A stretch of DNA of 64,000 nt. Source: Brucella sp. 21LCYQ03. Its GTDB lineage: Bacteria; Pseudomonadota; Alphaproteobacteria; Rhizobiales; Rhizobiaceae. Each line of letters begins with the position of its first letter. Position 1 is the first letter of the stretch. Location: assembly GCF_023554105.1 (NCBI RefSeq), contig NZ_JAMJWE010000013.1, forward strand, positions 1-64,000. Reading direction: 5' to 3'. The position numbers were made by a program, and so were the translations under genes. Positions 1-64,000 of this stretch are shown piece after piece. Below the pieces are notes generated by a model that had not been told where the DNA came from, did no database searches, and was given only the letters and a program-made list of their open reading frames with translations.

Positions 1-80
1 AGGCCAGCAGGGCCTGCGCCAACAATCACAACATCAAATTCCATGCTCTCGCGTTCGGGAAGCTCAACCACTTCAGACAT
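1..80 (-). CDS. Electron transfer flavoprotein-ubiquinone oxidoreductase, N-terminal fragment
   Basis: Only the first 26 codons are in the window; the gene runs off the left edge. The start codon is at 80-78, and the peptide begins MSEVVELPERESMEFD, then VVIVGAGPAGL, a dinucleotide (FAD) binding GxGxxG motif. This beginning matches my knowledge of ETF-QO, the membrane-associated FAD/4Fe-4S enzyme that passes electrons from acyl-CoA and branched-chain amino acid dehydrogenases (via ETF) to ubiquinone. Any FAD oxidoreductase could show the GxGxxG motif, so the family call rests on the leader and remains probable. A LiuR-like palindrome lies upstream at 296-311. Confidence 0.7.
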   Translation of the reverse strand, partial: MSEVVELPERESMEFDVVIVGAGPAG

Positions 81-448
81 TCGTGCCTCCGTCATATTTA
101 CATTTTCCCCTCACTATTTCAGCGCGGGCAATGCATCCAGTTGTTTTTGCTCATGAACCTATCGCAATTGTCGATAACCACCGACAATGACCGGTCCGTT
201 CCCATATTGGTCCTACCCTCTCGCAGAGTTAGGGACTGTCGCATATGCGTCCAATTGTCCAAAAACCCCGCAAATTCAGCATTATAATATTTACCTTAAC
301 GTAAACGTCAAATTTTTTCTCTCTGAAATTTAGAATTGAGCCATTCTGCCGCAACAGGCTTTTTACGTGGAGACGATCACTTTAAAGCGGAAAGCTGCGA
401 CATGCTCTTGCATTCAGCGTCAAAATTCGTCACCTCATTTCGTGAGGT
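81..448. other. Divergent intergenic region between ETF-QO and UDG genes
   Basis: This 368-base non-coding stretch separates two divergent genes. It is AT-rich around 280-330 and holds one clear palindrome at 296-311 (listed separately). I see no hairpin terminator, RNA gene or convincing ORF in it. Confidence 0.5.
296..311. promoter_or_regulatory. Palindrome TTAACGTAAACGTCAA, LiuR (MerR)-like operator
   Basis: The site has two half-sites TTrACGT / ACGTyAA separated by AA. It resembles the ACGT-N2-ACGT motif reported for the MerR-family regulator LiuR, which controls branched-chain amino acid and fatty acid catabolism and commonly includes ETF-QO. It lies about 215 bases upstream of the ETF-QO start and about 140 upstream of the UDG gene. 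The same ACGTAAACGT core recurs at 60538-60551. Assignment to LiuR is inference. Confidence 0.4.
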
Positions 449-1318
449 ATGAGAATGAACAACGATCATGAATTGCTGGATATGGAAGGCTTGCTGCGCT
501 TTTATGCGGAAGCGGGTGTCGACATGCCACTTTCAGAGACACCGATTGATCGTTTTGCTGCACCTGCACCAATCATGGCGCGTGTGCAAGATGCGCCTTC
601 ACCTGCGGCGCAAAGTTCACGATCAGAGCGCTCGCAACAGCCCCGCGCAGCAATAGCGCCCTCCCCATCCAGCCGACCTGTTCAGGCTGCGTCAGATGTT
701 CCGGACAATACCCAGATAGAGCTTGCACGAGCAGCCGCATCACAAGCCAGTTCATTAGAAGAACTGCGCGAGGCACTCGCCGGTTTTGACGGTTGCAATC
801 TTAAATCAACAGCCAAACATCTGTGTTTTGCAGATGGCGATCCATCGTCAGATATCATGTTTATTGGTGAAGCTCCGGGGCGAGATGATGACATGGAAGG
901 GCTACCTTTCATGGGCAAGCCCGGACAGCTTCTCAATCGCATGATTGAGGCTATCGGCTTTAAACGCGAGAACGTTTACATCGCCAATACAATCGCCTGG
1001 AGACCGCCGGGCAATAGAGCGCCAACACCGCTTGAAACAGAGCTTTGCCGCCCGTTCATCGAGCGACAAATTGAACTTGCTTCGCCGAAAGTGCTTGTCA
1101 CGCTTGGCGGCCCCGCGAGTAAAACGCTGACAGGATCATCAGAAACCATTTTGCGTCTGCGAGGTAACTGGAACATCCACCGGACAGCATCAGGTGCAGA
1201 AATTGCTGTTATGCCAACGCTGCATCCTGAATATCTTTTGCGTATGCCTGCTCAGAAGCGCTTTGCGTGGCGCGATTTTCTAGCCGTTAAAATGAAACTC
1301 GCCGAACTTCACGATTGA
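449..1318 (+). CDS. Family 4-like uracil-DNA glycosylase, cluster cysteines incomplete
   Basis: The C-terminal ~180 residues carry the UDG superfamily motifs: motif A GEAPGRDDDMEG then PFMGKPGQLL, the RPPGNRAPTPLE loop, and motif B HPEYLLR. It should excise uracil from DNA in base excision repair. The first ~95 residues are a low-complexity Ala/Pro/Ser-rich extension. Family 4 enzymes normally bind 4Fe-4S through four cysteines. Here the usual CxxC is C-N-L-K, and the Cys before RPPGNR is Trp; only two of the expected cysteines remain (GCNLK and ELCRPF). It could therefore be a cluster-free variant. An alternative start is the ATG at 455; a GTGAGG ribosome site precedes both. Confidence 0.8.
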   Translation: MRMNNDHELLDMEGLLRFYAEAGVDMPLSETPIDRFAAPAPIMARVQDAPSPAAQSSRSERSQQPRAAIAPSPSSRPVQAASDVPDNTQIELARAAASQASSLEELREALAGFDGCNLKSTAKHLCFADGDPSSDIMFIGEAPGRDDDMEGLPFMGKPGQLLNRMIEAIGFKRENVYIANTIAWRPPGNRAPTPLETELCRPFIERQIELASPKVLVTLGGPASKTLTGSSETILRLRGNWNIHRTASGAEIAVMPTLHPEYLLRMPAQKRFAWRDFLAVKMKLAELHD

Positions 1319-1412
1319 TCTTCTTTGATTTCAATGGCATCGGCAGCACCACTGTCACCAACATGCCGTAAATATACGATAGTTGGCCATTGGATTTTAA
1401 GTGGAGTTTACT

Positions 1413-2648
1413 ATGGCTGGTCAGCTTTTGCCCATTGCAGCACTGCTAGCGAGCACTTTTTTGATGCTGCTTGCAGGTGGCTTAGCAGGCATTTTGCTGC
1501 CCATACGTGGCGGCATCGAAGGCTGGTCAACCACTACAATCGGCTGGATGGGCACGACATATGCGCTCGCCTTTACAATTGGCTGCATAGTTATCCCTCA
1601 TTTGGTTCGGCGCGTCGGGCATGTGCGCGTCTTCTCGGCCCTGCTGACGCTGCTTTCGATCGCATTGCTGCTGCATTCGCTTATTGTAAGCCCTTATGCG
1701 TGGATGATATTTCGTGGAATTGCCGGATTTTCGCTGGCCGGTTCTTATATGATCATCGAAAGCTGGTTGAATGAACGCGTTACCAATGAATCGCGCGGCC
1801 GCGTTTTTTCGATTTATATGATCATCACGATGCTTGGCCTGATGTGCGGGCAATATATTCTGCCGTTTGGCGATGCCACAACACAAACACTCTTCATCAT
1901 TTGTGCAATTATTTACGCCAGCGCTTTATTGCCGACAGCACTGTCCAGTGCGCAGTCCCCAAACCCGCTAACGCAGGTTAAGCTTGACCTGAAAGGTCTC
2001 TATCGTCGCTCACCTGCGGCGGCAGTCGGATCGTTGATTGCTGGTATTGTGGCTGGGACCTGGAGCTTTCTCGCCGCCATTTACGGCGGCATGAATGGGC
2101 TTTCAACGTTTGGCATCGCGACGATGTTGGCTTGCGCCATGATCGGTGGGGTTATTTTTCAATATCCGCTCGGACGTGCTTCCGATGTCGTGGACCGTCG
2201 TTACGTGATGGTAGTAGCGGGCGCCATTGGGTTTATCATCTCAATGATTATGCTTATTGCACACCCTACGTCGCCCTATGCACTCTATACGATGATGTTC
2301 CTGTTCGGCTCTGTCATCTATCCGATCTATAGCCTCAACGTTGCACATGCCAATGACTATGCTGATGCGAGCGAATTTGTAAAAGTTTCGAGCGGGCTGC
2401 TCATTATTTATGGAGCTGGCAGCGTGATTGGCCCTGCCTTGTCAGGGCCGCTTATGGATCTGATGGGTGCTTCCGGCTTTTTTGTCACCATGGCGGTCGC
2501 CTATGCGGTCTATGGATTACATGCGCTTTGGCGTATTCGTCGATTCGAGCGTCCAGCGGTCAGCGATCAGAAAACAGAATTCAAGATCTATACGCCAGAC
2601 GGACAACCTACACCCGAGACCATGCAACTTGACCCCAGATCAGAATAA
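1413..2648 (+). CDS. MFS transporter, YcaD-like
   Basis: The 411-residue hydrophobic protein has about twelve predicted membrane segments in two halves, with a central loop around residues 185-205. The segment ESWLNERVTNESRGRVFSIY (about residues 112-131) has the conserved cytoplasmic arginines typical of the major facilitator superfamily, and resembles YcaD-type members. The substrate is unknown. I chose the ATG at 1413 because GGAG lies 7 bases upstream; the in-frame GTG at 1401 would place the ribosome site inside the gene. It stands alone, convergent with the EamA transporter. Confidence 0.8.
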   Translation: MAGQLLPIAALLASTFLMLLAGGLAGILLPIRGGIEGWSTTTIGWMGTTYALAFTIGCIVIPHLVRRVGHVRVFSALLTLLSIALLLHSLIVSPYAWMIFRGIAGFSLAGSYMIIESWLNERVTNESRGRVFSIYMIITMLGLMCGQYILPFGDATTQTLFIICAIIYASALLPTALSSAQSPNPLTQVKLDLKGLYRRSPAAAVGSLIAGIVAGTWSFLAAIYGGMNGLSTFGIATMLACAMIGGVIFQYPLGRASDVVDRRYVMVVAGAIGFIISMIMLIAHPTSPYALYTMMFLFGSVIYPIYSLNVAHANDYADASEFVKVSSGLLIIYGAGSVIGPALSGPLMDLMGASGFFVTMAVAYAVYGLHALWRIRRFERPAVSDQKTEFKIYTPDGQPTPETMQLDPRSE

Positions 2649-2663
2649 TCCAATCAGACAATT

Positions 2664-3653
2664 TCACTGCGTTTGTTGTGGTGTATTTGTCTTGTGCGGC
2701 GCTATCGCCAACTGATGCTCGCGGTAAATAATGTAACCGCCAGCGCTCATGACAATGGCACTACCCAAAAGCATCTCCAGTGTTGGAACATCGCCAAAAA
2801 AGAAAAAGCCTATCCCGAGGCCAAGGAGCATTGATGTGTATTCGAATGGCGCAATGGTGCTCATAGGCGCATGGCGATAGCACTCAGTCAAAAGAATTTG
2901 CGCAACACCGCCCGCAATACCAGCGCCAACCAACATCGCGAGCTGCGGCACGGTCGGCATAACCCAGCCAAACGGGATGCTTGCCAAAGAAATGACCGTC
3001 GCTGAGATAGAGAAATAAATGACCACTGTTGACGTGCGCTCCGTCTGAACAAGTCGGCGGACCCACATCATCGCGAAAGCAGCCAAAATTGCTCCGCCTA
3101 ACGCAGCAAGAGCGCCCATAGCCTCATTGCGGCCAACATGACCTTCTGCAAAAAGCGTCATGCGTGGCCATATAATGATCAAAACACCAAAGAGACCGAC
3201 AATCACCGCACTCCAGCGGTACATTCTGACAACCTCACGCAGAATAACGGCACCGAGTATAACGGCTATGAGGGGCGACGCATAATTGATAGCAATTGCT
3301 TCGGGCAGAGGCAGTTTGGTCAGAGCATAGAAGCTTAATATCATTGCTCCCACACCCACCATTCCGCGCCAGAAGTGGCTAAACCCGTGACGTGTATGAA
3401 AAATCCCGGCAGTTTTCCCGCGCCATGCAAAGTAACCAAGGATGGCCAAAACCGCGAAAAACGAGCGGAAAAAGATCAACTGCCCAAGGGGGATGCCATC
3501 AGCTGACTTAATCAAAGTGGACATACCGACGAAAACTGCGACTGAAGCAATTTTCAGACCGATACCCAACATCGGATTGTTCTGAAGTAGATCTGGCTCA
3601 GCCTTTTTGCTGGCCTGAACATTTGCGGAGGCCGCGTCCGGGAGGGACTTCAC
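2664..3653 (-). CDS. DMT-superfamily (EamA) transporter
   Basis: The protein has about ten hydrophobic segments arranged as two EamA repeats. Typical features are IFFRSFFAVLAILGYFAWRG in the first repeat and YTSMLLGLGIGFFFFGDVPT in the second. It is probably an inner-membrane metabolite exporter or importer of unknown substrate. The open frame extends to 3743, but the GTG at 3653 (VKSLPDAAS) has AAGGA 8 bases upstream, so I prefer that start. The C-terminus is His/Pro/Gln-rich. It is convergent with the MFS gene, with a 15-base gap. Confidence 0.8.
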   Translation of the reverse strand: MKSLPDAASANVQASKKAEPDLLQNNPMLGIGLKIASVAVFVGMSTLIKSADGIPLGQLIFFRSFFAVLAILGYFAWRGKTAGIFHTRHGFSHFWRGMVGVGAMILSFYALTKLPLPEAIAINYASPLIAVILGAVILREVVRMYRWSAVIVGLFGVLIIIWPRMTLFAEGHVGRNEAMGALAALGGAILAAFAMMWVRRLVQTERTSTVVIYFSISATVISLASIPFGWVMPTVPQLAMLVGAGIAGGVAQILLTECYRHAPMSTIAPFEYTSMLLGLGIGFFFFGDVPTLEMLLGSAIVMSAGGYIIYREHQLAIAPHKTNTPQQTQ

Positions 3654-3855
3654 AACGCAATTCCTTAAACAGGGGGAGATGAGACTAGGTGGGAAATGAG
3701 CACTATTGCATAATCCATAGGCCTGTTCGCAATAAACTTCCACCCAGCCTTTGCCTTCGTCTAAAAAAATATTCCAGTTCAGTGCTTTTCTTGTCGTTTG
3801 CTAAAAAGCCAGATACGACTCGTGCATCAGAGTGATCACAAAGAAGAGTTTCGCA

Positions 3856-6507
3856 ATGCGTACTGAAACCGGCCAGACATTCCGCCTCGAAGATTATCGC
3901 CCAACCCCTTACGCTATTCCAGAAACGAAACTCGATTTCACACTTGAGCCAGAAAAGACAATTGTCCGTGCAGAACTCGTTATCGAGCGCCGCGAGGGAA
4001 CAGTTGCGGGCATGCCGCTTATCCTTGACGGTGATGAACTAAAGCTGATCAGCATTCGTCTTGATGGCGAAGTTCTCAGCAATAACAGCTATTCGGCGAC
4101 ACCAGACAGATTGGAAATTACAGACCTGCCAGAGGCTGAACGCTTCACGCTGGAAATCGTCACCAAGGTTAATCCGACCACCAATCGCCAGCTTTCGGGT
4201 CTCTATCGTTCAAGCAATGTCTATTGCACGCAATGCGAAGCTGAAGGCTTTCGGCGTATTACCTATTATTACGACCGTCCGGACGTGCTCTCCGTCTATA
4301 CGGTCAGCCTTAACGCCGAAAAAGCAGCAGCACCCATATTGCTGGCAAATGGCAATCCTGTTGAGCAAGGAGTGGTTTCAGGCAACCCTGATAGACATTT
4401 TGCAATCTGGCATGACCCGCATCCCAAACCGTCTTATCTGTTCGCACTTGTTGCGGGTTCACTTGATGTTGTGACAGACCATTTCACGACGCAGTCCGGC
4501 CGCGCGGTCGATCTCGCAATCTATGTTGAGCATGGGAAGAAAGAACGCGCGCTCTATGCCATGGATGCACTGAAACGCTCGATGCGCTGGGATGAGGAAA
4601 AATTCGGACGCGAATATGATCTTGATGTTTTCAATATCGTCGCGGTTTCTGATTTCAACATGGGCGCCATGGAAAACAAGGGCCTGAATGTCTTTAACGA
4701 CAAATATGTGCTGGCCGATCCCGAAACTGCAACGGATGTCGATTATGCAGGGATCGAAGCGGTCATTGCGCATGAATATTTCCATAACTGGACCGGCAAT
4801 CGCATCACCTGCCGTGACTGGTTCCAGCTTTGTCTTAAGGAAGGCCTGACTGTTTATCGTGACCATGAGTTTTCAGCCGATGAACGCTCGCGACCTGTAA
4901 AACGCATTGCAGAGGTGAAGATTCTTAAGGCGCAACAGTTTCCAGAAGACAGCGGCCCGCTCTCGCACCCTGTGCGCCCGCGCGAATATAGCGAGATCAA
5001 TAATTTCTATACGGCAACTGTCTATGAAAAAGGCTCCGAAGTTGTGCGGATGATCCGCACCATCATTGGGCCAGATCTTTTCCGCAAAGGCATGGATCTT
5101 TATTTCGAGCGCCACGACGGCGATGCGGCAACGATTGAAGATTTTATCAAAGTCTTTGCAGATGTTTCGGAGCAGGACTTTTCACAGTTCGCGCTCTGGT
5201 ATGATCAGTCGGGCACGCCGAAGGTCGAGACAAGTTTCGATTTTGATGCTTCAAACGATACTTACACCATCAATTTCACACAATCGCTTGCCCCTACTCC
5301 CGGTCAGCCAGTGAAAAAGCCAATGCACATCCCTGTGGCTTTTGGTCTTCTGGGTTCTGACGGCAAAGATATGGAAGCTACGTCTGTGGAAGGGGGCGAG
5401 GTGAATGACGGCGTCATCCACCTGCATAGCGCAACCGAAACAATAATTTTTAAAGGAATTAAAGAGCGCCCTGTTCCGTCGCTGCTTCGTGGCTTCTCTG
5501 CGCCAGTTAATCTGGTCTCACCGCTTACAACAGAAGATCGCTCCTTTCTCGCGCTCAATGACAGTGACCCGGTTGCACGCTGGCAGTCGCTGACTGTTAT
5601 TTTCACACAGGCGTTGCTTGAAGGTGCAAAACGCATTCGCGGCGGGCATGCACCCAAAACCGACGAGAAGATTATTGCGCTTGCCGGTAACATCGCCTCG
5701 GACGAAACGCTTGATGCCGCCTTTCGCGCCCTATGCCTGACCTTGCCCACCGAAAGCGACATCGCGCGCGAAATGGGCGAAAATGTTGATCCAGACGCTA
5801 TCTTTGCAAGCCGTGACTATTTGATTGCGGCAATCGGATCGGCTTATGCGAGGGAATTTGCAGCACTTTATAACAGCCTGCAACAAGACAGTGCTTTCTC
5901 CCCTGATGCTCAATCGGCAGGCAAACGTGCTCTGCGCAATGTGCTACTCGATTACCTTAGCCGTCATGAAAACAGCCCAGCACGCGCATCACAGCAATTC
6001 GCGCATAGTGACAACATGACTGACCGAGCAGCAGCACTCAGCGTACTGGTACATCGCTTCGGTGACAGCCATGAAGCACTCGACGCGCTCGCCTCATTTG
6101 AGAAGCGTTTCGGCAAGGATGGTTTGGTCATGGACAAATGGTTTATCGTGCAAGCAACGTGCCCGGGCGAGAAAGCACTTGAAGCCGTTCGTGCACTGAC
6201 AAAAGACAAGCTGCTGTCATTCGATAACCCAAATCGCGTGCGTGCATTGATCGGCGCTTTTTCGGCCAGCAACCCAACCGGATTTAATCGCAAAGATGGC
6301 GCTGCTTATGATTTCTTTGCCGATATTGTTCTGGCAATTGATCCTGAGAACCCGCAGCTTGCGGCCCGTCTTCTGACTGCCTTGCGGTCATGGCGTTCGC
6401 TGGAGGATACACGTCGTGAACATGCACGCGCCGCTCTTGCCCGTATTTCCGGCACGCAAAAGCTCTCGACAGATCTGCGCGACATCGTAGATCGCACGCT
6501 GGCTTGA
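3856..6507 (+). CDS. pepN: Aminopeptidase N (M1 family)
   Basis: This is a zinc metallo-aminopeptidase that removes N-terminal residues from peptides in the cytoplasm. It has the M1 substrate-binding motif GAMENKGLN, the zinc site HEYFHNW (residues about 306-310 for HEYFH) and the distal ligand region LKEGLTVYRDHEF. The length, about 883 residues, matches gammaproteobacterial-type PepN (870), including the C-terminal helical domain. The in-frame GTG at 3832 is possible, but the ATG at 3856 has AAGAAGAG about 7 bases upstream and begins MRTETGQTFRLEDYRP, like other PepN proteins. A strong terminator follows. Confidence 0.95.
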   Translation: MRTETGQTFRLEDYRPTPYAIPETKLDFTLEPEKTIVRAELVIERREGTVAGMPLILDGDELKLISIRLDGEVLSNNSYSATPDRLEITDLPEAERFTLEIVTKVNPTTNRQLSGLYRSSNVYCTQCEAEGFRRITYYYDRPDVLSVYTVSLNAEKAAAPILLANGNPVEQGVVSGNPDRHFAIWHDPHPKPSYLFALVAGSLDVVTDHFTTQSGRAVDLAIYVEHGKKERALYAMDALKRSMRWDEEKFGREYDLDVFNIVAVSDFNMGAMENKGLNVFNDKYVLADPETATDVDYAGIEAVIAHEYFHNWTGNRITCRDWFQLCLKEGLTVYRDHEFSADERSRPVKRIAEVKILKAQQFPEDSGPLSHPVRPREYSEINNFYTATVYEKGSEVVRMIRTIIGPDLFRKGMDLYFERHDGDAATIEDFIKVFADVSEQDFSQFALWYDQSGTPKVETSFDFDASNDTYTINFTQSLAPTPGQPVKKPMHIPVAFGLLGSDGKDMEATSVEGGEVNDGVIHLHSATETIIFKGIKERPVPSLLRGFSAPVNLVSPLTTEDRSFLALNDSDPVARWQSLTVIFTQALLEGAKRIRGGHAPKTDEKIIALAGNIASDETLDAAFRALCLTLPTESDIAREMGENVDPDAIFASRDYLIAAIGSAYAREFAALYNSLQQDSAFSPDAQSAGKRALRNVLLDYLSRHENSPARASQQFAHSDNMTDRAAALSVLVHRFGDSHEALDALASFEKRFGKDGLVMDKWFIVQATCPGEKALEAVRALTKDKLLSFDNPNRVRALIGAFSASNPTGFNRKDGAAYDFFADIVLAIDPENPQLAARLLTALRSWRSLEDTRREHARAALARISGTQKLSTDLRDIVDRTLA

Positions 6508-6773
6508 TTCGCGAATCAACGAGATAACGCTATGATTCGCCAACCCGGCCTTAAATTAGGCCGGGTTGGCGTATTTTTGAACTATTGAAGCAAAGCCGCA
6601 TGAACACTGAAAAGGCTTACGGCTTTCATGAGTCTTTTCATGGTGTTAGCTGCGTGGTCTCTTAAACTGATTCCGCTTAACAGATTGAGATTCAATGGAA
6701 AATCGGAATGGTAAATGCGGTATTTTACTTCTCATTAACGAATTCACTGGACAGCACGAATCACTTTTGATTC
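6506..6773. promoter_or_regulatory. Cluster of eight GANTC (CcrM) sites upstream of pleC
   Basis: GANTC, the target of the alphaproteobacterial cell-cycle methylase CcrM, occurs at 6506, 6513, 6534, 6630, 6669, 6689, 6758 and 6769. About one would be expected in 268 random bases. The rest of the 6508-6899 intergenic stretch holds the pepN terminator and an AT-rich presumed promoter region; I see no gene in it. The role in timing pleC expression is inference. Confidence 0.45.
6540..6575 (+). terminator. Rho-independent terminator after pepN
   Basis: A perfect inverted repeat, CCAACCCGGCCTTA - AAT-centre - TAGGCCGGGTTGG, is followed by CGTATTTTT, 32 bases downstream of the pepN stop. Confidence 0.85.
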
Positions 6774-6899
6774 AGTAGCCTTGTTCGGATATGGCGTATT
6801 CCGAAACATTGCGAGTAAAGATTTCAGTTCACACAGTTCCGGGCGGACAGCGCTTTTAGCGTATTCTGGAGCTGTTTCGACACATTAGAGGGGCTTTAG

Positions 6900-9254
6900 A
6901 TGGCGAGCACCGACGCGTATAGCGCGACGGCGGAGAGCAAACGCGACTCCGGCGGCAAGCGAAAGAAAGGCAGGCTGTCTGGTCATGCCAAGCTTCTCGC
7001 AGGCCCTGCTTATGGAAAATTTATTGCCGTGGAGCCCGCACTGCGCCGCCTTGTTCCTGCTCTCATTGTCATCTTTCTGGTTATACTCGGTGTGGCGCGT
7101 GTTTTCTCAATGCTATCATGGCGCGAGGACATTGAGCTCCAGCATAAAGCTGCTCTGTCTGCTGCGACGGCTAATCTGGCGCAGATGATCGAGCGCGCTG
7201 CTAATGGCACGCAAGCTGGCGCGCAGATGTCGCCCAAAGATCTCGATAATACGATTGCCGAGTTTCGTTCACGCGGGCTTTCATCAAGCGGCATGACTGT
7301 CGCTCTGGTCAATGACGATTCCGTCATTGTCACCGCATCCGGCCCTGCAACAGATATCGTCGGCAAGCGCGCCGATGATATTTTCAGTGACATTCAACCG
7401 CTCTTCATGTTTGCAGAGCGTGCAGGCGTACTCACAATCGTGATGAATGGCGAAGTTGCTTTCGGCACGGTTTCAAAGCCAATTACAGTTCCCTATGCGA
7501 TTATTGCAGCAGAACCCGAAAGCACAATATTTGCCGAATGGAAACGTGCGGTCTCTCTGAACGTGACGCTGTTTGCTGGCACCACCGGCGTGATGTTCGC
7601 CATTCTCTACGCCTATTTCAGTCAGGCAGCACGGGCGCGTGAAGCGGACGATCTTTCCGGCCAAATTCAGCGCCGTATTGACATGGCGCTGGCACGTGGC
7701 CGTGGCGGTCTTTGGGATTGGGACATGGCACGCGGACGCATTTATTGGTCGCGCTCCATGTATGAAATGCTGGGCTATGAAGCGCAGGATGCCGTTCTCG
7801 CGTTTGGCGATGTGTCGGCTATCATTAACCCCGAAGACGGCGATCTCTATTCTATTGCCGAACAGGCAGCGGCGGGTGACATCTCTCACGTAGATCGTGT
7901 CTTCCGTATGCGTCATGCCGACGGCTCGTGGGTCTGGATGCGGGTTCGTGCTGAAATTGCCGCAGAGAATGAACTGCATCTTGTCGGCATTGCGTTTGAC
8001 GTGAGCGAACAGCATCGCTTCGCACAGCAGACGGCAGAGGCCGATATGCGTATCCGTGAAGCCATCGAAAATATTTCTGAAGCTTTCGTTCTCTGGGATG
8101 CCAATAATCGTCTGGTCATGGCGAACTCCAAGTTCAGCGAATATGCTGGTCTGCCAGTCTGGACGCTGAAGCCCGGTGTGCCGCGTAATGAAGTGGACGC
8201 ACATACCCGCCCGTTTAGCTTCGAGCGTCGTATGGCCAATGAGCATAATCGCGCTGGCGGTCAAACGTTTGAACGTCAGCTGAGCGATGGCCGCTGGTTG
8301 CAAGTCAACGAACGCCGCACGCAAGACGGTGGCCTCGTTTCCATTGCGACCGACATTACGCAGATCAAGCAGCATCAGGAACGTCTGGTGGATAGCGAAC
8401 GACGTCTGATGGCCACTATTCACGATCTGTCGATTGCGCGTAAAGGCGAGCGTGACCGTGTGCGAGAACTTTCAGAACTCGCGCGCAAATATGGACAGGA
8501 AAAAGAGCGTGCGGAAGCTGCAAACCGCTCGAAATCCGAGTTCCTCGCCAACATGTCTCATGAGCTGCGCACGCCGCTCAATGCGATCATCGGCTTCTCG
8601 GAAATGATTCAGGCTGGCACATTCGGCCCACTCGGTTCAGATCGCTACGAAGAATATATCAACGATATTCACACCAGCGGTAACTTCCTGCTCAACGTTA
8701 TCAATGACATTCTCGACATGTCGAAGATTGAAGCTGGCCATTTTTCGCTCGATCGCGAGGAAATTGATCTCTGTCCGCTGATTAAAGAAACTGTGCGGAT
8801 GATCTCGCTACAGGCTGATGAGAAGAACATCACCGTCGAAACGCGGATTGAAGATGCTATGCAACTCAACGCAGATCGCCGTGCCGTCAAACAGGTGCTT
8901 ATCAACCTTCTGTCCAATGCGGTGAAGTTCACTTCGCACAACGGCCATATCACCGTGCGCGCCCGCAAGACTGGTTCAGCACTGTTTATGACCATTCAGG
9001 ATACCGGCGTCGGCATTCCGAAATCAGCACTCAAGAAAATTGGCCAGCCATTCGAGCAGGTAGAAAACCAGTTCACCAAGACACATAGTGGCTCCGGTCT
9101 TGGCCTTGCGATTACCCGTTCGCTCGCGGAGCTGCATGGCGGCTGGCTGCGTATTCGCTCAACCGAGGGCGTTGGAACCGTAGTTGCGGTCTGTATTCCA
9201 GACCGCAAGCAATGGGCGGTAACCATTCCCGGTACAGCGATTCACGCTGCCTAA
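6900..9254 (+). CDS. pleC: PleC-type sensor histidine kinase/phosphatase
   Basis: The 784-residue inner-membrane protein has two membrane segments (about 50-72 and 217-240) around a periplasmic sensor region, two PAS domains (about 260-370 and 385-490), a HisKA domain with phosphoacceptor His554 in [20 protein letters not shown], and an HATPase_c domain (N box [11 protein letters not shown] box [15 protein letters not shown]). The architecture and the conserved neighbourhood with glnE, a two-component pair, degP and ccm genes fit PleC, which dephosphorylates DivK and related regulators upstream of CtrA. It is convergent with glnE, with a palindromic repeat in the gap. Paralogues such as PdhS share the kinase core, so the name relies partly on context. 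Confidence 0.8.
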
Positions 9255-9256
9255 TT

Positions 9257-9309
9257 AGAGCCTGTCGTTATCGGAAAACTGGCTCCCACTTTTCCGCGAC
9301 ATGCTTTAG
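9257..9309. repeat. Dispersed palindromic repeat, copy 1
   Basis: An imperfect palindrome with ends GAGCCTGTCG / CGACATGCTT and a core containing CGGAAAACTGG and CTCCCACTTTTCC. It matches the style of the intergenic repeats common in Rhizobiales (GGAAAA...CCCACTTTT...ATGCTCTA). It lies between the convergent pleC and glnE genes and covers the glnE stop, and may serve as a bidirectional terminator-like structure. Related copies are at 31200-31279 and 56205-56245. Confidence 0.6.
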
Positions 9310-12245
9310 CCAATAAGCTTGTCAAAGCTCGCCCGGACATTGGCGGCCAGCTCGCTGATGTGGTGTTCAACGCGCTTAATGTCCGGAAGCTCAGCAGCGC
9401 GGCAAAGAAGATCAACCATTCCAGGGATGAATTCTTCGCGCGTCGCGTCGCTTCCCAGACAAAGCCGGATCGTCTGACTGAGATTGGTGTAGAAGCGATG
9501 CGCTTGTACAAGATCATCGATTGTCTTCGGATCAGCAAATGAAGGATTAAGCCCGGCCAGCACGTCCTCCGTTGCCAAAGGGCGTGGGTGTTTTGACACT
9601 TTTCCAATCAGCACAGCGAACTGTGCAATAAACTCCAAATCGACAATTCCACCAGGTTTTAGCTTGAAATCCCAGTCGTCACGCGGCGGCTTTTCCGCAT
9701 AGATCAGATCGCGCATTTCGCGCACGTCTTTGGCAATCTTTTGCGCGTCGCCCCTACCCGCTAAGACCTGATCAATTTCATCTCGAATGAAATCACTGAA
9801 GTCTGCATCGCCGTGGATAGGACGCGCACGCGTCAGCGCCATATGCTCCCATGTCCAAGCTTCGCTGCGCTGATATTTACCAAAAGATTCGATATGAGTC
9901 GCAACCGGGCCTTTATTGCCGGATGGGCGTAACCGCATATCGACTTCGTAAAGCACACCTTCGGCTGTTGGTGCCGACAAGGCTGCAATCAGACGCTGCG
10001 TAAGACGAATATAATATTGGGAAGGAGCGAGCGGCTTTTCACCATCAGAATAGTCCGTATCCTGATCATGGTCATACAGCAGGATGAGGTCGACGTCTGA
10101 TCCGGCAGTCAGCTCGCGACTGCCAAGCTTGCCCATGGCAAGCAAAGCAACCTTCGCGCCCTTGACCTTGCCGTGACGGCGCTGCAGTTCGCTTTCAACG
10201 GCTTCAAACGCCTTTCCTATCATCAGCTCGGCAAGGTCAGAGAAAGCCCGCCCTGCACGCACGCCATCGATGGCACTGGTTAGCAAGCGAATACCAATGA
10301 GAAAACGATGCTCAGCCGCAAATATACGCAGCCGGTCAAGCACTTCCTCATAATCGCTTGCCGATCCTAAGAATGCACGCAGCCGTTCTTCGAGGTAGTT
10401 TCGTGTTGGCATTTCCGAGAAAATTGCGGGATCAAGCAGGCCGTCAAAAACATGCGGGTTGCGGGTGATGACCTCGGCAAGCCGAGGGGCCGCACTCATA
10501 ATCATCACAAGCAGATTAAGCAGACGCGGATTGGATTGAAGCAGGCTGAAAAGCTGAATGCCTGAAGGCAGTCCTTGCAAGAATCCATCAAAGCGCAAAA
10601 GCGACTCGTCCGCGCGTTTGGTTGCAGCAAAGGCTTGCAAAAGGGCTGGCGTCAGCTCGGTCAAGCGTTCACGCGCTTCAGCTGATTGCGTGGCGCGATA
10701 GCGACCAAAATGCCATGTGCGGATAACACGGCAAATATCGCTGGGCCGCTCATACCCCATGGAAGCGAGCGTTTCCAATGTGCCCGGATCGTCCACGTCG
10801 CCGGTGAAAACCAAATTGCCGCTTGATGCTCCGAGTTCGGGTGCTTGCTCAAAAAGTGCTGCGTAGTGCTTTTCAACGATCTTGAGCGCTGACAGGAATA
10901 CATCAGAAAACTCTGCCGGGTCGCTATAACCCATCATATGCGCGACACGGGCAAAGCCTTCATCGTCTTCGGGCAGAATATGCGTTTGCTCGTCGGCAAT
11001 CATCTGGATGCGATGTTCTACATCGCGCAGGAAATAATACTCCTTGCCGAGTGCATCACGCGCCTTTTCCGTGATCCAGCCCCGCTCAGCAAGCCTTCCG
11101 AGCATCGGGACGGTCTGATTGCCGCGCAATTCGGGAAAGCGACCACCTGCAATCAACTGCTGCGTCTGCACGAAAAATTCGATCTCGCGAATACCGCCAC
11201 GCCCTAGCTTCACATTATGTCCGCGTACGGCAATATCGCCGTGGCCCTTATGCGCATGTATCTGTCGCTTGATCGAATGCACATCGGCAATTGCTGCGTA
11301 ATCAAGATATTTTCGCCAGACATAGGGTGCCAGTTCTGCCAGCACTTGCAGGCCGGATTCGCGATCACCCGCCACCGGGCGCGCCTTGATCATCGCAGCA
11401 CGCTCCCAGTTCTGGCCGCGTCCTTCATAATAATGAAGTGCCGCGCCCACCGGAATTGCCAATGGTGTCGATCCCGGATCAGGGCGCAAACGCAGATCAA
11501 CGCGAAAGACATAGCCATCCGCCGTGCGATCTTGCAAAATACGTACAAGACGCCGCGTCATGCGAGAGAACGTATCAACGCATTCATAGGGATCGATGAT
11601 CGCCGGACGCTCGGAGTCGATGAAAACAATCAGATCAATGTCAGAAGAGTAATTCAGCTCGCGGGCACCGAACTTGCCCATGCCAAGCACGATCCAGCCA
11701 CTACCGCTTTCAGGATTGTCGCGATCCGAAAGCTTAATCTTGCCAGCACTATCTGCTTCTCGAAGCAAAAAGCGGATTGCTGCTCCCGTGCAGGCTTCCG
11801 CAAGATCAGTCAACCAGCCGGTCGTCGCTTCTGTATTGAATATCTGCGCCAGATCACAAAGGGCAATGAGCACATGCGCCTGGCGCTTGCGTTGACGCAG
11901 GCTGGCCATCAGAGCAGCTTCGGTAATGCCTTCTTCTGTGCCGGAATTGGAAATCTCAACAAGAATGTCTTGAAGCGCTGCTTCTGGCGCGCTGGATGCT
12001 ATCCTAGCAAGAATGCTTGGGTGACGGATCAGTGACTCGCGAATGAAAGGCGAAAGATCGAGCACAGCTGCAAGAAAGCTCTGGGCTTTGCCATTGCGCA
12101 AAAGCTCAATGACCTGACTCAGCTCTTCGCTCTGAGCCCGCTCTGAAAGATCAGCGAGATACCCACTAGCTCTTTCGGGATCAAGCGGCGCCAGCGCACA
12201 AAGGTTACGGTCAAAAAAGAGTGCCTTTGTGTCGTCAACTGCCAT
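9306..12245 (-). CDS. glnE: Bifunctional glutamine synthetase adenylyltransferase/adenylyl-removing enzyme
   Basis: At 979 residues it has the duplicated nucleotidyltransferase architecture of GlnE. The N-terminal (deadenylylating) half carries GMGKFGARELNYSSDIDLI, and the C-terminal (adenylylating) half AMGKLGSRELTAGSDVDLIL, each with the G-S-D-x-D catalytic signature. It controls glutamine synthetase activity in response to PII. It follows the two-component kinase gene on the same strand with a 26-base gap, so it may be co-transcribed with it. The ATG at 12245 starts the typical length. Confidence 0.96.
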   Translation of the reverse strand: MAVDDTKALFFDRNLCALAPLDPERASGYLADLSERAQSEELSQVIELLRNGKAQSFLAAVLDLSPFIRESLIRHPSILARIASSAPEAALQDILVEISNSGTEEGITEAALMASLRQRKRQAHVLIALCDLAQIFNTEATTGWLTDLAEACTGAAIRFLLREADSAGKIKLSDRDNPESGSGWIVLGMGKFGARELNYSSDIDLIVFIDSERPAIIDPYECVDTFSRMTRRLVRILQDRTADGYVFRVDLRLRPDPGSTPLAIPVGAALHYYEGRGQNWERAAMIKARPVAGDRESGLQVLAELAPYVWRKYLDYAAIADVHSIKRQIHAHKGHGDIAVRGHNVKLGRGGIREIEFFVQTQQLIAGGRFPELRGNQTVPMLGRLAERGWITEKARDALGKEYYFLRDVEHRIQMIADEQTHILPEDDEGFARVAHMMGYSDPAEFSDVFLSALKIVEKHYAALFEQAPELGASSGNLVFTGDVDDPGTLETLASMGYERPSDICRVIRTWHFGRYRATQSAEARERLTELTPALLQAFAATKRADESLLRFDGFLQGLPSGIQLFSLLQSNPRLLNLLVMIMSAAPRLAEVITRNPHVFDGLLDPAIFSEMPTRNYLEERLRAFLGSASDYEEVLDRLRIFAAEHRFLIGIRLLTSAIDGVRAGRAFSDLAELMIGKAFEAVESELQRRHGKVKGAKVALLAMGKLGSRELTAGSDVDLILLYDHDQDTDYSDGEKPLAPSQYYIRLTQRLIAALSAPTAEGVLYEVDMRLRPSGNKGPVATHIESFGKYQRSEAWTWEHMALTRARPIHGDADFSDFIRDEIDQVLAGRGDAQKIAKDVREMRDLIYAEKPPRDDWDFKLKPGGIVDLEFIAQFAVLIGKVSKHPRPLATEDVLAGLNPSFADPKTIDDLVQAHRFYTNLSQTIRLCLGSDATREEFIPGMVDLLCRAAELPDIKRVEHHISELAANVRASFDKLIG

Positions 12246-12271
12246 GATGCCCTCAGCATTCTATATTCAAG

Positions 12272-13672
12272 CTAAGCGTCTTTCGGCAAAGGGAACTCTA
12301 ATACGGCACGCAGGCCCGGCCCATTATCTTCAAGACGCAGAGCACCACCGTGCAATTTCATCACTGCCTTGGCAAGACTTAAACCAAGTCCCGATCCCGG
12401 CTGTGTACGGCTTTCTTCAAGACGAACAAAACGCTCAGTTGCCTGTTCGCGTTTTTCCTCCGGGATGCCCGGACCATTATCGGCGACAATAATGCGCACC
12501 CATTGCGGATCTCGTTCCATCAAGAGTGTTACAGCGGCAGAGTTCTCGCTGCTCAATGCATATTTAATCGCGTTGTCCACGAGATTGGAAACTGTCTGGC
12601 CCACGAGCTCACGATTGATGCGCAGCGGCACATCGTCAAGCGCACCCAGTGTCAACTGAACACCCGCATCTTCTGCGACCGGCTCATACATTTCAGCCAC
12701 ATCGCTGACGATGGGAGCAACCGGCATATCATCGAGATTTTCTGACGAATAACCAGCTTCCAGCCGCGAAATCATCAGAATCGCGCTGAAGGTGCGGATC
12801 AGCTGATCAGACTCGCCAATAATATCTTCCAGTGCCGCACGATATTCTGGTCCCGCTTTCTTGCCAGACAAAGCTTCCTCCGCACGGTTGCGCAAACGCG
12901 TCAAAGGCGTTTTCAGGTCGTGTGCGATATTGTCGGAAACCTGCTTCAGGCCTTCGTTGAGTTCAAGAATGCGTCCGAGCATAACGTTAAGATTACCAGA
13001 CAAACGGTCAAACTCATCACCGGAACCATTGACTGGCAACCGGCCCGTCAGATCGCCATCCATAATGCGCTGTGACGCACGCGACATATCATCAATACGC
13101 TTCAGCGCCCGACGGCCAACAAAGAACCAGATTAGCAACGCACCAACGCCCATAATGCCAAGCGCCAGCATCAGCGAACTTCGGACAAGATCACGGAAGC
13201 GTTCAGGTTCACCAAGGTCACGCCCCACCAGCAAGCGCATGCCATTAGGCAACGCAATCACAACTGCGATGGCACGATGTTCGGTTTCAGTGCCCTGCTC
13301 ACCATAGCGACGATACTTGAACGCCCTTTCAACGATGCCGTCCGTATCAAGAACGCCCGGTTCAACACCTTCAACATTGCCAGAGAGAATGCGCCCTGAC
13401 TGATCCGCAACCAGATAGAGATAAGCGCCGGGCTGACGCGAACGATAGTCAATCGTCCGAACAAGCTGAGGTATGCCGCCTCGCGAATAGGCTTTGCCGA
13501 TACTTGCAACTTCCTCGCCCAACGCTTCCTGCGTCTGACTATTGATGATCGATGCGGACAAGTTGGTCATGTAAAAGACCAGAGCAACCGCACCCACAGC
13601 AAACAACAGCAGATAAAGCGTGGAGAGGCGCGCGGCAGTCGTCCGCATCAGCGCAGAAAAACGGCCCATCAT
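12272..13672 (-). CDS. HAMP-containing sensor histidine kinase
   Basis: The 466-residue protein has two membrane segments (about 13-35 and 165-188) flanking a periplasmic loop, a HAMP linker (about 190-240), HisKA with His251 in NIAHDLKTPLTRLRNRAEEA, and HATPase_c (DNAIKYAL, ADNGPGIPEEK, GSGLGLSLAK). It is the partner of the response regulator just upstream: the two genes overlap as ATGA at 13672-13669. The conserved position between glnE and degP suggests an envelope or redox signal, but the stimulus is not shown by the sequence. Confidence 0.88.
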   Translation of the reverse strand: MMGRFSALMRTTAARLSTLYLLLFAVGAVALVFYMTNLSASIINSQTQEALGEEVASIGKAYSRGGIPQLVRTIDYRSRQPGAYLYLVADQSGRILSGNVEGVEPGVLDTDGIVERAFKYRRYGEQGTETEHRAIAVVIALPNGMRLLVGRDLGEPERFRDLVRSSLMLALGIMGVGALLIWFFVGRRALKRIDDMSRASQRIMDGDLTGRLPVNGSGDEFDRLSGNLNVMLGRILELNEGLKQVSDNIAHDLKTPLTRLRNRAEEALSGKKAGPEYRAALEDIIGESDQLIRTFSAILMISRLEAGYSSENLDDMPVAPIVSDVAEMYEPVAEDAGVQLTLGALDDVPLRINRELVGQTVSNLVDNAIKYALSSENSAAVTLLMERDPQWVRIIVADNGPGIPEEKREQATERFVRLEESRTQPGSGLGLSLAKAVMKLHGGALRLEDNGPGLRAVLEFPLPKDA

Positions 13673-14376
13673 TCAGCCTTAGAACTTGCGGCAGTTTTGG
13701 CTTTTGCAGCTTTAAGCATATAGCCAGCGCCGCGCACTGTGTGCAGCAGTGGACCGTCGAAACCCTTTTCAATTTTTGATCGCAAGCGTGAAATATGCAC
13801 GTCGATCACATTGGTCTGCGGATCGAAGTGGTAATCCCAAACGTTTTCGAGCAGCATCGTACGGGTCACCACCTGCCCTGCATGACGCATCAGATATTCA
13901 AGCAGGCGGAACTCACGTGGCTGCAGTGTGATGTCCACATTCTGCCTGCGTGCCGTATGCGCAAGGCGGTCCAGTTCCAAATCGCCCACACGATAAATCG
14001 TATCGGCTTCGCGCGGACTTGAGCGACGCTGTAAGACTTCAACACGCGCCAGAAGCTCGGAGAAGGCATAGGGTTTGGTGAGATAATCATCGCCACCCGC
14101 ACGCAAGCCTGTCACGCGGTCATCCACTTCGCCAAGGGCGGAAAGAATAAGAACCGGCGTCTCCATGCCTTTTGCACGCAAGCCTGCAACCACCGAAAGG
14201 CCATCGCGCTTTGGCAGCATACGGTCAACGACCAGCACGTCATAATTGCCATGTTCCGCAAGGGCGTAGCCAGTTTCACCATCACCTGCAATGTCGGCAG
14301 AATGGCCAGCCTCGCTAAAGGCTTTCTCAAGATAGCGGGCCGCTTCGCGGTCATCTTCAATAACGAGAATTTTCAT
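13669..14376 (-). CDS. OmpR-family response regulator
   Basis: A receiver domain (acidic D8/D9, phosphoacceptor D51 in YDVLVVDRMLP, K in LTKPYAFSELLARV) is followed by a winged-helix trans_reg_C domain (LEYLMRHAGQVVTRTMLLENVW, NVIDVHISRLRSKIE). It should bind DNA as a dimer and be phosphorylated by the kinase encoded immediately downstream. I start it at the ATG at 14376 (MKILVIEDD), with GGGG 7 bases upstream; the frame is open to 14394. The regulon is unknown; the neighbouring degP gene is a reasonable candidate target. Confidence 0.9.
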   Translation of the reverse strand: MKILVIEDDREAARYLEKAFSEAGHSADIAGDGETGYALAEHGNYDVLVVDRMLPKRDGLSVVAGLRAKGMETPVLILSALGEVDDRVTGLRAGGDDYLTKPYAFSELLARVEVLQRRSSPREADTIYRVGDLELDRLAHTARRQNVDITLQPREFRLLEYLMRHAGQVVTRTMLLENVWDYHFDPQTNVIDVHISRLRSKIEKGFDGPLLHTVRGAGYMLKAAKAKTAASSKAE

Positions 14377-14440
14377 GGCTCTACCCCAAAGCAAGCGACA
14401 GCGATCGTAAAAACAATAGGTTGTCAGCGAAAATGAAGCA

Positions 14441-14470
14441 ATGGCAGGCGGGGTATCCGCCTGCCATTTT
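14441..14470. terminator. Hairpin terminator between degP and the regulator gene
   Basis: The inverted repeat ATGGCAGGCGG - GGTAT - CCGCCTGCCAT is followed by TTTTGTA on the plus strand and TGCTTCATTTT on the minus strand. It lies about 40 bases past the degP stop, so it most likely ends the degP transcript. Confidence 0.6.
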
Positions 14471-14504
14471 GTATCGATACGCTAATCAATCAGAAGCTTC
14501 AGGC

Positions 14505-16049
14505 TTATTCCTGATTGATTGGGAGAGCAACGAAACGGCTCTGATCGTCGCGCTGTACCTGCAACAGGACAGCCTTACGACCGGACTTTTCGGCTTCCGC
14601 TACGGCCTTGTCGATGTCTTTCGCACTCTTTACAGTCTGGTTGTTGACTGAAACGATAATATCTCCGGAGCGAATATCCCGATCTGCTGCATCGCTGTCA
14701 GGATCGACATTGGTTACGACAACACCGTCACCTTCTTCAGAAGGCGTGACCGTGAGACCATAGGAGTCGAGAGTATCGCCCTGATCGCTGCCGCCGTCGT
14801 TCTGCTGAGCACCGGCTTTCGCCTGATCCTTAGGCATTGCTGCGATCTTAATATCGATCTCCTCAGCCTTACCATTGCGCCAGACTGTCAGAACCGCCTT
14901 TTCGCCCGGAGCAACGTTTGCAACCTTGCGGGCAAGATCACGTGGATCCTTAACAGGATCGCCGTTGACAGCCGTGATCACGTCACCAGCCTTAACACCA
15001 GCTTTTGCGGCAGGTCCATCAGCCTGCGGCGAGGATACAATTGCACCCTTTTCTTCGGCCAAACCGAGCGACGCAGCAATGTCTTTCGTTACAGGCTGAA
15101 TCTGAACACCAATCCAGCCACGCTCTACAGAACCAGTCTTAATAAGCTGATCCACAACCTGCTTTGCTGTCGATGCTGGGATCGCGAAAGCAATACCGAC
15201 ACTGCCACCGGAAGGTGAGAAGATTGCGGTATTGATACCAATCACTTCACCTGTCTGGTCGAAAGTCGGGCCACCCGAGTTGCCCTTGTTAACCGCTGCG
15301 TCGATCTGGATGAAGTCATCATAAGCGCCAGCGCCAATATCGCGACCACGAGCCGAGACGATACCAGATGTTACAGTGCCACCGAGACCAAACGGATTAC
15401 CGACAGCAACAACCCAGTCACCAATGCGGATCTTGTTGTCATCGCCGAGCTTCACATAAGTGAACTTCTGCTTTGGTTCATCGACTTTCAGAACGGCAAG
15501 GTCAGTACGTGGATCAGTACCAATCAGCTTGGCATCAATTTCTGTGCCGTCATCGAGAACAACAGTGTAGGCATCGCCGTCTGAAACGACGTGATTGTTC
15601 GTGACGACATAACCGTCTTCAGAGATGAAGAAGCCGGAGCCCTGTGCGAAAGGACGTTCATGACCGGGACGAGCTTTTGGTCCCTTGCCCTGACGACGGC
15701 CTTCGGGGCGCGCATCGCCGCGCGGTTCCATGCCGAAGTCACGGAAGAAGCGCTTCAGCGGATGACCGTCCGGCAACTGGTCGAAGCCCGGAGGTGTCTG
15801 CATCTGCTGGCCACGGCTATCGGCTTCCTGCACGTCTTTCTTAACGCGAACACTGACAACTGCCGGGCGCACTTTTTCAACGAGGTCTGCAAAGCCAGCC
15901 TGCTGTGGTGCATTGACGCTCACTGCATCAGCACGGGCATTTTCCATAACCCCCATCGGGCCGGTTGCGACAAACGCACCAGCGAGTGCTGCGGACAGCG
16001 CAATTGCTGCAACGCCCTTGCGATACTTGGAAGTAATGATCTTCGACAT
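14505..16049 (-). CDS. degP: DegP/HtrA-family periplasmic serine endoprotease
   Basis: A signal-like N-terminal segment (about residues 10-40) is followed by a trypsin-like domain with the catalytic triad His153 (TNNHVVSDGD), Asp183 (TDLAVLKV) and Ser258 (GNSGGPTF), and then two PDZ domains (about 290-380 and 425-510). It degrades and refolds damaged envelope proteins. An insertion rich in Arg/Gly/Pro lies before the catalytic domain (about 80-130). AAGGAGAG precedes the ATG. It stands between ccmH and the two-component pair on the same strand, in the order known from other rhizobia (cycHJKL-degP). Confidence 0.95.
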   Translation of the reverse strand: MSKIITSKYRKGVAAIALSAALAGAFVATGPMGVMENARADAVSVNAPQQAGFADLVEKVRPAVVSVRVKKDVQEADSRGQQMQTPPGFDQLPDGHPLKRFFRDFGMEPRGDARPEGRRQGKGPKARPGHERPFAQGSGFFISEDGYVVTNNHVVSDGDAYTVVLDDGTEIDAKLIGTDPRTDLAVLKVDEPKQKFTYVKLGDDNKIRIGDWVVAVGNPFGLGGTVTSGIVSARGRDIGAGAYDDFIQIDAAVNKGNSGGPTFDQTGEVIGINTAIFSPSGGSVGIAFAIPASTAKQVVDQLIKTGSVERGWIGVQIQPVTKDIAASLGLAEEKGAIVSSPQADGPAAKAGVKAGDVITAVNGDPVKDPRDLARKVANVAPGEKAVLTVWRNGKAEEIDIKIAAMPKDQAKAGAQQNDGGSDQGDTLDSYGLTVTPSEEGDGVVVTNVDPDSDAADRDIRSGDIIVSVNNQTVKSAKDIDKAVAEAEKSGRKAVLLQVQRDDQSRFVALPINQE

Positions 16050-16201
16050 CTGGCTCTCCTTACAAGAAGCAATCCAGGGCTGGTCCTCTTGGGCGGCACC
16101 GACCCTGTTAATCCGTTATGATGTTAAGATAGTCAGCGCTACCTTACCGCTCAATTTCCGGAAAATGAAAGTTTTGTAAGGTTTGGAACCCAGCCAAATT
16201 G

Positions 16202-16678
16202 CTATTTATCGTCGAGAAGACGGGAAAGCTCGGCTTTTTCGCGATCCGACAACGGCTTTTGCACGTCTAGAACCGCATTTCTCCGGCGAAAAGCAATCGC
16301 TAAAGCAATGCCACCAAAGAGGAGTACAATTACAGGAAAGCCCCAGAGAATCGCTGTTTGTGCATTGAAGCGTGGCTTTAAAAGAACAAACTCGCCATAG
16401 CGGTCGACAACAAAATCAACGACCTGCTTATCAGAATCGCCCGATGTTAGACGTTCACGCACCAAAATACGCAAATCACGCGCGAGTTCGGCATTGGAAT
16501 CGTCGATTGATTCGTTTTGGCAGACCATGCAGCGCAACTCCGCCGAGATTTGGCGGGCACGCTTTTCAAGCTGCGGATCAGGAAGAACTTCGTCCGGATT
16601 AACAGCGAAAGCGCTGGATATCTGAAACGTCAGAAAAAGCGTTAGGAAAACCGTGACGAACTTTCTCGTAATCCTCAT
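16202..16678 (-). CDS. ccmH: Cytochrome c maturation protein CcmH/CycL
   Basis: The 158-residue protein has a signal peptide (about 1-25), the redox motif LRCMVCQ with Cys50 and Cys53, and a C-terminal membrane anchor ([20 protein letters not shown]). It acts at the periplasmic face, keeping apocytochrome CXXCH thiols reduced for haem ligation by the CcmF complex. Its start overlaps the end of ccmF (ATG at 16678, ccmF stop at 16675), showing translational coupling. Confidence 0.95.
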
Positions 16679-18666
16679 ATGGTCGCCCCCGCCTCTTTCG
16701 ACGATGGCTTTCGCGCCTTTGAAGGAGCGCCAACACGCAGGCGACGATCAGCAAGCGAGAAGATTGCACCGATCATCATCACCAGCGCACCGTACCAGAT
16801 CAGCGTCACATGTGGCTTCCACCATACGCGCACAACGATAGAGCCATCACCCGGTTCATCGCCAAGAGCCACATAGACCTGACTAAACCACAGCGTCTTG
16901 ATGCCGGATTCTGTCGTTGGCATCTGTCGGGCCGGGAAGAAACGCTTTGACGAGTGGACAATACCAAGATCACGATTTGAAGAATCGAAAAGCGTAAAGT
17001 CGCCTCGATTTTCAGTGAAATTTGATCCAGTCAGCGGGCGCATACCTTCAAAACGCAACGAATAATCAGCCGCCTTCGTCGTGTCGCCCGGACGCATCAC
17101 CAGAACGTTTTCTGTGCCATAGGTCGTCACACTGACAATGCCAAGCAGAGTCACGCCAAGGCCGATATGTGCGAGCGCTGTGCCGAAGACCGAACGCGGA
17201 AGACCTTTAAAACGTGACAGCGCTTTGACAGCCGAAACCTTGCCAATGCCTGCCTTCAACCATAGATCGGTGAGGCTTCCGACAATCAGCCATACGGCAA
17301 GACCAACTCCCATCGCAGCGAGCACTGAATGGGAGTTGCTCTGCCAAAGAACAATACCAACCGTGATAAGCGCCAGCGCAAAAGCCGTCATTAGTCGTTG
17401 TGCAACGCCGTAAAGATCACCGCGCTTCCAAGCCAGCAGAGGACCAAAAGGCACAGCCATCAGCAGCGGAATCATCAACGGCCCGAAGGTCATATTGAAG
17501 AAAGGTGCGCCAACAGAAATCTTTTCGCCGGTCAGCACTTCGAGCAATAGCGGATAGAGCGTGCCGATAAGAACGGTCGCCGCGGCCGTTGTGAGGAAAA
17601 GGTTGTTGAAGACCAATGCACCTTCACGCGAGATTGGCTGGAACAGCCCGCCCGATGACAGGCTCTGTACGCGCAGCGCAAAAAGCGACAGCGATCCACC
17701 GATGAAGATCGCGAGAATAGCAAGAATGAACAGTCCGCGTCCCGGATCGGTTGCGAAACTATGCACGGAGGTCAATACGCCGGAACGGACAAGGAATGTT
17801 CCAAGCAAAGAAAGCGAGAATGTCAGGATCGCAAGCAGCACTGTCCAGATTTTAAGCGCAGAGCGCTTTTCCATAACAATAGCCGAGTGCAGCAACGCTG
17901 TGCCGACTAGCCATGGCATGAACGATGCGTTTTCGACTGGATCCCAGAACCACCAGCCACCCCAACCAAGCTCATAATAAGCCCAGTAGGACCCCATTGC
18001 GATGCCGCCGGTTAGGAACATCCATGCGACCAGCGCCCAAGGACGTACCCAGCGCGCCCATGCAGCATCCAAACGCCCTTCGATGAGCGCTGCAACAGCG
18101 AAAGAGAAGCAAACGGAAAAGCCGACATATCCGAGATAAAGCAGCGGCGGATGGATCGCGAGACCAATATCCTGCAAAATCGGATTAAGATCACCGCCCT
18201 CAAGCGGTGCCGGAATAATACGTGTAAACGGGTTGGACGTAAAAATGATGAACGCCAGAAACGCCGTTCCGATCCAGCCTTGCACACCCAGCACATTCGC
18301 GCGCAGAGTTTCTGGCAAATTGCCGGAAAAAGCAGCCACAAGCGCGCTGAAGAAGCTCAGAATCAGCACCCAAAGCAGCATGGAGCCTTCATGATTGCCC
18401 CAGACGCCGGTGATCTTATAAAGCATCGGCTTTTGCGAGTGCGAGTTCTCGACGACATTCAACAACGAAAAATCGGAAACAACATAAGCAAGAGTCAGGA
18501 CTGCAAAAGAAAAAGCAATCAGCGCGAAAACTGCAAGTGTTGTTGGAACTGCAACGCCCATGAGCTGCATGTCGCGGCGCTGTGCGCCAACCACAGGCAC
18601 GATCGACTGGACCACTGACAATGCCAGTGCCAGAACCAGCGCGAAATGACCAATCTCGACATTCAT
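16675..18666 (-). CDS. ccmF: Haem lyase CcmF/CycK
   Basis: The 663-residue polytopic inner-membrane protein holds the WWD haem-handling motif ([20 protein letters not shown], about residues 228-247) and the conserved periplasmic histidines of the CcmF family. It receives haem from holo-CcmE and attaches it to apocytochrome c. It lies in the order ccmI-ccmE-ccmF-ccmH, with a 19-base gap from ccmE and overlap with ccmH, so all four are probably one operon. Confidence 0.96.
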
Positions 18667-18685
18667 AGGCTTTTTCCAGTTCCCA

Positions 18686-19183
18686 TCATTTACCTTCCCA
18701 GACGCCCTTCTTTTTCAGGCTATCGGCGAGGTCTTTCGGGACATAATTTTCATCATGTTTTGCAAGGACACTGTCCGCGCGAAAAATACCATCTGGCTCA
18801 AAGCGGCCTTCTGCAACAACGCCCTGTCCTTCTCTGAAGAGGTCAGGGACAATGCCTTCAAAAACGACTTTGACTGTCTTGATTGTATCAGTGACTGTGA
18901 AACGAAGCTCACTGCCCTCCCGCACAACCGAACCTTCCTCGACAAGACCACCCAGTCGGAATCGTGCGCCGGAAGTAATTTCCTGTTCTGTCAGATCAGC
19001 GGGCGTTCGGAAGAAGCGAATATCCTGGCTAAAAGCCATGAGCATGAGACCGACAGCAATCGCCAGCACGACCAGAGCGCCGCCAATCAGCATCAGTCGC
19101 TTTCGCTTCCTGCGACTGACGGTGCGCGCGAGATTGCCCGCTGGCTTTATGTTGCGTCCATTGCCTTCTGCGGTCGCACTCAT
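18686..19183 (-). CDS. ccmE: Haem chaperone CcmE/CycJ
   Basis: The 165-residue protein has one N-terminal membrane anchor (about 30-52) and a periplasmic OB-fold. The covalent haem-binding histidine is His143 in [10 protein letters not shown], with the conserved Tyr147 four residues later. It carries haem from CcmABCD to CcmF. The start ATG at 19183 overlaps the ccmI stop at 19180. Confidence 0.96.
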
Positions 19184-20319
19184 TGCGTTGCGCTCCCTGC
19201 TTCCAAACCAAGCCCTGCTGCAAAACTTTTAAGCTCAACTTGCTGCTCGCCATCAAGTGCTGCAACACCACGCTTCAACGCGTCGACAGCTGCATCACGA
19301 CGATCAAGGATCATGTAAGAGCGCACGAGACGCTTCCAGCCATCAAGATTCTGAGCATTTTCGCGCAGGCTTTCATCGAGACGCTGAACCATGCCTTCAA
19401 CCATCGCCTGACGATCTTCCGCATTCATAGAAGCGGCAGCATCGACATCCTCAGTGGTTGGCCCCTTTGCGGGTGCTGATGACGAATTGGCTGAATTATG
19501 GATAAAAGCAATCGCCTTTTCAATCTGCGAGCGCCAAGGTGCATCGGCAGGACCTTTATCGAGAAGGTTTTGTAAGCGCTTCACAGCCCCTTCTGAATTA
19601 CCGTCCTGCAACTCGCCCTGCGCGAGATAATATTGCGGCCGAATATCATCGGGGTTCAATGCTGATGCTTTGTTAAAAAGGCCTTCGGCTTCAGCCGTTA
19701 CAGGACCACCAGACACGGCGATCAGCGCTTCACCAAGGCCGAGCACTCGCGGGAAATTCTCGCCTTCAAGCCTGATCGCTGAGCGATAGGCATTCACGGC
19801 ATCATTGCCCCGACCAATGCGCAGATAAATTGGAGCCAATACATCCCAGCCACGAGCATCATTAGGATTTTGCGCCAGATGCGCTTCTGCGCGGGCGATC
19901 AACTCGTCAACGGAGCTGTTTTGCGGGCTATTTTCCAAGCGTGCAGCCAATGGCATCGACGGCATATCAGGCGCACCAAAAATCGGATAAACGCCCCATG
20001 CAATCAGAGGAACCGACAGCACCGATACAAAGGCAAGAATACGCCCCGAACGCGCCTTCTTTAAACTCGAAATGGCTTCTGAATTACTTTTCTCAGCATT
20101 GAGAATTCGACGGGATATTTCAATTCGCGCCTGCTCTGCACTCGCCGCATCGATCATGCCACGTGCAGCGTCAGCCTCGACCTCACGCAGTTGATCGCGA
20201 TAGACTTCCAGATCATTTTTTTCAGGGGGCAAAAATTCCTGCTTGTTCCGAGTAAGCGGTAACAAAACAATCATTGTAGCTGCAAAAGTCAGCGCGGCGG
20301 CAGTCAACCAGAATTCCAT
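19180..20319 (-). CDS. ccmI: Cytochrome c biogenesis protein CcmI/CycH
   Basis: Two N-terminal membrane segments (about 1-20 and 92-112) enclose a cytoplasmic loop with a leucine-zipper-like coiled coil ([20 protein letters not shown]). The C-terminal periplasmic part has TPR repeats (about 135-260). CcmI binds apocytochrome c C-termini and presents them to the CcmF/H lyase. It is the first gene of the ccm operon. No promoter motif stands out in the 188 bases upstream. Confidence 0.92.
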
Positions 20320-20507
20320 GGCTGAGACTTAATCCCGGTCCGCATAAAAACCAACTCGAACAGTGCCGAATCCGGGTAACTAGGGCAATTCGCCGCAAAG
20401 CAATCATCGTAAAATGCGGCTTTTCAAGCATGCCCGTGCATAGAGGAAATAATAGCGATGCGCAGTGCGCATATCTAAGTGAAACGACTCACATATTACG
20501 GGCAAGT

Positions 20508-20954
20508 TTATGTCAGCGGCGTCCAGCTTCCATCCGCGTTGCGGCAAGCCGTACCACGCGCACTTTGCGGCGCACCAGCTATTGTGAAACTGTGCGTATA
20601 CTGGCGGCAATTCTGCGACCCGACCTGATAAGGCTGCGCAGCAGTTACGTCACCAGAAGTAGAAGCACCTCCGCTCCATGAAACGACCTTACCCGCCGGC
20701 GAATATTCAAGTGCACGATATTCTGCTTCAAGTGCTTTTTTACGATCAGCCGCAGTCAATTGCCCAACGGAACTGCCAAGCAAGCCGTTACCCAACGACG
20801 CAAGAAGGTCTGGGCGCGTTTCTGTCTTTGAAGAAAGACCGCCGAGTGATGTCAGCCCAACACCCTTGCCGCCGCCAGATGTTCCACAGGCAGAAAGCGT
20901 AAGCGCGATAGACGCGATCAAAAGCGGAGCAGAAAATCTAGAAACCATCATCAT
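20508..20954 (-). CDS. Small outer-membrane lipoprotein, surface-antigen-like C-terminus
   Basis: The start at 20954 (MMMVSRFSAPLL) has GAAGG about 10 bases upstream; the frame is open to 21011. The lipobox LTLSAC-G predicts cleavage and lipidation at the Cys. The mature part is Gly/Ser-rich, then ADRKKALEAEYRALEYSPAG and a C-terminal module, QNCRQYTHSFTIAGAPQSAR then GTACRNADGSW, typical of RT0821/Lpp0805-type 17-kDa surface antigens. It is probably anchored in the outer membrane. It is next to feuQ on the same strand, but I see no functional link. Confidence 0.75.
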   Translation of the reverse strand: MMMVSRFSAPLLIASIALTLSACGTSGGGKGVGLTSLGGLSSKTETRPDLLASLGNGLLGSSVGQLTAADRKKALEAEYRALEYSPAGKVVSWSGGASTSGDVTAAQPYQVGSQNCRQYTHSFTIAGAPQSARGTACRNADGSWTPLT

Positions 20955-21048
20955 AACAAACCGGCCTTCATAAAGATGAGCATGCATATTATAGCAAAAT
21001 GCAGCTGTCATCCTAACCTTGTAGTGAGCCTTGCAGCAAAAACAACTC

Positions 21049-22437
21049 TCAATCTTCCGTCAGCGGCAACACAACGCGTACTGCAAGCCCACCCATATTG
21101 CTTCTTGCAAGATACAAACTTCCGCCATACTCGCGCACAGTATCCTGAACGATTGCTAATCCAAGACCGGTACCGGGCTTGGTTTCATCGACACGATTAC
21201 CCCGCTTTAATGCCGCCTCTATTTTATCTGACTCAAGGCCCGGACCATCGTCCTCAATAAGAATCTCAAACTGTCGTTTAAATTCTACCGGTGCTCGGAG
21301 CGTAATTTTTATACGCTTACGCCCCCACTTGCCTGCATTTTCGAGAAGATTGCCAACGATCTCTTCCAGATCTTCCTTTTCACCAGCAAAGACTGCACCC
21401 GGCAAAGTGTTCTTAAAACTGATATTGAAGGACGGATTGAGTTTAACCGTCACCCGCTCCATTCGTTCCAGAACTGGCGTAACCAGCGTTCGGAACACAA
21501 CGCTATCACGTTGCGCCGCAATGCGTGCGCGTTGCAGATAATGCTGTATCTGCACCTGCATCGCTTCGCTTTGTTCAAGAATGACGCGCCCCTGTTCACC
21601 GCCCATGCTTCGTGCTTCATTGGCAAGCACTGAAAGCGGTGTTTTCAGCGAATGCGCAAGATTGCCAACCTGCGTCCGTGAACGCTCAACAATGCGACGG
21701 TTGTTTTCAATCAGTGCATTCATTTCTTTCGCAAGTGGCGCAATCTCAATGGGCAGCGAAGTATCTAATTTTGCAGAACGCCCTTCGCGAATGTCTGCAA
21801 GTGCCTGACGCACCTTATCGAGTGGACGGAGCCCGAACAGAATAATGCCAGCATTGATGAAGACACTGCCAAGGCCAAAAATCGCAAGGTAGAAAGCGAG
21901 CTTTCTCCGGAAATCTGAAATTTCACTGATGACTTCACTCAGATTGCCCATCACACGAAAGCGCGCAACACGATTATCATTATCCAAAACGACTTCGGTT
22001 TCGACAATGTAAAGTTCTTCGCCGTTCAACCCCGGCAAAGTGTAGCTACGCATGAAAGAGCTGTCGAAAGGCACCTGCGATACCGGGATTTCTGGAACGA
22101 GGCGCCCAATTGACGATAGGGATTGCAGTTTGCCACTTACATTTTTCGAAATCGGATCAACAGACCAGTACCAGCCAGAAAGCGGGCTGGAATAGCGCAA
22201 TTCGCCCAGCTCCGGACGCCCCTGAAGGGTGCCATCTGGCGTTATGCTGACCGCTCCAACAAGACTGAACAGATGAGCCGTCAGCAGTCGCTCAAAATTG
22301 TTACGCGCTGCATCGCCGTAAAGTGTACTGATAAGTGTTGCCACAACGACAAGTGCGATAATGACCCACAGCGTCGAAAGCGTGACAACGCGGATAGCCA
22401 GCGAACGCAAAGGGGGGAAAACGCGAAGAAGCTTCAG
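21049..22437 (-). CDS. feuQ: FeuQ-type sensor histidine kinase, probable CTG start
   Basis: Two membrane segments enclose a periplasmic domain of about 130 residues, followed by a HAMP-like linker, HisKA with His262 in NLAHSLKTPLSVLANEAR, and HATPase_c (LLENAGKWG, EDDGPGLESDK, GTGLGLAIV). It pairs with FeuP. The only listed-type start is a TTG at 22410, which has no ribosome site. The frame is open further upstream, and a CTG at 22437-22435 overlaps the feuP stop (CTGA), preceded by AAGGGAG at the right distance, giving the natural-looking N-terminus (M)KLLRVFPPLRSLA. I therefore extend it to 22437. In Sinorhizobium, FeuPQ supports osmoadaptation through cyclic glucan export (ndvA). Confidence 0.82.
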   Translation of the reverse strand: MKLLRVFPPLRSLAIRVVTLSTLWVIIALVVVATLISTLYGDAARNNFERLLTAHLFSLVGAVSITPDGTLQGRPELGELRYSSPLSGWYWSVDPISKNVSGKLQSLSSIGRLVPEIPVSQVPFDSSFMRSYTLPGLNGEELYIVETEVVLDNDNRVARFRVMGNLSEVISEISDFRRKLAFYLAIFGLGSVFINAGIILFGLRPLDKVRQALADIREGRSAKLDTSLPIEIAPLAKEMNALIENNRRIVERSRTQVGNLAHSLKTPLSVLANEARSMGGEQGRVILEQSEAMQVQIQHYLQRARIAAQRDSVVFRTLVTPVLERMERVTVKLNPSFNISFKNTLPGAVFAGEKEDLEEIVGNLLENAGKWGRKRIKITLRAPVEFKRQFEILIEDDGPGLESDKIEAALKRGNRVDETKPGTGLGLAIVQDTVREYGGSLYLARSNMGGLAVRVVLPLTED

Positions 22438-23123
22438 TTCCCGCTCCCTTTCACATTTCCCTGCCCATCAGACCGAATGCGATAGCCCATACCGCGCACG
22501 GTTTCGATCAAATCGACGCCCATTTTCTTACGAAGGCGACCAACAAAAACTTCGATCGTATTAGAATCGCGATCAAAATCCTGATCGTACAAGTGCTCGA
22601 CAAGTTCGGTACGCGAAATCACCTCATCCATATGGTGCATGAGATAAGAAAGCAGGCGATATTCATGCGAAGTGAGCTTGAGTGCTATACCATCGACACT
22701 AGCCTTTGAGGTCTTAGTATCAAGATGAAGCGCGCCACAGACCAGCTCAGATGAAGCATGTCCTGCTGCGCGCCGGATCAAAGCACGCAATCGCGCCATG
22801 ACTTCTTCAATATGAAAAGGCTTTGCCACATAGTCATCGGCACCGGCATCTATACCAGCGACCTTATCGCTCCACCGATCACGCGCGGTAAGCATAAGAA
22901 CTGGCATTGCACGACCATCACGCCGCCAGCGTTCGACGACACTGATACCATCCATCCGCGGAAGACCGATATCGAGGATCACCGCATCATAAGGCTCGGT
23001 ATCGCCGAGATGATGACCTTCCTCACCGTCAAAAGCGCTGTCTACGACATAGCCTGCGCTCGCCATCGCATCAGAAAGCTGCCTGTTGAGATCTTTATCG
23101 TCTTCAACGATCAGAATACGCAA
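22434..23123 (-). CDS. feuP: FeuP-type OmpR-family response regulator
   Basis: A receiver domain (D8, D9; phosphoacceptor D51 in YDAVILDIGLP; K in VAKPFHIEEVMARL) is joined to a winged helix (LTSHEYRLLSYLMHHMDEVI, DRDSNTIEVFVGRLRKKMG). The sequence and the adjacent kinase and small exported protein match the FeuN-FeuP-FeuQ arrangement of rhizobia and Brucella. It is translated just ahead of feuQ, with a 4-base overlap if CTG is used, and 36 bases after feuN. Confidence 0.88.
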   Translation of the reverse strand: MRILIVEDDKDLNRQLSDAMASAGYVVDSAFDGEEGHHLGDTEPYDAVILDIGLPRMDGISVVERWRRDGRAMPVLMLTARDRWSDKVAGIDAGADDYVAKPFHIEEVMARLRALIRRAAGHASSELVCGALHLDTKTSKASVDGIALKLTSHEYRLLSYLMHHMDEVISRTELVEHLYDQDFDRDSNTIEVFVGRLRKKMGVDLIETVRGMGYRIRSDGQGNVKGSGN

Positions 23124-23159
23124 GCCATGTTCCCTTGCTTATTGCCGTAGCAAAGCCGC

Positions 23160-23456
23160 TTATTGTGCAGGTACAGCCACTTCAACGCGACGCGGACGTT
23201 CGCCATCACGTCCGGGTATAAGTACCACGACCACACACATGGCTCGTCCATTTTGCGTTGTCGGCGTTGATTTAGCCAACTGGCCGCCCTGCGAGGCAGC
23301 CACTTGCTCGCCAACTGCCGCGCAATCAGCGGCGGCAACGACAAAGACGTTTGACTTTTGAGGCGTCGCAATTGGTAGGGCACCGGCACTGACCGGCAAC
23401 AGACCAATGCTAACGGCCAGAAGCGCGAAAAATTTGAGAGCAGGGTTCTGTTTCAT
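23160..23456 (-). CDS. feuN: FeuN-like small periplasmic inhibitor of FeuPQ
   Basis: The 98-residue protein has a Sec signal peptide (about 1-26, cleavage after VSAGA) and a short mature part with two cysteines (AADCAAVGEQVAASQGGQLA and AMCVVVVLIPG). In Sinorhizobium meliloti the conserved small periplasmic protein FeuN, encoded just upstream of feuP, restrains FeuQ signalling and is needed for viability; position, size and export signal here fit. The start is the second of two tandem ATGs, with AAGGG upstream. I recognise the family mainly by context. Confidence 0.65.
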   Translation of the reverse strand: MKQNPALKFFALLAVSIGLLPVSAGALPIATPQKSNVFVVAAADCAAVGEQVAASQGGQLAKSTPTTQNGRAMCVVVVLIPGRDGERPRRVEVAVPAQ

Positions 23457-23671
23457 CATGTCCCTTATATAGCGCCTGCCAGCTGAACGATGCATGAACG
23501 ATACACTCCGCCGAATGACACAAAGGAAATTAAGCCCATAAAATAGCAAATGCCTCATATTAAGACAGCGACTATTTAAATCATTGTTTTTACACATAAG
23601 ATCATCCGGAGCATCCGTCAATATTCCGGGATCAAGCATATTCAATAACCCTGCTATCACGGTTTATAAAA

Positions 23672-23878
23672 TTATGAAATGCGCGAAGTTGCCCCTATCC
23701 GACCAAAAATGGCGATAAGGCCGGCGATTGCGGTAGCAAGTTGCAGCAATACATCAGTCAGTGCACCGTGATCCACGGTTTCGCTGACAAGACCAAACGC
23801 GCCCGCAAGCGAGAGAAAAATTGCGACCAATCCGGCCCAGACAGTGCGGGAAAGATACCATGCTTTATCGTCAGTCAT
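23672..23878 (-). CDS. Small holin-like membrane protein at the end of the GTA cluster
   Basis: The 68-residue protein has two hydrophobic helices (TVWAGLVAIFLSLAGAFGLV and VLLQLATAIAGLIAIFGRIG) and a basic tail (GATSRIS). The pattern (S-x-T-V-W-x-G-L ... GLIAIxGRIxATxR) is common in small phage proteins found beside endolysins, often called holin-like. GGAAG lies 8 bases before the ATG at 23878; an in-frame ATG at 23893 is also possible. It directly follows the megatron gene, so it is probably in the GTA operon. A lysis role is inference. Confidence 0.65.
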   Translation of the reverse strand: MTDDKAWYLSRTVWAGLVAIFLSLAGAFGLVSETVDHGALTDVLLQLATAIAGLIAIFGRIGATSRIS

Positions 23879-23894
23879 CAGATTTTCTTCCATG

Positions 23895-26800
23895 TTAAAA
23901 ATTGCTCTGAATTTGGATTGAAGCGAAATCGCCTGCTCCCACTCTGGTACTCAACATCGCAATCCGGACTTCAAAACTGTTAGTTCCAACCTCAGCAAGT
24001 CGGGCAGCGCTCGAATATGTCCACGCTGCGGTTGACACTTCCACTGTCCTAAAGCGCGCTCCCGCCTGCCATATTTCAACGCGATAATTTTCGCCGTCCT
24101 CGCCAAGCGGGATTTCTGCCCCCATCCAGCTATCCGCATCAATCCGCCCGCGCCTGATCCAGCTGAACAACAAATCGCCATTGCCAAGCCGTCCAGCCCT
24201 CACATGAACGGGACTCAGCGGCCTCAATGCCTGCAAGCCACCAATCGCTTTGACCGTATCGAAATATTCATCCGAGAATGACTTGCCTGCCGCGCCTATG
24301 CGCCAGTTAAGTTCCAATCCGATTTCAGATGAAGTCAGACCAATGCTCTGAACGCCGCCGTCAAATAAGATAAACGGCGTACCTGCTGGCTTTTCGAGCA
24401 GTGCGGCAGGCTCTGTGCCAAGCTGCCCGCGCAAGAGCTTGCTTAACCGCCAGCGATTTTGTCCAACTTCTTCAGCCTCCAAAAACTGAACCACTTCCCA
24501 TTTTTCATCGGGAGACTTCATCATCGCCATATTCGCCCCATTGAGGATTTGAGCGAGCGGCTTTGATTGCAATTCACCCGAGTAAAGTGCCAACTCAATG
24601 GTCTGCGCATCAACCATACGTCCGCTCGGGCCTCCAGCCAGCGGCGCGCTCAGTTCACCCATCACGGCACGTTCCATGATGAGGCTGCGCTCAGCAAAAC
24701 CGTCGCCTGTGGGAGAGGCATAAGCCACCACCCCTCGCCATGGCTTTGCATGAGCGGCAATGCGGAACTGGCCGGCAGGGTCTTCAGCGCCCGGCCATAA
24801 CGGCAAATCAATGAGATGGAAAATCGGCTTCATATCCGAAACCGGGCCACCCGGAGGAAGCTGCGGCGTTTCTCCTCTGTCCGCAAAAACGATGTTTGGC
24901 GCGAGCGCCACGGCTTTGACCGCGCGTACTTCACCGTCCTCCAAGGAAGACACAATATAGTGGCGTCCACCGCCCAGCATATCAAGTCGCACCCGGTCGC
25001 CAACATGAAGAGCCGCTTCTGACCATGGCAGTGAGAAACGTGCAGTCCGGCGTTCGGCATAGCGGCGCGCCATCCATGCTTCCGCAAGTGCGCTCGCCTG
25101 CCCTGGCTCCATGGAACCGGAAAGACTAAGGCTTTCGGTGCCTTGTCCAGCATCGCGTCGCACCGATGCACCAACCACCTGAAAATCACGCAACGGGTCG
25201 TTGCAGTAAAGCTCTGCCACGGAGGGTAAGTCGCCCTGATCTTCAAGAACCGCGGTCAGCGCTTCGCCATCGGCTGGTTCAACAAGCGTCGCCGCGACGT
25301 CAAGCAAAGGCGCCGCGCGACCAATGCTGCGAAACACAAATTGACCCGCCTGCTCAAATCCATGAATGCCAAACACATTCATCAGCGGCTCCAGTACACC
25401 GCGCGCCGTGCTTGGCTCCCCAATAACAAAACCAGTCAGATGACCATCAACGCCCGAGCAGTCCGCATCGGGCAAACCGAAATCAGCAAGAATGGCAGCG
25501 ATAAGTTCATCGAGCGCAATCCCGCTGATACGGCCATTGAGCCAGTGACCCAGCCGCCAGTTTGGTGTGTCTCCCCACACGTCGCCTTTCAGCGGAAATT
25601 CGGGAAACGGCCTCGTATCCCACGACCAAAGATAGATGCGATCCATGTCGAGCATCGGCCCGCCATAGACCGGCGAAACCGGATTATTCTCAGGCCAATA
25701 TTGATAATGCGCTCGCAAAAAGCGATCCATAGCAATGTCCGAGCGTGAACCATTTGAGAAATAAGGCGTCGCATTTTCCGAAGATTTCGGATCAGGGAAC
25801 ACATTCGGCTGGTTTGGTCCTTTATCGACAGCCGGACAACCGAGTTCGGTAAACCAAACAGGCTTGGATTGCGGCACCCATGCCGTTGGTGTCAGAGTCT
25901 CGGCGCCATCCACGCGGTTATAATGCGGATTGCTCCACCACGAACGAATGTCCTTGTAACGATAGACCCACGGCTTGCCTGTCATGCCATCGGTAATGGG
26001 CGTACGATTACGTTTTTCCCGATCTTCTTGACTTCCATAATACCAGTCAAAGCCTTCACCCGCTTCGATGTTATTGCTTAAACCATCAAGGTCATAAGCG
26101 CCTTCAAAGCCATCGGGATTGCCACCATCAAGATCACTGTCGCGCCAATCGGAAAGCGGCATGTAATTGTCGATACCAATGGCATCGATTGCAGGATGCG
26201 CCCATAACGGGTCGAGATTGAAAAAGAGATCCCCAGTACCATCCTGCGCCTGATAACCGAAATATTCCGTCCAGTCGGCACCGTAACTGATGCGGCAGCT
26301 AGCTCCAAGTTTGGCGCGCATTTCAGCAGCCAGTGCGCAAAGGTGAGTGACAAACGGAAAATTCACGCGGCTTTCACGGATGCTGGTAAGACCACGCAGT
26401 TCAGAGCCGAGCAGAAAAGCATCGACCCCACCCGCTTGCACAGCAAGACTTGCACAGTGATTCAGAAAACGCCTGTAACCCCATGTTCCACTGACGAAAG
26501 CTTCGACCTGATTAGCCGCTTCTGCGGTTTTATCTGGTGATCCAGCAACACCGATAGCTGGGTGACAGGTGATACGCCCGCGCCATGGATAAACTGATTG
26601 ACCCACACCACCGTAAGGAGACGGCAATTGATTATCCGCCGGAATATCCATCATGATGAAAGGATATAATGTTACCTTCAGGCCACGCGCTTTTGCATCA
26701 CGGATTGCATCGATCACACTCTGATCGGATGGTGTACCTCCATAGGCAGCGCCCTCGCCGCTCGTGGAAATCAGATGCGCGCCGCTACGCGTGACGTTTT

Positions 26801-27701
26801 CAACTTTCCATGTCTGGCTTGATGACGCTGCACTCTGATGTGTCACGCCCGGCCTTATCTGACATGATCCGGCGCGCAGATCATTGCCAAACCATGGCAG
26901 AACAATTGCGACATGCTGGAGTTGCGGACACAGTGCCTGCAATTCGTTCATCGCGACAGTCCAGTCACTTCGTCCACGTTTTGCATTGCGGTTAAGCGTC
27001 CGACGCTCACCCAATACCATCTGATCGGTAACGGGTGATGGTGACAGGCCAAACTCTGTTGAGCCGGGAATAAGCGCGATGGCACGCACATCACGCGCGA
27101 CTTGTCCGATCGGACGCATCACCTCGAACTGAAATTGCGGCAGGCGATTGCCATACACATCAAGCGGTATACGCTCGAAAACCACATAGGCCGTTCCGCG
27201 ATAGGCCGGTGCATTGCCGGTTCCCTGTTTGGCTTCAATCAGTGGATCGGGCTGCTGCGTATCTGTGCCGTGATAAACACGCATTTCGATTTCGGTGAGA
27301 TCAAGCTCCTGCCCGTCAGCCCAGACACGGCGAATACCAGCAATTTCACCTTCGGCGATCGCATAAGCCATATTGCCGAAATAGCTATAGGAGGTAACTT
27401 TCGGCCCACCCTTGCCACCCTGCCGCTCGGTGGTTTTCTTTTCCTCAAAACGTGTGGCCCAGATCAGCGTTCCCGAAAGTCGGGCGGTGCCATAGACGAA
27501 TGGCAAAGCTGCGCCTTCTTCGGCTGTCGCAACACGGCCGCTATTGAGGCGTGCGCCTTCCATATGGCGGGTCGAATTGATGATGGCCGTGTCGATGGCA
27601 TAGCCACCCATCGCTCCAAGCCCCGCGCCAATGGCAGCACCGACAGGGCCAAAAATACCACCAACGGCAGCACCCACCGCTTGCAGAACAACAGTCGCCA
27701 T
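23895..27701 (-). CDS. GTA megatron / host-specificity protein (RcGTA gp15-like)
   Basis: The 1268-residue protein starts with a Gly/Ala-rich hydrophobic region (about 1-45), followed by a glycoside-hydrolase-like (TIM-barrel) domain with WVYRYKDIRSWWSNPHYNRV and SKPVWFTELGCPAVDKGPNQ (about 560-640), and a phage-tail baseplate module. This is the organisation of the large tail-tip protein of Rhodobacter-type gene transfer agents, which forms the cell-piercing baseplate. It is the last large gene of the cluster, three bases after the peptidase gene. No frameshift is seen over 3.8 kb. Confidence 0.92.
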   Translation of the reverse strand: MATVVLQAVGAAVGGIFGPVGAAIGAGLGAMGGYAIDTAIINSTRHMEGARLNSGRVATAEEGAALPFVYGTARLSGTLIWATRFEEKKTTERQGGKGGPKVTSYSYFGNMAYAIAEGEIAGIRRVWADGQELDLTEIEMRVYHGTDTQQPDPLIEAKQGTGNAPAYRGTAYVVFERIPLDVYGNRLPQFQFEVMRPIGQVARDVRAIALIPGSTEFGLSPSPVTDQMVLGERRTLNRNAKRGRSDWTVAMNELQALCPQLQHVAIVLPWFGNDLRAGSCQIRPGVTHQSAASSSQTWKVENVTRSGAHLISTSGEGAAYGGTPSDQSVIDAIRDAKARGLKVTLYPFIMMDIPADNQLPSPYGGVGQSVYPWRGRITCHPAIGVAGSPDKTAEAANQVEAFVSGTWGYRRFLNHCASLAVQAGGVDAFLLGSELRGLTSIRESRVNFPFVTHLCALAAEMRAKLGASCRISYGADWTEYFGYQAQDGTGDLFFNLDPLWAHPAIDAIGIDNYMPLSDWRDSDLDGGNPDGFEGAYDLDGLSNNIEAGEGFDWYYGSQEDREKRNRTPITDGMTGKPWVYRYKDIRSWWSNPHYNRVDGAETLTPTAWVPQSKPVWFTELGCPAVDKGPNQPNVFPDPKSSENATPYFSNGSRSDIAMDRFLRAHYQYWPENNPVSPVYGGPMLDMDRIYLWSWDTRPFPEFPLKGDVWGDTPNWRLGHWLNGRISGIALDELIAAILADFGLPDADCSGVDGHLTGFVIGEPSTARGVLEPLMNVFGIHGFEQAGQFVFRSIGRAAPLLDVAATLVEPADGEALTAVLEDQGDLPSVAELYCNDPLRDFQVVGASVRRDAGQGTESLSLSGSMEPGQASALAEAWMARRYAERRTARFSLPWSEAALHVGDRVRLDMLGGGRHYIVSSLEDGEVRAVKAVALAPNIVFADRGETPQLPPGGPVSDMKPIFHLIDLPLWPGAEDPAGQFRIAAHAKPWRGVVAYASPTGDGFAERSLIMERAVMGELSAPLAGGPSGRMVDAQTIELALYSGELQSKPLAQILNGANMAMMKSPDEKWEVVQFLEAEEVGQNRWRLSKLLRGQLGTEPAALLEKPAGTPFILFDGGVQSIGLTSSEIGLELNWRIGAAGKSFSDEYFDTVKAIGGLQALRPLSPVHVRAGRLGNGDLLFSWIRRGRIDADSWMGAEIPLGEDGENYRVEIWQAGARFRTVEVSTAAWTYSSAARLAEVGTNSFEVRIAMLSTRVGAGDFASIQIQSNF

Positions 27702-27704
27702 TGC

Positions 27705-28139
27705 TTAACTTTCTGGTTCGGGGAAAATAAAAGTTCCGGCAATACGCTTGCGCCATTGCGGCACCAGTGCCGAAGACATCACACGATGCCCCTCATAGGC
27801 ATGGATGAAACGGTTCTCGTGCACCATGATGCCAAGATGCTTGGCAGCCACATCGCAGCGCCAGCGAAAGATGAGCAAGTCGCCCGGCTGTGGATCAACA
27901 TCGCTGCGCTTCTGCATATGTCTTGATGCTGCTTCAATCAGCGGCTCACCTATCGCGGCCTCAGCCCAATCGGGCGCATAGGCAGTGGGTGTCTCTGGCT
28001 CCACGCCATAAAGCGCACGCCAGATACCACGCACCAGACCCAGACAATCACAGCTTATACCGCGTGTGGAAGCACCATGCCGGTAGGGTGTGCCGAGCCA
28101 GCGCTCAGTCTCGGTCAGAACTTTGTCGGCAATATTCAT
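27705..28139 (-). CDS. GTA NlpC/P60-family cell-wall peptidase (gp14-like)
   Basis: The 144-residue protein has the catalytic cysteine Cys32 in GISCDCLGLV and a histidine in HLGIMVHENRFIHAYEGH, as in NlpC/P60 hydrolases of phage tails. In RcGTA, gp14 sits in the tail tip and cleaves peptidoglycan during DNA entry. The start ATG at 28139 overlaps the hub gene stop at 28136. Confidence 0.93.
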   Translation of the reverse strand: MNIADKVLTETERWLGTPYRHGASTRGISCDCLGLVRGIWRALYGVEPETPTAYAPDWAEAAIGEPLIEAASRHMQKRSDVDPQPGDLLIFRWRCDVAAKHLGIMVHENRFIHAYEGHRVMSSALVPQWRKRIAGTFIFPEPES

Positions 28140-29011
28140 GGGACGAGCACACTCCCATCGTATTCGTTGCCGCCGCTGACATAGGCAAAGGCAGCATCAT
28201 TTCCGGGGAGATGCGGGAAGCCGCGAAAATTCAATCCATTGGCAAACTTCGCTTTACAGGTGGCAAAGCTTTTGTCGCATCCGGCAACAACGTGAAAACT
28301 ATCGCCCGGCTTTGCAGCCAGCACCGGCGGCTCTGTAAGGCTCAAACTTTTACCGCTATGCGCCACAACGCGCACCGATGCGCCCTGATTATCGCCGCTT
28401 GTCCATGTAAGCCGCCCCTGCGTAAACCAGCCGCTGGCGAAACCTTCAAGACCCGCGACGCTTAGCATAGCACCCTCAGCGCTCGCGACAGAACCATTCG
28501 CAAAAAAGCGCGGATCACTGATGCTAACGCCGCAGCGCTTTTCCCCCAGCACGGCATCACACTGACGTAGAACGCGCCTGCCGCAGACAGCATCAAAGGC
28601 CGCCGCAGCGCCCTTCAACTCCATCACAAAGCGACCACCTGAACGCGTGATCGCACCCACGGTCCAGCGCCGCAAAAGCATATGCTGGCCCGGTGCATTC
28701 CAGTTGGCGAGATAGCTTTCGACGACCGCACCATCAAAGCGCCCCTGCTCAATGTCCGTATCGCTGATGCGTGAAGACGACAATACGCCCTCCACATCGC
28801 CACCCGCGATTGCAAGACCAAGCGTTGTCGTGGCTTCACTGCTGTTGAGACCCGTCAGCGGCTCGCAGGAAATTCCATCGAGATCGAGCGTCCGGTCATG
28901 GTCCGTAAAGCCCATGACCACCTGATCGGAACGTCTGATAAGCCATGCAAAGCAATGGCTTGTTACTTCGCCCTTCAGATGTGATTCAAGTTGCGCGGGA
29001 ACAGGGATCAT
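28136..29011 (-). CDS. GTA hub protein, DUF2163 (gp13-like)
   Basis: The 291-residue protein has the DUF2163 opening (LKGEVTSHCFAWLIRRSDQ, MGFTDHDRTLDLDG) and the C-terminal FAVC-type cysteine region (GCDKSFATCKAKFANGLNFR, GFPHLPGNDAAF). In RcGTA the equivalent protein forms the tail hub and binds an iron-sulfur cluster. Four-base overlaps at both ends (29011/29008 and 28139/28136) indicate translational coupling. Confidence 0.93.
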   Translation of the reverse strand: MIPVPAQLESHLKGEVTSHCFAWLIRRSDQVVMGFTDHDRTLDLDGISCEPLTGLNSSEATTTLGLAIAGGDVEGVLSSSRISDTDIEQGRFDGAVVESYLANWNAPGQHMLLRRWTVGAITRSGGRFVMELKGAAAAFDAVCGRRVLRQCDAVLGEKRCGVSISDPRFFANGSVASAEGAMLSVAGLEGFASGWFTQGRLTWTSGDNQGASVRVVAHSGKSLSLTEPPVLAAKPGDSFHVVAGCDKSFATCKAKFANGLNFRGFPHLPGNDAAFAYVSGGNEYDGSVLVP

Positions 29012-29637
29012 GCCTTGACCTCAATAATCGGGATGGAAGGAATTTCACCCGCCTGAAAGGAGGCAATGCTGGCTGTCAGCCGATCTGTGTCGAAGCGAAC
29101 CGGCACATCGAACAGAAAGCCAGTCGTCACCTCAGCGCCCTCGGCAGGCACATAAGCTGGCGTAAAAGCTACGGCTCCCGTGGCATGATCAAGCGTATAA
29201 GCCTCGCCCTCGTTAAGCTTCACACCATCGACGCCAATCAGCACCGACCCCATGACTGGGCGCGTGACCGGGCGGCTGTAAGCCTCATATTGTTTGGCAA
29301 GCTGAAAGCGCGTTGTGACACCGTCGCCGGTTCCAATGCGCTGATCATCATGTGAGGGCGCGGCAGTTCCGTTTGCTGAGGAAAAATCAAACGGGTCACG
29401 AAAGCGGAATGCATGCAATGATCCGCGTCGTGCCTCAAAAAAGGCAAGCACTGTTTTCAGATCATCCAGCGAACGCAAGCCTGTACCTGCATCAAAATGC
29501 CTGCGCGAATGCGCCCAACGTGCATTGCGCTTTTCCATGCCTGAGGTGAGCGTAACAATTTCATTGCGCCATTCGGTCCCGGTAGTGGACCCGAAGGATA
29601 CGCCGAGCGGAAAACGTACATCATGAAAGGCTTCCAT
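29008..29637 (-). CDS. GTA distal tail protein, DUF2460 (gp12-like)
   Basis: The start at 29637 (MEAFHDVRFPLGVSFG) has GGAGG 8 bases upstream, at the end of the tape-measure gene; the frame is open to 29670. The DUF2460 hallmarks are TEWRNEIVTLTSGMEKRNAR, ARRGSLHAFRFRDPFDF and GVKLNEGEAYTLDHATG. It forms the ring at the distal end of the tail tube. Confidence 0.93.
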   Translation of the reverse strand: MEAFHDVRFPLGVSFGSTTGTEWRNEIVTLTSGMEKRNARWAHSRRHFDAGTGLRSLDDLKTVLAFFEARRGSLHAFRFRDPFDFSSANGTAAPSHDDQRIGTGDGVTTRFQLAKQYEAYSRPVTRPVMGSVLIGVDGVKLNEGEAYTLDHATGAVAFTPAYVPAEGAEVTTGFLFDVPVRFDTDRLTASIASFQAGEIPSIPIIEVKA

Positions 29638-29638
29638 C

Positions 29639-30187
29639 TCACATCCTCCGCGCGCCGCGGCGCACAGCACCCGCCAGCATGGTGGAAAGTTGCGCTTCAG
29701 ATTTGCGAAAGGATGATGCGTCAGGCGATGTCATGTTGAACACGACCTGCACAGGCTTAGCCCCGCCGCCGCCTGTGGCCACGCCCAGCCTGCCATCGGC
29801 ACCACGCGCCAGCGGAAGGATCGCTTCCGCACCCGCTTCGCCTGTCAAACCCAGCGAGCCGTTGCCCATGCCAAAATAAGTAGGGCTTGAAACCACCCCG
29901 CCCTTAGCGAAAGGCATGATGCCCCGGATGCCGCCCAGCACACCTGTTATCAGCGACGAGCCAAGATTTTGTAATGGCTGAAGACCCGCTGACAATGCCG
30001 ATCCCGCCAAACTGCTCGCAAGTCCGCGCAGCACATCCTCCAGTCCTTTACCGGAAACGACTGCACTTTTAAGAGCAGTCGTCAGGCTTGTTCCAAAGCT
30101 TGACGAACGCTTTTCAAGGTCGGTCAAAGCGCGATCAAAAGCACTCGTATCCGCCTCGACGGAAACGGTTACAGTTTCATCTGTCAT
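29639..30187 (-). CDS. GTA tail tape-measure protein (gp11-like), short
   Basis: The 182-residue protein has an N-terminal helix (DTSAFDRALTDLEKRSSSFG), a hydrophobic Gly/Ala/Leu region (about 55-95) and the conserved tail PFAKGGVVSSPTYFG, GEAGAEAILPLARGADGRLG found in GTA gp11 proteins. It is far shorter than tape measures of lambdoid phages, in line with the short tails of GTA particles. It lies between the chaperone genes and the distal tail gene. Confidence 0.9.
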   Translation of the reverse strand: MTDETVTVSVEADTSAFDRALTDLEKRSSSFGTSLTTALKSAVVSGKGLEDVLRGLASSLAGSALSAGLQPLQNLGSSLITGVLGGIRGIMPFAKGGVVSSPTYFGMGNGSLGLTGEAGAEAILPLARGADGRLGVATGGGGAKPVQVVFNMTSPDASSFRKSEAQLSTMLAGAVRRGARRM

Positions 30188-30193
30188 GTTTAA

Positions 30194-30409
30194 TCACCTG
30201 TCGGGAAAGGCATGCATCAGCGCGTCAAGTGTCGCGCGCGTAGGCGCATTTGCGCTCTGCGAAACGGGGCCGAGCACGGCACCAAGCTCGCGTGGCGTCA
30301 TCGCCCAGAAGTCTTTTGAAGAAAGCCGCAGCAGACAAAATCCAGCACGCATCACCTCATCCCACGGAAAAGGCTGGCGTGAAGGAGATGATTCAACTGC
30401 GGCACTCAA
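30194..30409 (-). CDS. Phage tail assembly chaperone (GTA gp10.1-like)
   Basis: The 71-residue protein contains FPWDEVMRAGFCLLRLSSKD and FWAMTPRELGAVLG, the signature of the small tail assembly chaperone (rcc01693-type) found after gp10 in GTA clusters. The ATG at 30409 overlaps the gp10 stop at 30406. Confidence 0.87.
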   Translation of the reverse strand: MSAAVESSPSRQPFPWDEVMRAGFCLLRLSSKDFWAMTPRELGAVLGPVSQSANAPTRATLDALMHAFPDR

Positions 30410-30744
30410 GGGTTTGAAGGAGAATCGCTTTCTGCGGTTCCGAAGGTCGCGGTGAGCAGTGCTGAAACGATACGCGCATAGCCGCTTGCACCGCCATCCG
30501 CTCGCATCTCCGCTACATCTTCAAACGGCACATCATGTCCACCGCCATGCAAACCGGCGCAGATAATGCGTTGCATATCGAAGGCCGAGAGCTTGCCACT
30601 GGAAAAGCGTGCAATGAGGTCGGAAAGATTGTCTGCCTCGAAAGCAGACTCAAGCTGTGCCAGCGCACCCAGCGTCAGGCAGAGAGTCCAGTCGCGACCA
30701 TCGAGTTTTGCCGCAACCTCGCCGCGATGGCGATTGACCATCAT
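30406..30744 (-). CDS. GTA family protein gp10-like
   Basis: The 112-residue protein contains NRHRGEVAAKLDGRDWTLCL, TLGALAQLESAFEADNLSDL and ADGGASGYARIVSALLTATF, characteristic of the GTA gp10 (GTA-TIM-related) family, thought to act in tail assembly with the following chaperone. It overlaps the tail tube gene by 4 bases (30744/30741). Confidence 0.9.
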   Translation of the reverse strand: MMVNRHRGEVAAKLDGRDWTLCLTLGALAQLESAFEADNLSDLIARFSSGKLSAFDMQRIICAGLHGGGHDVPFEDVAEMRADGGASGYARIVSALLTATFGTAESDSPSNP

Positions 30745-31154
30745 AGCGCTTCTCCGAAAGCAACCAGCCCTGCGGATTCGAGCGCGATTTCAAATGTTAC
30801 TTCCGCATCGTGATTGCCGCCATATTCCAGAGCGACAATCTGGAATGCACCGGTGATCGTGCCAAAGTCGGGTAGCACAATCTGCCAGTTGCGGATTTCG
30901 CCATTAAAAAAGATACTACGGATGAGAGCATCAGACGTTGCATCTTTGAATATGCCCGATCCACTGACCGAAGCGCGCTGCACGCCGCTTCCCGCAAGCA
31001 ATTGCCGCCAACGACCGGCGGCATCTGCATCTGTTACATCTACGGTTTCGGCGTTGAAAGCGATACGTTTGGTGCGCAGACCAGCACAGGTTTCATATTG
31101 GTCTGTGCCATGCGCGATTTTCAGCAAGATATCCTTGCCGCGTTGAGCTGTCAT
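30741..31154 (-). CDS. GTA major tail tube protein (gp9-like, TP901-1 family)
   Basis: The 137-residue protein begins MTAQRGKDILLKI and includes FNAETVDVTDADAAGRWRQL and IVALEYGGNHDAEVTFEIAL, the pattern of TP901-1-type major tail proteins. It should polymerise as the tail tube. The 121-base gap between it and the preceding tail-terminator gene contains a palindromic repeat and is one of the two large gaps in the cluster. Confidence 0.92.
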   Translation of the reverse strand: MTAQRGKDILLKIAHGTDQYETCAGLRTKRIAFNAETVDVTDADAAGRWRQLLAGSGVQRASVSGSGIFKDATSDALIRSIFFNGEIRNWQIVLPDFGTITGAFQIVALEYGGNHDAEVTFEIALESAGLVAFGEAL

Positions 31155-31199
31155 ATTTTGCTCCTGGCTCTATCTTTTTGTTTTACGCACATCTTGTCT

Positions 31200-31279
31200 G
31201 ATCAAAGCGGGATCAGAAATCAGTCTAGTTCACTGATTTCCCCGCGCAGGCGGTTCCCACTTTTCGGGATGTGCTCTAG
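31200..31279. repeat. Dispersed palindromic repeat, copy 2, inside the GTA cluster
   Basis: The right part, GCGGTTCCCACTTTTCGGGATGTGCTCTAG, is shown here in two pieces: GCGGTTCCCACTTTTCGGGA and TGTGCTCTAG. It matches the Rhizobiales intergenic repeat family also seen at 9257-9309. The left part has a perfect 9-bp inverted repeat, GAAATCAGT / ACTGATTTC. It lies between the tail-terminator and tail-tube genes and touches the end of the tail-terminator gene. Confidence 0.65.
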
Positions 31280-31686
31280 TTTGCCGGTTCGGTCACAGCG
31301 CGATAACGCATAGTGCCGAGATAGCTGCCGAACCCGTCTGTGTTGCGCGCTAAAACTTCGGTCAGCATGAGATTGATGACACGATGACCATCCAGATCGA
31401 GTGGTTCTTCGTCGAGACGCGTGGCGATGCGTCCAGCAATGTCGAGCACGCGTTTGCGTCCCGCCTCGCGCGCCCATATCTGGATATTGAGGAAATGCTC
31501 GCCGCCTCGTTCGCTCGCCGTGTTCCAGTCCTTGCTGAGCGTTTCACCCAGCGTAATGTAAGGAAAAGGCGTCTTTGGCGGCACATGATCAAAAACATGC
31601 TCGCCGCCAAGTGTTTCAATGAGTTCTTCGTCGTTCTTCAAGGCGTCATAAAGTGCTTTCTGCAATGCTGCCGCGCCATTCTTCAT
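31276..31686 (-). CDS. GTA tail terminator protein, DUF3168 (gp8-like)
   Basis: The protein contains AALQKALYDALKNDEELIET, TPFPYITLGE and LNIQIWAREAGRKRVLDIAG, the DUF3168 pattern of tail-completion proteins that cap the tail tube. The frame is open to an ATG at 31716. I prefer the ATG at 31686 (MKNGAAAL) because CGGGG lies about 6 bases upstream and the family usually starts here. The preceding small ORF overlaps this start. Confidence 0.9.
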   Translation of the reverse strand: MKNGAAALQKALYDALKNDEELIETLGGEHVFDHVPPKTPFPYITLGETLSKDWNTASERGGEHFLNIQIWAREAGRKRVLDIAGRIATRLDEEPLDLDGHRVINLMLTEVLARNTDGFGSYLGTMRYRAVTEPAN

Positions 31687-31822
31687 TCTGATCCCCGCTT
31701 GATTTTTCACGCTCATGTCGGGCGCCCAACTGCCCGAGAGAAATATCTTCCCGCATCGCCGTCTGACGGAACCGCAAAGCGCGAATGAGACCGTCGAAGG
31801 TGAGTTTCATCGTGACATTCAT
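31646..31822 (-). CDS. Small ORF (58 aa) between stopper and tail-terminator genes
   Basis: The ATG at 31822 overlaps the stopper stop codon (ATGA), and the reading frame runs MNVTMKLTFDGLIRALRFRQ to IAESTL and ends at 31646, within the tail-terminator gene. An internal ATG (MKLTF) lies at 31810. The product is basic in the middle and has no motif I recognise. The tight coupling and fill of an otherwise 133-base gap suggest a real gene; it has no clear counterpart in the RcGTA gene list that I can name. Confidence 0.5.
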   Translation of the reverse strand: MNVTMKLTFDGLIRALRFRQTAMREDISLGQLGARHEREKSSGDQNEEWRGSIAESTL

Positions 31823-32157
31823 CGCCCCTCCTCGACTGCCAAACAGATGAGATACCGCCCGCGTTCATCCGCATCGTGAACCGCGCGCAGCACAAAAATA
31901 CGCCCGCCTTTGCGAAAGCGTTTGTCCGAGGAAATGTCGTCCCGATAACGCACCAGAATACGATGTGTTATTTCCGGGCGTGGACGAATGCCAAAGTCCC
32001 GTTGACTGGTGGAGACAGGCTCAATGCGCCCCCACACTGTTCCAATTTCTGCCCATGTCTCACGATAACCACCCATGCCATCAGCAACCGGATGCATGGC
32101 TTCGAGGGCCAGCTCTGCCGTGAGCTGCCCCGGATCAATAAACAGGACATTGTTCAT
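31819..32157 (-). CDS. GTA head-tail stopper / head closure protein (gp7-like)
   Basis: The 112-residue protein contains YRETWAEIGTVWGRIEPVST, EITHRILVRYRDDI and FRKGGRIFVLRAVHDADERG, typical of phage head closure proteins (SPP1 gp16/HK97 gp10-like). It joins the connector to the tail. It overlaps the adaptor gene by 4 bases (32157/32154). Confidence 0.92.
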   Translation of the reverse strand: MNNVLFIDPGQLTAELALEAMHPVADGMGGYRETWAEIGTVWGRIEPVSTSQRDFGIRPRPEITHRILVRYRDDISSDKRFRKGGRIFVLRAVHDADERGRYLICLAVEEGR

Positions 32158-32714
32158 AGAGATATGCGCCGCCAGCTATCGACCATCTGTCCAACCATGG
32201 CAGGCAATTCTGCTTTTGATTCAGCAAGACCTGCGCGGTTTTCGTAGAGATATGCAGTAAGCGTCAGGATCGCTTGCTTGAGCGCATCCGGCACTTCCAC
32301 ACCGGTTTCGCCGAAGCCCGCAATGAAGTCGATCTCCAGACCGCAGAAGGTCTGCGCATCAGGGTATTGTGCCATGTAGACACGCTGCGGACGACGTCCA
32401 TGCTGAAGCATAAACTCTTCCGGTTCCATGCTGATTGCACTTCCATCCGGACGATATGCGACAACGGATGTGACTACTTTGACCGGATACTTGAACAGCG
32501 CCAGACGGCCTGAACGCGGCCAGCGATCAACGCGCAAACGCCATGTTTGATCAATAAGCGCCAGGCCTGTATCCACCTCGACCATCTCGCGCGCTGTTTT
32601 GATGATGCGGCGCAAAATCTCGTCTTCGCTTTCGGTCGAAATTCGCAAAAATGCGCGTGCATCTGCGATCGTCACCGGCTCCAGCGCCGGCGGCGTGACA
32701 AGAAACATTGTCAT
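32154..32714 (-). CDS. GTA head-tail adaptor protein (gp6-like)
   Basis: The 186-residue protein contains PVTIADARAFLRISTESEDE, ILRRIIKTAREMVEVDTG and LKQAILTLTAYLYENRAG, the signature of the connector/adaptor that binds below the portal. AAGGGG stands 8 bases before the ATG at 32714. A 131-base gap separates it from the capsid gene; it contains a weak CTGCC/GGCAG hairpin but no U-tract. Confidence 0.92.
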   Translation of the reverse strand: MTMFLVTPPALEPVTIADARAFLRISTESEDEILRRIIKTAREMVEVDTGLALIDQTWRLRVDRWPRSGRLALFKYPVKVVTSVVAYRPDGSAISMEPEEFMLQHGRRPQRVYMAQYPDAQTFCGLEIDFIAGFGETGVEVPDALKQAILTLTAYLYENRAGLAESKAELPAMVGQMVDSWRRISL

Positions 32715-32845
32715 GTATTTTCCCCTTAAATAACTCTCAAATCAGATAGTTACGCATGGCACCCCAGAAAGAGATTCAACGCGTTCGCAAATGGAATCTA
32801 GCTGCCAAAACCGGCAGGTAGATCGTGTCGCGGCATTGCAAAAAA

Positions 32846-34069
32846 TCAGGCGGCAAACTTCAGGAGCTTGATCGCATCAAAATCCTGCACACCACCGCCC
32901 ACGCGCTTGGTGGTGTAGAACAGCACATATGGCTTGGCAGAATATGGATCACGCAACACGCGTACACCAATGCGATCAACAACCAGATAGCCACGCTCGA
33001 AATCGCCAAAAGCAATCGGCGTACCATCGGCAGCGATGTCCGGCATGTGTTCGGCTTCGACGAGACCAAAGCCCATCAGCGATGCCTTTTCACCAACAGC
33101 CGCTGGAGGCTGCCAGAGGTAATTGCCATCAGCATCTTTGAGCTTACGAAGCACGCTCTGGGTCTTGCGGTTCATCACGAAATTTGCGTTCTGGCGATAC
33201 CCAGCCTTCAACGCATAAATGAGTTCGATAAGCTTATCGGATGGATCAGCAGCAGGTAGCGCTCCCGCAACACCCGTTTCAATATGGCCGATCTTGCCCC
33301 ATTCCCAGCTTGCATCCTCAACCGTGCTATAGCTCAAAAAACCCATCGGTTTATTGAGACCATTGCCAGTGATAAACGCTGCACCTTCCTGTTCGGCAAA
33401 GGCTGCTTCGACTTCTTCGGCAATCCACTGCTCCACATTCACGGCTGCATCGTCGAGGAGTGAAGCTGTTGCCGCTGGCATGGCGTAGATTTCCATGGTC
33501 GGAAACTGAAGTTCCGCGAGCTTTGCCGAGGCTGTCTGCGGACGCGCATCGGTTTCACCTACCCAGCCCGTTGCCGGGCCGCTCACCGAAAACGGCTTTT
33601 TCAGCACCGCACCGGAAACCTGACGGACACTGGAAATGCCACGGATCGGCGAGAGGACGGCCAGACGACGACCAATTTCGGTTTCAAGTTCAGCTGGCAC
33701 CAGATAGCCGCCATCGGGACCAGATGCATAAGAATGTGACTTCTGCTCGACACCGCGCAGCGCCTGTTCGTCGCCACGGCGAACATAGCCGTCAAAAGCC
33801 TGCTTATGCTCGACATCAACGATAGCGTTACTCTTGCCAAGCTGCGGGCGCGCGCTTTTCAGCACATACTGGTCAAGCGCCTGCTTCTGTTCGTCGAGTG
33901 CACGATTGATACGATCAACCTTATCGCGCAGCAGCACATCCACGTCCGCACTCTTCTCGACCTTTTTCAGACGTTCATCATTGGCTTCTCGGAACGCCGA
34001 GAAGGCAGTCATAAACTCGTCAAAAGCTTCCGAAACATCGCCGTTATTCCCAAGCGCCTTCGTTTCCAC
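32846..34069 (-). CDS. GTA major capsid protein, HK97 fold (gp5-like); start probably disrupted
   Basis: The 407 residues include an N-terminal coiled coil (FREANDERLKKVEKSADVDV, about 25-70) that acts as a scaffold removed by the protease, then the HK97-type capsid domain (PDGGYLVPAELETEIGRRLA; AGYRQNANFVMNRKTQSVLR; FGDFERGYLVVDRIGVRVLR). The longest frame starts with a GTG at 34069, which has no ribosome site. A strong AGGA-ATG start lies at 34107-34105 but is one base out of frame: adding one A to the A6 run (34103-34098) would join it as MEKNHAIPLETNSVETKAL. This could be a real frameshift, slippage or a sequence error. Confidence 0.9.
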   Translation of the reverse strand: METKALGNNGDVSEAFDEFMTAFSAFREANDERLKKVEKSADVDVLLRDKVDRINRALDEQKQALDQYVLKSARPQLGKSNAIVDVEHKQAFDGYVRRGDEQALRGVEQKSHSYASGPDGGYLVPAELETEIGRRLAVLSPIRGISSVRQVSGAVLKKPFSVSGPATGWVGETDARPQTASAKLAELQFPTMEIYAMPAATASLLDDAAVNVEQWIAEEVEAAFAEQEGAAFITGNGLNKPMGFLSYSTVEDASWEWGKIGHIETGVAGALPAADPSDKLIELIYALKAGYRQNANFVMNRKTQSVLRKLKDADGNYLWQPPAAVGEKASLMGFGLVEAEHMPDIAADGTPIAFGDFERGYLVVDRIGVRVLRDPYSAKPYVLFYTTKRVGGGVQDFDAIKLLKFAA

Positions 34070-34119
34070 GCTGTTGGTTTCGAGCGGGATTGCATGATTT
34101 TTTCCATTTTTGATCCTGA

Positions 34120-34788
34120 TTAGTTAAGTGACATCATCTTGCAGGCGGCGCGCATACGCTGCGCAAGCGCTGCATCATCTGCCCGGAAAGCGTCCCGCCC
34201 GTCCTGGCCCTGTAAGGCTGCAAGTGCTGAATAGCCTTTGGCTATAACCAGACGTGCAGCAGAACGACTTAGCCCCGCATCCCGCGTGAGCCAGCGTTCA
34301 AACTCTCTGACTGTTGGCAAATCCGCCTTGAGATTATTGATCCGCGCCTGTGGCAGCATCGGAAACGTCACCACCGAGATTTCCCAGAGGTCTGCTTCCG
34401 CTATGTGCCGCAACCCAGTGCGCGCATCCTTGCGTGCTTTGACGGTGCGAAAACCAATCGACAAGCCATCGAGCCCGCCAGCCCGCATCAGTTCGAGCGC
34501 TTCGCGGGCACGTGCCACACCCTTGGCAAGTCTGCCCTCAACATAAAGTCCACGCGCATCTTCACGAATATCCGTCCATACGCCGATCGGCTCAGCCGCA
34601 TCATGCTGCCAGAGCATGCGCACGCCGGACGATTTTCGCGAAGCAAGCGACTTTGCAAACGCACCTTTTTCGATCACATCATTTCCGAGATCAGCTAACC
34701 CGAACACACTGGCATAGCCTGAAAAGCTGCCGTCAATTTCGATCTCTTCGAGCGCCAGTGATGCACGTTTTGTTTCAAGCTTGGTCAT
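34120..34788 (-). CDS. GTA prohead protease (gp4-like, HK97 family)
   Basis: The ATG at 34788 has AAAGGAG 6 bases upstream; the frame is open to 34830. The product contains GSFSGYASVFGLADLGNDVI, WQHDAAEPIGVW (with the catalytic His) and a Ser in the GGLDGLSIGFRTVKA segment, as in HK97-type prohead proteases. It should process the capsid N-terminal scaffold. The C-terminal part (LPTVREFERWLTRDAGLSRS) is typical of GTA versions. It overlaps the upstream small membrane protein gene by 14 bases. Confidence 0.92.
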   Translation of the reverse strand: MTKLETKRASLALEEIEIDGSFSGYASVFGLADLGNDVIEKGAFAKSLASRKSSGVRMLWQHDAAEPIGVWTDIREDARGLYVEGRLAKGVARAREALELMRAGGLDGLSIGFRTVKARKDARTGLRHIAEADLWEISVVTFPMLPQARINNLKADLPTVREFERWLTRDAGLSRSAARLVIAKGYSALAALQGQDGRDAFRADDAALAQRMRAACKMMSLN

Positions 34789-35152
34789 TCCGGCTCCTTT
34801 GCGAAAATGGGAAACCGGGAAGCGGTGCATGTTTCATGCGTTCCGCAAAACGCTTGAGAATACCAAGCACCGACCATGCGGCAAGACTTGCAGCCGTTGC
34901 GCCCATCAGCATCACCTCGGCACGACCAAGCAGCGGTTCAAGTGACAGTGTTTCGGCAATTTTCACGCCCGCTGCACCGCCAAAAACCATGCCGCAGATA
35001 ATGCCGACAGCAAAACGAATGCCAGCCTCACGCTTGCCATTTGGCAACATATAAGCAAGCGACACGGCAGAACCGGCGACCGCCCCGGCAATCTTCGCGA
35101 ACCACACCAATGTCGCATCAGATGTCATCACGGTTTCACTCAGATTACTCAT
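34775..35152 (-). CDS. Small membrane protein of the GTA head module (DUF6107-like, gp3.5 position)
   Basis: The 125-residue protein has three hydrophobic stretches: FAKIAGAVAGSAVSLAYMLP, FAVGIICGMVFGGAAGVKIA and VMLMGATAASLAAWSVLGIL. A protein of this kind lies between portal and protease genes in Rhizobiales GTA clusters (comparable in position to RcGTA g3.5). Its function is unknown. It overlaps the portal gene by 4 bases (35152/35149) and the protease gene by 14, so it is clearly part of the operon. Confidence 0.82.
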   Translation of the reverse strand: MSNLSETVMTSDATLVWFAKIAGAVAGSAVSLAYMLPNGKREAGIRFAVGIICGMVFGGAAGVKIAETLSLEPLLGRAEVMLMGATAASLAAWSVLGILKRFAERMKHAPLPGFPFSQRSRNDQA

Positions 35153-36342
35153 GGTGCTCTCCTTTTTGCGCGTGGCTGATAACCAACCGCATCGCGTTTC
35201 TCATCGTCACTCAGGAACGACGCTTCTGAGACGCGCCGCCATAACGATTCACGTTCCAGCGAAAGGCCTTCAATGCGATCCGTGTCATGCTCAAGCCTAA
35301 GATCGTCACCGAAAATTGGCCCGAGCCAGCACCCGAAAGCCTTTGCCGTGCGATTGATCAGCGGCAGCACAGTCAGGCGATAGAAAGCGCGATTGGCCTC
35401 GGCATAATTGGCATAGGTATTGTCGCCCGGAATGCCGAGCAGCATTGGCGGCACACCAAATGCCAACGCGACATCGCGAGCAGCACCATTCTTCGCCTCT
35501 ATGAAATCCATATCCTGAGGGCTGTAACCCATCGCTTTCCAGTCAAGCCCACCTTCAAGCAGCAGCGGACGCCCGGCACCAGCAGCGCCTGTGTAGCCTT
35601 CCTCAAGTTCAGTTTTGAGCCGGTCGAACTGTTCTTCGGTCAGGTTGCCGCCGTCTTTCGGTGCGTAGACCAGCGCACCAGAAGGACGCGCAGAATTATC
35701 GAGCAAAGCCTTGTTCCAGGCACCAGCCGCGTTGTGCAGATCAAGCGCCATGAGGGCTGCTTCAAGGGGCGGAAAACCATAATGATCATCCAGCGGATGA
35801 AATAACTTCAGATGCAAACCAGCGGAAGCCGCACCCGCAAGCGAGACAACACGGCTCGTATTGGCTGAGCGATAGACCAGCGATTGCGGCCAACCATCGC
35901 TCGATGTTTCAAGCGTCACCCTTTCAGGTCGCAACAAATGCAACTCGCTTCGTCCGCTCGGAAGATCGACACGCTCCACATAAGCATTACCCGAAATCAG
36001 CAAGTGTCCGTAAAGCCGCTCAAAGAAGCTGCTGCTATCCAACCCGCCTTGCGGCTGCGCAATAAGATCGAGCAGCGGATGCGTTTCATGCTCGGTCGTG
36101 CCCTCATAAAGCAGCCACGGCACATTGCTGGCCGCTTCCGCGATCAGGCGCACACAGCGATGCGCCACCGGATTGCGCATAAAGCCCTCACGTGCCAGCG
36201 AGGTATAATCCCGCGCAATCCATGACGGCCCACGTTCCATATGCAGGGCAACAAAACCTTGCGCGCTCTTTCTCTCGCGCCCCGCATCAGAATATGAGGG
36301 TGCGTTCGCGGCAGCTTTACGCCACGGCCAGTTCCACGCCAT
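35149..36342 (-). CDS. GTA portal protein (gp3-like, HK97 family)
   Basis: The 397-residue protein contains VAHRCVRLIAEAASNVPWLL, LLISGNAYVERV and FGVPPMLLGIPGDNTYANYA, the signature of HK97-type portals that form the dodecameric DNA channel. The ATG at 36342 (MAWNWPWRK) has GGAG 9 bases upstream; a TTG at 36357 would lack a ribosome site. It begins 27 bases after the terminase stop. Confidence 0.94.
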   Translation of the reverse strand: MAWNWPWRKAAANAPSYSDAGRERKSAQGFVALHMERGPSWIARDYTSLAREGFMRNPVAHRCVRLIAEAASNVPWLLYEGTTEHETHPLLDLIAQPQGGLDSSSFFERLYGHLLISGNAYVERVDLPSGRSELHLLRPERVTLETSSDGWPQSLVYRSANTSRVVSLAGAASAGLHLKLFHPLDDHYGFPPLEAALMALDLHNAAGAWNKALLDNSARPSGALVYAPKDGGNLTEEQFDRLKTELEEGYTGAAGAGRPLLLEGGLDWKAMGYSPQDMDFIEAKNGAARDVALAFGVPPMLLGIPGDNTYANYAEANRAFYRLTVLPLINRTAKAFGCWLGPIFGDDLRLEHDTDRIEGLSLERESLWRRVSEASFLSDDEKRDAVGYQPRAKRRAP

Positions 36343-36369
36343 ATATCGGCTCTCCAATGATTGTAAAAA

Positions 36370-37662
36370 TTACCCGAAACGCCGGATACGCGGCTTTCGA
36401 TCAGCCCCCAGCATCAGTTCAGTTAGCGCCCACACCATCGCATCAAGACGATCCGGTGAACGGCCACTCGAAAGGCCTTCGGGTGCGAAGTCGCACATTT
36501 CGTCTTCGATTGCTGTAAAGCGCCCGGCATGACGAACACGCCCCTGCTCATAAAGTGCTGCCACCGGCTCGGCGCGAAGCCATTTGCCTCGCGATGCATG
36601 CCGCATCAGCACGGGGACCGTCGCATCTTCCGCTGCCAGAACAGCGGCAACCATCTCACCGCCCTGATTAACTTCGGCCAGCACCGCATCGGCCTCATAT
36701 TCATGATAAAGTGCAATTGCCCGCCGCGCCCATTGATGCGGCTTAGCCATTTTCATGCTTTCATCAGCCAGCACATGCGCAATGCCATTTTCGTCGATAC
36801 CAGCCACAACAATCCCACAGGCATTGGACGATTTTCCCGATGAAGCCGGCGGATCAATCGCGACCAGAATACGGATCAACTCAGGAGCGGACTGTTCAAA
36901 ACATTGTTCAATCCGCTCACGCGACCACAATGCTCCGGCGCGTTCTTCAATCAATTCGCCGTCGAGTTCCTGTCGCCCCAGCCGCGTACCCGCATAACGC
37001 TGATTGATCGTTTCAATAAAACCACTCGCAAGATGCTCTGCATTCTCTGATGTTCGCATATGCGTCATCGCAACCGCATTGTCGGTCATCAATGATTTCA
37101 GCAATGGAACCGCGCGCGGTGTTGTCGTCACCACCTGACGCGGAAAGCTCCCCAATCGCAGACCAAACTGCAACATGTCCCAAGTGGCTTGCGGATTTTT
37201 CCACTTTGCCAGTTCGTCACACCACGCCGCATCAAATTGCGGACCACGTAAGCCGTCTGGATCTTCGGACGAATAAAGTGACGCCACCGCACCATTATCC
37301 CAGAGCAGTCGGCGCCTGGTCGCCTCATATCGTGGGCGCGACAAACGCGAGACCGACAATATACCAGAAGGGCCATCTACCATGACCTCACGAGCATCGG
37401 CAAAAGTTTCGCCTACCAGTGCAATATGCCCGCAATGTCGCGAAGAGAATGGTGCAAGCCCCAATGCCATTCCCGATACCCATTCCGCCCCTGCTCGCGT
37501 TTTCCCCGATCCGCGCCCACCCAGAATAAGCCATGTGCGCCAGTCACCAGACGGTGGCAGTTGCGCATCACGTGCGCTGAGCAGCCACTCTTTGTTCAAC
37601 GCCATGATCTGATTTTGCGTCAAGTCCGCCGCCCAGGATTTCCCGTGCGCGCCTTTTTGCAA
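36370..37662 (-). CDS. GTA large terminase, ATPase/nuclease (gp2-like)
   Basis: The ATPase domain has Walker A ILGGRGSGKTRAGAEW and Walker B FDAAWCDELAKW, and the RNase H-like nuclease domain has ILVAIDPPASSGKSSNACGI and SPDRLDAMVWALTELML. It packages host DNA into GTA heads by a headful-type mechanism. The longest frame starts with TTG at 37662 (AGGAG about 10 bases upstream); an ATG at 37605 (MALNKEWLLSARDAQLP) is the alternative. Either way it overlaps the small terminase gene. Confidence 0.95.
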   Translation of the reverse strand: MQKGAHGKSWAADLTQNQIMALNKEWLLSARDAQLPPSGDWRTWLILGGRGSGKTRAGAEWVSGMALGLAPFSSRHCGHIALVGETFADAREVMVDGPSGILSVSRLSRPRYEATRRRLLWDNGAVASLYSSEDPDGLRGPQFDAAWCDELAKWKNPQATWDMLQFGLRLGSFPRQVVTTTPRAVPLLKSLMTDNAVAMTHMRTSENAEHLASGFIETINQRYAGTRLGRQELDGELIEERAGALWSRERIEQCFEQSAPELIRILVAIDPPASSGKSSNACGIVVAGIDENGIAHVLADESMKMAKPHQWARRAIALYHEYEADAVLAEVNQGGEMVAAVLAAEDATVPVLMRHASRGKWLRAEPVAALYEQGRVRHAGRFTAIEDEMCDFAPEGLSSGRSPDRLDAMVWALTELMLGADRKPRIRRFG

Positions 37663-38077
37663 GTTCGTTAATTCTCCTGTCTATACGAGCAAGCGCCGCT
37701 TTAACCTCAACGAGGCCCACCAGCCCAGTGTCATTACTGGTTTCCACAGCACCCGTTTCAGTCGAAAGCTCGCCCACGGTTTTCACAGCCTTAGCCAACG
37801 CCATCAAAGCTTCAGCCTTACCCTTATCCGGCAGTTCCTCAGCATCTATCAGCTTGTTGAGTTCGCTCTGCAATCGTTGCAGAGCAGTGTCCGTGGCGGA
37901 CGGCTTGATGAGTGCTTTCTCATCCAGACCAATGACCTTCAGCCACTGAAGATATTGTTTTTCTGTATATCCCATCACCTCGGCAATCTCAGCCGAAACG
38001 ATGTCGTGTTTCATTTGCAGGCAAAAAGCCAGCCTGACACGCGCCTCCCGGCGCTCGTCCATTTTTTGCGTTTTCAA
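37568..38077 (-). CDS. GTA small terminase-like protein (gp1-like)
   Basis: The protein has an N-terminal helix-turn-helix-like region (SAEIAEVMGYTEKQYLQWLK), a central coiled coil (ALQRLQSELNKLIDAEELPD; KAEALMALAKAVKTVGEL) and a basic C-terminus (AALARIDRRINELAKRRARE). Its position ahead of TerL fits RcGTA gp1. I place the start at the TTG at 38077, with GGAAG 6 bases upstream; TTG 38083 and ATG 38062 are alternatives. It is the first gene of the 14-kb cluster. Confidence 0.8.
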   Translation of the reverse strand: MKTQKMDERREARVRLAFCLQMKHDIVSAEIAEVMGYTEKQYLQWLKVIGLDEKALIKPSATDTALQRLQSELNKLIDAEELPDKGKAEALMALAKAVKTVGELSTETGAVETSNDTGLVGLVEVKAALARIDRRINELAKRRAREILGGGLDAKSDHGVEQRVAAQRT

Positions 38078-38083
38078 CGGCAA

Positions 38084-38390
38084 CTTCCGCTAACTTAGTC
38101 TTTCTCATGCAAAACCCCGAAAGCATGATGCTTCCGGGGTTTTGCAATAAGGATGAAAGCCGGGGGTACTACAGCTCTCATCCAGATCAGTCACACTTTT
38201 CTGACTGTACCTAATTGATAGCAAAGCACCGTTACGCCGTCAAGGACTATTTTCCTATTTAAGATTTTTTTCTTGTGTCACTTTCTGAAATTCGTTTACG
38301 AATTAACATGAGTTATGGCTTAATTATCTGATATGATTAAGTGGCAGGTTCTGCTCGTCTCGCAACTTTTACGATTAAAAAGTAGAGTTC
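38084..38390. other. Divergent leader region between the GTA cluster and the PBP gene
   Basis: This 307-base region holds a terminator-like hairpin (38109-38145), a CAGTCA / TGACTG inverted repeat (38188-38207) and three TTAA tetranucleotides spaced exactly 17 bases apart (38303, 38320, 38337). The GTA promoter should be here, but I cannot point to -35/-10 boxes with confidence. No ORF or RNA gene is evident. Confidence 0.5.
38109..38145. terminator. Terminator-like hairpin in the GTA leader
   Basis: The 18-base arms, GCAAAACCCCGAAAGCAT and ATGCTTCCGGGGTTTTGC, differ from a perfect inverted repeat at one position. The GC stem flanked by A4/T4 gives a bidirectional intrinsic terminator shape. 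It lies only about 30 bases upstream of the first GTA gene start, between two divergent genes, where no transcript obviously needs to end. Confidence 0.7.
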
Positions 38391-40550
38391 ATGCGTAACA
38401 AGACTGATGAAGATTCTGAAAATAAAGGGCGCAAGCCCTTCAGAGTTTCGCGCCTTATCGGCCTTGATGCATGGATCGATTCCGGCATTTACAATCTTCG
38501 CTTTCATACGCGCGAATGGTGGGAAAACATCACAATTCTCTCACGGAAATTCCGTGTTCGTGGCTTCCGGCGCTTCGTTGTCGAAATTCTGGATGAAGGC
38601 TTTACGTTGGGCGTCATAGGCTCTGTTCTGATGCTTGCTCTGGCATTGCCTGCATTTGAAGAGACAAAAAAAGACTGGCGTGCTCAGGACGATTATGCCG
38701 TCACCTTTCTTGATCGCTATGGCAATGAGCTGGGACAACGCGGCATCCTGCACCGGCAGGCAGTCCCGATCGATGAATTGCCAGATCATGTCATAAAAGC
38801 CGTTCTTGGCACCGAAGATCGCCGTTTCTTTGATCACTATGGCATCGATTTTTGGGGGCTGAGCCGTGCGCTGAGCCAAAATCTGCGCGCCAATGGCGTG
38901 GTTCAGGGCGGCTCGACGCTCACCCAGCAGCTTGCCAAAAACCTATTTCTTTCCAATGAACGCACCATTGAGCGTAAGATCAAGGAAGCTTTTCTTGCGA
39001 TCTGGCTTGAGAGCAATCTGAGCAAGAAAGAGATACTCCAGCTCTATCTCGATCGCGCCTATATGGGTGGCGGCACATTCGGGATTGCTGCGGCATCGGA
39101 ATTTTACTTCGGCAAAAACGTTAAGGATGTATCTCTGGCAGAAGCCGCTATGCTTGCAGGCCTGTTCAAAGCGCCCGCGAAATTTGCCCCGCATGTCAAT
39201 CTGCCAGCGGCACGCGCCCGTGCCAATGTTGTGCTTTCAAACATGGTTGAAAGCGGCTTCATGAGCGATGGACAGGTTGCCGTTGCGCGCCGCAATCCAG
39301 CCAGCATCATTGATCGCGCGAAGAATGAAAGCCCGGACTATTTCCTCGACTTCGCTTTTGATGAAGTGAAGAAAGTTGCGGGTCACCTCCCCTATCATAC
39401 GCTCACCGTGCGCACGACACTGGATCGTAACCTGCAAAAGGCTGCAGAAGAATCGCTTGAGTTCTACCTTCGTCAAAATGGCAAAGACTATAATGTCTCC
39501 GAAGCTGCCACAGTCGTGATCGCCAATGATGGTTCGGTGCGCGCACTGGTCGGCGGTCGCGATTACGGTGAAAGCCAGTTTAACCGTGCGACCAAAGCAC
39601 TGCGTCAGGCCGGGTCATCCTTCAAACCCTATGTCTATGCCGCAGCTATGGAAAAAGGACTGACACCGAATACCATTGTTTCCGATGCACCCGTCAGCTG
39701 GGGCAACTGGGCACCACGCAATTATGGTCGCAGCTTTGCCGGGCGCGTCGATCTAACCACAGCACTTGTACGATCGCTCAATTCTGTTCCAGTTCGTCTT
39801 GCCAAGGATCATCTGACAACTGCGCCCATTGTTGCGCTGGCCAAAGCGATGGGTGTGGAATCAAACATTTCCTCACATAAAACCATGGTACTCGGCACCT
39901 CTGAAATGACCGTGATGGATCAGGCGACCGGCTTTAATGTCTTTCCAAATGGCGGGATGGCTGGCAATCGCCATGCCTTCACTCAGATTATTTCGTCGGA
40001 AGGCAAAGTCCTGTGGGACTATTCACGCGATGCACCAAAGCCGCACCGGGCATTGTCTGAAAAAGCAGCTTTCGAGATGAACTCTATGCTAGTGCAAGTG
40101 CCGGAACGCGGTACAGCGCGGCGCGCCGCACTGCCAATGACACGCGTTGGCGGCAAAACCGGCACGACACAGAACTATCGTGACGCATGGTTCGTCGGCT
40201 TTACCGGCAATTTCACGGCTGCTGTCTGGTTTGGTAACGATAATTTCACACCGATGAAGGAACTAACCGGCGGCGTTCTCCCTGCAATGGCCTGGCAGCG
40301 GATGATGAATTATGCTCATCAGAACATCGAATTAAAGCCAATTCCCGGTATCACGCCCGCCTTCCCGGCACCTGCCAAATCAACCGAACCGAAAGTTGCA
40401 GCAACAGACAAGCCAGAAGAAATCATGTCGGCAGCTCCACGCGTGCTGTCTCCCATCGCTACCAAAACGCTTAAAGAGCTGAGCGACGCTTTGCGTAACG
40501 CACCGCCCGTTCCTGCTCTTGCAACACGCAGTAAAGTATCGGTACTTTGA
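38391..40550 (+). CDS. Class A penicillin-binding protein 1A-type
   Basis: The 719-residue bifunctional peptidoglycan synthase has one N-terminal membrane segment (about 70-92), the GT51 transglycosylase motifs EDRRFFDHYG, GGSTLTQQLAKNLF and RKIKEAFLA, and a transpeptidase domain with Ser409 (SSFK), SLN (SLNSVP) and KTGT (GGKTGTTQNYRDAW). It builds glycan strands and cross-links them on the periplasmic side. The C-terminal tail is Pro/Ala-rich and lacks the BiPBP_C domain of PBP1C. Several class A PBPs occur in Brucellaceae, so I do not assign a symbol. The ATG has AGAG close upstream. Confidence 0.93.
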   Translation: MRNKTDEDSENKGRKPFRVSRLIGLDAWIDSGIYNLRFHTREWWENITILSRKFRVRGFRRFVVEILDEGFTLGVIGSVLMLALALPAFEETKKDWRAQDDYAVTFLDRYGNELGQRGILHRQAVPIDELPDHVIKAVLGTEDRRFFDHYGIDFWGLSRALSQNLRANGVVQGGSTLTQQLAKNLFLSNERTIERKIKEAFLAIWLESNLSKKEILQLYLDRAYMGGGTFGIAAASEFYFGKNVKDVSLAEAAMLAGLFKAPAKFAPHVNLPAARARANVVLSNMVESGFMSDGQVAVARRNPASIIDRAKNESPDYFLDFAFDEVKKVAGHLPYHTLTVRTTLDRNLQKAAEESLEFYLRQNGKDYNVSEAATVVIANDGSVRALVGGRDYGESQFNRATKALRQAGSSFKPYVYAAAMEKGLTPNTIVSDAPVSWGNWAPRNYGRSFAGRVDLTTALVRSLNSVPVRLAKDHLTTAPIVALAKAMGVESNISSHKTMVLGTSEMTVMDQATGFNVFPNGGMAGNRHAFTQIISSEGKVLWDYSRDAPKPHRALSEKAAFEMNSMLVQVPERGTARRAALPMTRVGGKTGTTQNYRDAWFVGFTGNFTAAVWFGNDNFTPMKELTGGVLPAMAWQRMMNYAHQNIELKPIPGITPAFPAPAKSTEPKVAATDKPEEIMSAAPRVLSPIATKTLKELSDALRNAPPVPALATRSKVSVL

Positions 40551-40557
40551 GATCAGA

Positions 40558-41154
40558 ATGCTGAAAACAATCCTCAAAGTCATTACGGTACTCGTCATTG
40601 CGCTTGGTGGTGGCATATGGGCAACCGATTACGCGCTGGATCATTTCGATGGCTTCGGCGAGTTGCAGCTCGGCGCATGGAATGCTTATCCCGCTGCTGG
40701 AACCACAGATGCAGACCCATATTCGAAAGCGCGTGCAGCTCGCAAAGCCTATCTCGCGCTTGGCACCGCCGAAGGCCTCCCCTTTTATGCTCGCCGGGAT
40801 AGCAACGGACGCGAATTGCGCCGGGGATGCAGCTACAGCTTAAGCGGTTTCACTCCTTCTGCAAGGTTCTGGACGCTCTATCCGGCAAGCACCGATCTTG
40901 AACCGATAAAACCACGCACGGGTTTGCAACCAGCCTTGCACTCGCGCGAGGTGCTATATGAACACGACGGCAGCGTGAAAATTACCATCAGCCCCGATGC
41001 CAGCCCTGACAACTGGTTACCCGTTGAAGGCGCAGGCAATTTTGTGTTGGTCATGACACTCTATGATACGCCTGCCGCCAGTTCGTCCGGTCTGGTTGAT
41101 CTTGTTATGCCGCGCATCACGCCTCTCGCGAACACGGAGGCGTGCCGTGGCTAA
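40558..41154 (+). CDS. DUF1214 domain protein, membrane-anchored
   Basis: The ATG at 40558 gives a 198-residue protein with an N-terminal membrane segment (about 3-24) and the DUF1214 pattern (YYARRDSNGR-like segment FYARRDSNGRELRRGCSYSL; GNFVLVMTLYDTPA). It starts 8 bases after the PBP stop and overlaps the DUF1254 gene by 8 bases, so the three form one transcription unit. DUF1214 and DUF1254 proteins nearly always occur together, but their biochemical role is not known to me. Confidence 0.8.
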   Translation: MLKTILKVITVLVIALGGGIWATDYALDHFDGFGELQLGAWNAYPAAGTTDADPYSKARAARKAYLALGTAEGLPFYARRDSNGRELRRGCSYSLSGFTPSARFWTLYPASTDLEPIKPRTGLQPALHSREVLYEHDGSVKITISPDASPDNWLPVEGAGNFVLVMTLYDTPAASSSGLVDLVMPRITPLANTEACRG

Positions 41155-41689
41155 AGTCCTGCGCCTGCTTCTTCTTGGTGTGGTTGGTGCGGCGATTGTG
41201 CATATCGCCGTCTTGCTGCTGGTGCCGTTCTATTCGAGCAAAAACGCGTGGTCACATCTCGAAGCGCTTGGTGACGCCTATCGCTTCCATGTTCTTTCCA
41301 AAACATCCGGCCTTGTGAGTGATCAGGATCCGTTGATGCGGCAGGCCGCGTGCCGGTTTGATTTGACTGATGGACCTGTGCATATCACGGCGAAAGGTAA
41401 CCTGCCCTTCTGGTCGCTATCCATTTATGCACCAAATGGCGACAATCTTTACAGTTTGAATGACAGTGTCGCCGGTGACCGCCAGCTTGATCTGATTATT
41501 GCTGATCCAATTGGTATTGCTGCGCTGCGCTCAGAAGGCGTTCAGAACGATGGTCGGTCGATCATTATCGAAAAGGATATTAGCGAAGGTGCAGTTGTTC
41601 TCCGCAGCTTCATCCCTGATGAAAGTTGGAACCAGCAGGTGCAAAATTTCTTCAATCAAGCGCGTTGTACAACTTATGAGGCAAGTTAA
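41147..41689 (+). CDS. DUF1254 domain protein, membrane-anchored
   Basis: The GTG at 41147 has GGAGG 7 bases upstream and overlaps the DUF1214 stop; the frame is open to 41063. The 180-residue product has an N-terminal membrane segment (VLRLLLLGVVGAAIVHIAVL) and a periplasmic domain (PVHITAKGNLPFWSLSIYAP, NGDNLYSLNDSVAGDRQLDL) with family resemblance to DUF1254. It probably acts with its DUF1214 partner at the envelope; the role is unknown. Confidence 0.75.
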   Translation: MAKVLRLLLLGVVGAAIVHIAVLLLVPFYSSKNAWSHLEALGDAYRFHVLSKTSGLVSDQDPLMRQAACRFDLTDGPVHITAKGNLPFWSLSIYAPNGDNLYSLNDSVAGDRQLDLIIADPIGIAALRSEGVQNDGRSIIIEKDISEGAVVLRSFIPDESWNQQVQNFFNQARCTTYEAS

Positions 41690-41812
41690 CTGCCTCAAAA
41701 CAGACACTTTCTCGCGCACGGTTAATGAGTTGCTAAGGCTTCATAATTATTATCCATGATGCCGACATGCGGCAGGCCGCGTTCATAGTTTTAGCCTACC
41801 GGAGTACCCTGC

Positions 41813-42790
41813 GTGACAAACGATCAGTTCCGCGTCCTGGAAGAGATTTCAGGCAATCGGAACCAGTCAAATTCGAGAGCTGATGGCAGCAAAGCGGACG
41901 ACCTTCTGGTCGCTGCAATAGCTGCGTTCGCCTCACTGACACGCCCCGGAAGACAAGACGCACATCAGCTTGAAGATCTCGCATTCCCGCTTCTTGATCG
42001 CGCGACGTTACGCGGCAAGCGACAAGCAGCCAATGCGATTGCACAAATCGAAGATGCGCCGCGGCGTCTGGTCCTCGCTCTGGCCAATGAGCCTGTCGAA
42101 ATATCTGCGCCGGTTTTGTTGCGCTCGGCAACTCTAAGACCTCAAGACCTTCTCGATATTATCAGCAAAAATGGTCTTGCCCATGCCCGCGCCATCGCAC
42201 GCAGGCAGTCGGATGATCCTTTGCTCAAAGGTGTGCTGCGCAGCTTCAATGACGCCGTGATCGACCGTTTGCTTGCTTTGCAAGAGAACCTTGCTGGCAT
42301 TGAAACGGGGAAGTCGGGCACCCTTTCCGAAGTCGAAGAGGATGAACACGCAGCCGAAGAAGCGCCACAAGCCTCCTTCTTCAATCCGGGCACACTTGCG
42401 ACACCGGAACACCTGATCGATACGGCGCTTCTGATTGATGATCAGATTTTCCGCACGGCTCTTGCTGATTCGCTGGATGTATCGTTTGATCGTGCTGACC
42501 GCATTATCGGAAAGTGGCCAGATTCGCATTTGCCGATAGCCTTGCGTGCGCTCGGCATGTCCGCATCCGAATGTTTCATGATTATGTCCGCAATCCTCGG
42601 CCCAGTCGTCGCTGATCGTGACGGATTGCGTGAATTTATTCAGATTTACCGCTCTATCGATCAGGAAAAAGCTGTCATGCTGGTGCGTCGTTGGAAGGCT
42701 GACGACATGTCGAAAGCATTGCGCAGCAAATTGCGGGAGATGGTTACGGCTGCGGATGTCGATTCCGCCTCCATTCGGACCAGCCTATAA
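41813..42790 (+). CDS. DUF2336 domain protein
   Basis: The GTG start at 41813 has GGAG 9 bases upstream. The 325-residue product has HEAT-like helical features (LEDLAFPLLDRATLRGKRQA; ISAPVLLRSATLRPQDLLDI; HARAIARRQ) of DUF2336 proteins, which are widespread in alphaproteobacteria, and an acidic linker (about 165-185). It is cytoplasmic; no enzyme motif is visible. It is convergent with the DUF1491 gene, overlapping by 6 bases. Confidence 0.8.
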   Translation: MTNDQFRVLEEISGNRNQSNSRADGSKADDLLVAAIAAFASLTRPGRQDAHQLEDLAFPLLDRATLRGKRQAANAIAQIEDAPRRLVLALANEPVEISAPVLLRSATLRPQDLLDIISKNGLAHARAIARRQSDDPLLKGVLRSFNDAVIDRLLALQENLAGIETGKSGTLSEVEEDEHAAEEAPQASFFNPGTLATPEHLIDTALLIDDQIFRTALADSLDVSFDRADRIIGKWPDSHLPIALRALGMSASECFMIMSAILGPVVADRDGLREFIQIYRSIDQEKAVMLVRRWKADDMSKALRSKLREMVTAADVDSASIRTSL

Positions 42791-43135
42791 GTCGTCCAAA
42801 GCGACTGAGAAAAGATTGGACGGATCGGCTACATCTTCCAGCTCAATCAGCCAAAGATCAGGATCAAAACGGGTTTCTCGCTCCATCCGCTCACTGACCT
42901 TAAGATCATCAACATCATGAAGAATGCGCAAAAACATGCGTTCACCATCGCTATTTTCTTCATAAGAAGTCTGCGGCGCTGGTGAATAAAGATCGCAGGT
43001 GCCTAAGCGTGAGCTGATCTTGATGAAAATCGCTCCCGCTTCCTTAGAGCCGCGACGTGCTAAATAAGCAAAGCCACCGTCCCCCTGCACTTTGCGGAGC
43101 AATGCAGAAACCCAGAAATCCGATGTCAGGCGCAT
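42785..43135 (-). CDS. DUF1491 family protein
   Basis: The 116-residue protein starts MRLTSDFWVSALLRKVQGDG, followed by GFAYLARRGSKEAGAIFIKI and ERETRFDPDLWLIELED, the DUF1491 signature in alphaproteobacteria. Its function is unknown. It is downstream of the peptidoglycan-binding protein gene, with a 13-base gap, and probably in the divJ transcription unit. Confidence 0.85.
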   Translation of the reverse strand: MRLTSDFWVSALLRKVQGDGGFAYLARRGSKEAGAIFIKISSRLGTCDLYSPAPQTSYEENSDGERMFLRILHDVDDLKVSERMERETRFDPDLWLIELEDVADPSNLFSVALDDL

Positions 43136-43148
43136 AGCTTATCCCGTA

Positions 43149-44156
43149 TCAGCTGATCAGGCCAATTTCGCGCATTTTAGAAATCAAAGCAGCATCAACT
43201 TCGCCAGTTACAGGCAATTTGAACAGTTTCTGAAACTCGCGAATAGCATCTTGTGTCGATTTGCCGGGAACACCGTCAACGCTGACCATTTCATTGCCAA
43301 ACGCCTTAAGACCAGCCTGAACGCGGACGATATCCTGCGAAGAAATCTTCGCCTGCGGTTGGAATGCGGCCAATTCGACTGACTGCTTCTTCGGCTGCAC
43401 GGGTTTGCTTTCCAAAGACGCCAGATCAGGCGCACGCTTTGCAGGTGTCTCGACCTTCAAAACCGCAGGCTGAGGCCGTGGTGTCGGCACTGCAGTATCT
43501 ATAAGCTTCGCAACATCATCTTCTTTCGGTGCCGCAACTGCACCATTTTGCGCCGGCGCTCCGACCTTTTTCTGCAATGCCTGCCAGCGTTCGATAGCTT
43601 CACGCGTCTGCGGGCCTGTAAAGCCGTCAACAGCGCCTTGATAGATACCAAGCGTCAGCAGTCGTTGTTGCAGACGAGCAATTTCGACATCCGCATTGGG
43701 TGCGAGTGCTGGCAGCATTTCATCGATTGAGCCCGTCAACTGCAAGCGATCCGGCGAAATTTCGGCTGTTTCGGTCTGACTTTGTGTTGGCGTTTCAACT
43801 GGTTGAACGTTTGCTGTCGCTTCCTGCTTATGTTCAGGTGCAGTTCCGGGCAGATAAGCGCGCGGCGTCGCCTTGAAGACAAAATCGGTACGCGTTTTGA
43901 AGAAGACAGCATTATGCGCTTCAGGCTGATACCATAGCGCATTCGCCGAAACAAAGCCCATCACAACGGCGAAGGCAGTTGCTCCGCCGGTGAGTACCGG
44001 ATTGCGCACGATAAAGTTACCAGCGAATATCGCCAGCGCCGAAGCCGAACTGAAAAAGACCTGAAGCAGACGACGTCCGAGACTAGGCCGTTTTGCGGGC
44101 TTGCGCGTCGATCCGCTTCTGGCTCTGTTCACGGTTTTCGTCTTTGTGCCACTCAT
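43149..44156 (-). CDS. Membrane protein with two peptidoglycan-binding domains
   Basis: The ATG at 44156 (MSGTKTKTVNRARSGS) has GGGAG about 10 bases upstream; the frame is open to 44240. A basic N-terminus and one or two membrane segments (about 30-75) precede a Pro/Ala-rich linker and two PG_binding_1 modules (RLLTLGIYQGAVDGFTGPQT, about 165-200; VQAGLKAFGNEMVSVDGVPG, about 280-330). It is likely a periplasmic cell-wall protein anchored in the inner membrane. Its first 74 bases overlap the end of divJ, indicating coupling with that kinase. Confidence 0.85.
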   Translation of the reverse strand: MSGTKTKTVNRARSGSTRKPAKRPSLGRRLLQVFFSSASALAIFAGNFIVRNPVLTGGATAFAVVMGFVSANALWYQPEAHNAVFFKTRTDFVFKATPRAYLPGTAPEHKQEATANVQPVETPTQSQTETAEISPDRLQLTGSIDEMLPALAPNADVEIARLQQRLLTLGIYQGAVDGFTGPQTREAIERWQALQKKVGAPAQNGAVAAPKEDDVAKLIDTAVPTPRPQPAVLKVETPAKRAPDLASLESKPVQPKKQSVELAAFQPQAKISSQDIVRVQAGLKAFGNEMVSVDGVPGKSTQDAIREFQKLFKLPVTGEVDAALISKMREIGLIS

Positions 44157-45921
44157 TGTTCCGTTCTCCCTGGTGACGGTGCATGTCAATGACCGTGCCA
44201 AGTTGCTGTTCGTCTTCTTCTCCCAAAGAATCCTGATCAAATAGTTTCTGCGGACCGGCCACCGGCAGATGAACAGTCACAACCGTTCCTTCGCCCACAC
44301 AGCTCTTAATATTCATTGAGCCCTGGTGCAGCTCTACCAATCCCCTGACTACCGAGAGGCCAAGGCCAGTTCCCTCTTGCGCGCGTGTGTATTGATTATC
44401 GGCCCGCACAAATGGCGATCCGATGCGCTGCATATCTTCCGGCTCAATGCCGATACCTGTATCCGCGACAACGATTTCGAGCTGCGGCCGTCCGTCAATC
44501 ACAACACGCGATGCATCAATGGTCACGCAACCACCCGACTGCGTGAACTTCACAGCATTGGCTGCTAGATTGAGCAAAATCTGCTTCACCGCGCGGCGAT
44601 CTGCGACCACATCACCGGTCGTCGCATTCACGCGATGACAGAAAGCGATGCCCTTCTTTTCGGCCTGTGGGAGCATAACCGATGCGCACAAATCAGCGGA
44701 TTCGCGGAAAGCGAAGCTTTGCGGTTCAATCCGATAAGTACCGGTTTCAAGCTTGGAATTATCGAGGACCGAGTTGACCAGTTCGAGCAGATAGTGGCCA
44801 GACTTATGAATAAGCCCCGCATATTCGCGCTGCTTTTCATCCTGCAACTGGCAGCCCATTTCATGCGTAAGCATATCCGAGAAACCGATGATCGAATTGA
44901 GCGGCGTACGCAGTTCATGGCTGACCGTTGCGAGCAGACGACCCTTGCCAATGCGTTCTGCTTCAAGCTCAGCTTTCAATGCAGTGATTTCTTCAAGCAG
45001 TCGGTGCTCGCCTTCCAGCGAACGTCCAACCAGCGTGATCATGCCATTCTTTGCAACACCTTCCATGCGGAATGACAGGAAAACGGTATTGCCATCTAAA
45101 ACTGTGCGAAGACGCACATCGGCAGGACGCGCGTTACGACCAGAGCGCAGATCAGCAAGCAAAGAAACATATTGGACACGGTCGGCGACGTGAACGCGAT
45201 CAATCAGTGCAACACCTTCGAGCATTGCAGGCTGAACACCAAGAGATGCCGCAGACTCCATTCCGATTTCAGAAACGACGCCTTCAACATCGAGAATCAT
45301 CAGAATATCGCCAGCCGCAACAACCGGCTTTGGTGAAACTTGCGGAGCCGAAACCACCACCGTTCGAACCTTCGAACTACGAGCGATAAGGCTGGTTATA
45401 TAGCCGAGAGAAACGATCAGCGCAGCGGACGACACGTTTGCAACAGTAAGACCACCCGCAGCGAGAATAAATGCCGCAACACCAACAGCTGCGAGTGTTG
45501 CATGCGGTTTACGGCTCACCAACCATGCTTCTAATGGAAAGGCTGCCGCCATCACCCAAAGCACTATGCTGCTGCCATTGGTAAGTGCCGCGATTGTGCC
45601 AAGACCAGCGCCATACACCGCAAAATTCAGCATTCCGAGAACCGCAGCATTCACGCCCATCAGGCTCAAAGCGCAGAATATCATCGCAACGCCTGCGAAA
45701 CTTGCTGCAAGTACGGCAGATGTCGCAAAATCACTGGCAATACCCGATGCGCAGACCGCTACAAACAGCAGCACCGGCAAAAGCATGAACGAACCAACGA
45801 TGCGAATCGCAGAAGCATCTGAACGATCAGTCCAGCGCTGGCAAAAACGTTCATAAAAACGCGCAAGCGCCTGCACTTTCGTGCCTGCTTTCTCCGCTGC
45901 GTTCAAAAGAATGGCGCTCAA
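44083..45921 (-). CDS. divJ: DivJ-type sensor histidine kinase
   Basis: The 612-residue kinase has a polytopic N-terminal domain (about six membrane segments, 40-195), a PAS-like region (about 205-320), HisKA with His335 in [19 protein letters not shown], and HATPase_c (NLAANAVKFTQ, ADTGIGIEPED, GTGLGLSVVRG). Architecture, the following PG-binding gene and the DUF5330/SufE neighbours match the divJ locus of Sinorhizobium and Brucella. DivJ phosphorylates DivK and opposes PleC. The start is a TTG at 45921 with AAGG upstream; no better ATG precedes it. Other PAS kinases share the core, so the name is probable. Confidence 0.78.
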   Translation of the reverse strand: MSAILLNAAEKAGTKVQALARFYERFCQRWTDRSDASAIRIVGSFMLLPVLLFVAVCASGIASDFATSAVLAASFAGVAMIFCALSLMGVNAAVLGMLNFAVYGAGLGTIAALTNGSSIVLWVMAAAFPLEAWLVSRKPHATLAAVGVAAFILAAGGLTVANVSSAALIVSLGYITSLIARSSKVRTVVVSAPQVSPKPVVAAGDILMILDVEGVVSEIGMESAASLGVQPAMLEGVALIDRVHVADRVQYVSLLADLRSGRNARPADVRLRTVLDGNTVFLSFRMEGVAKNGMITLVGRSLEGEHRLLEEITALKAELEAERIGKGRLLATVSHELRTPLNSIIGFSDMLTHEMGCQLQDEKQREYAGLIHKSGHYLLELVNSVLDNSKLETGTYRIEPQSFAFRESADLCASVMLPQAEKKGIAFCHRVNATTGDVVADRRAVKQILLNLAANAVKFTQSGGCVTIDASRVVIDGRPQLEIVVADTGIGIEPEDMQRIGSPFVRADNQYTRAQEGTGLGLSVVRGLVELHQGSMNIKSCVGEGTVVTVHLPVAGPQKLFDQDSLGEEDEQQLGTVIDMHRHQGERNNEWHKDENREQSQKRIDAQARKTA

Positions 45922-46225
45922 CTTGCCTTACTCACTCAATACTCATTCGGCACATCCATCAGGGATTGGCCTGTTAATGGCAGAATGCAGCCGAGGCTTT
46001 AAAGAAACGATAAAACAAATCTACGATGAGCGGATTGATGCAAAATCTGACAGTCTGGAGCCGTAGTTTTCCAGCTATGGTAAACAGAAGGTGGATAAAG
46101 GTTAGGCGCTGCTTGGCAATTAACCAACCCAACATTTTCGAGACCGGTGATTCTTACGGTTACGAAATCTTTTTAATTTTAGTGAAGAATGTTTTTGCCA
46201 ATACCGGCCAACACATTCGAGAGCA
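45922..46225. other. Divergent region between divJ and the DUF5330 gene
   Basis: This 304-base AT-rich stretch should contain both promoters. A DnaA-box-like TTATCCACC (one mismatch) lies on the minus strand at 46098-46090. No ORF, hairpin terminator or RNA gene is evident. Confidence 0.4.
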
Positions 46226-46699
46226 ATGATCCGTTTTCTCATCAAATCTGCAATCTGGCTGTCGCTGGCATTTATGATAATGCCGCACTTTTTTCCTGCG
46301 GATGAAGAAAACACAACCGCTCAGAAACCCGCTATTGCAGCATCCAAGACTGAACCGGACCCAATAGACCAGCTGCTTTCCAATGGAAAAACTGCGCTGG
46401 AACTCGGCAAGCTCTGCGTAAACAATCCTTCATTTTGCGAGAACGGCGCATCTTTTCTGTCCAGTGCCGCAAGCGGCGCAATGGAGCGCACTGGCGGTGT
46501 ACTTGAATATCTAAACGACCGTTTTGGCACAAAGCCTCCAACAGCAACACCGACTTTACCAGAACCTGCGGTTCCACAGCAGGTTTCGGCTCAGCCAACG
46601 CAGCATACGATTCCGAAAATCCCGATCCCTACCTCCCGTGCTGAAGCGCTTCGCGAACTTGATCGGTCGACAACCGGCGCAATTCCCTCTCGCAATTGA
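46226..46699 (+). CDS. DUF5330 domain protein, exported
   Basis: The 157-residue protein has an N-terminal membrane/signal segment (FLIKSAIWLSLAFMIMPHFF), the DUF5330 core (TALELGKLCVNNPSFCENGA, SFLSSAASGA) with two cysteines, and a Pro/Thr-rich C-terminus. It is found in Rhizobiales next to divJ and sufE. Its function is unknown. Confidence 0.8.
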   Translation: MIRFLIKSAIWLSLAFMIMPHFFPADEENTTAQKPAIAASKTEPDPIDQLLSNGKTALELGKLCVNNPSFCENGASFLSSAASGAMERTGGVLEYLNDRFGTKPPTATPTLPEPAVPQQVSAQPTQHTIPKIPIPTSRAEALRELDRSTTGAIPSRN

Positions 46700-46772
46700 T
46701 GGTTTGGGGTGACGTTCGCGCGCTTTGTCCTTATATAGGCAAGCGAACAGTGATCCAATTTGAGCAGATATC

Positions 46773-47198
46773 ATGACCACGACAATCGACAGCATCATTT
46801 CCGACTTCGAATTTCTCGACGATTGGGAAGATCGCTATCGCTATGTTATTGATCTCGGGAAAGAACTCCCTGCCTATCCCGACGATGCACGCGATGCTGC
46901 GCACAAGGTTCAGGGCTGCGTTAGTCAGGTCTGGCTTAAGACCATTCCGCATGAAGGTTCTGACCCAATCATCGACTTTCTCGGTGATTCCGACGCGCAT
47001 ATCGTGCGTGGACTGGTTGCTATCGTGCTCGCGTTTTATTCAGGGCGCAAAGCTTCCGAAATCGTGGCATCCGACCCGGAAGAGGTTCTCAAGAAACTGG
47101 GGCTGGACGAACATCTAACGCCGCAGCGCTCCAATGGACTGCGCTCAATGGTGGCGCGTATACGCCGCGATGCGGAAGCGCTTAAAGCGTCAGCTTAA
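46773..47198 (+). CDS. sufE: SufE-family cysteine desulfuration protein
   Basis: The 141-residue protein has the SufE active-site Cys49 in KVQGCVSQVWL and the family segments WEDRYRYVIDLGKELP and IVRGLVAIVLAFYSGR. It accepts persulfide sulfur from the cysteine desulfurase SufS for Fe-S cluster assembly. No suf genes are adjacent, so it may be the stand-alone SufE-like protein of alphaproteobacteria. Its 3' end overlaps the convergent amidase gene by 9 bases. Confidence 0.92.
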   Translation: MTTTIDSIISDFEFLDDWEDRYRYVIDLGKELPAYPDDARDAAHKVQGCVSQVWLKTIPHEGSDPIIDFLGDSDAHIVRGLVAIVLAFYSGRKASEIVASDPEEVLKKLGLDEHLTPQRSNGLRSMVARIRRDAEALKASA

Positions 47199-48482
47199 TA
47201 GCTTTTCGACAGAAAGTGCGGCGGCAAGCAATTCCTTATCAGCGCCGTTGCGCGCCGTTAGCATAAGCCCAACTGGCATTCCAGTTACCGGCATTGGCAG
47301 CGTTATGCTGCAAAGATCGAACTGGTTAGCGATCTGCGTATTGCGTAAGAGTAGCCCTTCAACGCGCTCATATTCCACCGCGTCGTCAATTACCGCTGCA
47401 ATGCTCGGTGCAATGATTGGCGTTGTCGGCGTCACCAGAAAATCTATACCTGCAAGCCGCCGATCCATTTCAGAAATCAATCTTTGCCGCGTCTGCATAA
47501 GACCCCGATAGTCTTTCTCGGACACTTTCAGACGTTTTGCGAGTGTATGCTTCACACGTTCGTCGACGTCAGCATCTCGATCTTTCAGCCATGTATCCGC
47601 ATGGATATGGCTCGCTTCAAGGCCTGCAATCGAACCGATTGAAGCGGCCTTCCGCAATTCAAGAATGAGATCATTCAGCTCAAATGAAACGACCCGCGCA
47701 CCCGCATCCTGAAGCATCTTAAGGCTGCGCTTGAAAGCATCACAAACGTAAGTCTCCATATCGGCGAGCAACATACCTTCCGGCAAGCCAACCGTTAATC
47801 TGTCCAAAGCAATCGGCACTGGTAAAACCGGTTCGTCTTCCGCCATTACAGCATCCGCAAGAATACAATCTGAGACAGTTCTGGCAATTGGGCCAATCGA
47901 ATCAAGCGAAGGCGCCAATGGAAAAGCACCACGCAGCGGAATTCGACTTGCAGTCGGCTTAAATCCAACCAGTCCATTGAGCGCTGCTGGAATTCGCACC
48001 GATCCGCCTGTGTCAGAACCGATAGCGATTTCACTGCTGCCCTCGGCGACCGACACTGCAGCCCCCGAAGATGAGCCCCCCGGCACACGCTGCGGATCAA
48101 TCGCATTGGCAGGCACCCCATAATGCGGGTTTAAGCCGACAGCTGTAAACGCAAACTCAGTCATATGCGTCTTGCCGATAATGACTGCTCCCGCAACTCT
48201 TAATCGCTCCACAATTACAGCATCTTCGCTCGCGGCATCAGCCGTTTTGCGTACAACAGAACCCGCGAGTGTCGGCTCGCCTTTGTTATCGAACAAGTCT
48301 TTGATCGATATGATCCGACCATCCAACGGTCCAACAAGCCGCCCACTATCGCGACGCTCGTCAGACGCGTTGGCTTCTATAGTGGCTGTGCCTGCATAAA
48401 TGGTACTAAAAACACGCTCGCTGCCGATACGTGTCTCCAACTTTGATAAAATCTTTTTAAGCTTATCGCGAGTACTAAGCAT
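47190..48482 (-). CDS. Amidase-signature family enzyme
   Basis: The 430-residue protein carries the Ser-cisSer-Lys catalytic set: Lys in VIIGKTHMTEF, the glycine/serine loop GGSSSGAAVSVAEGSSEIAI and the nucleophile segment GSDTGGSVRIPAALNG. It hydrolyses an amide of unknown nature. It is shorter than GatA, and no gatB/C neighbour is present, so a role in tRNA amidation is unlikely. GGGGG precedes the ATG at 48482. Confidence 0.88.
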   Translation of the reverse strand: MLSTRDKLKKILSKLETRIGSERVFSTIYAGTATIEANASDERRDSGRLVGPLDGRIISIKDLFDNKGEPTLAGSVVRKTADAASEDAVIVERLRVAGAVIIGKTHMTEFAFTAVGLNPHYGVPANAIDPQRVPGGSSSGAAVSVAEGSSEIAIGSDTGGSVRIPAALNGLVGFKPTASRIPLRGAFPLAPSLDSIGPIARTVSDCILADAVMAEDEPVLPVPIALDRLTVGLPEGMLLADMETYVCDAFKRSLKMLQDAGARVVSFELNDLILELRKAASIGSIAGLEASHIHADTWLKDRDADVDERVKHTLAKRLKVSEKDYRGLMQTRQRLISEMDRRLAGIDFLVTPTTPIIAPSIAAVIDDAVEYERVEGLLLRNTQIANQFDLCSITLPMPVTGMPVGLMLTARNGADKELLAAALSVEKLLS

Positions 48483-48555
48483 ATTTCCCCCGTCAGAATG
48501 ACTTTGTTGTTCAAACTGTTGACGGGGTCAATGTGGTGAAAAAGCATCGCAGCAA

Positions 48556-49338
48556 TCAATTTTGCCGTGGACGTGCTGCAGGGCGATAATCCTCTGCACC
48601 CCAGTGAACAATACCCGTGGAACGGGGTTCCCTGCCTGAATGCGGATTATAATGCCTATGCAGCATCGAAAGCCCCATTTTGAGCAACATTTTCCCGGAA
48701 CGGACTGGCCATTGGCGCTCCCGTTCCACGAGTTCCAGCCCCTTTAAGAAGCAACAAACATCGATAAGCACGCCGCTTAGTTCAGGTCCAACGGCTTCCA
48801 AAGCGCGCTCGACACGCATCCGGCTTGCCAGCGCGATATCTGTAAATTCAGCCATACCTCCCGGCCCCGAACGCGTGGAATTACCAACGCCCACATCCCA
48901 CCGTGCTGAAATCGAAGGCATCATCGCCCCCCGTGTGAAATCTGAACGCAGCCGTTCTCCTGCCCGAAACTCGTCCTCAGAAATAAAGCTTATACCTGCA
49001 CCATTGCGAAGCCTGAAAAGCTTCGTCAATGGCGATTCAGAAGGATTAATTTCAACCTTCTCACCATATTCAAGCTCTATAGTTTCAGTTTTCCGCGCGG
49101 TAGCTGGCTTTTTCTCAGCGCTCTTTCGTGCTTGAGATGCCAGTACAAGCCGACCGTCGTTACACAGCAAAATGCCACTTTTTCGCATCGCATCAAGTTC
49201 ATTACGCGTTGCTGCAATCGTACCGTGATCAGCCACAAGCAAAACATGGGTGTCACGTACAGAATCCTGGACTTCGCATCCACCTTGTTTCAAAAAACGG
49301 ATGATTCTTGCTTCGGACGTCGAATACATTTCACTCAA
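48556..49338 (-). CDS. DUF6456 protein, probable GafZ-like half of the split GTA activator
   Basis: The TTG at 49338 has GGAGG 8 bases upstream and overlaps the stop of the preceding gene (TTGA); the ATG at 49329 is too far from the ribosome site. The 260-residue product has an N-terminal winged-helix-like part (EARIIRFLKQGGCEVQDSVR; ATRNELDAMRKSGILLCNDG) and a C-terminal DUF6456 domain (FRAGERLRSDFTRGAMMPSI; SGVLIDVCCFLKGLELVERE). In Rhodobacter this domain forms the C-terminal part of GafA, which contacts RNA polymerase; in Caulobacter and many Rhizobiales GafA is split in two. The link to the GTA cluster at 23.9-38.1 kb is inference. Confidence 0.7.
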   Translation of the reverse strand: MSEMYSTSEARIIRFLKQGGCEVQDSVRDTHVLLVADHGTIAATRNELDAMRKSGILLCNDGRLVLASQARKSAEKKPATARKTETIELEYGEKVEINPSESPLTKLFRLRNGAGISFISEDEFRAGERLRSDFTRGAMMPSISARWDVGVGNSTRSGPGGMAEFTDIALASRMRVERALEAVGPELSGVLIDVCCFLKGLELVERERQWPVRSGKMLLKMGLSMLHRHYNPHSGREPRSTGIVHWGAEDYRPAARPRQN

Positions 49339-49787
49339 GCTGCCATCCTCCAATCCGAGAATCCAACGTTAACGAGTTTTTCCAATGCGGAAACCACCGC
49401 ATCGTAATCCGGGTCATCTCGCCGATCTTCAACGAGATGGCATGCATACATGACAGTCGTGCGTTCACGAGAGAAGCCAGCCGCCACTTCGCCCATGACC
49501 ATACCGAAAGAGGTGTGGGCCAGATACATGCCTAGTTGCCGAACCTGTGCAACCTCTCTTCTGCACCGTAAAGGCGAACGCAATTCTAACCCGCTCACAC
49601 CGAAGTATGCTGATAACAAATCGATCAGCGCTTCGCAGATTTCGACATTCTTTTCCTGACGTCGACGCCCAAGAGCTGGACCAGAATGATCCAAACTTAT
49701 TGCTCGCCCATGTCGCGCCGCGATGACTTTTAAAGCCTCTACAGCTTCTGCACGGGTATGGATGATATCCGGGATTTTGAGAGACAT
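49335..49787 (-). CDS. DnaA-domain-IV-like DNA-binding protein, probable GafY-like half of the GTA activator
   Basis: The 150-residue protein has a C-terminal helix-turn-helix resembling DnaA domain IV (VRQLGMYLAHTSFGMVMGEV, GFSRERTTVMYACHLVED), in which the DnaA signature D-H-T-T is replaced by E-R-T-T. It lacks the ATPase domain, so it is not DnaA. With the DUF6456 gene that it overlaps by 4 bases, it matches the two halves of GafA (GafY, GafZ), the direct activator of GTA genes. GAGG precedes the ATG at 49787. A CtrA-like site and a DnaA box lie about 110-130 bases upstream. Confidence 0.7.
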   Translation of the reverse strand: MSLKIPDIIHTRAEAVEALKVIAARHGRAISLDHSGPALGRRRQEKNVEICEALIDLLSAYFGVSGLELRSPLRCRREVAQVRQLGMYLAHTSFGMVMGEVAAGFSRERTTVMYACHLVEDRRDDPDYDAVVSALEKLVNVGFSDWRMAA

Positions 49788-49895
49788 GCATCTTTCCTCG
49801 TCGTTATAGGAATATGTTCTTATAATGAGGATTTTGCAAGCGGGGATAAGTTTATTGAAGCATTATTCGAATTGTGTATCCACTAATTTCTCGCA

Positions 49896-49916
49896 TTAAT
49901 AGGAATTTTATCCACA
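49896..49916. promoter_or_regulatory. CtrA-like site TTAA-N7-TTTA overlapping a perfect DnaA box
   Basis: TTAA (49896-49899), seven bases, then TTTA (49907-49910) match 7 of 8 bases of the CtrA consensus TTAA-N7-TTAA. The second half overlaps TTATCCACA (49908-49916), a perfect DnaA box. Two weaker box-like sequences are nearby (GTATCCACT at 49876; TTATCCCC on the minus strand near 49845). The region separates the GafY-like gene from a small plus-strand gene. Confidence 0.5.
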
Positions 49917-49974
49917 CTTCGAAAACGTGAGCCATTCTATCTGTCGAAATTGAGCAACCTGTGAGAGATAGAAA

Positions 49975-50295
49975 ATGGAATTAGCCCTTAGGAAAGCCAG
50001 TAATGAGTTTATTGCAAAGCGGGACGATGAACGTATGGGGGCAATGCAGCGCGCAGCCCTGCAAATTCTAGCTGGCATTGATATGGACGAGCTGCTGAGT
50101 GCCTCGCAAGACGAGAAAAATCATGCGGAAAGCAGATTAGTCCGACTTATAGAGCGGGAACGCTTGAAGGGCATCAATGGCCATTGGAGCTATGATCTCA
50201 ACAAGCACATTGCTTTAAAACAGGCGCTGGACAGATTACTCGGCAGACCAATCGTTACACGATCATTCAAAAGGTCTGCGGCTTGTTTTTTATAA
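49975..50295 (+). CDS. Hypothetical 106-aa protein
   Basis: The protein is mostly helical and charged (MELALRKASNEFIAKRDDER; DEKNHAESRLVRLIERERLK; HWSYDLNKHIALKQALDRLL), with no membrane segment or motif I recognise. GAGAGATAG precedes the ATG. It is transcribed away from the GafY-like gene and shares its control region, so it may be co-regulated. It is likely a real gene because of the ribosome site and the isolated open frame in a non-coding setting. Confidence 0.65.
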   Translation: MELALRKASNEFIAKRDDERMGAMQRAALQILAGIDMDELLSASQDEKNHAESRLVRLIERERLKGINGHWSYDLNKHIALKQALDRLLGRPIVTRSFKRSAACFL

Positions 50296-50312
50296 TTCAA
50301 CCCAATAGGTGG

Positions 50313-50344
50313 GCAAAAAAAGCCCGACACATACGTGCCGGGCT
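50313..50344 (-). terminator. Rho-independent terminator after mucR
   Basis: On the minus strand, AGCCCGGCAC - GTAT - GTGTCGGGCT is followed by TTTTTTT, 48 bases past the mucR stop. One G-T pair interrupts the stem. Confidence 0.85.
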
Positions 50345-50391
50345 ATTATCATTCTATCATAGAAATGACATCCAACCAATAATTGGATTAA

Positions 50392-50820
50392 TTATGCGCC
50401 CTTAGGCTTGCGGCCCAAACCCATCTTCTTTGCAAGACGCGAACGTGCTGCTGCATAGTTTGGAGCGACCATTGGATAGCTAGGATCAAGATCCCACTTT
50501 TCGCGGTATTGTTCAGGCGTCATGCTGTAATGGGTCATCAGATGGCGCTTAAGCGACTTGAACTTTTTACCGTCTTCCAGGCAAATGATGTAATCATCAT
50601 GAACGGACTTCTTAGGATTGACAGCTGGCTTAGGCTTTTCGACGACGACCGGCGCTTCTTCACGCACAACATGACTTTTGAAAGCAGCATGTACTTCTGA
50701 AATCAGGAGAGGCAGCTCACTTGCGCGAATAGAATTATTTCCAACATAAGCGGCAACAACATCAGCAGTTAGGCTGAGAAGCAATTCTGCGCTCTCGTCG
50801 TAGACTTCAGGGTTTTCCAT
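50392..50820 (-). CDS. mucR: MucR/Ros-family zinc-finger regulator
   Basis: The 142-residue protein has an N-terminal oligomerisation domain (about 10-50) and a Ros/MucR finger: Cys80-x2-Asp83 ... His93-x3-His97 in [20 protein letters not shown], followed by the basic tail ([18 protein letters not shown]). MucR is a global nucleoid-type repressor in Brucella and rhizobia that binds AT-rich promoters, including its own. The second zinc ligand is Asp rather than Cys, as in several MucR homologues. AAAGGAAA precedes the ATG at 50820; the frame is open to 50937. The 720-base AT-rich upstream region fits autoregulation. Confidence 0.92.
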
Positions 50821-51543
50821 TTTTTTTCCTTTATGGTCGTTCTTCATATCAAACAGACTATTGCTCTCAAAAACCTGAGTGCGATCTGTGCGAATTCTTC
50901 GGCCCTGCCCAACATTAACCCGCGATGCAATTAACAATGAATAGTGCCATTTGCAATAGAATTGTCAAACCACATTACATTAAAAGAACGAAATTCTTCT
51001 TATGCAGACAAATAAAACAGTCAGATATGCAAAAATGATATGTCGAATGTTTGATTTTTTGCAGATCGCGCCAATTTTGGCTCCATACTGTATTCGAAAA
51101 ATTAAGGGGAGAGTGACAAAGCGTCTATAGTTCTCACTTAGTTTACAAGACAAACAGAAGCAACCATTTTTTACGCAAGCTTTTTAACATTGGCTAAAAC
51201 AACCATACCTCACTACGAAAAATTATGGGTAAGGACTGAGGCAGCAAAAAGGCAGGTTTCGAATATAACAATCTCATACCAGACTGGATTCAACAATGAC
51301 ATCAAATATATATGCCAACCAACTTGGAAATCCGATGGCCTACACGGAAGATTTACCTGAAAAATGAGTGGCGTACATCAAATACGCACTATATCCTTTG
51401 GAGATCGGGTTTTGATACCGTTTGGTTGAACAATCCTATCAGGCATTTTGTTCTAATCGATATTCCACTCTATCTTTGTTCCGCCCTATTCGCATGATGC
51501 TCTAAACTTCAAAAATGCTATGCTCCACCCAGAGGAGAGAAAA
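50821..51543. other. AT-rich intergenic region between mucR and msrB
   Basis: This 723-base region is markedly AT-rich with many TpA steps and A/T runs, the kind of DNA that MucR proteins bind. The only open frame (51312-51497) has no ribosome site and an odd composition, so I do not call it. I see no tRNA, no terminator and no repeat; a small RNA cannot be excluded. Confidence 0.5.
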
Positions 51544-51963
51544 ATGTCGAACTCCGACAATAAAACCCGAAATCTTAAAGTTGTTAAGACTGATGAAGAG
51601 TGGCGTGAACAACTCACGCCCATTCAGTACCAGATCACCCGCCAACACGGGACCGAACGCGCCTTCTCCAGCCCGAACTTTGATAGTTCACTCCATGGAA
51701 TTTATCGCTGCGTGTGCTGCGATAAGCCGCTTTATAAGTCGGAAACGAAGTACGAGTCTGGAACAGGTTGGCCTAGCTTTTACCAGCCAATTGAACCGGA
51801 TGCAGTTTTCGCAGTAGAAGATCATTCCTATGGCATGAACCGCACAGAAATTCGCTGTTCGGATTGTGACGCACATCTGGGACATGTGTTTCCCGATGGT
51901 CCGCCACCAACAGGTCTGCGTTACTGCATGAATGGTAACGCACTGATCTTCGATCAGGATTAA
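51544..51963 (+). CDS. msrB: Peptide-methionine (R)-S-oxide reductase
   Basis: The 139-residue protein has both zinc-binding CxxC pairs ([20 protein letters not shown] and [18 protein letters not shown]) and the catalytic Cys in [11 protein letters not shown]. It repairs oxidised methionine in proteins. The start at 51544 has GAGGAGAG just upstream; a TTG/ATG further upstream (51520) would put this site inside the gene. It is transcribed with oligopeptidase B 71 bases downstream or alone. Confidence 0.96.
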
Positions 51964-52034
51964 TTGTTGTTTTTGACAGTCTGGACCGGTTTAACGGTTC
52001 AGACTGATTTCGTTCGCTTTTTAACGGATATTGC

Positions 52035-54128
52035 ATGCTACACGATAAAAATTTTCCAACCCCGCCCAAAGCACCAAAGCATCCAGCAAGTGATACGCGC
52101 CACGCCATTACCCGCACCGATGATTATGCATGGCTGCGTGCTGATAACTGGCAGGAAGTATTCAAAGATCCTTCTGTTTTGGCACCTGAAATTCGCGAGC
52201 ATCTGAATGCTGAAAACGCCTATCAGACGGCCTTGATGCAGGACACAGACGCACTTCAGAAGCAGCTTTTCGCCGAGATGCGCGGACGCATTAAGGAAGA
52301 CGACTCGTCAGTTCCGTCGAAGGATGGTCCATATGCTTACGGCATGTCCTACCGGACCGGGGGCGAGCAGCCATATTTCATCCGCACACCGCGCGATGGC
52401 GGCACGGAAACAATCCTTCTCGACGGCGATAAAGAGGCTGAAGATAAAGCCTATTTCCGTCTCGCATCCGCCGATCACTCACCCGATCATAACCGTTTGA
52501 TCTGGGGCTATGACGACAAGGGATCTGAATTTTACAAACTCAGAGTTCGCGATCTCGAAAAAATGTCGGATCTCGAAGATGTCCTTACGGATACCAATGG
52601 CGGCGGCAGCTGGGACGCAAACAGCAAAGGCTTTTTCTATACTTTGCTTGATGAAAACCACCGCCCGTCCAAAGTCTTCTATCATCTGATCGGAACCGAT
52701 CAGTCGCAGGATAAGCTGATCTTTGAAGAAAAAGACCCTGGCTTCTTTGTTGGAATCAGCGGCTCTCCACTCGATGATTTCATCTTCATAGACATTCACG
52801 ACCATGAAACGTCCGAATCCTGGTTGCTGCCCGCAAATGATCCTGCAGCAAAACCGCAGCTCATTATGGCGCGTAAAACAGGTGTCGAATACGATATTGC
52901 ACCAGGTGGTGATGAATTTTTCATTCTGACGAATATCGATGGCGCCAAAGATTTCAAGATCATGCGCGCACCTGCATCCGCACCGCAGCCGGAAAAATGG
53001 GAAGAACTTGTCGCCCATGTTCCCGGACGCCTGATCCTGTCGCATGGCGCTTATAAAAACCACCTCGTCTGGATGGAACGCGATAACGGCCTGCCGCGTA
53101 TCGTGATCCGCGACCGCAAGACCGGTGAAGAACACGCCATTGCTTTTGATGAAGAGGCCTATTCGCTGGGTCTGCATGGAAGCGCGGAATACGATACTGA
53201 TGTGATCCGCTTCTCCTATTCTTCGATGACCACGCCTGAGCAGCTTTTCGATTACAATATGAACACGCGCGAACGCACGTTGCTCAAAACACAGGAAGTT
53301 CCTTCCGGCCATAACATTTCAGATTATGTCACGCGTCGTGTTCTTGCACCTGCCAAAGATGGTGAACTGGTGCCCGTATCGCTGATCTATCACAAAGACA
53401 CGAAGCTCGATGGATCGGCACCGTGCCTGCTTTATGGTTACGGTTCCTATGGTATGAGCATGCCTGCAAGCTTCAGCACATCGCGGCTTTCGCTTGTTGA
53501 TCGTGGTTTTATCTATGCGATTGCGCATATTCGCGGCGGCAAGGAAAAAGGCTTTGCCTGGTATGAAAACGGCAAGCGTGAGAAAAAGACCAACACATTT
53601 ACGGATTTCATAGCGGCAGCAAAGCACCTCGTTAGCGAGGGCTTCACCAGCCATGATCGTATTGTTGCTCATGGCGGTTCCGCTGGCGGCATGCTGATGG
53701 GCGCAGTTGCTAATCTGGCACCGGAAGCCTTTGGCGGCATCATCGCTGAAGTACCATTTGTCGATGTTCTTAATACGATGCTCGATGACACTCTGCCTCT
53801 CACACCACCCGAATGGCCGGAATGGGGCAATCCTATCGCCTCTGAGGCCGATTATCGCACGATCGCGGCTTACTCGCCTTACGATAATGTAACGGCTCAA
53901 GCCTATCCGCGCATTCTCGCGGTTGCCGGTTTGACAGATCCTCGCGTTACCTATTGGGAACCTGCCAAGTGGGTTGCCAAGCTGCGTGAACTGAAAACCG
54001 ACGATCATCCGGTGCTTTTCCGCATCAATATGGATGCTGGCCATGCCGGTGCATCGGGTCGGTTTTCCCGGTTAGAAGAAGTGGCATACACCTATGCTTT
54101 TGCGCTGAAAGCAGTCGGCAAAGCATAA
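52035..54128 (+). CDS. ptrB: Oligopeptidase B (S9A family)
   Basis: The 697-residue protein has an N-terminal beta-propeller and a C-terminal alpha/beta-hydrolase domain with catalytic Ser549 in AHGGSAGGMLMG, Asp in AGLTDPRVTYWEPAKW and His in DAGHAGASGRF. It cleaves peptides after basic residues in the cytoplasm or periplasm; I see no signal peptide. The length is typical for PtrB. A strong terminator follows. Confidence 0.94.
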   Translation: MLHDKNFPTPPKAPKHPASDTRHAITRTDDYAWLRADNWQEVFKDPSVLAPEIREHLNAENAYQTALMQDTDALQKQLFAEMRGRIKEDDSSVPSKDGPYAYGMSYRTGGEQPYFIRTPRDGGTETILLDGDKEAEDKAYFRLASADHSPDHNRLIWGYDDKGSEFYKLRVRDLEKMSDLEDVLTDTNGGGSWDANSKGFFYTLLDENHRPSKVFYHLIGTDQSQDKLIFEEKDPGFFVGISGSPLDDFIFIDIHDHETSESWLLPANDPAAKPQLIMARKTGVEYDIAPGGDEFFILTNIDGAKDFKIMRAPASAPQPEKWEELVAHVPGRLILSHGAYKNHLVWMERDNGLPRIVIRDRKTGEEHAIAFDEEAYSLGLHGSAEYDTDVIRFSYSSMTTPEQLFDYNMNTRERTLLKTQEVPSGHNISDYVTRRVLAPAKDGELVPVSLIYHKDTKLDGSAPCLLYGYGSYGMSMPASFSTSRLSLVDRGFIYAIAHIRGGKEKGFAWYENGKREKKTNTFTDFIAAAKHLVSEGFTSHDRIVAHGGSAGGMLMGAVANLAPEAFGGIIAEVPFVDVLNTMLDDTLPLTPPEWPEWGNPIASEADYRTIAAYSPYDNVTAQAYPRILAVAGLTDPRVTYWEPAKWVAKLRELKTDDHPVLFRINMDAGHAGASGRFSRLEEVAYTYAFALKAVGKA

Positions 54129-54147
54129 TAGAGTTATATTTATAGAG

Positions 54148-54177
54148 CTCCCGGCAATTTATTTGCCGGGAGTTTTT
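54148..54177 (+). terminator. Rho-independent terminator after ptrB
   Basis: A perfect stem, CTCCCGGCAA - TTTAT - TTGCCGGGAG, is followed by TTTTT, 20 bases after the ptrB stop. Confidence 0.92.
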
Positions 54178-54221
54178 ATTGGGCTTATATTATTTAAATG
54201 AACGGACGCGGAGATCAGATC

Positions 54222-54539
54222 ATGCATCGTGCACTTTTAACCGCTCTTATTGCTTTTCCTTTGTTAGTGCCTGCAACACTTGCGCAGGCACAGGTTCGCA
54301 AAAATGTCAGTGAATATGCGGGACAGCGCTGCAACACGCCCCCGCGCGGCAGTGGCGTTATTGTTGGCCAATTCAGCGGTGTGGACGACTCTCCATTCGT
54401 CAACAGTGATGGATTGGTGCCTGTTGATCGCTTCCGCTGTTTTCAGACCATGTCTGAATGCAAAGGTTGGCTCTATACAATGCAAAGCAAATACACCAAT
54501 GCCGGACTGCCGACTGTCGTTCGCTGCACCAAACGCTAA
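54222..54539 (+). CDS. Small exported protein of unknown function
   Basis: The ATG at 54222 has CGGAG 8 bases upstream. A clear signal peptide (LLTALIAFPLLVPATLAQAQ, cleavage after AQA) precedes a mature domain of about 80 residues with four cysteines (RCNTPPRG, RFRCFQTMSECKGW, VVRCTKR) that may form two disulfides. I do not recognise the family. Its stop meets the end of the convergent cytochrome gene. Confidence 0.75.
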   Translation: MHRALLTALIAFPLLVPATLAQAQVRKNVSEYAGQRCNTPPRGSGVIVGQFSGVDDSPFVNSDGLVPVDRFRCFQTMSECKGWLYTMQSKYTNAGLPTVVRCTKR

Positions 54540-55481
54540 TCAGCGACTGGAAGGATAGCCGTTTTTATGCGCCGGGATCGCCTTGAGATAGGCTGCAATT
54601 GCCTCCCGATCCGCATCGCTTATCTGCGCCATGTTGGTCACAACATCGGTCATTGAACCGCCGAGTGAATCAAAATCTGGCGTAAAACCGCTTTGCAGCG
54701 CGTAGGCGATGTCGTTTGCGCTCCAGTCACCAATACCGCCCTCACCTGAGGTGATATTGGGCACAATACCTTTGCGACCATCGCTACCAGTTTCAGCCGA
54801 AAGCGCCCCTGCCATCCATTGCTTTGTATCCAGCCCACCAATAGCATTGCGGGGTGTGTGGCACTCTGCACAATGGCCCAGCGCTTCGGTGAGATATTGA
54901 CCGCGCTTCACCTGATCAGACGCATTGGCCATTTCGACTACGGGCTTATCAGAAAGATAAAGCTGTTTCCAAAGCCCGAGTCCACGGCGAACATTGAATG
55001 GAAAACCAAGCTTATGCGACGCCGCGACATTGTCCGATTCTGGCAGCGTTTTCATGTAGACGAACAGATCGGCCACGTCCTGCGGCTTCATCTTAGCGTA
55101 GGATGTGTATGGAAAAGACGGATAGAGATGCTCTCCTGCCCGCCCTGTTCCTTCCAGCATTGCATTGGCGAAGTCGTGTAGGGTCCAGTTACCAATACCC
55201 TGCTCTGATGGCGAGATATTGGGCGCAATGAATGTGCCAAAATCTGATGCCAGTTCATGTCCGCCAGCGAGAACTTTACGCGCATCGCCCGTCGCACCCG
55301 GGGCGGCATGGCACGATGCGCAGCCACCAGCCCAGAAAATCTGCTCGCCATTCGCTGCATCACCCGGCTGCAAAGATGCAATCACCGACTGATCAGCGGT
55401 TTGAGGCGTTGTTAGCACCCAGAAAGCAGCAGCCCCAAGGATAACGACGGCACCAGCGACATATGTGAGTTTTCGGACCAT
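54540..55481 (-). CDS. Di-haem c-type cytochrome
   Basis: The 313-residue protein has an N-terminal membrane anchor or signal (about 5-22) and two haem sites, CASCHAAPG (about residue 54) and CAECHTPR (about residue 198), each in a domain with DFGTFIAPNISPSEQGIGNW / RKGIVPNITSGEGGIGDWSA. This arrangement resembles the cytochrome subunits of membrane dehydrogenases (alcohol/gluconate dehydrogenase type). No dehydrogenase gene is adjacent. It follows the cytochrome c-556-like gene on the same strand with an 11-base gap, so they probably form an operon. Confidence 0.9.
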   Translation of the reverse strand: MVRKLTYVAGAVVILGAAAFWVLTTPQTADQSVIASLQPGDAANGEQIFWAGGCASCHAAPGATGDARKVLAGGHELASDFGTFIAPNISPSEQGIGNWTLHDFANAMLEGTGRAGEHLYPSFPYTSYAKMKPQDVADLFVYMKTLPESDNVAASHKLGFPFNVRRGLGLWKQLYLSDKPVVEMANASDQVKRGQYLTEALGHCAECHTPRNAIGGLDTKQWMAGALSAETGSDGRKGIVPNITSGEGGIGDWSANDIAYALQSGFTPDFDSLGGSMTDVVTNMAQISDADREAIAAYLKAIPAHKNGYPSSR

Positions 55482-55492
55482 GACGTTGCTAA

Positions 55493-55933
55493 TCAGTTCT
55501 TCTTTTCACGATAGACCTGATGGCACGAGCCGCAATTGGCAGCGACCTGCTGGAAAACTGGCTTCAGCGCATCGAGGTCTGCAGGCTTTGCAGCGACAGC
55601 TGCTGCGGCATCCGTGCGGAACTTTTCGACGTGTTTGACGAAATCTTCCTTATTGGCCCAAATCTTTGCCGAAGCTTCAGTGTCGCCCTGATCGGAACCT
55701 GCAGGGAACAAAGTGTCGACGTCAAACTTCTTCGCGTCAGCATCAATCTTTTCCAGCGCCGCGAGAGCCGCTGCCGCATCAAAAGGCTTCTCACCCTTCA
55801 CCATTGGCGCGAGTTGCCCGACTGAGCGCCCCATGTCCTTCATGATGGCCTGACGATCAGCAATCACGTCAGCATGCGCCACACCGGCGACCAACAAAGC
55901 AACCGAACTCACAGTGAGAAAAAAGGAACGCAT
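55493..55933 (-). CDS. Class II cytochrome c (cytochrome c'/c-556 type)
   Basis: The ATG at 55933 has GGAGG 5 bases upstream. The 146-residue protein has a signal peptide (cleavage after VAHA), a four-helix bundle and a single C-terminal haem site, CGSCHQVYREKK, the class II pattern. It is a periplasmic electron carrier or NO-binding cytochrome; no clear redox partner is visible except the di-haem cytochrome encoded just downstream. Confidence 0.93.
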   Translation of the reverse strand: MRSFFLTVSSVALLVAGVAHADVIADRQAIMKDMGRSVGQLAPMVKGEKPFDAAAALAALEKIDADAKKFDVDTLFPAGSDQGDTEASAKIWANKEDFVKHVEKFRTDAAAAVAAKPADLDALKPVFQQVAANCGSCHQVYREKKN

Positions 55934-56204
55934 GTAATCCTCCACGTCTAAAATCGAGCAACACCTATATTGGGTAAAATATCCGATACAATTCGTCCTG
56001 GCGCAACCAAATCGACAGAAAATCCCAAAAATCAAAAGTAATATGCCGAATTTATAGGGAGTATTACAAATATTACACGATATTGTGAAAAACTTGAATT
56101 AAATACTATTGTTTAATTTCACTGGAATCACATTTTTAAAATCAAATGATATTTATCATGATATTTATAATCATGTTTTAACTCAAGTTAAACTGGCTGG
56201 CTCG

Positions 56205-56245
56205 AATGCATAAGTGTTTACCACTTTGCGGGATGAGCTCTGGAC
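56205..56245. repeat. Dispersed palindromic repeat, degenerate copy 3
   Basis: GTTTACCACTTTGCGGGATG followed by AGCTCTGGA resembles the right half of the copy at 31200-31279 (GGTTCCCACTTTTCGGGATG, TGCTCTAG), with several changes. Only half of the element is recognisable. Confidence 0.4.
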
Positions 56246-56252
56246 TTACCGC

Positions 56253-56279
56253 AAAGAAAAACCCCGCTTTCGCGGGGTT
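56253..56279 (-). terminator. Rho-independent terminator after sodB
   Basis: On the minus strand, AACCCCGC - GAAA - GCGGGGTT is followed by TTTCTTT, 26 bases after the sodB stop. Confidence 0.88.
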
Positions 56280-56304
56280 CTTGCAGATCACGATGAAATG
56301 GCAA

Positions 56305-56901
56305 TTATGCCTTTTCATAAAGCTCGAGCACGTAATCCCAGTTCACGAGGCTATCAACGAAAGCTTCGAGGTACTTAGGACGCGCATTGCGGTAATCGAT
56401 GTAGTAGGAGTGTTCCCACACGTCGACGCCGAGAATTGGCGTTGCGCCATGAACGAGCGGGCTTTCACCGTTTGCGGTCTTCGAGATTTCGAGCTTGCCG
56501 TTCTTAACCGACAGCCATGCCCAACCCGAACCGAACTGACCAGCGCCAGCTGCGATGAAGTCTTCGCGGAACTTGTCGTAACCGCCGAGATCGGACTCAA
56601 CAGCCTTTTCAAGCTTGCCTGGCAGCTTCTTGCCGCCGCCGTCTTTCTTCATCCAGTTCCAGAAATGGAGATGGTTGTAATGCTGACCGGCATTGTTGAA
56701 GAGTGCCTGGTTCTTGCCAAAGCTTTCCTTGACGATTTCTTCAAGGCTCTTGCCTTCAAGACCTGAACCTTCGAGCAACTTGTTACCATTGGTAACATAA
56801 GCCTGATGGTGCTTGTCGTGGTGGAATTCGAGCGTTTCGCGCGACATGAACGGAGCAAGTGCGTCATAATCGTACGGAAGGGCGGGCAGTTCAAAGGCCA
56901 T
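56305..56901 (-). CDS. sodB: Iron superoxide dismutase
   Basis: The 198-residue protein has the Fe/Mn-SOD ligands: His27 (LEFHHDKHH), His in NHLHFWNWMK's preceding NAGQHYNH region, and Asp/His in GVDVWEHSYYIDYRN. FNNAGQHYNH with a Gln-containing active site and the segment AGQFGSGWAWL favour the Fe form. It detoxifies superoxide in the cytoplasm. GGAGAG precedes the ATG. It is a single-gene unit ended by a terminator. Confidence 0.95.
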   Translation of the reverse strand: MAFELPALPYDYDALAPFMSRETLEFHHDKHHQAYVTNGNKLLEGSGLEGKSLEEIVKESFGKNQALFNNAGQHYNHLHFWNWMKKDGGGKKLPGKLEKAVESDLGGYDKFREDFIAAGAGQFGSGWAWLSVKNGKLEISKTANGESPLVHGATPILGVDVWEHSYYIDYRNARPKYLEAFVDSLVNWDYVLELYEKA

Positions 56902-57129
56902 CGGAACTCTCCTCTTGTGTCTTTCAGCTTACCTTGAGCAGCTGACCATGGGCAGTGCGAACACATGCCCTAAAACTTGCGTGCGCAATCTACATAGGCC
57001 GCAACGTCGCATGCGGCAATGGCGCATTTTTTAAATTCACCCACCAAATCAATGAATTTTTATTGAAATTGCATAAGGATAGGGTTCACTTTACTTTTTT
57101 TGAGATTGATGCACGAACGGAGAAAATCG

Positions 57130-57783
57130 TTGCCCCATAGTTCTTATGTTTTCGACGCGTATGGCACATTGTTTGATGTGCATTCCGCTGTGCGCAGACA
57201 TGAGGATAAAGCGGGGCCGGATGGCGCTGCGTTTTCTTTGCTTTGGCGTACAAAACAACTCGAATATTCATGGACTCTCAGTCTGATGGGCGAATATCGC
57301 GACTTCTGGAAACTTACAGAAGACGCGCTGGATTTCGCCTTTGCGCGTTACCCGTCGGTAAATAAAGCACTGCGCAGCGATCTACTGGAAGCTTATTGGA
57401 AGCTCGATTGCTACCCGGAAGTGCCGGCCGCCTTGAAAAGCCTGAAAAGCCGAGGCGCGCGATTGGCTATTCTCTCCAACGGTTCACCCAAAATGCTGGA
57501 GGCTGCCGTCAAATCCTCAGCGCTGGATGTGCTGCTTGATGATGTCATCTCTGCTGATAGCGTAAAGCGCTATAAAACATCGCCTTCGGTCTATGAACTG
57601 ATCACGATGCAGTGGCGGCTTTATCCATCGGCAATCTCATTCCAGTCATCCAACCGATGGGATGTTGCGGGCGCTGCGCGATTCGGTATGCGTGCCGTGT
57701 GGATCAACCGCTCCAATCAACCCGATGAATATAAGCAGTATCCGCCTACGCTCATTCTCCCGAATCTGCAGTTACTGGATTAA
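57130..57783 (+). CDS. Haloacid dehalogenase, type II (HAD superfamily)
   Basis: The HAD motifs are complete: nucleophile Asp9 in YVFDAYGTLFDVHSA, motif II LSNGSP, the catalytic Lys in RYKTSPSVYEL and motif III SSNRWDVAGAARFG. The type II dehalogenase subgroup is shown by the YSWTLSLMGEYRDFW and NRWDV segments. It hydrolyses 2-haloacids, or acts on a related substrate. The TTG at 57130 has GGAG 8 bases upstream; the ATG at 57109 (MHERRKS) is an alternative with a weaker site. Confidence 0.88.
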   Translation: MPHSSYVFDAYGTLFDVHSAVRRHEDKAGPDGAAFSLLWRTKQLEYSWTLSLMGEYRDFWKLTEDALDFAFARYPSVNKALRSDLLEAYWKLDCYPEVPAALKSLKSRGARLAILSNGSPKMLEAAVKSSALDVLLDDVISADSVKRYKTSPSVYELITMQWRLYPSAISFQSSNRWDVAGAARFGMRAVWINRSNQPDEYKQYPPTLILPNLQLLD

Positions 57784-58061
57784 GTATCACTAAAACTTGA
57801 ATATGCGGCGCGATGAACAACCCACAGTTACCGGCAAAATTGTGTCGCAACGGCAACACATGCGGCCTTGCGGCCAATAAGCCACGTTTAGGCCTTATTA
57901 TAAACGGGGGAAGACCACATTTATCGGGCGTTTTGCCAGCAACTAAATGCATTCAAACTCGTTATCACTGCGGAATTCGCGACTATTACAACGAATGGTC
58001 GCACTTCATTAACCCTAACTGTTGTATCTAACACCCCTCCCGTCACCAATCTGGTTTTCAT

Positions 58062-58778
58062 ATGCAAACGACCCTTACCCGCCGTTCCTTTTTAACGGCC
58101 ATGACAGTAACAGCGGCGGCCGGCCTCGCAGGCTGTGCTCAGTTGGGGCAGAATGTTCCAATCGTTGATGTTGACGCCAATGGCAACCCTATCAACAGAA
58201 CGCCACAAGGCAATGTCGACTCTTCCTATGGAAGTTGGGCATCCATGTATGCGGCTGTTGAAGACAACGGCTATCAGCTCCCTGCTATTCCGATCCAGAA
58301 GATGGACAAGCGCTATCTGCGACAGGTCGTGCAGGATCCGACCGGCGAAATGCCAGGCACGATCGTTGTCGATACAACTAATCGTTTCCTTTATCTGGTA
58401 CTCGGTAATGGTCAGGCAATGCGTTATGGCGTCGGCATTGGCCGCGATGGCTTTGCATGGTCAGGCCGCGCAGTCATTCAGTACAAGCGCGAATGGCCAC
58501 GTTGGACACCACCGGATGAGATGGTTGCCCGTCAGCCAGAACTTGAACCATATAGCTCGCGTAACGGCGGCATGGGTCCGGGCCTCAAAAACCCGCTTGG
58601 CGCACGCGCACTTTACATCTTCAAAGATGGCAAAGACACAATCTATCGTATCCACGGCAACCCGGAATGGTGGTCAATCGGCAAGGCAGTTTCATCAGGC
58701 TGCGTCCGTATGCTCAATCAAGACATCATGGATCTTTACAATCGCGTTCCGCCAAAATCACCTATTCTGGTTATGTAA
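58062..58778 (+). CDS. L,D-transpeptidase (YkuD), lipoprotein or Tat-exported
   Basis: The N-terminus TRRSFLTAMTVTAAAGLAGC has both a twin-arginine-like RRSFL motif and a lipobox LAGC. The YkuD catalytic site is IHGNPEWWSIGKAVSSGCVR, with Cys214. It forms 3-3 peptidoglycan cross-links or attaches outer-membrane proteins to the wall, which is important in Brucella and Agrobacterium relatives. The ATG is preceded by a weak site. A bidirectional terminator separates it from the next gene. Confidence 0.93.
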   Translation: MQTTLTRRSFLTAMTVTAAAGLAGCAQLGQNVPIVDVDANGNPINRTPQGNVDSSYGSWASMYAAVEDNGYQLPAIPIQKMDKRYLRQVVQDPTGEMPGTIVVDTTNRFLYLVLGNGQAMRYGVGIGRDGFAWSGRAVIQYKREWPRWTPPDEMVARQPELEPYSSRNGGMGPGLKNPLGARALYIFKDGKDTIYRIHGNPEWWSIGKAVSSGCVRMLNQDIMDLYNRVPPKSPILVM

Positions 58779-58800
58779 TCGGCAATTAGCGATGGAAATA

Positions 58801-58828
58801 AAAAAGCCCCGGAAATCCGGGGCTTTTT
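58801..58828. terminator. Bidirectional terminator
   Basis: AAAAAGCCCCGG - AAAT - CCGGGGCTTTTT serves the L,D-transpeptidase gene on the plus strand and the HerA-like gene on the minus strand. Confidence 0.93.
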
Positions 58829-58849
58829 CTATCTTACAAACGCTATCTA

Positions 58850-60364
58850 TCAGCGCTTGAAGCTACCAAGAATGCCACGCACCAATGCGCGCCCCAATGA
58901 TGTACTCACGGAGCGCACGACTGATTTCATCGCCGTTTCAGCCACCGTCTGACGACCCGAACGGCGACCTGTTCCGAATGCGGTTCCCATAATCTCACCA
59001 AAAAGTCCGCCCCCCTCACTGGGTTCATCCGCTTTGGTTTTCTGCTGTGCGTCAGCTGAAGCCTGCGCTTTTCTAGCCAGCATTTCAAAAGCTGAATCCC
59101 GATCAACAGCCTGATCATACTGACCGGCCACAGGGCTTACTGCCATGATTCGCGCACGTGCTTCTGGTGACAGCGGCCCAATTTGTGACGCTGGTGGACG
59201 GATTAACGTGCGCTGCACCATGGATGGAACGCCCTTCGCCTGCAAAGTCGAAACCAGCGCCTCACCTGTCGAAAGATTGGTGATCGCCTCATAGGTTTTG
59301 AAATCAGGATTTGGGCGGAACGTATCGGCAGCTGTCTTCACGGCATTGGTTTCACGTGGCGTGTATGCGCGAAGCGCGTGCTGAACGCGATTGCCAAGCT
59401 GCGCCAATACCGATTCTGGCACATCAAGCGGGTTCTGTGTGACGAAATAAACGCCAACGCCTTTCGAACGGATCAGGCGAACCACCTGCTCCACACGATC
59501 AACAAGCGCCTTTGGCGCTTCATCAAACAGCAAATGCGCTTCATCAAAGAAGAAGACCAGACGCGGCTTATCCGGGTCGCCAACTTCGGGCAGTTCCTCA
59601 AATAGCTCCGACATCAGCCACAGCAGGAATGTCGAATAAAGACGCGGGCTCATCATCAGCTTGTCAGCTGCAAGCACACTGATCACACCACGACCATCGG
59701 TCGTCGTGCGCATCAGATCAGAAATACGCAATGCTGGCTCACCAAAGAACTTGGTTCCACCCTGCTGATCCAGAACCAGCAGCGAGCGCTGAATAGCACC
59801 GACGGAAGCCTTGTTGACGTTGCCGTATTTCGCAGAAAGCTCAGCCGAGCGCTCAGCCATTTCTGCAAGAATGGCCTGCAAGTCCTTCAGGTCCAGCAAA
59901 AGCAAGCCTTCTTCATCCGCAAGACGGAATGCAACGTTAAGCACACCTTCCTGCGCATCAGTCAGGCTCATCAGGCGCGAGAGCAGCAGCGGCCCCATTT
60001 CTGAAATGGTCGCGCGAACAGGATGTCCCTTTTCGCCGAAAATATCCCAAAAGATAACAGGCGAAGCACGCAGCTCATAAGGATTAAGTTCAACTTCTTC
60101 AGCGCGTTTTGTGAGATTTTCGTTCGCCACGCCGGGCGCGGCAATGCCGGAAAGATCGCTCTTAATATCTGCACAAAAAACCGGAACACCCGCGGCAGAA
60201 AAGCTCTCAGCCAAAACTTGCAAAGTAACTGTCTTACCCGTGCCCGTCGCACCAGTGACAAGGCCATGCCTGTTGCCATATTTCAGAGCGAGATATTCTG
60301 GCTGCTGATAGGAATCATCAGGTTTGCGGCTTGCACCAAGAAAAATTGCATCATCGGCGGTCAT
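58850..60364 (-). CDS. HerA-like ATPase, DUF853/YjgR family
   Basis: The ATG at 60364 (MTADDAIFLGAS) gives 504 residues; the frame is open to 60430. Walker A is TGATGTGKTVTLQVLAESFS and Walker B is LVFFFDEAHLLFDEAP, followed by the HerA/FtsK-type TQNPLDVPESVLAQLGNRVQ segment. DUF853 proteins form hexameric NTPases of uncertain role. A hydrophobic low-complexity tail (GGGLFGEIMGTAFGTGRRSG) is typical. It is divergent from the DUF2267-like gene, which may share its control region. Confidence 0.9.
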   Translation of the reverse strand: MTADDAIFLGASRKPDDSYQQPEYLALKYGNRHGLVTGATGTGKTVTLQVLAESFSAAGVPVFCADIKSDLSGIAAPGVANENLTKRAEEVELNPYELRASPVIFWDIFGEKGHPVRATISEMGPLLLSRLMSLTDAQEGVLNVAFRLADEEGLLLLDLKDLQAILAEMAERSAELSAKYGNVNKASVGAIQRSLLVLDQQGGTKFFGEPALRISDLMRTTTDGRGVISVLAADKLMMSPRLYSTFLLWLMSELFEELPEVGDPDKPRLVFFFDEAHLLFDEAPKALVDRVEQVVRLIRSKGVGVYFVTQNPLDVPESVLAQLGNRVQHALRAYTPRETNAVKTAADTFRPNPDFKTYEAITNLSTGEALVSTLQAKGVPSMVQRTLIRPPASQIGPLSPEARARIMAVSPVAGQYDQAVDRDSAFEMLARKAQASADAQQKTKADEPSEGGGLFGEIMGTAFGTGRRSGRQTVAETAMKSVVRSVSTSLGRALVRGILGSFKR

Positions 60365-60537
60365 CAGCCATGTCGCTCCGTAAAAGGTTTGCTTACAATA
60401 CGATATACCAGCAGCACCGTCGCGCAACAACGATAACGCTAAATTCCGTATCCAGACTTAATTTCCAGCTTTTGTTGAAGACAAATTCCGCAGATTTTAG
60501 CTCAGGAATACTTGCAAAGCGTTCGCGACAATGCATA

Positions 60538-60551
60538 TTACGTAAACGTAA
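60538..60551. promoter_or_regulatory. Palindrome TTACGTAAACGTAA, LiuR-like operator
   Basis: A near-perfect inverted repeat, TTACGT-AA-ACGTAA, lies 20 bases upstream of the DUF2267-like gene start and overlaps its likely promoter. It shares the core ACGTAAACGT with 296-311. The regulator is unknown; a MerR-type protein is a reasonable guess. Confidence 0.4.
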
Positions 60552-60570
60552 GATATTTCGGGAGAGTCTC

Positions 60571-60933
60571 ATGGAAGAACTGATCGCGCGCATAACCTCC
60601 AATGTTGGCATTGATGCAGCAACGGCAGAAAAGGCCGTCGGTATGATTTTGGCGTTTCTGCAAAAGGAAGGCCCAGCCGATAAGGTTCAGCAGCTGCTGG
60701 CAGCTTTTCCGGGTGCGGAAGAAGCGATTTCGCAGGTTAAAGGCGGCGGTTTTCTCTCCGGTTTGATGGGCGGCGTAATGGGCCTTGGCTCGCAGCTCAT
60801 GAGCGCAGGACTTGGCATGGGTGAGATTTCCGGTGTTGCCAAAGAAACCATACGTTTCGCCAAGGAAAAAGCTGGCGTAGAACCAGTTGATGCTGTTGTG
60901 GGATCGATCCCCGGCCTCGGCCAGTTCATCTAA
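60571..60933 (+). CDS. DUF2267-like small protein
   Basis: The ATG at 60571 has GGGAG 7 bases upstream. The 120-residue product begins with a helical region (NVGIDAATAEKAVGMILAFL; ADKVQQLLAAFPGAEEAI), followed by a Gly-rich, Met-containing stretch (GGGFLSGLMGGVMGLGSQLM) and KETIRFAKEKAGVEPVDAVV. The pattern resembles DUF2267/DUF2780-type proteins. Its function is unknown. A palindromic operator-like site lies just upstream and a terminator just downstream, so it is a single-gene unit. Confidence 0.75.
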   Translation: MEELIARITSNVGIDAATAEKAVGMILAFLQKEGPADKVQQLLAAFPGAEEAISQVKGGGFLSGLMGGVMGLGSQLMSAGLGMGEISGVAKETIRFAKEKAGVEPVDAVVGSIPGLGQFI

Positions 60934-60949
60934 GTTTTGACGATAAACA

Positions 60950-60977
60950 AAAGCCCCGGAAAACCGGGGCTTTTTTT
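60950..60977. terminator. Bidirectional terminator
   Basis: AAAGCCCCGG - AAAA - CCGGGGCTTTTTTTT lies between the convergent DUF2267-like and MFS genes, 17 bases after the former. Confidence 0.93.
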
Positions 60978-62242
60978 TAACCTTGCACGACTTTTACGCC
61001 GACATGTTTTGATCGACCAGCGCCCCAGCCATTGATGGCAGCGCCTATTCCAAGCACCGCAAAGAATATGCCGCAGGCTGCAAAGCTGCCCGTCGCACTG
61101 TGGATTAAGCCAACCACCAGCGGCCCAATCGACGCCAGCGTGTAGCCGATACATTGCGCCATGCCCGACAAATGCGCAGCCGTATGCGAATCGGGCGAAC
61201 GCAGCACGATGACCATCATCGCAGCAGCGATGAGCCCACCCTGACCAAAGCCCTGAATAATTGCCAGCAGCCAAAAGCTCCATTGCGGCAGATAGAGAAA
61301 ACCCATCAATGGAAGTGCTGCGCTCAAGCAAAGCACAACATTGAGCAGGCTCTGGCTCTTCTGCCGGACAGCAATCGAAGGGATTGCAAGGCAGGTTACG
61401 ACCTGCACCATGATCGAAAACGAAACCAGCCCGCCTGCCGCCGTTCCGCTCAGCCCCTGCTCACGCAAAATCGGTGCGAGCCAACCAAAGACAATATAGG
61501 CCATGGAGGATTGCAGTCCCATGAAGAACGTCACCTGCCATGCAAGCTTGTCTTTCCATAAGCCGATAACTTTGAAGCCAGAATGCACAACATTGTGTCT
61601 TGCCCGCAAAGCTTGTGGCAACCACAGCGCCAGGACAAGCGCCGCCGGCAGTGCCCAGAAAGCCAGTGCCAAATTCCATGACCCGCCCAGCATGTGCTCA
61701 ATTGGAATGGTGAAACCAGCTGCCGCCGCCGCACCACCACACAGCGCCATTGTATAAAGGCCGGTCATTATCGCTGCGGTTTTGGGGAAGTCACGTTTGA
61801 CGACGCCCGGAAGCAAAACATTGCCGGTGGCGATAGCCGCACCAGCAAGCGTGGCACCAATATAAAGAGATGCTGAATTGCCGATGCCGCGGATCGCTGT
61901 GCCAATCGTCAAAACAATCAGCACAAACAGCAGCACTTTTTCCGCACCAAAACGCTGTGCAAGACGCGGCGCAAAGGGTGCAAAAACGCCAAGACATACA
62001 ACAGGGAGCGTTGTCAGGATACCCGCAGCAACACCCGACATGCCAGTCGCTTCAATGATTTCAGGCAAAAGCACAGATACACTGGAAAACACCGGGCGCA
62101 GATTGGCAGCAATCAACACAAGGCTCAGACCTAACAGAATACGCAGAGCTTTGCTTTGTTTCGGCGGCAAAGGTGGCTGCGGCACGCTGTCGATTTCAGC
62201 ATCGACCAGAGCGACATCGGCCGCAGGATTTGTGTGGCTCAT
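60977..62242 (-). CDS. MFS transporter, CynX/NimT-like
   Basis: The protein has twelve predicted membrane segments; NLRPVFSSVSVLLPEIIEAT and GLQSSMAYIVFGWLAPILRE are characteristic of the CynX/NimT group of MFS permeases. Substrates of this group include cyanate and nitroimidazole-like compounds; the substrate here is unknown. The frame extends to 62260; I prefer the ATG at 62242 (MSHTNPAAD), with AAAGG about 10 bases upstream. Confidence 0.85.
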   Translation of the reverse strand: MSHTNPAADVALVDAEIDSVPQPPLPPKQSKALRILLGLSLVLIAANLRPVFSSVSVLLPEIIEATGMSGVAAGILTTLPVVCLGVFAPFAPRLAQRFGAEKVLLFVLIVLTIGTAIRGIGNSASLYIGATLAGAAIATGNVLLPGVVKRDFPKTAAIMTGLYTMALCGGAAAAAGFTIPIEHMLGGSWNLALAFWALPAALVLALWLPQALRARHNVVHSGFKVIGLWKDKLAWQVTFFMGLQSSMAYIVFGWLAPILREQGLSGTAAGGLVSFSIMVQVVTCLAIPSIAVRQKSQSLLNVVLCLSAALPLMGFLYLPQWSFWLLAIIQGFGQGGLIAAAMMVIVLRSPDSHTAAHLSGMAQCIGYTLASIGPLVVGLIHSATGSFAACGIFFAVLGIGAAINGWGAGRSKHVGVKVVQG

Positions 62243-62418
62243 ATCGCCAACACCTTTCATTCAATCACATCAAGAAACAGCGATGTACTACATCGTACGC
62301 ATGGAGCAATAGCTTAAACGGTGTGATAATTGACCAAATGAAGCCGTTTGCCTCATTCCGTTAACAATTTTAACGCAATGTGGCAGCTGAACTTTCAGAC
62401 TTCAAAACTGGGTGCCGC

Positions 62419-63411
62419 ATGATCAATCTTTACTGCCTGAACGGAGATCATCTCGAACGCGTCGAGGTTGAACCGGGCACGCCTTTGCCTGAAAATGTTA
62501 TCTGGATTGACCTGCTTGCACCCGGCGTCAATGAAGATCACATCGTCGAAGCATGGACTGGGATTTCGATCCCGACCCGCGAGGACATGACGGAAATTGA
62601 GGAATCCAGCCGTTTTTATATGGAAAACGGTGCGCAATATCTGACTGTGCCAATTCTTCATGCGGTTGATCTCGACCATCGGGAACTTGCACCCGTAACC
62701 TTTATCATCCATGGCCAGCGTCTCGTAACCGTGCGTTATGCCAATCCGAAATCGGTCAGCATTTATATCACGCGCGCAACAAAGCCCGGCAATGGACTAA
62801 TCCCCGCCAAATGCTCCGGCCTTTCAATCATGCTTGGCATCACCGAAGCCACGACCAACCGTCTTGCCGATATTCTTGAAGGCGTTGCTGGAAAGATTGA
62901 TGCGGCATCGCACTCGATCTATCGCCGCCAGCCAAAAGCACGCCCCATGACAACCGAGGATTTCCGGCACATTCTCACGCAGATCGGTGGCCAAGGTACG
63001 TTTTTATCGCGCATGCGGGAAAGTCTTGCCGGTGTCAGTCGCATGCTGGTTTATCTGTCCGCAATCAACAGCCCTGTAGCGACCAAAAAAGACACGCGCT
63101 CATGGATCAAATCACTGGAACGCGATGCGCAGTCACTCGTCGCCTATGTGGATTTTCTCTCCAACAAGGTCACATTCCTGCTTGATACGATCGTGGGTCT
63201 CATTTCCGTTGAGCAAAACGCGATTATCAAGATCTTCTCAGTCGCAGCAGTGGGCTTCATGCCTCCAACTTTGGTCGCATCTATCTATGGCATGAACTTC
63301 TCATTCATGCCCGAACTCAACTCGCCATGGGGCTATCCGATGGCGCTTGGCCTGATGGTTGCCTCGGCCCTGTTGCCGCTGTTCTATTTCCGCCGAAAAG
63401 GGTGGTTGTAG
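62419..63411 (+). CDS. corA: CorA-family magnesium/cobalt transporter
   Basis: The 330-residue protein has a cytoplasmic funnel domain and two C-terminal membrane helices; the signature YGMNFSFMPELNSPWGYPMA contains the GMN selectivity motif. It forms pentameric Mg2+ channels. The ATG at 62419 (MINLYCLNGD) is the usual family start; a GTG at 62380 would add 13 residues. It is convergent with the GreA/B-like gene, with a one-base gap. Confidence 0.95.
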   Translation: MINLYCLNGDHLERVEVEPGTPLPENVIWIDLLAPGVNEDHIVEAWTGISIPTREDMTEIEESSRFYMENGAQYLTVPILHAVDLDHRELAPVTFIIHGQRLVTVRYANPKSVSIYITRATKPGNGLIPAKCSGLSIMLGITEATTNRLADILEGVAGKIDAASHSIYRRQPKARPMTTEDFRHILTQIGGQGTFLSRMRESLAGVSRMLVYLSAINSPVATKKDTRSWIKSLERDAQSLVAYVDFLSNKVTFLLDTIVGLISVEQNAIIKIFSVAAVGFMPPTLVASIYGMNFSFMPELNSPWGYPMALGLMVASALLPLFYFRRKGWL

Positions 63412-63412
63412 C

Positions 63413-63880
63413 TCACACCGACAGCGACACGATCTCCCAATCTTTGCCATTGATTTTCAGCACGTCACCCGCTGGCTTGCCAAAAAGCATGATGGCAACC
63501 GGAGCCATATGGGAGATTTTGCCCTCCGATGGATTGGCTTCATCTTCGCCAACGATAGTCCAGGTGCGGGTGTCGCCTTCATCGAGGTTTTCAAGCTCTA
63601 CAGTCATCCCAAACCGCACCACATCGCTGTCCGGTTCAGGTACTGATAGTTCGGCGGTTTCGCGACGCGATGTCCAATAGCGCAGATCACGCGAAAGACG
63701 TGCGATGGCGGAACGTTCGCCCGCGACATTGGCCTCAGCCAGTTCGCGGTGAAGCCGTGCGAACTCGTCGTCAATCATCTTCAAACCGTTCGGCGTGACG
63801 AGATTGCGATGCGGACTAATCGGACGCTCACCGAGATCGGTTGGCGCGTCGTCCTGTTCTTTTGTGAAAGCTCTGCTCAT
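63413..63880 (-). CDS. GreA/GreB-family transcription elongation factor
   Basis: The 155-residue protein has an N-terminal coiled coil (GLKMIDDEFARLHRELAEAN; ERSAIARLSRDLRYWTSRRE) and a C-terminal FKBP-like domain (VVRFGMTVELENLDEGDTRT; WTIVGEDEANPSEGKISHMA; PVAIMLFGKPAGD). It stimulates transcript cleavage by stalled RNA polymerase. The sequence between GreA and GreB types is not decisive, so I give no symbol. Confidence 0.9.
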   Translation of the reverse strand: MSRAFTKEQDDAPTDLGERPISPHRNLVTPNGLKMIDDEFARLHRELAEANVAGERSAIARLSRDLRYWTSRRETAELSVPEPDSDVVRFGMTVELENLDEGDTRTWTIVGEDEANPSEGKISHMAPVAIMLFGKPAGDVLKINGKDWEIVSLSV

Positions 63881-63981
63881 GCTCTGAATGTATGCAGAGC
63901 AGTCATTCCCCGCAAGCCCACAAGTTTGAAGCTACTCCACGAAAGCCTCAATCCGCGTTTCAAATGCCTTTAGATTTTTTA

Positions 63982-64000
63982 TTGATTGATCAGTCAATCA
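63982..64000. promoter_or_regulatory. TetR/BetI-like operator palindrome at the window edge
   Basis: TTGATTGATCAGTCAATCA has half-sites TTGATTGA / TCAGTCAA (7 of 8 matched), as in operators of TetR regulators such as BetI. The gene it controls is probably just beyond the right edge. The 120 bases before it (63881-63981) hold no gene. Confidence 0.4.

What the first reader, a model, noticed from the sequence alone, without database searches (positions are those of the whole stretch)
48556..49787. Split GTA activator (GafY/GafZ-like) encoded 11 kb from the GTA cluster
A DnaA-domain-IV-like protein without ATPase domain overlaps by 4 bases a DUF6456 protein. Together they correspond to the two halves of GafA, the direct GTA activator of Rhodobacter, which is reported to be split in Caulobacter (GafYZ) and in Rhizobiales. 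The TTGA overlap with GGAGG inside the upstream gene indicates equimolar synthesis.
Basis: partly seen in the sequence, partly recalled or inferred. Interest (0 to 1): 0.75.

Follow-up and report, generated by a model that had tools for sequence, protein, structure and literature searches.

The report
Split activator of gene transfer agents
This is the two-gene switch thought to turn on a domesticated virus that some bacteria use to pass DNA to one another; the gene pair is of a known type, but the DNA around it suggests a tighter double control than in the best-studied relative, and some related species seem to have kept the switch after losing the virus genes.

Summary
ORF 49335-49787(-) is a DnaA-domain-IV protein without ATPase (GafY type). 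ORF 48556-49338(-) is a DUF6456 protein (GafZ type). They overlap by 4 nt (TTGA) behind a GGAGG; an NTGA overlap with Shine-Dalgarno is kept in 33 of 33 genus genomes examined. The pair lies 10.5 kb from an RcGTA-type cluster (23672-38083), in the sufE/mucR neighbourhood already published for split gafA of Hyphomicrobiales. The gene pair itself is a new member of a known kind.

Three things go beyond that. (1) A motif like the published RogA repeat (GGAA-N4-TTCC) lies at the gafY promoter and also abuts the -35 of the GTA promoter; in 35 genus genomes 59 of 61 exact matches fall at these two promoters. Caulobacter RogA was not found at its GTA promoter. (2) A covarying hairpin sits in the GTA leader before the first gene, a plausible target for GafZ antitermination. 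(3) In 9 of 35 genus genomes the GTA cluster is eroded, yet gafY is open in 9 and gafZ in 8; three of them share a deletion junction and still show purifying selection.

All regulatory steps are predictions. The host falls in the GTDB genus Brucella (Ochrobactrum group), so bench tests with its genes are referred.

The parts
49335..49787 (-). gafY-like gene, 150 aa, DnaA domain IV (HTH) without ATPase
   Evidence: Pfam PF08299 E 1.8e-12; NCBIfam NF004686 above cut-off; PDB DnaA domain IV
48556..49338 (-). gafZ-like gene, 260 aa, DUF6456, TTG start in a 4-nt TTGA overlap
49809..49822 (+). proximal RogA-type operator GGAATATGTTCTTA at the likely gafY -10/start region
   Evidence: repeat GGAA-N4-TTCC from PMC9632790
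49819..49824 (-). likely gafY -10 (TATAAG), overlapping the proximal operator
   Evidence: near-invariant block in 33 genomes; inference
49844..49853 (-). conserved AAACTTATCC element, DnaA-box-like; binder unknown
49900..49913 (+). distal RogA-type operator TAGGAATTTTATCC upstream of gafY
38244..38257 (-). RogA-type operator TAGGAAAATAGTCC abutting the -35 of the GTA promoter
38215..38243 (-). predicted GTA core promoter: TTGACG, 17 bp, TATCAA; conserved spacer GCGTAACGG
   Evidence: alignment of 34 genus loci; inference; not reported by the consensus scan
38188..38207 (-). conserved inverted repeat CAGTCA-N8-TGACTG near the expected start of transcription
   Evidence: function unknown
38108..38146 (-). 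GTA leader hairpin, terminator-like, upstream of the first GTA gene
   Evidence: covariation
23672..38083 (-). RcGTA-type structural cluster (small first gene, terminase, portal, DUF6107, capsid, connector, tail, megatron, holin-like)
34775..35152 (-). DUF6107 gene, often kept in eroded relatives
   Evidence: PF19602 E 2.4e-31
46773..47198 (+). sufE-like gene of the published neighbourhood
   Evidence: named by eye from its sequence and the published synteny; matched in 68 of 68 loci
50392..50868 (-). mucR-like gene of the published neighbourhood
   Evidence: PF05443 E 2.1e-49; 65 of 68 loci

Best explanation
These genes encode the split GTA activator GafY-GafZ. SHOWN here by sequence: domain content, conserved 4-nt overlap, a single DUF6456 gene in the genome, conserved neighbourhood, nearby RcGTA-type cluster, a conserved operator-like motif at both the gafY and GTA promoters, and a covarying leader hairpin. 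INFERRED from Caulobacter work (PMC9632790, PMC11150451) and from these elements: GafY (DnaA-like HTH) binds upstream DNA and recruits sigma-70 polymerase. GafZ (DUF6456, sigma-4-like HTH) loads near the promoter and lets polymerase read through terminators, here first a hairpin in the leader before the first GTA gene. A RogA-type HTH-S24 repressor shuts both the gafYZ promoter and, unlike in Caulobacter, the GTA promoter itself, so the system is locked twice until the repressor leaves. The confidence given is for the first sentence; I put the direct repressor site at the GTA promoter at about 0.55 and the leader-terminator step at about 0.5.
Against: No binding, expression or transfer data. 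The motif pattern was derived from the very promoters it finds, so only the test outside the genus is partly independent, and most loci there stay under the threshold (42 of 55 and 26 of 41). The window sites are imperfect (one half-site deviates), and Caulobacter RogA was not seen at the GTA promoter. The repressor candidate was not aligned with Caulobacter RogA, whose sequence I did not obtain. The consensus scan reports neither the GTA promoter nor the leader hairpin; 6 of 34 loci lack the hairpin, and one covariation measure, further pair types, is reached by 70 of 500 shuffles. The tape-measure match is under its NCBIfam cut-off (137 of 220 bits). No Caulobacter-like GafZ palindrome is evident in the -35/-10 spacer.
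Confidence: 0.82

Rival explanations
1. The shared motif is the GafY site itself (autoregulation plus GTA activation), not a repressor operator.
For: In Caulobacter GafY binds the gafYZ and GTA promoters among about 20 sites, and its element contains ACTATG; the reverse strand of the GTA site reads GGACTATTTTCC. The GTA copy abuts the -35, a position where activators also act.
Against: The dyad TAGGAA-N4-TTCCTA fits the published RogA repeat GGAA-N4-TTCC, and two copies lie at the gafY promoter as reported for RogA. The motif is exact at only these two promoters in the own genome, fewer than the some 20 GafY sites of Caulobacter. DnaA domain IV reads an asymmetric box (recalled).
Confidence: 0.3
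2. GafY-GafZ also, or mainly, do a host job apart from GTA (for example HdaB-like effects on replication, or activation of host genes), which is why they outlive the GTA cluster.
For: gafY open in 9 of 9 and gafZ in 8 of 9 genus genomes with eroded clusters. G001, G008 and G017 share a deletion junction, and between G001 and the other two gafY dN/dS is 0.18-0.20 and the gafZ pieces 0.05-0.19. Both motif sites exact in 7 of 9 eroded genomes. GafY was first described as HdaB.
Against: Gozzi et al. explain the HdaB effects through GTA. Several erosions look independent and may be recent. Locus exchange between species could mimic a shared old deletion. gafY dN/dS involving G001 is higher than in the other pairs, and G001 is a fragment-prone assembly (85% complete, 7% contaminated).
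Confidence: 0.3
3. The pair is an inert relic and this GTA is not made.
For: No expression data exist here; GTA erosion is common in the genus (9 of 35).
Against: Intact ORFs, dN/dS 0.05-0.19 in 21 of 22 pairs tested for each gene (the exception, G008-G017, has almost no synonymous change), 33 of 33 conserved overlap, the main GTA ORFs open in this genome.
Confidence: 0.07

Closest known systems
Split gafA of Hyphomicrobiales (Sherlock and Fogg 2022, PMC9638019; Fogg 2019, PMC6363796)
   Same: DnaA-like gene followed by DUF6456 gene, sufE downstream, mucR upstream
   Different: An amidase gene lies between gafZ and sufE here (an amidase was matched in 9 of 68 named loci); promoter elements and GTA linkage are not in the sections I read
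Caulobacter GafYZ-RogA-IHF circuit (PMC9632790, PMC11150451)
   Same: Two-gene operon, RogA-type repeats at the gafYZ promoter, GafZ as antiterminator
   Different: RogA-type site also abuts the GTA -35; near-consensus -35; terminator-like hairpin in the leader instead of repeats after gtaT
Rhodobacter GafA (rcc01865)
   Same: N-terminal DnaA-like HTH and C-terminal DUF6456 part with sigma-like HTH
   Different: One polypeptide there, two here; omega-subunit contact not testable here
Phage 21 Q antiterminator

Membership tests
GafYZ (split GafA) | Small protein with DnaA domain IV, no ATPase | tested here: met
GafYZ (split GafA) | DUF6456 protein encoded directly downstream on the same strand | tested here: met
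GafYZ (split GafA) | Homology to the two halves of one fused protein | tested here: inconclusive
   supportive: L228, one 356-aa ORF with tblastn matches to both, DUF6456 E 1.2e-52; but the GafY match is weak (E 7e-5) and Pfam finds no DnaA_C there; Rhodobacter GafA itself was not compared
GafYZ (split GafA) | RcGTA-type cluster in the same genome | tested here: met
GafYZ (split GafA) | Hyphomicrobiales neighbourhood sufE/mucR | tested here: met
GafYZ (split GafA) | Sigma-region-4-like fold in GafZ | tested here: inconclusive
GafYZ (split GafA) | GafY-GafZ complex; activation of GTA transcription; antitermination | not testable with these tools
   needs bench work
Caulobacter-type GTA promoter | GafZ palindrome between -35 and -10 | tested here: inconclusive
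   spacer strongly conserved but not evidently palindromic, by eye
Caulobacter-type GTA promoter | IHF site required for activation | not tested
   no IHF scan was made
RogA operator | Two GGAA-N4-TTCC repeats at the gafYZ core promoter | tested here: inconclusive
   two sites present, each with one imperfect half; the full repeat TAGGAA-N4-TTCC occurs upstream of gafY in L115, L134, L142 and L147
RogA | HTH plus S24-like domain lacking catalytic residues | tested here: inconclusive
   S24 domain found, no HTH family reported by Pfam; by eye Ser and Lys seem present, unlike the description of Caulobacter RogA

The most novel reading that the evidence does not exclude
The RogA-GafYZ switch is not merely a GTA regulator. 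In this genus it silences the GTA promoter directly as well as gafYZ, releases GTA expression by antitermination through a leader terminator, and has been kept by selection after the particle genes were deleted, where the same promoter now stands directly in front of a DUF6107 gene. The switch would then serve a host function that outlives gene transfer.
Probability: 0.25. Interest if true: 0.78.

Novelty: new variant of a known kind. Interest (0 to 1): 0.52.

Why it matters
How GTAs are held silent and why hosts keep them are open questions. A predicted direct repressor site on the GTA promoter and a leader terminator give testable parts of the switch outside Caulobacter. The genus offers a natural experiment, with 9 eroded clusters among 35 species genomes, on whether the activator pair has a role apart from gene transfer.

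Tried and rejected
Tried without gain: the consensus promoter/terminator scans found neither the GTA promoter nor the leader hairpin. A profile search of PDB sequences with GafZ gave one match at E 0.82. The domain-alone fold comparison did not bring Q21 back, so the Q21 likeness stays a lead. The viral fold library returned phage DUF6456 proteins, among them one of Roseobacter phage RDJL Phi 1, with two matches at E 0.001 or better. My first reading of the motif as a GafY site was dropped as first choice after reading the RogA repeat in PMC9632790; it stays as a rival. The idea that all eroded genomes lost GTA once was rejected: between the promoter and the DUF6107 gene G009 does not align with G008, and gafY of G009 is closer to that of G028 than to that of G008 (dS 0.21 against 0.43), G028 having a full-length capsid gene though one stop inside its terminase match. 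Equimolar synthesis was rejected as not shown. The matrix had one GTA variant entered 7 times instead of 6 and used single-base shuffles; one search repeats it with 6 and with dinucleotide shuffles, and the counts at the promoters are the same.

Full report
OBSERVATION. The two ORFs exist as described. The upstream one (49335-49787, minus strand) is a 150-aa DnaA-domain-IV protein without ATPase (Pfam E 1.8e-12; NCBIfam NF004686 216 bits over a cut-off of 148; PDB DnaA domain IV). The downstream one (48556-49338) is a DUF6456 protein (E 5.1e-41), the only such match in the genome. The TTGA overlap depends on the TTG at 49338; an in-frame TTG at 49353 would also be possible. In 33 of 33 genus genomes examined, of 35, the junction is NTGA (28 ATGA, 3 GTGA, 2 TTGA) preceded by a Shine-Dalgarno, so the overlap is conserved and TTG is the rare form. 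It suggests translational coupling; it does not show equimolar synthesis.

WHERE IT LIES. The neighbours are an amidase gene and sufE on one side, and a 106-aa unknown gene and mucR on the other. Sherlock and Fogg (PMC9638019; passages and sections 10 and 18 read) already report split gafA in Hyphomicrobiales with sufE and mucR as neighbours, and Fogg 2019 (PMC6363796, passages) reports a split example. In the 68 named gafZ loci of one scan sufE was matched in 68, mucR in 65, a GafY match in 64, the 106-aa gene in 58 and an amidase in 9. The GTA cluster (23672-38083) carries terminase, portal, capsid, connector, tail and megatron genes; the tape-measure match is under its cut-off. The linkage of gafZ to the terminase is not peculiar to this window: of 60 genomes searched, own included, 56 have a gafZ match and 53 a terminase match. 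In the 27 genus genomes whose terminase match covers most of the protein (one of them, G005, with stops in a poor assembly), both lie on one contig, 6-15 kb apart.

TWO HALVES OF ONE PROTEIN. A class-wide search with the GafZ alignment found 23 of 144 genomes with a match, the own genome included. Of the 22 others, 13 have a GafY match in a separate neighbouring ORF, 1 (L228) has both matches in one 356-aa ORF, and 8 gave no GafY match at E 0.01. The GafY part of L228 is weak (E 7e-5), and Pfam reports DUF6456 and only weak HTH matches there. Rhodobacter GafA itself was not at hand for comparison.

PROMOTERS. Alignment of the region between the first GTA gene and the divergent PBP gene in 34 genus loci shows a near-invariant block, in this window TAGGAAAATAGTCC immediately followed by TTGACG, a 17-bp spacer and TATCAA. 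Alignment of 33 gafY upstream regions shows TGGATAANATTCCTA, AAACTTATCC and TATAAG overlapped by a TTCCTA repeat. The two promoters share a motif. The exact pattern TAGGAAWWTWRTCC occurs twice in the own genome, at these two promoters; allowing one mismatch adds four places, and the control pattern then has 12 in all against 6. In 35 genus genomes there are 61 exact matches: 30 at gafY, 29 at the GTA promoter and 2 elsewhere, against 5 for the control pattern. The pattern was drawn from these promoters, so this count is partly circular. A matrix built from genus sites and applied to the 61 named loci outside the genus reaches 12 bits in 13 of 55 gafY upstreams and 15 of 41 upstreams of the PBP gene (the GTA side; GTA presence was not checked one by one), in 0 of 61, 0 of 58 and 0 of 21 upstreams of sufE, mucR and the kinase gene, and in 2 of 275 and 2 of 205 dinucleotide shuffles of the first two sets. 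Most loci outside the genus thus stay under the threshold.

WHO BINDS. In Caulobacter, RogA binds the gafYZ core promoter at two GGAA-N4-TTCC repeats and was enriched only there and at one other gene, not at the GTA promoter (PMC9632790; sections 7 and 8 and passages read). The motif here fits that repeat, imperfectly in this window: GGAA-TATG-TTCT and GGAA-TTTT-ATCC at gafY, GGAA-AATA-GTCC at GTA. Outside the genus, full TAGGAA-N4-TTCC repeats occur upstream of gafY in L115, L134, L142 and L147, and a TTCT variant at several GTA-side promoters. The genome has two S24 matches: LexA, by eye, and a 217-aa protein. The latter is full length in 34 of 35 genus genomes, the exception G005 being in pieces. 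I propose it as RogA; it was not compared with Caulobacter RogA, whose sequence I did not obtain. If right, the GTA is locked at two levels here, which differs from Caulobacter. The rival, that the motif is the GafY site, is not excluded.

LEADER HAIRPIN. In 28 of 34 genus loci a hairpin of 10-19 pairs starts 84-103 nt after the -35; G008, G009, G013, G025, G027 and G029 lack it there. On 21 of these 28 hairpins (seven left out: G001, G015, G016, G021, G024, G030, G032) 98.1% of cells are paired and 7 of 15 pairs change on both sides; 0 of 500 shuffles reach the paired share, the pairs or cells changed on both sides, or the covariation score, while 70 of 500 reach the count of further pair types; sliding the partner drops pairing to 25-61%. 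The structure was written from these sequences, which favours it over the slid versions. Several members end in a run of T; in this window the Ts are in the stem, and the consensus scan does not report it. Caulobacter GafZ reads through a terminator that lies after gtaT (PMC11150451; abstract, sections 5 part 1, 9, 11, 12, 14 part 1 and passages read). Here the candidate lies before the first gene, as the terminator lies behind the late promoter of lambda (recalled).

EROSION OF THE CLUSTER. Of 35 genus genomes, 9 (G001, G008, G009, G011, G016, G017, G023, G024, G030) lack a full capsid gene and a full terminase gene at the locus; 25 have a full-length capsid match, and G005 is a poor assembly with pieces and is not counted. 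In the 9, gafY is open in 9 and gafZ in 8. In G001 gafZ is in three pieces, in an assembly where amidase and PBP genes are also in pieces. The DUF6107 gene is kept at or near full length in 7 of 9, not in G016 and G030; between G001 and G008 or G017 its dN/dS is 0.30-0.31, weaker constraint than on gafYZ. Both motif sites are exact in 7 of 9, in G024 and G030 only the gafY site, and the S24 candidate is full length in 9 of 9. Pairwise dN/dS, for 22 chosen pairs, is alike in eroded and intact pairs: gafY 0.06-0.11 and 0.05-0.13, gafZ 0.06-0.19 and 0.07-0.17, leaving aside G008-G017 with almost no synonymous change (0.49 and 0.33). These pairs include time before the losses. G001, G008 and G017 share a junction: between promoter and DUF6107 gene G008 and G001 are 75-90% identical in all blocks but one short one (62% of 13), while G009 does not align there (29-61% after the promoter block). 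Between G001 and G008 or G017, gafY is at 0.18-0.20 and the gafZ pieces at 0.05-0.19, which speaks for upkeep after the loss. Error in G001, locus exchange or slow decay cannot be ruled out.

PRIOR ART. Searches of the paper library listed no paper whose title or shown start of abstract describes an operator at the GTA promoter or a leader terminator in this genus; only the papers named above, PMC13236601 and PMC10688885 (passages) were opened, none in full and without supplements.

VERDICT. The gene pair is a new member of a published kind. The wiring around it looks like a variant of the Caulobacter circuit, and the survival of the pair after GTA loss is the most interesting open point.

Noticed in passing
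49975-50295 (+): A 106-aa gene divergent from gafY, with no Pfam, PHROG or NCBIfam match, is matched in 58 of 68 named gafZ loci; a conserved unknown sharing the gafY upstream region.
   Followed up: partly
34775-35152 (-): The DUF6107 gene is kept in 7 of 9 eroded relatives and lies directly behind the conserved GTA promoter in G001, G008 and G017.
   Followed up: partly
38188-38207 (-): Conserved inverted repeat CAGTC...GACTG near the expected GTA transcription start; binder or RNA role unknown.
   Followed up: no
49844-49853 (-): Near-invariant AAACTTATCC, DnaA-box-like, in the gafY promoter alignment of 33 genomes; could be read by DnaA, GafY or another factor.
   Followed up: no
L203:1483-2136 (-): The proposed RogA homologue seems by eye to keep the S24 serine and lysine that Caulobacter RogA is said to lack; if so, damage-induced cleavage would be possible.
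   Followed up: no
L225:832-2019 (+): GafY and GafZ matches lie in one reading frame separated by a single stop, in a genome of the same family as the one (L228) with both in one ORF.
   Followed up: no
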